Part shown: piece by piece, positions 1-19,618 of the stretch
Numbering within the stretch: position 1 is the first letter of the stretch
Layout: the number at the start of each line of letters is the position of its first letter
NCBI GenBank assembly: GCA_024710445.1
Contig: JANJUT010000138.1
Span: forward strand, 1-19,618
Length of the DNA: 19,618 bases
Reading direction: 5' to 3'
Origin: Thiobacillus sp.
GTDB taxonomy: Bacteria > Pseudomonadota > Gammaproteobacteria > Burkholderiales > Thiobacillaceae
Position numbers and translations under genes: made by a program
The notes under the pieces: model-generated
What the model was told of the DNA's origin: nothing
Database searches by the model: none
The model's input: the letters and a program-made list of their open reading frames with translations, nothing else

Positions 1-325
1 CGCAGCAACTTGAACATGGGATCCTATCTAGTCAGGAGCAGACACTTCCTCAACAGCGAGGGGAAAGGGTGTTTTAGTCATTAACCCGGAATGTCCATTT
101 TCGCATTGAATAATGTGCCATCCACAAGCCAAAAATGGAACATGCTACTTAAGAAAGCATTTCCAGGCTTATAACGGCATCACCTGAAACAAGTACAACT
201 TGTTTCCTGACACCAGGCATGGAGGACCGGGCTTCCCATGCAAATCAATACAGGGGATCGCCCAGGCAGCATCTTACAGTGTTCAGTGTATTGCTCCGCC
301 TGAATGTACCGTATAGGCTGACCGG
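1..325. other. Non-coding region upstream of the lytic transglycosylase gene
   Basis: No convincing coding region lies here on either strand. The stretch is more AT-rich than the genes that follow. It contains a strong palindrome (186-206, listed separately) and a weaker inverted pair, CCATTTT at 95-101 and AAAATGG at 132-138, separated by about 30 bases. A poor sigma-70-like pair (TTGCTC at 291-296, TATAGG at 312-317, 15-base spacer) is visible, but the spacing is too short to call a promoter. Confidence 0.6.
186..206. promoter_or_regulatory. Perfect 9-bp inverted repeat, candidate operator
   Basis: GAAACAAGT (186-194), a 3-base spacer ACA, then ACTTGTTTC (198-206) form a perfect inverted repeat in non-coding DNA 120 bases before the transglycosylase start. 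No T-tract follows, so a terminator is unlikely. The size and symmetry fit the operator of a dimeric repressor such as a TetR- or LysR-type protein, but no regulator can be named. Confidence 0.45.
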
Positions 326-943
326 ATGATGTCACGTAAACACATGGCAGCATGGCTGCTGCTGGGGTGCTTGCTGTGCCGGCCGGTAGGGGCGGATATT
401 TATGCCTACACGGCAGATGATGGCACGGTGTCGCTCAGTAATGTGCCGACGGATGAGCGTTATACCGTCCTGATCGCTGCGCCGAAGCAAGTGGCTGTCG
501 TCGTCCCCGCGGTAGCAGCGCGAAAAGCCATCTCAGGTCTGGCCAGGAAGACAGGCTACGATCAGGTTGTTGACGACGTGTCCCGCACCTATGGTCTGGA
601 AAGCGCCTTGCTCCATGCGGTGATCTCGGTCGAATCACGCTACAACCCGAGAGCCGTATCCAGCAAGGGCGCGACCGGCCTGATGCAACTCATGCCGCAA
701 ACCGCGAAACGCTATGGCGTAGCCGATGCATTCGATCCCGCGCAAAATCTGGATGGCGGCGCGCACTACCTGCGGGACTTGCTGCGCAGGTTCAACAACA
801 ATATAAGCCTTGCACTTGCGGCCTACAATGCGGGTGAACATGCCGTGGCAAAGCATGGCAATCGCATCCCGCCGTACCGCGAAACCCTTGACTATGTACC
901 GCGCGTACTGGACTTCTATCAGCGCTATCGGACTGAACTCTAG
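326..943 (+). CDS. Secreted lytic transglycosylase with N-terminal DUF4124-like segment
   Basis: This 205-residue protein probably cleaves the MurNAc-GlcNAc bond of peptidoglycan in the periplasm. A signal peptide covers about residues 1-23 (core AAWLLLGCLLC, then PVGA). Residues 23-41 (DIYAYTADDGTVSLSNVP) resemble the DUF4124 module often found at the N-terminus of small transglycosylases. The SLT (lysozyme-like) domain spans about 75-200. The likely catalytic Glu103 lies in AVISVESRYNP, followed by the family motifs GATGLMQLMPQTA and AAYNAGE and a C-terminal IPPYRET...YV. Tandem ATG codons stand at 326 and 329, and no strong ribosome binding site separates them. A gap of 107 bases precedes the response regulator, and no functional link to it is evident. 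The family call is firm; the biological role (wall turnover or room for an envelope machine) is not known. Confidence 0.9.
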   Translation: MMSRKHMAAWLLLGCLLCRPVGADIYAYTADDGTVSLSNVPTDERYTVLIAAPKQVAVVVPAVAARKAISGLARKTGYDQVVDDVSRTYGLESALLHAVISVESRYNPRAVSSKGATGLMQLMPQTAKRYGVADAFDPAQNLDGGAHYLRDLLRRFNNNISLALAAYNAGEHAVAKHGNRIPPYRETLDYVPRVLDFYQRYRTEL

Positions 944-1050
944 CCAGATACCGCTCGCCATGTCGGAAAAATACCTGCAAGCCTGTATGGGCGTCTATCC
1001 GTGAGCCACTTAGCATTCACTGTCAGGGTGATTCTGAGGATTTGCCTAAC

Positions 1051-1791
1051 ATGCTGAGCACGCTCATTGTCGAAGACAATGCCACCTATCGCCAGTCGCT
1101 GCATCACCTGCTGGAGAAAAGGTTTCCATCGATGCAGATTGCAGAAGCAGCGGATGGGGAGGAGGCCATGCGTCAGGCGCTCTCCAGGCGTTTCGACTTC
1201 ATCTTCATGGATATCAGACTGCCGCACGGGAATGGGCTTAGCCTCACCAAAGCCATCAAGGAGGTTTTTGCTGGCTCGCTGATTTGCATTGTCACCAACC
1301 ATGCCATTTTCGAATATCGGGAAGCCGCTTTTCAGAATGGCGCGGACCATTTCATCGTGAAGGGGGAGTCGACTGAAGCCGAGATCGGCGATCTGGTCGA
1401 GTCCTGGCTGCGGACACGCTTCATTTCATTGATTATCGTGAGCGATTCGCTTTCCAGGCAGCAGCTCGCCATGCTGCTCTCTGTCCACTGGCCCGTCATG
1501 ATCGTGGCGGAGGCCGTTGATGCGGCAACCGGACTCGGGCACACAGCAGCGCTGAAACCGGATCTGGTGTTGCTCGAACTGGGTTTGCCGGACGCCCTCG
1601 ATCTGGTTCGGGACATCCGTGTCCGGAGCCCTCAAGCGACCGTCATCGGCATGACAGATGACTCCTTGCCTGCTTGCAGGGCAACGGCAATCAACTGCGG
1701 TGTGGACCATTGTGCGCCACTCGGCCCCATGGGGTATACCGAACTGGTGACCTACCTGGATTCCATCAAGCGGGGTCGCAGGCTTCACTGA
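1051..1791 (+). CDS. Response regulator with two receiver domains, second degenerate, no output domain
   Basis: The protein has 246 residues. GAGGA at 1036-1040 sits 10 bases before ATG 1051, which I prefer over the TTG at 1042. Residues 1-120 form a complete receiver: acidic pair E8-D9, phosphoacceptor Asp54 in FMDIRLP, Thr82 and Lys104 in FIVKG. Residues 124-246 form a second receiver-like domain (LIIVSDS; LVLLELGLP) in which the phosphoacceptor position is Glu176 and the conserved lysine is absent (HCAPLGP). A constitutively phosphorylated-like or purely structural role is therefore possible. No DNA-binding, GGDEF, EAL or other output domain is present, so it should act by protein contact or in a phosphorelay. 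No histidine kinase is in the window. It lies upstream of the MCO cluster in the same direction, but a 359-base gap separates them, so co-regulation is only a guess. Confidence 0.85.
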   Translation: MLSTLIVEDNATYRQSLHHLLEKRFPSMQIAEAADGEEAMRQALSRRFDFIFMDIRLPHGNGLSLTKAIKEVFAGSLICIVTNHAIFEYREAAFQNGADHFIVKGESTEAEIGDLVESWLRTRFISLIIVSDSLSRQQLAMLLSVHWPVMIVAEAVDAATGLGHTAALKPDLVLLELGLPDALDLVRDIRVRSPQATVIGMTDDSLPACRATAINCGVDHCAPLGPMGYTELVTYLDSIKRGRRLH

Positions 1792-1843
1792 TACGGTTCC
1801 CGAGCCTCATGGAATGCAATCTCAATCCGGTCTTCTGCCAGTT

Positions 1844-1862
1844 TTGAAGATGTCTTGAAGAT
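1844..1862 (+). repeat. Direct repeat TTGAAGAT x2 with 11-bp period
   Basis: TTGAAGAT occurs at 1844-1851 and again at 1855-1862, so the copies start 11 bases apart, about one helical turn. This spacing is typical of tandem binding sites for winged-helix response regulators (OmpR/PhoB type). It lies about 290 bases before the first MCO start. The regulator encoded just upstream has no DNA-binding domain, so it cannot be the direct binder. Confidence 0.35.
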
Positions 1863-1916
1863 AATGGCAGCATTCGTCCGGCAGACCGGGCCGACACGGT
1901 TCGCATGCTGAACAAA

Positions 1917-1933
1917 AGCCGGAGACGCCGGCT
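1917..1933. other. Small GC-rich hairpin, possible weak terminator
   Basis: AGCCGG (1917-1922), loop AGACG, CCGGCT (1928-1933) form a perfect 6-bp stem. On the plus strand no T-run follows. Four A residues precede it, so a T-run would follow only on the minus strand, where no gene needs it. It may attenuate read-through from the response regulator gene. Confidence 0.3.
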
Positions 1934-2139
1934 GCATTTCCAGTTGTTCTGATCTGCCCACCTGGTTTTCCTACAGTAAACACCCCCCGTCATATGCAGG
2001 GTCGATGGCACGTGAGTGCGGGTTTCGCCCCCGTGTTGTTTTGTCGCAGATTCTCTAAGCTTGGTTCTCGAAAGCACGTTCCCGTATGAGCGTGATGGCC
2101 AGCACGGATTTTTCAGCTGCGTTGATGCAATGCAAGCAG

Positions 2140-2146
2140 AGGAGGG
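2140..2146 (+). promoter_or_regulatory. Ribosome binding site that fixes the start of the first MCO gene
   Basis: AGGAGGG ends 4 bases before ATG 2151. This supports starting the protein at MKADILRP, followed by a signal peptide, rather than at upstream in-frame codons back to 2016. Confidence 0.8.
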
Positions 2147-2150
2147 CGTT

Positions 2151-3455
2151 ATGAAAGCCGATATTTTGAGACCATTCAGCGGTGTGTCCATGACGGATCA
2201 ATCATTGCTTTCGTTGCTCATGGCCAGCGGGTTGATTGCGGCAGCGATCTCAATATTGTTGGTGTCCCTCCCCGCGGGCGCGCAGCAGAGCAGCATCAAC
2301 GTGCAGTGCCCTGAAACCACATTGCTGCATCCGACAGCAGGAGCCGGCGGCATCAAGTGCGGCCACCTGGTGGCGGGCGATGGCATGGTGACGATGGCTG
2401 ACGATTATCAGGGCACTGGCGCTGGCAAGCCGCTCTATATTTTCAGCTTCGCCAAGCTTCCAGGGGGCGATCCGCTCCCGGGCGGCGCCCAGCCCAATCC
2501 CGGTCAGGTCATGGCGCAGGGCATGCTGGCCGCCAACGCACCGGCGCCGACGATCTCGGTGGACGAAGATGACGAGTTGTTTCTTTCACTGACCAACGTC
2601 GGCATGGCCATGCGGCCCGACCTGTTCGATCCGCACACTGTCCACTGGCACGGCTTCCCGGAGGCTGCAGCGATTTTCGATGGTGTCCCAGATGCCTCGA
2701 TTTCGATCGCCATGGGGGCGACGCTGACCTATTACTACCAGGCCAAGGATGCTGGCACCTACATGTACCACTGTCACGTCGAGGCTGCCGAACACATGCA
2801 GATGGGGATGCTCGGCAATCTCTACGTACGTCCGCGACAGAATAAACTTCCAGCGGGAACCGTGCTGGGAACATGGATCCATGCGGCCGGCAATACCTAC
2901 GCCTACAACGATGGCGACGGCTCGACCCGCTACGACGTCGAGTATCCGATCCAGATCGGCTCCTTCGACCCTGACTTCCACGATGCCAGCTTCAATGTCC
3001 AGCCGCTGCCGTTTGCCGGCATGCGCGACCGCTATTTCCTGCTGAACGGGCGCGGCTACCCCGACACCGCCAACCCGGCCGTGCTCACCACGGTAGACCC
3101 GCTCGGCAATACGCAGGCCTCGCAGCCCGTATCCAGTCTGATCACGGCGGCACCTGGCCAGCGCATCCTGCTGCGCATCTCCAACCTGAGCGTGACCCAG
3201 TTCTACACGCTGGGTACCAATGGCCTGCCAATGGAAGTGGTTGGGCTCGACGCGCGGCTGCTGCGCGACGGTGCGGGCAATAACCTGTACTACAAGACCA
3301 ACTCGCTCACCCTTGGCGGGGGTCAGTCGGCCGACGTGATCGTCACTGCCCCGGCGACGGCAGGCACCTACTTCGTCTACACCAAAAACCTCGACCGGCT
3401 GGTCAATGACGCCGAAAACTTCGGCGGCATGATGACCGAGATTCGGGTCAATTAA
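2151..3455 (+). CDS. Multicopper oxidase-like protein A: type 1 copper and half of the trinuclear cluster in domain 1
   Basis: The protein has 434 residues with a Sec signal peptide (core at about 15-35, cleavage after LPAGA near 43), so it is periplasmic or exported. The first cupredoxin domain (about 85-230) contains HTVHWHG (His162, His165, His167) and YHCH-x5-H-x4-M (His207-Cys208-His209, His215, Met220). His162, Cys208, His215 and Met220 can form a type 1 copper site; the remaining histidines are two of the four His-X-His pairs of a trinuclear cluster. The HCH-to-His spacing is 5, against the usual 3. The second domain (about 250-434) has the fold signature (VSSLITAAPGQRILLRISN) but no His-X-His and no Cys ligand. 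At about 435 residues it resembles two-domain MCOs with type 1 copper in domain 1, but it cannot complete the trinuclear cluster alone. The next gene starts 11 bases later and supplies the missing ligands. The substrate is unknown. Confidence 0.88.
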   Translation: MKADILRPFSGVSMTDQSLLSLLMASGLIAAAISILLVSLPAGAQQSSINVQCPETTLLHPTAGAGGIKCGHLVAGDGMVTMADDYQGTGAGKPLYIFSFAKLPGGDPLPGGAQPNPGQVMAQGMLAANAPAPTISVDEDDELFLSLTNVGMAMRPDLFDPHTVHWHGFPEAAAIFDGVPDASISIAMGATLTYYYQAKDAGTYMYHCHVEAAEHMQMGMLGNLYVRPRQNKLPAGTVLGTWIHAAGNTYAYNDGDGSTRYDVEYPIQIGSFDPDFHDASFNVQPLPFAGMRDRYFLLNGRGYPDTANPAVLTTVDPLGNTQASQPVSSLITAAPGQRILLRISNLSVTQFYTLGTNGLPMEVVGLDARLLRDGAGNNLYYKTNSLTLGGGQSADVIVTAPATAGTYFVYTKNLDRLVNDAENFGGMMTEIRVN

Positions 3456-3459
3456 GGAG
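3454..3459 (+). promoter_or_regulatory. Ribosome binding site of the second MCO gene
   Basis: AAGGAG overlaps the TAA stop of the preceding gene and ends 7 bases before ATG 3467. This favours that ATG over the in-frame GTG at 3461 and implies translational coupling. Confidence 0.75.
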
Positions 3460-3466
3460 AGTGGCA

Positions 3467-4786
3467 ATGACCAGATCTGAACCCAACAAATTCAGCGCAG
3501 GTGTCGCCAGGTGGTTCTCGGTCGCCGCTGCGCTTGCGGTGCTGCTGGTGCCTGCAGTTGCGCGCGCCGCAATCACTGGCGAGACTGGAACCAGTTTCTC
3601 CCTCACGGCAAGAGCGGGCTATATCTCGATCGCCGATGGCGGATCTGTCTACTCGTGGGGGTACGCCACTGGCTCGCAGATGCAACTGCCGGGCCCGACC
3701 TTGATCGTGACCGCCGGGCAAACCGTGACGGTGACGCTCGCCAACAATCTGCCTGCAGCCGCGGGCAACGTCTCGATCGTGTTCCCGGGGCACCAGGTCA
3801 CCGCAATGCCCAACACCGGCGTCCCGGGTCTGCTGACTCAGGAAGCCCAGCCTGGTGGAACGGTCACATACACCTTCACGGCTGGCGAACCCGGCACCTA
3901 CCAGTATCACAGTGGCACGCGGCCAGACCTGCAGGTTGAAATGGGTCTCTATGGCGCGCTTATCGTGCGGCCGTCGGCAGCGGCTACCGGATGTGTCGAT
4001 GCTGCCCATACTGCCTATAACCACGCGGCAACCTGCTTTGACCGCGAGTACCTGTACCTGCTGAGCGAAGTGGATCTCGATGTCCATCGCGCGGCGGAGC
4101 AGCAGGCATCGGGCCCAGGTCCGATCGACGTCGGCGATGGTCCGTTTCACCCGGAGTACTGGCTGCTCAATGGGCGCGCAGCGCCGGACACCATGGCCGC
4201 AGCGGGCGATCCGCTGCTGCCGTCGCAACCCTACAACGCGATGACGCGCATGCATCCAGGCGAGCGCCTGCTGTTACGGGTGGTGGGGGCGGGGCGCGAC
4301 ATGCATCCCTTCCACACTCATGGCAACCATGTACGGGTGCTGGCCCGCGACGGCCGATTGCTGTTGAGCGCCACCGACGCGAACCAGCTCGCGGGACCGC
4401 TGCTGTTCACCATTCCATCGGTGCCGGGCGGAACGGTCGACGCGATTTTCGAGTGGACCGGCAAGGATCTGGGCTGGGATATCTACGGTCACGCGCCGAC
4501 CGATGCGCTGGAGCCGAACGAGTGGGCCGCCGACCACGGCAGGCCGATTCCCGTCAACCTGCCCGACCTGAGTGTGCTGGCATTCGGCGGCTTCTATAGC
4601 GGTAGTCCTTACCTCGGCGCGCTTGGCAGCCTGCCCCCAGGCGAGGGCGGGCTCAACCCGGATGCCGGGTATGCCTACATGTGGCACTCGCACACCGAGC
4701 GCGAGATGGTGAATAACGACGTATTCCCCGGCGGGATGATGACCATGCTGATCATCGAAGCGCCCGGTGTGCTGATCGTCGAATGA
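3467..4786 (+). CDS. Multicopper oxidase-like protein B: complementary trinuclear-cluster ligands in domain 2, no type 1 cysteine
   Basis: The protein has 439 residues with a signal peptide (AALAVLLVPAVARA, cleavage near residue 34). The first cupredoxin domain (about 40-170) keeps the MCO strands (QLPGPTLIVTAGQTVTVTL; EPGTYQYHSG) but lacks copper ligands: where protein A has YHCH, this one has Y147-H148-S149-G150. The last domain has HPFHTHGNH (His280, 283, 285, 288) and MWHSHTERE (His407-Ser408-His409), that is, two His-X-His pairs of a trinuclear cluster. Ser408 replaces the type 1 Cys, and the downstream type 1 His is Glu413. Alone it can bind neither type 1 copper nor a full cluster; paired with protein A it would complete both. 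It is paralogous to the N-terminal part of the giant protein that follows. It may instead be a copper-binding non-enzyme. Confidence 0.87.
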   Translation: MTRSEPNKFSAGVARWFSVAAALAVLLVPAVARAAITGETGTSFSLTARAGYISIADGGSVYSWGYATGSQMQLPGPTLIVTAGQTVTVTLANNLPAAAGNVSIVFPGHQVTAMPNTGVPGLLTQEAQPGGTVTYTFTAGEPGTYQYHSGTRPDLQVEMGLYGALIVRPSAAATGCVDAAHTAYNHAATCFDREYLYLLSEVDLDVHRAAEQQASGPGPIDVGDGPFHPEYWLLNGRAAPDTMAAAGDPLLPSQPYNAMTRMHPGERLLLRVVGAGRDMHPFHTHGNHVRVLARDGRLLLSATDANQLAGPLLFTIPSVPGGTVDAIFEWTGKDLGWDIYGHAPTDALEPNEWAADHGRPIPVNLPDLSVLAFGGFYSGSPYLGALGSLPPGEGGLNPDAGYAYMWHSHTEREMVNNDVFPGGMMTMLIIEAPGVLIVE

Positions 4787-4803
4787 AGTGAGGGAGAAGA
4801 ACT

Positions 4804-7800
4804 ATGAAATCAACATTCCTGAAGACTATCCTGCGGACCACCAGATTAGCGGTCGTGAGCGTTTTCCTCAGCGCGGGTATCGCATCCGCCGCCGACGTCT
4901 ACCTCCAGGCGCAGACCTTCGATAAGTCGTTGCCAGACGGTATCGGTGGCACCGTCACAGTCCCGATGTGGGGCTTCCAATGGTGCAGGGAAGGTTTTGT
5001 AAATTGCGGTCAGGCTGCAGCAAGTCAAGACGCGCCGGGTCCGCAGCTCAATCCCCACACGATCAATTTCGGCATCCAAGCGGATGGATCTGGCGCAACA
5101 CTAAGCGATCCGGGCAATCCGGGCGTCACGATCAGCGGCCTGCTGGGCAATGGGAGCCCCGCTGCCAGTGTCTTTCGCACCAGACTGGGAATTGGCGTCA
5201 ATAACGCAAACGTCGGTACCAATCAAACAGCTGTGTTCACTTACGCGAGCACTGTCATTCCACAGGGTTTTTCGGTCTGGTCCAGCAATGGCAGTATGGG
5301 CACCGTTGCGGTGACCCTCGATGGCAACCCCGTCACCGTTACTCCGGTGCAGGGACCGCTGGCGTCGTTGCCGACCACGCACGAGAATGCGGGCGGCATC
5401 AACGGTGCCTGGTTCACTTACCACATCACAGGAGCCGCGAGCGGCACCGTGCTCGCGATCAAGAATTTGGGTGCAGCCTTGCGTGTCAAGGACATCACGG
5501 CGGTTCCTGCGGTAGCGTATGCCGCTGGGACCGGTCCCGGCCTCACGGTTCACCTCCGGAACGTACTGCGTACGCCGACCTCAATCGTGATTCCTGGCCA
5601 GGCAGGCGGCGGCAACCCGGTCATGGCTACTGACTCGCGAGGAAGACCGCGCGTGCAGTCGTTCACAAACGAGACGGCGCGCTCAGGCGACCAGCAGGTC
5701 TACACCTTCAGCAACTTGCGTCCCGGCACCTACCTTTATCAGAGTGGCACCCAGCCATCGATCCAGGTGCCCATGGGCCTCTACGGGGCGCTGGTCGTCC
5801 CGACGCCCGGCGTCGCCGCGTGTACAACGACAGGTCAGCAAGCTGCCTACGGCGCCAACAGCTGCTACAATGCCGACGCCACACTGCTGTTCAGTGAAAT
5901 CGACCCGCTGCAGAACCAGCGCGCCGCCGCAGCATTAGCCGCGTCGCTGGGCGCGCCGGGGAACACGTGCGTCTCGCTCGCCGACTACGTCACGAACGCG
6001 ACGATCGGCTTCCCCTGTACGGTGGAGTACAACCCGGTCTACTTCCTGGTGAACGGCGAACCCTACGACAAGATGACGGCCCCGGCCCCACTGCAGATTG
6101 CAGCACCGGGAAGCGTACTGCTGCGCCTGCTCAACGCCGGCCTGCGCTCTCACACGCCAACCATCGTTGGCCTCGATATGGGGCAGGTCGCAGAGGACGG
6201 CAATGCTTATCCTGGCCTCACCAGGCAACAGGGTGAGACGCTCCTGCCCGCGAGCAAGACACTCGATATCCTGGTCACCATGCCTGCCGGAAACGCAACC
6301 TACACGCTGTTCGACCGCATGCCTGCCAGCAGCCACGACGAGCTGCCGGCCGGCGGGATGATCGCAAAACTGCAAATTGGCACCGGTTCCACGCCGCCTG
6401 TGCCGCCGTCCATCTATGCCGTCAACGACACCTATTCGGTCCCCGAGAACGCGGCGCCGTACGCCGCCACTCCTGGGGTGCTCGCCAACGACGTCGGGCT
6501 TGCGGGCGCGACGGTATCCGTGGTGACCGGACCGGCCAACGGCACGCTCGTGCTGAATGCTGACGGTACCTTCAACTACACACCGAATGCAGCCTTCTCG
6601 GGTAGCGATGGCTTCACCTACAGTGCCAGCCTGGGTGGGAACAGCTACCCCGCCCAAGCCATGCTCAATGTGACTTCCGTGAACGACGCCCCTGTGGCAG
6701 CCGACGACGGACCCTACGTCAATACCATCGGGACGACCATCACGGTCGATGCGGCCCACGGTGTCCTGGGCAACGACTCGGATCCGGACGGCGATACGCT
6801 GACGGCAGTGATTGACGGAACCGCCCCGCCCGGGCTCACACTGAATGGCGATGGCTCGTTTACCTACACGGGTGGCATCGCCACCACGTTCTCCTACCAC
6901 GCTACCGACGGTACGCTGTCAAGCGTCTCCGTGATGGTGACGTTGACCGTCAATCCGGTCGCCAACATCACCCTGAACGTACAGGACCCCGCCGGCACCC
7001 CGGTGACGCAATACCGCTGGCTGGTCGAAGAGGACACCACGTGGCAGCCGGACCCGAACCTCGTGCCCCCGCCTAAAGACACGCTGGCGACCAACTTCCA
7101 CCGCAGCTACATGCCGGTCGTGGCCCAGGGCTGTGTGGGCACCGGCAGCGTACAGAATGTGGGCGGTGGGGTAACCATCCCCTACTGTGACCCTGAAACA
7201 CCGTTCAACCAGCTCGCGCTCGACCCGACCAAGCATTATTACGTTTCGATCCTGCCCCATGACGCGGTGGACGAAGACAATACTGGCTATCGTGTCGGTC
7301 ACACGGTAGGTGGCACCCGCATCCCGCCCAGCACCGCCAATAAGGCGCTGACCGTTAACGTGAACAATGAGCCGCTGCCCTACGCGCAGATCAGCATCTT
7401 TGTGTTCGAGGACAACGCCCCGACCAATGCCGCTGTTTCAGGCGGCGAGGTGGGTCTTGGCGGCTTCCAGATCACCCTCGAGGACGCCGGCGGACGCTAC
7501 GGTATCTCAGCCGGTGTGATGAGCCAGGACGCTGACGGCAATCCGCTGACGAATGCCCTCGGTGGACCTCCGTGGAACTGCTTTGGCGCTTCGACGCCCC
7601 TCCCGGGAGTCATCCTCAGCTGCCCTGACACGCCGGCAAACCAGGTGGCGGGTATCGTGGGCCAGGTGCTCATCAAGAACCTCTTCCCGGGCAAGTACGG
7701 CATCACCGCCACCCCCCCGCTGGGAAGTGCTACGCATTGGCTGCAGACTACGACCATCGAAGGCACGCGGGTGACCGATGCCTGGGTGAAGGCGGGTGAA

Positions 7801-10800
7801 CCACCCTTCTTCTCGGAGTTCGGCCCTGTCAGCTGGCACGTGTTTGTAGGCTTCGTGAGTCCCGAGCGGACGGCGGCGGCCAACCCGGGCGGTCCAAACA
7901 CCGTCACTGGAAATGTCACCAACCTTCACATGGCGCGCCCACCCGACCAGGCGCTGTGGGACAGCACTACTTATGATGCGCTCGCGCACACCCGAGCCTG
8001 GGTCGGTCTCAACTCCGTGGGCGGCATTGGCCCTAATTTCGCCGCCGTGCAAGCCACGCTCAACCCTGACGGCACCGCCAGCTTCGAGATCCCCAACGTA
8101 CCTAACGGTGAGTACCAACTCGTGGTCTGGGACAGCTATCTCGACCAGATCATCGCCTATCGTGGGGTGTCGGTATCCGGTGGGACGGCGGGGACAGTAG
8201 TGGCCCTTGGCAACGTGCCCGTCTTTAATTGGTTCTCGCGGATGGAGCATAACGTGTTCCTGGATACCAACCAGAACGGCGTGCGCGACCCTGGCGAGGC
8301 GCCGCTTCCGGAACAGGCGATCAACCTGCGCTGGCGCGACGGCACCGTCTACCAGTCCTTTCCCACGGATACCGAGGGGTTCGTTCCCTTCGACCAGATG
8401 TTCCCGTTCTTCCACTGGCAGGTGGCAGAGGTGGATTACACGCGCTTCAAGGCGACCGGTGTCACCGTAACCGTTGACGGCGGCGGTGACGTGACCGGGA
8501 CCGGTTTCATCCTCAACCCGCAGGTCCAGGCCGACGGTACGACGACGCGCACCGAGACTGGACCCGTCCTGACCCAGGGCGTGCAGGGCTTCCTCGGCCA
8601 GACCAGCGTCTTTGACTGGGGCAAGGCTCCCTACGCAGCCGGTGAGAACGGCGGTATTTCGGGAATTGTTTATTACGCTTCGACCCGCGCCGAGAGCGAC
8701 CCGCGGCTCGCTGTCGGTGAGCCTTGGGAACCGGGCATCCCGCGCGTCAAGGTGCGCCTCTACCGCGAGGTGGCCAAGGATGGCGGCGGGACGGCCCTCG
8801 CCCTGGTGCAGGAAGTCCAGACCGACAGCTGGGATGACGCTCTGCCGACGGAGTGTCCCGGCCAGGACCCCAGCGATCCGATCGTCGATCCCACACTCGG
8901 GGCTGTTTCGCCCGTGGACAAGTGCTACGACGGCCTGCGCAACTTCAACCAGGTTCGTCCTGCGGTGTTTGACGGCGGCTACGCATTCAATAACATTCCG
9001 GCAGGCAAGTACGTAGTGGAGGTCGTGCCTCCGCCCGGCTACGATTTCCTCAAGGAGGAAGACGTCAACGTCAGCTTCGGCGACGGCTACGCCTCGACGT
9101 TCGTAACGTTGCCAGGTGGTGCAGTGGTCAATATCGTGCCCGATCCGGCAACCATCATAGCGGCGCAGGCTCCCGAGCCCGGGCTCGCCCAGCCGCCGTG
9201 CGTGGGGACTGTGCGTGAGGTGCCCCCGATCCTGAGCCTGTTCCCGTCGGCGGCGGCCGACGCACCCTTCGCGGGTGCCCTGCGGCCGCTGTGCGACCGC
9301 AAGCAGGTCGTCCTTTCCGATCAGGGGCAGGCGGCAGCTGACTTTTTCCTCTTCACCGGTGCACCGATCGCCGGCCACTTCGCCGGCATGATACTTGACG
9401 ACCTGGCTCAGGAGTTCAGCCCCTACTCGCCGCAGTTCGGTGAGAAGTGGGCACCGCCCTTCGTGCCCATCTCGGTGCGTGATCACCTGGGCCGCGAGAT
9501 CTCGCGCCTCTACTCCGACCAGTGGGGCCGCATGAACGCGCTCGTGCCATCGACCTTCACAGCGAACATGCCGTCGCCGAGCGGCTACTCGCCGGCGATG
9601 CACATGACCTGCATGAACGACCCGGGACCGATCGTGGATACACGAGCGGGTTCGCCTACCGAGGGTCAGACGATCATCGATCCGCAGTACAACCCCGCGT
9701 ACAGCAACTTCTGCTATACGTTCCAGTACATGCCGGGGACGACCACCTATCTGGACACACCGGTGCTGCCGGTGTCGGCCTTCGCCTCTGGATACAACGC
9801 ACCGTATTGCGCACCCGACCAAGGGACGCCGGTGATCCGGCAGGTGGACGGCGCCGGCCTCAACACGGGGCCCCTGGTGGCCCCGGCCGGGACGCTCACC
9901 ATCCGCTCCCGCGGTGTGGCAGTTCCGGTTCCGAATCCGGCCTACGAGGGACCGCTCGCGACCGGTTCCGCCGCGCAGACGACCATCCTGCGTGACTTCG
10001 GGTTCGGAACCCAGGGACCGGGCAGCAGCGTCACCATCGGTGGCGTATCGCTCACCATCACGAGCTGGGATGCCGACACGATTACTGCATCGCTGCCGGC
10101 AGGGGTTTCGACTGGTGAGTTGGTCGTTACCCGCGACAATGGCAACGCCACCGAGCACGCTGTGACGGTTACCGTTTCCGCCAATGAGATGCCGATCCGC
10201 GTGCCGGCGGACCAGCCGACCATCCAGGCGGCGATCGATGCCGCTTCGCCGGGCGCACTGATTCTGGTTGCCCCGGGTGCATACAACGAGTCGGTCATCA
10301 TGTGGAAGCCCGTGCGCCTGCAGGGTGCCGGCGCCGGCTCGACCTTCATCAATGCCGTCAAACGTCCGGTCGAGTCGCTCGTGGCATGGCGTACCAAGAT
10401 GGACTGCCTGTTCGGAATTGGCGTGGGCTGCACCCAGGTGGTGAACGCTCTGCCCAGCCAGCCCGATGGCGCGGCTGGATTCAACACCGAGGAAGGTGCG
10501 GCCATCACGGTCGTGGGCATCTACGATCCAGGTACGGGAACATCGCCGGCAAACAGTTTCCTCCGCCGGGGCCCGTCGCGCATCGACGGCTTCTCGATCA
10601 CTGGTGGCGACGTCGGGGGCGGCATCTTTGTCAACGGCTATGCTGACCGTCTCGAGATCGCCAACAATCACGTGTTTGGCAACAACGGCTCGTATCACGG
10701 CGGTATCCGTATCGGCCGGCCGTTCCTCGAGCTGACCGCAGACGATCAGAATCCCCCTAATGGCCGCTTCGAATTCAACACCAGGGTGAATATCCACCAC

Positions 10801-12690
10801 AACGCCATTACCCAGAACGGCGGTCTGGGCGGAGCCGGCGGCGGTCTGTCGATCGCCACGGGCACCGACGGGTACAACGTGAGCCACAACTTCGTGTGTG
10901 GGAATTTCACGACCGGAGACGGCGGCGGCATCGGCCACCTCGGCCTGAGCGATGGAGGCGTGATTGCGAACAACCGCATCGTTTTTAACCAGACATTCAA
11001 TCAAGCGACAACAGTGTCTGGCGGCGGGCTGTTTATTGCAGGCGAGCCGGCTGTAGCCGGCCTTACCTTCGGCGCGGGCTCGGTCACCGTGGACGCCAAC
11101 CTGATTCAGGGCAACCACGCCGGCGCGGGACACGGCGGCGGAATTCGTACTCAGTTTGTCAACGGCCTCGACATTAGCAACGCAAACGTCAACAGTTGGC
11201 ACAACGTGACGCTCACCAATAACATGATCGTCAACAACGTGGCCGGTTGGTCGGGCGCAGGGGTGTCGCTGCAGGACACGGTGCGCAGCCTTATCGCCAA
11301 CAACACGATCGTGCACAATGACAGCACGGCGACGGTCGCCGCGACGTTCTCCACCGGGAACCCGAACCTCTCGGTGAGCCAGCCAGCGGGTATCGCCTCG
11401 GAGCCCCACAGCCCGGCGCTGACTGACGCGATTCCCAATCCGCCGCAGTTCAACGCCGTGCGGGACTTCTCGAACCCGAGGCTGTCGAACAACATCGTGT
11501 GGCAGAACCGCTCCTTCCACTACGAAGTGGACACGGGCGTGGTACCGGCCACGGCCGGGCTCGTGCCGAGTCTCAGCCAGACCACAGTGGGCGAGTGCCT
11601 CCCGGGTGCGACCTACTGGGATCTCGGCGTTCTCGGTGGCGGCTTTACGCTCAGCCCGGTGTCCTCGGTTTTGACCGACACCACCGGCTACGATGCCAGT
11701 AACACCTCGGGCGACCCCAACCTGGTGAAGCCCTACTGCAACGGCGGTCGAACCCTCGTGGCCATCCCCGGGCCGATGGCAGCACTGCCCGCGCTGGACG
11801 AGGGGGGCAACGCCTGGATTGACGTGCGCTTTGGTCCGCTGGTGACTGCCTGGAACGCCAATGATCCGAGCGGGCCGGCCTGGAATCACCACATCGGTGC
11901 CGGCTCGTCCGGGTTGGACAATGGCATCGCCACGGATGCCCCGGACCACGACTTCGACAATGAAGCGCGGCCTCAGGGAGGTAGTGTGGATCGCGGCGCC
12001 GACGAGGTGATGCAGGCCGCGCCAACGCCTGGCACGGTAGCGTTCAGCCCGTCGGGCGCGTTCGGGAACGTTGTATTCCTGACGACAGAAACGCGGACGA
12101 TCACCGCGACGGTTTCGGGTGGTCCGGTCACGTTCGTCTCCTCGACCAGCCCGGCGGCACCTTTCGTGAAGACCGCCGACACCTGCTCGGGCACGACGGT
12201 GACTGCAGGCGGCACCTGCACGTTTACCGTGACCTATACGCAGCCGCTCCTCCCCGTTACCAACAACGGCTCGTTTACGGTTACCAGCAACGCCACGGGT
12301 AGCCCGCAGACCGTGAACCTTTCCGGAACCGGTGTACGGCAGGTGGCGTTCACGTCGGCCACCGCTCCGGGAACGCTCTTAAGCCTTCCTGGCGGCGGGA
12401 GTCTGGCTTTCGGCAATCAGAGCGGGCTGGTCACAAGCACTTTGACCGTGACGGTTGAAGGAAGTGCGCCGGTGACCTTCGGGACCTTGACTGTCACGGG
12501 TATTCTCAACACCGCATATAGCAAAGGCGCCGACACCTGTTCCGGGGCCACGCTATCGGGTGGCGGCACCTGTACGGTCATCGTCAGGTTTAACGCACCT
12601 GCGAACAACAGCTTGCGTACAGGAACGTTGATGGCTCCCCACAACGGAACCAGCAGTGTGACGCAGACACTGGTTCTCACCGGCCGATGA
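4804..12690 (+). CDS. Giant secreted multidomain protein: ligand-less MCO module, cadherin-like, SdrD-B-like, IPT/TIG-like, beta-helix and C-terminal Ig-like repeats
   Basis: The product has 2628 residues, starting at ATG 4804 with GGGAG about 7 bases upstream. The signal peptide ends near ASA/AD (about 29). Residues 30-530 are an MCO-type cupredoxin module homologous to protein B: PGTYLYQSG (Y310 onward) matches PGTYQYHSG, and HPFHTHGNH is replaced around 449-460 by SHTPTIVGLDMG, so copper ligands are lost. About 157 residues (80-237) interrupt its first cupredoxin domain. Residues 538-720 are two cadherin-like/VCBS-type repeats (GVLANDVG, GVLGNDSDPDGDTL). Residues 720-1700 carry carboxypeptidase-regulatory/SdrD-B-like modules, including calcium-loop-like DTNQNGVRDPGE at 1154-1165. 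An IPT/TIG-like domain is at 1728-1793. A right-handed beta-helix runs from about 1798 (QAAIDAASPGALILVAPGAY) to 2396, ending in a choice-of-anchor-like VDRGADEV. Two 118-residue-spaced Ig-like repeats end the chain. No sortase, PEP-CTERM or autotransporter signal is visible, so the export route is unclear. It is probably an extracellular adhesin or scaffold. Confidence 0.88.
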   Translation: MKSTFLKTILRTTRLAVVSVFLSAGIASAADVYLQAQTFDKSLPDGIGGTVTVPMWGFQWCREGFVNCGQAAASQDAPGPQLNPHTINFGIQADGSGATLSDPGNPGVTISGLLGNGSPAASVFRTRLGIGVNNANVGTNQTAVFTYASTVIPQGFSVWSSNGSMGTVAVTLDGNPVTVTPVQGPLASLPTTHENAGGINGAWFTYHITGAASGTVLAIKNLGAALRVKDITAVPAVAYAAGTGPGLTVHLRNVLRTPTSIVIPGQAGGGNPVMATDSRGRPRVQSFTNETARSGDQQVYTFSNLRPGTYLYQSGTQPSIQVPMGLYGALVVPTPGVAACTTTGQQAAYGANSCYNADATLLFSEIDPLQNQRAAAALAASLGAPGNTCVSLADYVTNATIGFPCTVEYNPVYFLVNGEPYDKMTAPAPLQIAAPGSVLLRLLNAGLRSHTPTIVGLDMGQVAEDGNAYPGLTRQQGETLLPASKTLDILVTMPAGNATYTLFDRMPASSHDELPAGGMIAKLQIGTGSTPPVPPSIYAVNDTYSVPENAAPYAATPGVLANDVGLAGATVSVVTGPANGTLVLNADGTFNYTPNAAFSGSDGFTYSASLGGNSYPAQAMLNVTSVNDAPVAADDGPYVNTIGTTITVDAAHGVLGNDSDPDGDTLTAVIDGTAPPGLTLNGDGSFTYTGGIATTFSYHATDGTLSSVSVMVTLTVNPVANITLNVQDPAGTPVTQYRWLVEEDTTWQPDPNLVPPPKDTLATNFHRSYMPVVAQGCVGTGSVQNVGGGVTIPYCDPETPFNQLALDPTKHYYVSILPHDAVDEDNTGYRVGHTVGGTRIPPSTANKALTVNVNNEPLPYAQISIFVFEDNAPTNAAVSGGEVGLGGFQITLEDAGGRYGISAGVMSQDADGNPLTNALGGPPWNCFGASTPLPGVILSCPDTPANQVAGIVGQVLIKNLFPGKYGITATPPLGSATHWLQTTTIEGTRVTDAWVKAGEPPFFSEFGPVSWHVFVGFVSPERTAAANPGGPNTVTGNVTNLHMARPPDQALWDSTTYDALAHTRAWVGLNSVGGIGPNFAAVQATLNPDGTASFEIPNVPNGEYQLVVWDSYLDQIIAYRGVSVSGGTAGTVVALGNVPVFNWFSRMEHNVFLDTNQNGVRDPGEAPLPEQAINLRWRDGTVYQSFPTDTEGFVPFDQMFPFFHWQVAEVDYTRFKATGVTVTVDGGGDVTGTGFILNPQVQADGTTTRTETGPVLTQGVQGFLGQTSVFDWGKAPYAAGENGGISGIVYYASTRAESDPRLAVGEPWEPGIPRVKVRLYREVAKDGGGTALALVQEVQTDSWDDALPTECPGQDPSDPIVDPTLGAVSPVDKCYDGLRNFNQVRPAVFDGGYAFNNIPAGKYVVEVVPPPGYDFLKEEDVNVSFGDGYASTFVTLPGGAVVNIVPDPATIIAAQAPEPGLAQPPCVGTVREVPPILSLFPSAAADAPFAGALRPLCDRKQVVLSDQGQAAADFFLFTGAPIAGHFAGMILDDLAQEFSPYSPQFGEKWAPPFVPISVRDHLGREISRLYSDQWGRMNALVPSTFTANMPSPSGYSPAMHMTCMNDPGPIVDTRAGSPTEGQTIIDPQYNPAYSNFCYTFQYMPGTTTYLDTPVLPVSAFASGYNAPYCAPDQGTPVIRQVDGAGLNTGPLVAPAGTLTIRSRGVAVPVPNPAYEGPLATGSAAQTTILRDFGFGTQGPGSSVTIGGVSLTITSWDADTITASLPAGVSTGELVVTRDNGNATEHAVTVTVSANEMPIRVPADQPTIQAAIDAASPGALILVAPGAYNESVIMWKPVRLQGAGAGSTFINAVKRPVESLVAWRTKMDCLFGIGVGCTQVVNALPSQPDGAAGFNTEEGAAITVVGIYDPGTGTSPANSFLRRGPSRIDGFSITGGDVGGGIFVNGYADRLEIANNHVFGNNGSYHGGIRIGRPFLELTADDQNPPNGRFEFNTRVNIHHNAITQNGGLGGAGGGLSIATGTDGYNVSHNFVCGNFTTGDGGGIGHLGLSDGGVIANNRIVFNQTFNQATTVSGGGLFIAGEPAVAGLTFGAGSVTVDANLIQGNHAGAGHGGGIRTQFVNGLDISNANVNSWHNVTLTNNMIVNNVAGWSGAGVSLQDTVRSLIANNTIVHNDSTATVAATFSTGNPNLSVSQPAGIASEPHSPALTDAIPNPPQFNAVRDFSNPRLSNNIVWQNRSFHYEVDTGVVPATAGLVPSLSQTTVGECLPGATYWDLGVLGGGFTLSPVSSVLTDTTGYDASNTSGDPNLVKPYCNGGRTLVAIPGPMAALPALDEGGNAWIDVRFGPLVTAWNANDPSGPAWNHHIGAGSSGLDNGIATDAPDHDFDNEARPQGGSVDRGADEVMQAAPTPGTVAFSPSGAFGNVVFLTTETRTITATVSGGPVTFVSSTSPAAPFVKTADTCSGTTVTAGGTCTFTVTYTQPLLPVTNNGSFTVTSNATGSPQTVNLSGTGVRQVAFTSATAPGTLLSLPGGGSLAFGNQSGLVTSTLTVTVEGSAPVTFGTLTVTGILNTAYSKGADTCSGATLSGGGTCTVIVRFNAPANNSLRTGTLMAPHNGTSSVTQTLVLTGR
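12025..12687 (+). repeat. Two C-terminal Ig-like repeats of the giant protein
   Basis: The end of the giant gene encodes two related modules (about 12025-12330 and 12337-12687). The match is clearest in TADTCSGTTVTAGGTCTFTV and GADTCSGATLSGGGTCTVIV, whose DNA lies 354 bases apart (118 residues). Each has a Cys pair that could form a disulfide. They resemble the HYDIN/ASPM-type or choice-of-anchor-D-type beta-sandwich domains common at the ends of secreted bacterial proteins. Confidence 0.7.
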
Positions 12691-12703
12691 TCGAGAACCT
12701 TTT

Positions 12704-13234
12704 GTGAACTCGATACTGAACTCGTATCAGCAGCTTGCTCAGCCGGGGCGCGGGTCACCCGCAAGTCTTTTCGCGGGCGGCCTCGCCCTGATCGGTGTCT
12801 TTGGACTCGCACCCGCGGCATGGGCGTCCGAGGGGCAGGCCGTGGATCGTGTTGCCTCGATCGCTCCGTCCGAGCAGGGGCACCACCCGCGCGAGAACAC
12901 ATTGATGAAGCGGCAGTGGGGGATCGAGCCGATGTACGTGCGTCAGACCGCAGCCGGCTACATGCTGGAGTTTCGCTACAGGGTGCTGGACGCCGAGAAG
13001 GCGAAGCCGCTGTTCGAGCGCCGTACCAAGCCGCTGTTGACCCATGCCGAGTCGGGAACCAGGCTGATCGTACCCACGCCGGCCAAGACCGGCGCGCTGC
13101 GCAACTCGAATCCGCCGCTGGCCGGGCACACGTACTGGATGTATTTCGCCAACCCCGGAAAACTGGTGAAGCCGGGCGAGCACGTGAACATCGAGATCGG
13201 CGCGTTCCGCCTTGAAGGGGCTGTCGTCAAGTAG
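12704..13234 (+). CDS. Secreted protein of unknown function in the MCO operon
   Basis: I do not recognise this 176-residue protein. It starts with GTG, 13 bases after the giant gene stops. A signal peptide is clear: hydrophobic SLFAGGLALIGVFGL, then APAAWA/SEG with likely cleavage near residue 42. The mature part is about 134 residues, has no cysteines, and is rich in basic residues. An HHPRENTLMKRQWGIEP stretch follows a short linker; the C-terminal half (THAESGTRLIVPTPAKTG; HTYWMYFANPGKLVKPGEHV) looks like a beta-sandwich. No transmembrane segment follows the signal peptide, so it should be soluble in the periplasm or outside. Its place between the giant protein and the chaperone genes suggests a structural or assembly partner, which is inference from position only. 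Confidence 0.75.
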   Translation: MNSILNSYQQLAQPGRGSPASLFAGGLALIGVFGLAPAAWASEGQAVDRVASIAPSEQGHHPRENTLMKRQWGIEPMYVRQTAAGYMLEFRYRVLDAEKAKPLFERRTKPLLTHAESGTRLIVPTPAKTGALRNSNPPLAGHTYWMYFANPGKLVKPGEHVNIEIGAFRLEGAVVK

Positions 13235-13246
13235 AAGCTGACCATG

Positions 13247-13251
13247 AGGAG
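13247..13251 (+). promoter_or_regulatory. Ribosome binding site that selects ATG 13259
   Basis: AGGAG lies 7 bases before ATG 13259. The in-frame ATG at 13244 would place this site inside the coding sequence and has no good site of its own, so the shorter start is preferred. Confidence 0.65.
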
Positions 13252-13258
13252 AATCAGG

Positions 13259-14068
13259 ATGAATATCATGCCGAGCGAGGGCTCGCACCACAGCGATGCC
13301 AGACTAACCAACCTGTTGAGAACCATGATCACGGCAACAGCGTTTGCCTTGTGTCTGCCAGCCTTGGGGTTCGCCGAGACGGTGGACGAACTGGTGGCCA
13401 AAAACACCGCCGCACGCGGCGGCGCCGCGGCCTGGCAGGCCGTGTCTTCGCTCCAGCTCAGCGGTCGCATGGATGTGGGCAAGGGGATGAGCGTGCCCTA
13501 CGTGCTCGAGCAGAAACGGCCCGACAAGATGCGCCTGGAGTTTGTGTTCGACGGCGAGACCTCCGTGCAGACCTTCGACGGCAAGGCGGGCTGGAAGCTT
13601 GCACCATTCCTTGGACGCACCACCGCCGAGCCGATGACTGAAGCGGAACTGAGCGTGGCTGCGGATACGGCCGACCTCTACGGGCTGTTGTTCGACTACG
13701 CCAGGCGGGGGCACAAGGTGGAACTGCTTGGAAGCGAGCTGGTGCTGGGGCAGGATGCGTTCAAGCTCAAAGTGACCTTGCCTGGCGGGTCAGTGCGCTG
13801 GGTGTATCTCGACGCCAAGAGCGGGCTCGAAGTCAAGGTCGAGGCGCTGCGCAGGCTGCGCAAGCGCGATCGGGTCGTCGAGACTTTCTATCATGACTGG
13901 CAGGCCACGGACGGTCTGCTGATCGCACATCGTCTGGAAACGCGCACCGAGGGGGAGAAGAACCTTCACCCCTTCACCGTGCAGAGCGTACGGGTCAATC
14001 CGCCGCTTGCTGACGCACGCTTCGCGATGCCGGTCGCGGTCCCGACTATCGCCAGAAATGGGAAATGA
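13259..14068 (+). CDS. LolA-like outer-membrane-lipoprotein-sorting superfamily periplasmic protein
   Basis: The protein has 269 residues from ATG 13259. A hydrophobic segment (MITATAFALCLPALGFA) after a 22-residue leader looks like a signal peptide, cleaved before ETVDELVAKNTAARGG. The mature domain has the LolA/LolB-like half-barrel pattern: helix DELVAKNTAARGGAAAW, strands LQLSGRMDVG, VPYVLEQKRPDKMRLEFVF, VQTFDGKAGWKLAPF, then VRWVYLDAKSGLEVKVEA and a final FTVQSVRVNPPL. This superfamily binds acyl chains or acts as a periplasmic carrier; true LolA is usually about 200 residues and encoded elsewhere, so this is a dedicated paralogue. Its stop overlaps the SCO gene start (ATGA), so the two are translationally coupled. 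A job in export or assembly of the cluster's proteins is inferred from context. Confidence 0.72.
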   Translation: MNIMPSEGSHHSDARLTNLLRTMITATAFALCLPALGFAETVDELVAKNTAARGGAAAWQAVSSLQLSGRMDVGKGMSVPYVLEQKRPDKMRLEFVFDGETSVQTFDGKAGWKLAPFLGRTTAEPMTEAELSVAADTADLYGLLFDYARRGHKVELLGSELVLGQDAFKLKVTLPGGSVRWVYLDAKSGLEVKVEALRRLRKRDRVVETFYHDWQATDGLLIAHRLETRTEGEKNLHPFTVQSVRVNPPLADARFAMPVAVPTIARNGK

Positions 14069-14739
14069 TCATGACACACTCGTTAATGCTCAAAGTCAGC
14101 TACTTCCTGATTATGGCCGGCAGTATCGCGACGGCTTCAGTTATGGCGGCAGATGCGCTGATGCCCGTCATGGCCACGGAGCATCACCACGACCACCACG
14201 CTGCGGCAATGGATCACAGCCAGCACGCGGCGATGATGGCCAAACCCAGTCCTTTCCAGGTTTCACAGCATCCGTACACGCTGCCCGAATTGACGCTGCG
14301 CGACCAGGCGGGCCGTGCGGTCCCGATGAGCGAGTTGCAGGAGGCATCCGGGCCGCTGGCGGTTAATTTCATCTTCACGACCTGCACCACGATCTGCCCG
14401 GTGATGACGGCCACCTTTTCCCAGATGATTCGGGAGCTGGGTCCTGATGCCGGGCGTATCAATCTGGTGTCGATCACCATCGACCCCGAGCACGATACCC
14501 CGGCGGTATTGGCCAAATACGCCGAGCGCTTCGAGGTACCGTCGAACTGGCGCTTCCTCACCGGCAGCCCTGGCGACGTGGAGCGCGTGTTGCGTGCCTT
14601 CGATGCCTGGAGTGGTTCGATCACGAGTCACCGGCCGATCACGCTGGTGCGTCGGCAGGACGATGCCAACTGGGTGCGGCTCGAGGGCTTGGGTAGCGCG
14701 TCCGAGCTCGCCGAGCAGGCGCGAGCCGTGATCCACTGA
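14065..14739 (+). CDS. SCO1/SenC/PrrC-family copper chaperone or thiol-disulfide protein
   Basis: The protein has 224 residues with a signal peptide ending near SVMA/AD (about 30). A His/Met-rich stretch follows at residues about 38-58 (HHHDHHAAAMDHSQH), a likely extra copper-binding tail. The thioredoxin-like SCO domain has FTTCTTICPVM (Cys107-x3-Cys111) and a downstream His189 in SITSHRPITLV; this Cys-Cys-His set binds Cu(I)/Cu(II) in SCO proteins. The conserved segment ITIDPEHDTPAVLAKYAERF is present. SCO proteins normally deliver copper to the CuA site of cytochrome oxidase; here the gene sits in an MCO operon with no oxidase subunit nearby, so it is more likely to load or reduce copper sites of the MCO-like proteins. 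The start ATG overlaps the previous stop by 4 bases; a second ATG at 14071 is possible. Confidence 0.92.
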   Translation: MIMTHSLMLKVSYFLIMAGSIATASVMAADALMPVMATEHHHDHHAAAMDHSQHAAMMAKPSPFQVSQHPYTLPELTLRDQAGRAVPMSELQEASGPLAVNFIFTTCTTICPVMTATFSQMIRELGPDAGRINLVSITIDPEHDTPAVLAKYAERFEVPSNWRFLTGSPGDVERVLRAFDAWSGSITSHRPITLVRRQDDANWVRLEGLGSASELAEQARAVIH

Positions 14740-14743
14740 GCGG

Positions 14744-16375
14744 GTGAGCGCGGAATCTTTATCGAGATTCGGTTTGCTGCGCAGGAGCGTGGCCGCAGCG
14801 TTATTCGCATTGATGTTCGCCGGTACGGCGGTCGCCCAGCAGTCGGCCATTAATGCGTCCGTGCATGATCTGGTTGCTGCAGGCAGGTTGCTCTACAGTG
14901 AGGGCCGGATGGCGTCCGGCCAGCCGGTCAAGGCCCTGGTACAGGGCGATGTGCCGGTACTTGGTACGCAGGTGGCCTGTCAGAGTTGCCACGGGCGCAG
15001 CGGCATGGGTGCGATCGAGGGTGGCCGCATACCCGCTGCGATCGCCGGGCCGCTGCTGTTTGCCGCCGACGCGCAGCGCCGCCGTCCGGCATACACCGAC
15101 AGTACACTGGCGCGTGCGCTTCGCGAGGGCATCGACTCCGCCGGCCGGCCGATCGATCCGTTGATGCCGCGCTATCAATTCGATGCGCGCGACCTCGCGG
15201 CACTTACCGCCTACCTGCACCAGCTTGGCGCGGTACCGTCGCCGGGGGTCACCCCCGACAGTCTGCGTATTGCGACGATCATTGCCGGAGAGGTTGCCAG
15301 CGATGCGGAACGCGCGATGCTCGACGTACTCAAAACCTTCGTCGCCGCTCGCAACCGCAGTGGACCGCAGCGTCTGCGGGGCGGGCACTTTCCCGGCCAG
15401 TTCAAGGAAACGTACCGTGAGTGGTCGCTCGAGGTATGGCGGCTCGGCGGCCCACCCGAAACCTGGCGCGCGCAACTCGATGCGCATTACCGCGAGCGCC
15501 CTCCGTTTGCACTGGTTGGCGGCCTTGGCTCGCGGTCGTGGCAGCCGATCCACGATTTTTGCGAAGCCGAGCAGATACCCTGCGTATTGCCCGACATCGA
15601 TCTGCCGCCGGCTGACGATGGCGTCTATTCGCTGTACTACTCTCGAGGTGTGCGGCTGGAGGCCGAGATCATTGCCGCCACACTCGCGGCCGAGGGACGC
15701 CATGCCAACGTCGTTGGCGTAGTGGAGGGCAGAGCAGGCTCTGCCACCGGAGAAGCCGCCACTGCACTTGCGCGGGCCCTGGAAAGGCGTGGCGGGCACA
15801 TGCGCCTGCTGGATGCGCGACCTGAGTCCGGCGCAGAGGCGGTCCTTGCACGCGTGCTTGGGGAACCGACCAGCGAGGAACCGGCAAGTGCGATCGTCCT
15901 GTGGCTGAGGGCCGAAGGGGTGCGGCGGCTGGCGGCTCAGTTGAGGACTCAAAACAAGAAGGTGCCGCCGCTGTATCTCTCCTCGACGCTGCTCGGCGCA
16001 AAGTGGGACGAATTACCTGCCGCCGTACAGAAACGCGCGTGGGTGGTGCACCTCACTGCTCTGCCGGGTGAGCCCGATTCGGCGCTGCAGCGCTTCCGCG
16101 CCTGGGCGAGTGCACGTGGCCTGCAGATTCGCGAAGAACGGCACCAGGCGCTCGCCTACTTTGCCATTCTCGCTTTTGCCGAGGGTACGAAACACACGTC
16201 AATCTTTGCCTCGCGTGACTACTTCATGGACCTGCTTGAGCATGCCTCTACGCTCACCCCCTATCTGCCGCTGTATCGCCGTGCGGGCATGACACCTGGT
16301 CAGCGGGTGCTCTCGCGCGGTGGCTATATGGTCGATTTATCCGGGCGCCACGATCCCGTGTGGCAGGTGCCATGA
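14744..16375 (+). CDS. Cytochrome c domain fused to a periplasmic substrate-binding protein
   Basis: The protein has 543 residues, with a GTG start 4 bases after the SCO stop. The signal peptide (AAALFALMFAGTAVAQ) is cleaved near residue 32. A class I-like cytochrome c domain spans about 40-165, with CQSCH (Cys79, Cys82, His83) for covalent heme and Met141 in PLMPRYQFDARDLAALTAYL as the probable sixth ligand. Residues about 175-540 form a type I periplasmic-binding fold (LRIATIIAGE; FALVGGLGSRSWQPIHDFCE; VVGVVEGRAGSATGEAATAL; PPLYLSSTLLGAKWDELP), similar to branched-chain amino acid-type binding proteins. No ABC permease or ATPase is encoded nearby, so transport is unlikely; sensing or redox transfer fits better. 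Its TGA overlaps the ATG of the diguanylate cyclase (ATGA), which suggests a signalling pair. The ligand cannot be predicted. Confidence 0.88.
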   Translation: MSAESLSRFGLLRRSVAAALFALMFAGTAVAQQSAINASVHDLVAAGRLLYSEGRMASGQPVKALVQGDVPVLGTQVACQSCHGRSGMGAIEGGRIPAAIAGPLLFAADAQRRRPAYTDSTLARALREGIDSAGRPIDPLMPRYQFDARDLAALTAYLHQLGAVPSPGVTPDSLRIATIIAGEVASDAERAMLDVLKTFVAARNRSGPQRLRGGHFPGQFKETYREWSLEVWRLGGPPETWRAQLDAHYRERPPFALVGGLGSRSWQPIHDFCEAEQIPCVLPDIDLPPADDGVYSLYYSRGVRLEAEIIAATLAAEGRHANVVGVVEGRAGSATGEAATALARALERRGGHMRLLDARPESGAEAVLARVLGEPTSEEPASAIVLWLRAEGVRRLAAQLRTQNKKVPPLYLSSTLLGAKWDELPAAVQKRAWVVHLTALPGEPDSALQRFRAWASARGLQIREERHQALAYFAILAFAEGTKHTSIFASRDYFMDLLEHASTLTPYLPLYRRAGMTPGQRVLSRGGYMVDLSGRHDPVWQVP

Positions 16376-17610
16376 GTCTGGCTGAATTTTTCAGAGACGC
16401 GCACGAACCGACAAGCGAGCAAACCGAAATCGAGGGATCCGATTTTTCCGGCTTCAAGCGGGTGCTCAATAAGGGCGCACTGATCTTTGCCCTTATCATC
16501 ATCATTCTGTTCGCCCTGATTTTCTACCAGCACCAACGCTCGGAAGAAGCCGTTCGCTCGGTGGATCACACACGGCTGATCATCAGCCATATCGACGCAC
16601 TGCGTACTTACCTGCTCAATCTGGACACGGCGGTACGCAAATACGCCGAGTCGCGAAACCCCGCCGATCTTGACCCCAGCCTGATCTGTCGCCAGTCGCA
16701 GTGTCCCAGTGCCGGGCAACTGATCGTCTTGATCAGTACTGACGATGCCCAGGCTGCCCGACTGGCACCTTTACCCGCACTGCAATCGGCATTGGAGGCA
16801 GGATTCGGCGCGCTTCAGCAACGTGCGCTGACAGGGGGCGATGTTACGCTGCCAGAACGGGAGTTGGGAGGGTTCGATAAATCCGCCATTGAACAGATCC
16901 ATCGCATTCTGATCGAGACTGGACGGGAAGAGTTGAACCAGCTTGAAACGCGCGAAAAAGCGCGGATTCGTGACCAGAATCTGTCGCTGCTGCTGCTGGG
17001 AGTAGCCGGACTATGGACCGGATTGGCGCTGCTCGGACTGTACCGGGAAACCACCCGCCTGATCAGGGCAGGCATTCATGCCGAACAGACCATCCGGCAA
17101 CTCAGCCTTCGTGATCCGCTAACGGGCCTGTCCAATCGGCGATCTCTGCACGAAAGCGAAAAGCATCTGATCGCCAGTGCGAAGCGTTCAGGGAAACTGA
17201 TGGCTGTTCTGGCCGTCGACCTGGACGACTTCAAGGCGGTTAACGATAGTTATGGTCATGCGGCGGGCGATCAGGTGCTCGTGACATCGGCAGAGCGGAT
17301 GAAGCTGCTGCTCCGTGAATCGGATGTGATCGCTCGTTTTGGTGGAGACGAGTTTGTCATCGTGCTGGGCCAGATCGATGATGCCGAGGCAGTACGTGAA
17401 GTCGCAAGCCGTGTGGTGAATAGCCTGTGTCAGCCCATGCAGCTTGCCGAAGGGAGAACCGCACACATCGGGGCATCAGTCGGGATTGCGATATGCCGCG
17501 CTGGCAAAGAGACACTGGAAGATATGCTCAAGAAAGCAGACACGGCGCTTTACGTTGCGAAACGCGATGGCAAGAATACCTACCGCGAAGCCGACACCTC
17601 AGATGTATAA
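16372..17610 (+). CDS. Membrane-bound diguanylate cyclase (GGDEF) with periplasmic sensor
   Basis: The protein has 412 residues from ATG 16372, which overlaps the previous stop (ATGA); an in-frame GTG at 16360 is less likely. It makes cyclic di-GMP from two GTP. TM1 lies at about 36-53 (ALIFALIIIILFALIFYQ), a periplasmic sensor of about 150 residues follows, and TM2 is at about 204-224 (LSLLLLGVAGLWTGLALLGLY). The GGDEF domain begins at DPLTGLSNRRSLHE; the active-site motif is GGDEF at 324-328, with an intact product-inhibition I-site R315-E-S-D318 five residues before it. The sensor resembles no domain I can name and contains a Cys106-x4-Cys111 pair that could be redox-active or metal-binding. 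Coupling to the heme/binding-protein fusion suggests that the latter reports a periplasmic signal to this enzyme. Confidence 0.92.
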   Translation: MSLAEFFRDAHEPTSEQTEIEGSDFSGFKRVLNKGALIFALIIIILFALIFYQHQRSEEAVRSVDHTRLIISHIDALRTYLLNLDTAVRKYAESRNPADLDPSLICRQSQCPSAGQLIVLISTDDAQAARLAPLPALQSALEAGFGALQQRALTGGDVTLPERELGGFDKSAIEQIHRILIETGREELNQLETREKARIRDQNLSLLLLGVAGLWTGLALLGLYRETTRLIRAGIHAEQTIRQLSLRDPLTGLSNRRSLHESEKHLIASAKRSGKLMAVLAVDLDDFKAVNDSYGHAAGDQVLVTSAERMKLLLRESDVIARFGGDEFVIVLGQIDDAEAVREVASRVVNSLCQPMQLAEGRTAHIGASVGIAICRAGKETLEDMLKKADTALYVAKRDGKNTYREADTSDV

Positions 17611-17629
17611 AACTGCCAAGCTGGAGGTT

Positions 17630-17652
17630 GAGCCCACATAGGCCTGTGGCTC
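17630..17652. terminator. Inverted repeat between convergent genes, possible bidirectional terminator
   Basis: GAGCCCACA (17630-17638), loop TAGGCC, TGTGGCTC (17645-17652) form an 8-bp stem with one bulged C. It lies between the diguanylate cyclase stop and the stop of the convergent Rieske gene. No T-run follows on either strand, so intrinsic termination is uncertain. Confidence 0.4.
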
Positions 17653-17667
17653 ACGATACAACAACAT

Positions 17668-17988
17668 TCAGCCCCAGCGATCGTCGCGCACTTCCACCCA
17701 TCCTTCTGCAATCTGAACCGGAAAGCAGGCCACCGCGCTGTAAGCCGGCGGCGCGGTGACTGCACCGGTGCGCAGGTTGAAGCGCGCACCGTGACGTGGG
17801 CAGACGATTTCTTCGCCAATCCATTCTCCACTGGCCAGTTCGCCGCCGTCGTGAGTACAGGTGTCTTCAATCGCGCAGTAGTCGCCATCGAGGTTGAACA
17901 CCGCCACGGCAACACCATCGACATTCACTACGCGCCGGCTGCCCGGCGGCATCTCTTCTACGCGTGCAACCTTGATCCAGTCATCCAT
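17668..17988 (-). CDS. Rieske-type [2Fe-2S] ferredoxin at the end of the suf operon
   Basis: The protein has 106 residues. The start ATG (17988-17986) shares one base with the sufT stop (TGATG), which decides it over a longer frame reaching back to 18042. The Rieske cluster ligands are CTH (Cys44, His46) and CPRH (Cys63, His66), in the contexts EDTCTHDGGEL and EEIVCPRHGARFNL. No transmembrane helix or signal is present, so it is a soluble cytoplasmic electron carrier like the ferredoxin components of ring-hydroxylating dioxygenases. Here it ends a sufD-U-T chain with no oxygenase, so it probably gives electrons to, or receives its cluster from, the Suf machinery. Such Rieske proteins are often found next to suf genes in bacteria. 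The family is certain and the role is inferred. Confidence 0.92.
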   Translation of the reverse strand: MDDWIKVARVEEMPPGSRRVVNVDGVAVAVFNLDGDYCAIEDTCTHDGGELASGEWIGEEIVCPRHGARFNLRTGAVTAPPAYSAVACFPVQIAEGWVEVRDDRWG

Positions 17989-18329
17989 CACACCAGCCCG
18001 AGTTGCAACCGTGCCGCTTCGGTCATGCGGCTTTGTTCCCACGGCGGGTCCCAGACAATTTCGACGTGGGCACTGGCCACGCCTTCCACTGCCGCCACGG
18101 TCTGCTCGACCTGCGCAGGAAAGCTTTGCGCGACCGGGCAGCCGGGCGCGGTGAGCGTCATCTGTATTTCGACGTGGCCGGCGCTATCGACGTCGAGCGC
18201 GTAGATCAGACCGAGGTCATAGATATTGACCGGCAGTTCGGGATCGTAAATCGTGCTCAGTGCGGCGATGACCTTCCGTTTCAGGCCGTGTTCGGCACGT
18301 TTTTCGGAAACCAGACGGACGAGGTTCAT
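17988..18329 (-). CDS. sufT: SufT, MIP18/DUF59-family iron-sulfur assembly factor
   Basis: The protein has 113 residues from ATG 18329, which overlaps the sufU stop (ATGA). The frame is open further upstream, but that part lies inside sufU in another frame. Family hallmarks are STIYDPELPVNIYDLGLIY (about 25-43), MTLTAPGCPVAQSF with the conserved Cys64, and VWDPPW near the end. SufT proteins help maturation or repair of [4Fe-4S] proteins, especially under iron limitation or high demand, and act in the cytoplasm. Some relatives carry an extra N-terminal domain; this is the short single-domain form. It is tightly packed between sufU and the Rieske gene, so co-expression is nearly certain. Confidence 0.93.
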   Translation of the reverse strand: MNLVRLVSEKRAEHGLKRKVIAALSTIYDPELPVNIYDLGLIYALDVDSAGHVEIQMTLTAPGCPVAQSFPAQVEQTVAAVEGVASAHVEIVWDPPWEQSRMTEAARLQLGLV

Positions 18330-18820
18330 TGTGGCGGAGACGGCTGCGAAGGTTGCGGACAGAATGGCGATGGACCTTCGGTGCATACCGTTTCGCCGTG
18401 CTGCTCGAGCGCGGCCTGCAGGGTATGCCAGGGCAGGGACGCGCATTTCACCCGCATCGGGAATTCATGGACGCCCTCCAGCACGCGGAGCTTGCCGATG
18501 CCCTCGGATGGCGCATTCTCGGCCAGCATGTCGTGCACGCGATGGAACAGCGATACGGCCTCATCCAGCGGTTTGCCCAGTACTGCTTCGGTCATCAGCG
18601 ATGCAGACGCCATGCAGATGGCGCAACCGGCCCCCTCGAAGCCGATGTCCTGAATCGTGCCGTCCGCCAGTTTCAGATGTACCTGGATTTCGTCGTTGCA
18701 CAGCGGGTTGAAACCACGCGCATGATGGGTGCTGCCACGTGGATTCTTCGGGTAATGCCGCGGGTGGCGGTTGTGTTCCAGGATGACCTCTTCGTAGAGT
18801 GAGCGTTGGTCGGTATTCAT
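18326..18820 (-). CDS. sufU: SufU-like iron-sulfur scaffold / sulfur-transfer protein
   Basis: The protein has 164 residues from ATG 18820 (MNTDQRSLYEEVILEHNRHP), which overlaps the sufD stop (ATGA); the longer frame lies inside sufD. It has the zinc and sulfur-acceptor residues of the SufU/IscU fold: Cys41 and Asp43 in NPLCNDEIQV, Cys66 in GAGCAICMASASLMTEAV, and Cys126 in MRVKCASLPW. In SufU the zinc-bound cysteine accepts persulfide from the cysteine desulfurase SufS and passes it to SufBCD. A C-terminal tail from about residue 140, with two Cys and a Pro/Ser run (CTEGPSPFCPQPSQPSPPQ), is longer than in typical SufU and may be disordered. No SufS gene lies between sufD and sufU, where it is often found. 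Confidence 0.93.
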   Translation of the reverse strand: MNTDQRSLYEEVILEHNRHPRHYPKNPRGSTHHARGFNPLCNDEIQVHLKLADGTIQDIGFEGAGCAICMASASLMTEAVLGKPLDEAVSLFHRVHDMLAENAPSEGIGKLRVLEGVHEFPMRVKCASLPWHTLQAALEQHGETVCTEGPSPFCPQPSQPSPPQ

Positions 18821-19618
18821 GTGGTGAGTTCCTTGTTCAGCAGGGGCAACGCGACGGCCAGATGCGGCTCCAGCCAGTCGGACAGGGCGGCGTTCTTCAG
18901 CAGTCCCAGCGCCTCTCCTGCGAAGCCACGCAACAGCAGTGCGCGTGCCGTGTCGGCAGCGATGCCGCGACTGCGCAGATAGAACACCTGGGCTTCGTCG
19001 AGTTGGCCGACGGTTGCGCCGTGGCTGCATTTAACGTCGTCGGTATGGATTTCCAGTTGCGGCTTGACGTCGATTTCGGCGTGCGGCGACAGAAGCAGGT
19101 TGCGGCTTGATTGCTGCGCATCGGCCTTTTGTGCGCCCGGCTGCACCACCACGCGCGAATCGAAAATCCCGCGCCCGCGTCCGGTAGCGATGCCGCGCCA
19201 GGTCTGACGGCTGGTCGTATGCGGCGCGGCGTGTTCGACATGCAGGTGCTGATCGATATGACGCCGTGCATCGGCAATGAAAAGGCCGTCGAGCCGGCAT
19301 TCGGCGCCGGGTTCATTCAGATCCACCCAGGTATCGTGACGCAGCAGCAGGCCGCCAAGATTGATGGACAGAGCGCGATAGCGGCTGTCGCGTGCCTGCC
19401 GTACCGTTGTCTGCCCGGTGTGGGTGGCGGCAGCGCTTTCTTCGCTCAGTTTGATGTGTGTCAGCCGTGCGCCTTCGCCTAGTCTTATCTCGGTGACCGG
19501 GTTGTTCCAGTAGGGGAGGCCGGGGCTGCCCCGGTAGTGCTCCACCAGCACCGCCTCGGCGCCGGCTTCCAGCACCACGAGGTTGCGCACATGCAGCATG
19601 GCGTCGGCCTCGCTGGCG
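18817..19618 (-). CDS. sufD: SufD, C-terminal part, truncated by the window edge
   Basis: About 266 residues of the C-terminal part are visible; the frame is open through the window end (reading ASEADA before an internal Met at 19599), and full SufD proteins are usually about 400-450 residues. The beta-helix core is clear: RNLVVLEAGAEAVLVEHY, HDTWVDLNEPGAECRLDGL, SSRNLLLSPHAEIDVKPQLE, and the conserved CSHGATVGQLDEAQVFYLRSRGI. SufD pairs with SufB and the ATPase SufC to build and transfer Fe-S clusters in the cytoplasm. The last segment (ADTARALLLRGFAGEAL) is the family's helical end. The operon presumably begins upstream, to the right of this window, with sufB and sufC. Confidence 0.93.
   Translation of the reverse strand, partial: ASEADAMLHVRNLVVLEAGAEAVLVEHYRGSPGLPYWNNPVTEIRLGEGARLTHIKLSEESAAATHTGQTTVRQARDSRYRALSINLGGLLLRHDTWVDLNEPGAECRLDGLFIADARRHIDQHLHVEHAAPHTTSRQTWRGIATGRGRGIFDSRVVVQPGAQKADAQQSSRNLLLSPHAEIDVKPQLEIHTDDVKCSHGATVGQLDEAQVFYLRSRGIAADTARALLLRGFAGEALGLLKNAALSDWLEPHLAVALPLLNKELTT

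Follow-up and report, generated by a model that had tools for sequence, protein, structure and literature searches.

Gene organization and copper ligands of the locus

The window analyzed here is a stretch of 19,618 nucleotides of Thiobacillus sp. (GenBank assembly GCA_024710445.1, contig JANJUT010000138.1, positions 1 to 19,618). Three neighboring genes in this window, encoding proteins A, B, and C, appear from their sequences to specify one copper-dependent, O2-reducing enzyme whose active site is shared by two chains. The features of the locus are listed below.

2151..3455, forward strand: protein A, 434 aa, starting with ATG; first cupredoxin domain (D1) with a complete type 1 site and two His-X-His (HxH) pairs, second domain (D2) without ligands
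2634..2651, forward strand: ligands of A, H162 (type 1) and H165 and H167 (trinuclear)
2769..2810, forward strand: ligands of A, H207, C208, H209, H215, and M220 (trinuclear pair and type 1)
3467..4786, forward strand: protein B, 439 aa, ATG at 3467; D1 without ligand pairs, D2 with two HxH pairs
4304..4321, forward strand: residues of B, H280 (in place of the lost type 1 His) and H283 and H285 (trinuclear)
4685..4693, forward strand: residues of B, H407, S408, and H409 (trinuclear pair, with Ser at the Cys position)
4804..6423, forward strand: N-terminal part of protein C, ca. 540 aa, with a signal-like N-terminus and a third cupredoxin pair without ligand pairs
6424..12690, forward strand: scaffold part of C, with Big_9, cadherin-like, SdrD_B, and SpaA-like domains
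12704..13234, forward strand: small protein, 176 aa, of no known family
13244..14068, forward strand: 274-aa protein without a Pfam or NCBIfam match above cut-off
14065..14739, forward strand: SCO1/SenC protein with a CTTIC motif and, by eye, a His-rich N-terminus
14744..16375, forward strand: MofC-like cytochrome c protein with one CQSCH motif, named for its likeness to the published description of MofC and not from a sequence alignment to MofC

The ORFs of A and B were both intact in the window. Pfam matched multicopper oxidase (MCO) domains in both proteins, and Pfam and profile matches gave two cupredoxin domains per chain. Translation placed H162, H165, H167, H207, C208, H209, H215, and M220 of A and H283, H285, H407, S408, and H409 of B exactly where the initial annotation had put them. 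D1 of A thus holds the type 1 set (H162, C208, H215, and M220) and the trinuclear pairs H165/H167 and H207/H209, and D2 of A is free of ligand pairs, as had been claimed. The parallel claim that D1 of B lacks ligands held for pairs, but this domain retains a single His (H148) and the old type 1 Met. The ligand set of an MCO (type 1 His/Cys/His/Met plus eight His in four HxH pairs) was present in A and B jointly and in neither singly, in both the 82-row counts and the 75-protein alignment described below, in agreement with the proposal that the four pairs make up the eight His of one trinuclear cluster.

The ATG of B lies 11 nt past the stop codon of A, with AAGGAG overlapping that stop, in keeping with the annotated spacing for coupled translation. 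A signal peptide had been assigned to each of the two proteins. By eye, both carry a signal-like N-terminus, and a rough hydrophobicity test that excluded A rows longer than 1100 aa found such an N-terminus in 70 of 76 rows of A, all 82 rows of B, and 78 of 81 rows of C.

Distribution and conservation of A, B, and C

We scanned genome contigs with an alignment of B and examined the best 80 of the 159 matches obtained. A and B were separate neighboring ORFs in all of these best 80 loci, and C followed B in 79 of them; the exception (L067) stops at the contig end. The initial annotation had suggested a search for single-chain homologs in which A and B are fused, and none was seen among the best 80 of the 159 loci. 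In eight relatives, A, B, and a third two-cupredoxin ORF were consecutive in every case. A of another genome of the same genus (G047) shares 98% identity with A of the window.

Nine phyla were assigned over the best 80 of the 159 loci, many of which are in metagenome-assembled genomes: Pseudomonadota (32), Myxococcota (17), Thermodesulfobacteriota (11), Acidobacteriota and Nitrospirota (5 each), Planctomycetota (2), and Bdellovibrionota, Chloroflexota, and Verrucomicrobiota (1 each), with 5 loci carrying no phylum. Because most source genomes are metagenome-assembled, the phylum labels found only once may be binning errors. The split-site arrangement is old and widespread.

Conservation was counted over 82 rows each of A and B (the window, L031–L110, and L112). 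The seven His and Cys ligands of A were present in 79 rows, the other three being incomplete rows with gaps, and position 220 was Met in 79 rows, Leu in one, and a gap in two. H280, H283, and H285 of B were found in all 82 rows, and H407/S408/H409 in 81, with one gap. The ligand pattern of A and B is not due to chance. E411 and E413 of B were, like H280 and S408, invariant where covered, and these four residues might constitute a re-used metal site.

A-type matches (E up to 1e-30) were found in 7 of 300 genomes sampled from the order, one of them being the genome of the window. B-type matches (6e-86 or better) occurred in the same 7 genomes, and the next B match was at 3e-23. In 100 genomes of relatives, full-length A was found in 9, and B adjoined it every time.

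Ligand alignment, phylogeny, and distance correlation

We aligned 75 proteins selected from the loci; for each of A, B, and C, the tree and the ligand table cover 19 hand-chosen loci of the 82. A had a complete D1 and no pair in D2 in 19 of 19. B had the four His of D2 in 19 of 19 and no pair in D1, where 14 proteins kept one His and 18 kept the Met. C was without pairs in 19 of 19. Two-domain MCOs of type C from the same genus carried the full ligand set in one chain (7 of 7). D1 of B and C preserved a remnant of the motif (YxYHSG or YxYQSG, followed by MGL), as expected of decayed paralogs.

In the tree, each family formed one group (support values: A, 100/100; B, 100/97; C, 100/100; type C, 100/100), and B and C together formed one side of a branch (99/94). 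Pairwise distances were correlated between the families over 74 of the 82 loci, with seven truncated or frameshifted rows and one locus without C left out: the coefficients were 0.746 for A-B, 0.630 for A-C, and 0.698 for B-C, and the maxima of 500 permutations were 0.138, 0.177, and 0.117, respectively.

A second split system

A second pair, B' and A', of ca. 340 aa each, was found as adjacent genes in five genomes (G666, G560, G572, G638, and Thiobacillus G032), and A' (E up to 1e-40) occurred in 4 of the 300 genomes of the order. Ligands were restricted to D1 in A' (six proteins) and to D2 in B' (five proteins), whose D1 retained the first type 1 His. In the tree, B' (100/98) and A' (97/70) were each one group. 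In the single-origin test, neither A plus A' (p 0.243) nor B plus B' (p 0.237) was rejected as one group. By eye, B' carried an N-terminal motif that we take to be of the twin-arginine type in 5 of 5 and A' lacked a signal in 5 of 5. The models of A, B, and C scored no third cupredoxin gene beside A'/B'. The next genes, judged by eye, presumably encode CusB- and CusA-like proteins at L156–L158 and a CusB-like protein at L019. In G701, a divergent pair was found with Sec-like N-termini on both chains.

Predicted structure and covariation

The profiles of A and B shared their two best solved relatives, the two-domain MCOs 3g5w and 2zwn, which we take to be of type C, and the HSH of B aligned with the HDH in D2 of 3g5w. 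In 3g5w and 2zwn, as in copies from the same genus (e.g., L012 and L022), the type 1 site is in D1 and each of D1 and D2 has two HxH pairs. By single sequence, the best solved match of A was again 3g5w, but that of B was to copper nitrite reductases and not to two-domain MCOs, which counts against the explanation that we prefer below.

Some relatives have A, B, and C in a single reading frame, interrupted by nothing but stops and short spacers, which allowed read-through chains to be folded. The AlphaFold model of the read-through A-B-C of L054 (1170 aa, 66 rows) had a pLDDT of 87.2 and a pTM of 0.88, with values below 50 confined to the two linkers and the C-terminus. That of the read-through A-B of L039, from another organism (821 aa, 48 rows), had a pLDDT of 88.3 and a pTM of 0.87, with values below 50 in the linker only. 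The pTM values suggest that the mutual placement of the chains is well defined in these models, in which the chains are joined covalently and the joining can itself favor contact.

For the A-B-C model, Foldseek ranked six-domain MCOs and coagulation factors V and VIII highest: factor V, ceruloplasmin, factor VIII, and MnxG were within the first 18, over the full length, with a TM of ca. 0.2 and an rmsd of 32–37 Å. The A-B model gave a TM by query of 0.25–0.30 against such six-domain proteins. Since the full-length matches have such a low TM, the chains seem not to follow the sequential order of ceruloplasmin in the model. A ring order of B-A-C, with B2 (D2 of B) adjoining A1 (D1 of A), would account for the low TM against ceruloplasmin-type proteins. 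We did not take the Foldseek results as proof of the A1-B2 contact, as those for Thermus laccases were mixed between the two models (TM by target 0.66–0.73 for A-B-C and 0.49–0.52 for A-B).

Covariation was measured as APC-corrected mutual information over the same 74 paired loci (62.7 effective sequences), with statistics that ignore phylogeny. Among the top 0.5% of inter-chain pairs, A1:B2 was enriched 1.54-fold, the highest of the 12 inter-chain domain pairs, followed by B1:C2 (1.18) and A1:C2 (1.12), down to A2:B1 (0.74); A2:C1, the third predicted interface, was not enriched (0.79). By enrichment, 585 of the 1000 column bootstraps and five of the six 70% samples had A1:B2 in first place. 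By mean score, the first place went to B1:C2 in 657 of the 1000 bootstraps and to A1:B2 in only 191. When mean scores were compared, the predicted set (A1:B2, B1:C2, and A2:C1) stood above the opposite ring order in every bootstrap; for enrichment this was so in 90%, the contrast being at or below zero in 10%. Covariation thus points weakly to an A1:B2 contact and is suggestive.

Comparison with known systems

According to the available text of PMC13151041, two-domain MCOs are trimers whose cluster takes its ligands from D1 of one monomer and D2 of the adjacent one, and type C denotes those whose N-terminal domain carries the type 1 copper. The initial annotation had held that in ordinary MCOs the eight His sit in one chain; this is untrue of two-domain MCOs, in which identical chains share the cluster between them (PMC13151041, as far as its text was available). 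Type C MCOs resemble A and B in having two cupredoxins per chain, and A in having the type 1 site in D1; their inter-chain cluster in a trimer, as described in the same available text, would be a further likeness. They differ in that one gene yields three equal active sites, whereas the window encodes three paralogs, with the D1 set in A, the D2 pairs in B, and no ligands in C, so that no single chain contains all D1 and D2 ligands.

Six-domain MCOs, such as ceruloplasmin and MnxG of the Mnx complex, are like A-B-C in having six cupredoxins with most sites lost. However, they are one chain, with the cluster between domains 1 and 6 in chordates or 2 and 3 in bacterial and algal proteins (PMC3600357, available portions), and the cupredoxin pairs studied here were in three separate ORFs in 79 of the best 80 of the 159 loci.

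A published cluster of similar make-up is Slit_1812–1818 of Sideroxydans lithotrophicus ES-1, for which the available parts of PMC12016527 and PMC5566968 describe three cupredoxin proteins, small proteins, SCO1, and a cytochrome. Taken from Slit_1818 downward, their gene order fits the window; this likeness is one of description and order and not of ES-1 sequence. In the available text of PMC12016527, late cultures on magnetite expressed Slit_1812–1818 at higher levels than did cultures on Fe(II)-citrate, and two cupredoxin proteins had MCO motifs and a larger third did not, their roles being given as unknown. The cluster has been published as a candidate for iron oxidation (PMC12016527 and PMC5566968, portions available), and the same portions of these accounts make no mention of complementary half-sites. 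MofA/OmpB clusters resemble the window in combining an MCO with a MofC-like cytochrome and, in some, SCO1, but have a single large MCO gene in place of A-B-C (PMC5566968, available text); they were set apart by description and not by sequence. In the text, without figures and supplements, of the openly licensed PMC literature, we found no description of a heteromeric or split trinuclear MCO site. The cluster as such is already in print for Sideroxydans, and the split site was not found described in that literature.

Proposed complex and alternative explanations

MCOs more commonly carry all motifs in a single chain, and this would favor an artefact, that is, a frameshift, pseudogene, or assembly error of such a single-chain protein. 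This reading is contradicted by the separate A and B ORFs in all of the best 80 of the 159 loci. B also has its own ribosome-binding site, both chains have signal-like N-termini, and each is a complete domain pair, all of which make an artefact exceedingly improbable. A and B might also be separate homo-oligomers without a shared cluster, A being a type 1 electron carrier and B a His-site metal binder; the available text of PMC12016527 assigns typical MCO motifs to each of two of the three Sideroxydans proteins and proposes no complex. However, A and B each lack the half kept by the other, both occurred in the same 7 of 300 genomes, and B adjoined full-length A in all 9 of the 100 relatives that had it. 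We regard separate homo-oligomers as improbable.

An active complex of A and B only (e.g., A2B or AB), with C as an independent scaffold or adhesin, has the distant A'/B' on its side, which shows the same ligand split with no third cupredoxin gene scored beside the pair. The model without C was, moreover, as confident (pTM 0.87) as that of A-B-C. Against this, C followed B in 79 of the best 80 of the 159 loci, consists of only ca. 330–350 aa, the cupredoxin pair alone, in several relatives, and forms one group in the tree, and two-domain MCOs are trimers (PMC13151041, available text). A complex without C is unlikely, although it deserves some weight.

The explanation that we prefer, and consider probable, is that A, B, and the N-terminal part of C are a paralogous two-cupredoxin heterotrimer with one active interface, A1-B2, which serves as a metal or mineral oxidase. 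Starting from the observed ligands, conservation, linkage, co-occurrence, and confident models, we propose that the three chains would form a ring of six domains, a specialized relative of the two-domain MCOs, in a presumed stoichiometry of one copy each. One of three interfaces would be live, with D1 of A giving the type 1 copper and four His and D2 of B the other four, and a copper-occupied trinuclear cluster would sit between A1 and B2. C would close the ring and, in the window, would also tether it to a large extracellular scaffold. A site at A1-B2 is favored by the complementary invariant half-sites, the strict pairing of A and B, the precedent of two-domain MCO trimers, the confident models, and the weak covariation. 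The A-B heteromer of the initial annotation, with its cluster at this interface, is thus supported computationally, but with three cupredoxin chains and not two. Given the ligands and established MCO biochemistry, electrons from the substrate would enter the type 1 copper of A1 and pass through C208 and H207/H209 to the cluster, which would reduce O2. A metal ion or a mineral is the most likely substrate, with Fe(II) as the best candidate; this putative role in metal oxidation is suggested by the available text of PMC12016527 and the neighbor genes, and the cytochrome may have a part in it.

We lean slightly toward a broader interpretation, in which these proteins represent a distinct MCO class occurring in at least nine phyla. 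Its cluster would obligatorily come from two gene products within an A-B-C heterotrimer of which one interface is live and two are dead. Bound to the scaffold, this complex would oxidize metals or minerals outside the cell, and A'/B' would be a distant branch accompanied by copper-efflux-like genes, in which the signal-less A' is exported through the Tat signal of B'. The evolution of MCOs is usually told as cupredoxin duplication and fusion into one chain, with homotrimers as an intermediate step. If the proposal is true, another outcome was a hetero-oligomer in which different paralogs retain different halves of one site. The proposal would also explain why two of the three magnetite-raised Sideroxydans proteins resemble MCOs and the third does not, and an assay of oxidase activity would require joint expression of the chains.

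Scaffold and neighboring genes

The third cupredoxin chain of the window is the N-terminal part of a 2628-aa protein, and in most relatives examined it is a separate ORF. A scaffold match was present in 71 of the 80 loci: it shared an ORF with C in 8 and with A in 6 (ORFs longer than 1500 aa, of which the scaffold is the N-terminal part in the case of A), and otherwise lay upstream of A. That one scaffold is fused to C in some loci and to A in others suggests that these two subunits work together. Counted at any position over the 80 loci, many of them incomplete, the 176-aa protein had a match in 64 and the 274-aa protein in 7. SCO1 is the likely copper loader. SCO1 and the MofC-like gene had matches in just 26 and 22 of the 80 loci, respectively, some of them incomplete, and this counts against our explanation. 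A MofC-like protein (E up to 1e-30) was found in 8 of the 300 genomes of the order, namely the 7 with A/B and G513. In G513, a 655-aa ORF with four HxH motifs sits between SCO1 and the MofC-like gene, and we infer that this single-chain MCO stands in place of A-B-C.

A second split oxidase pair

A second split two-domain multicopper oxidase (MCO) pair, distant from A and B and with the ligands divided likewise (A′, domain 1 only; B′, domain 2 only), was present in the order B′ to A′ at five loci:

L158:4343-6466, B′-A′ pair
L159:3490-5507, B′-A′ pair
L156:3787-5898, B′-A′ pair
L157:4369-6473, B′-A′ pair
L019:202-2349, B′-A′ pair

At these five loci, B′ alone appeared to bear a signal, Tat-like in kind, which suggests that A′ is carried out together with B′. 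Copper-efflux-like genes adjoined the pair in four of the five loci read. In a divergent pair, the N-termini of A′ and B′ alike were Sec-like:

L155:4708-6665, B′-A′ pair, divergent

Residues at or near the lost type 1 site and variation of the A-B-C cluster

His-280, Ser-408, Glu-411, and Glu-413 of B (window 3467-4786), located at or near its lost type 1 site, were invariant where covered, and these residues possibly form a re-used metal site.

The large scaffold varied in place: it shared an ORF with either C or A, or formed its own ORF upstream of A (window 4804-12690; L048, L056, L077, L083, L093, and L096; L025-L028). In the window, it is part of the C ORF (4804-12690). At one locus, a 655-aa ORF carries four HxH motifs, as if a single-chain MCO stood in place of A-B-C:

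L164:737-5107, SCO1, 655-aa ORF, and MofC-like cytochrome in a row

A-B-C was also found on a Cupriavidus metallidurans CH34 megaplasmid and in a Paraburkholderia plasmid record (L141 and L142); in L142, A-B-C is annotated as hypothetical proteins only. The cluster was preceded by a response regulator in the window and some relatives, with two receiver-domain matches and no further Pfam match:

window 1042-1791, response regulator upstream of the cluster
L025:918-1661, response regulator upstream of the cluster
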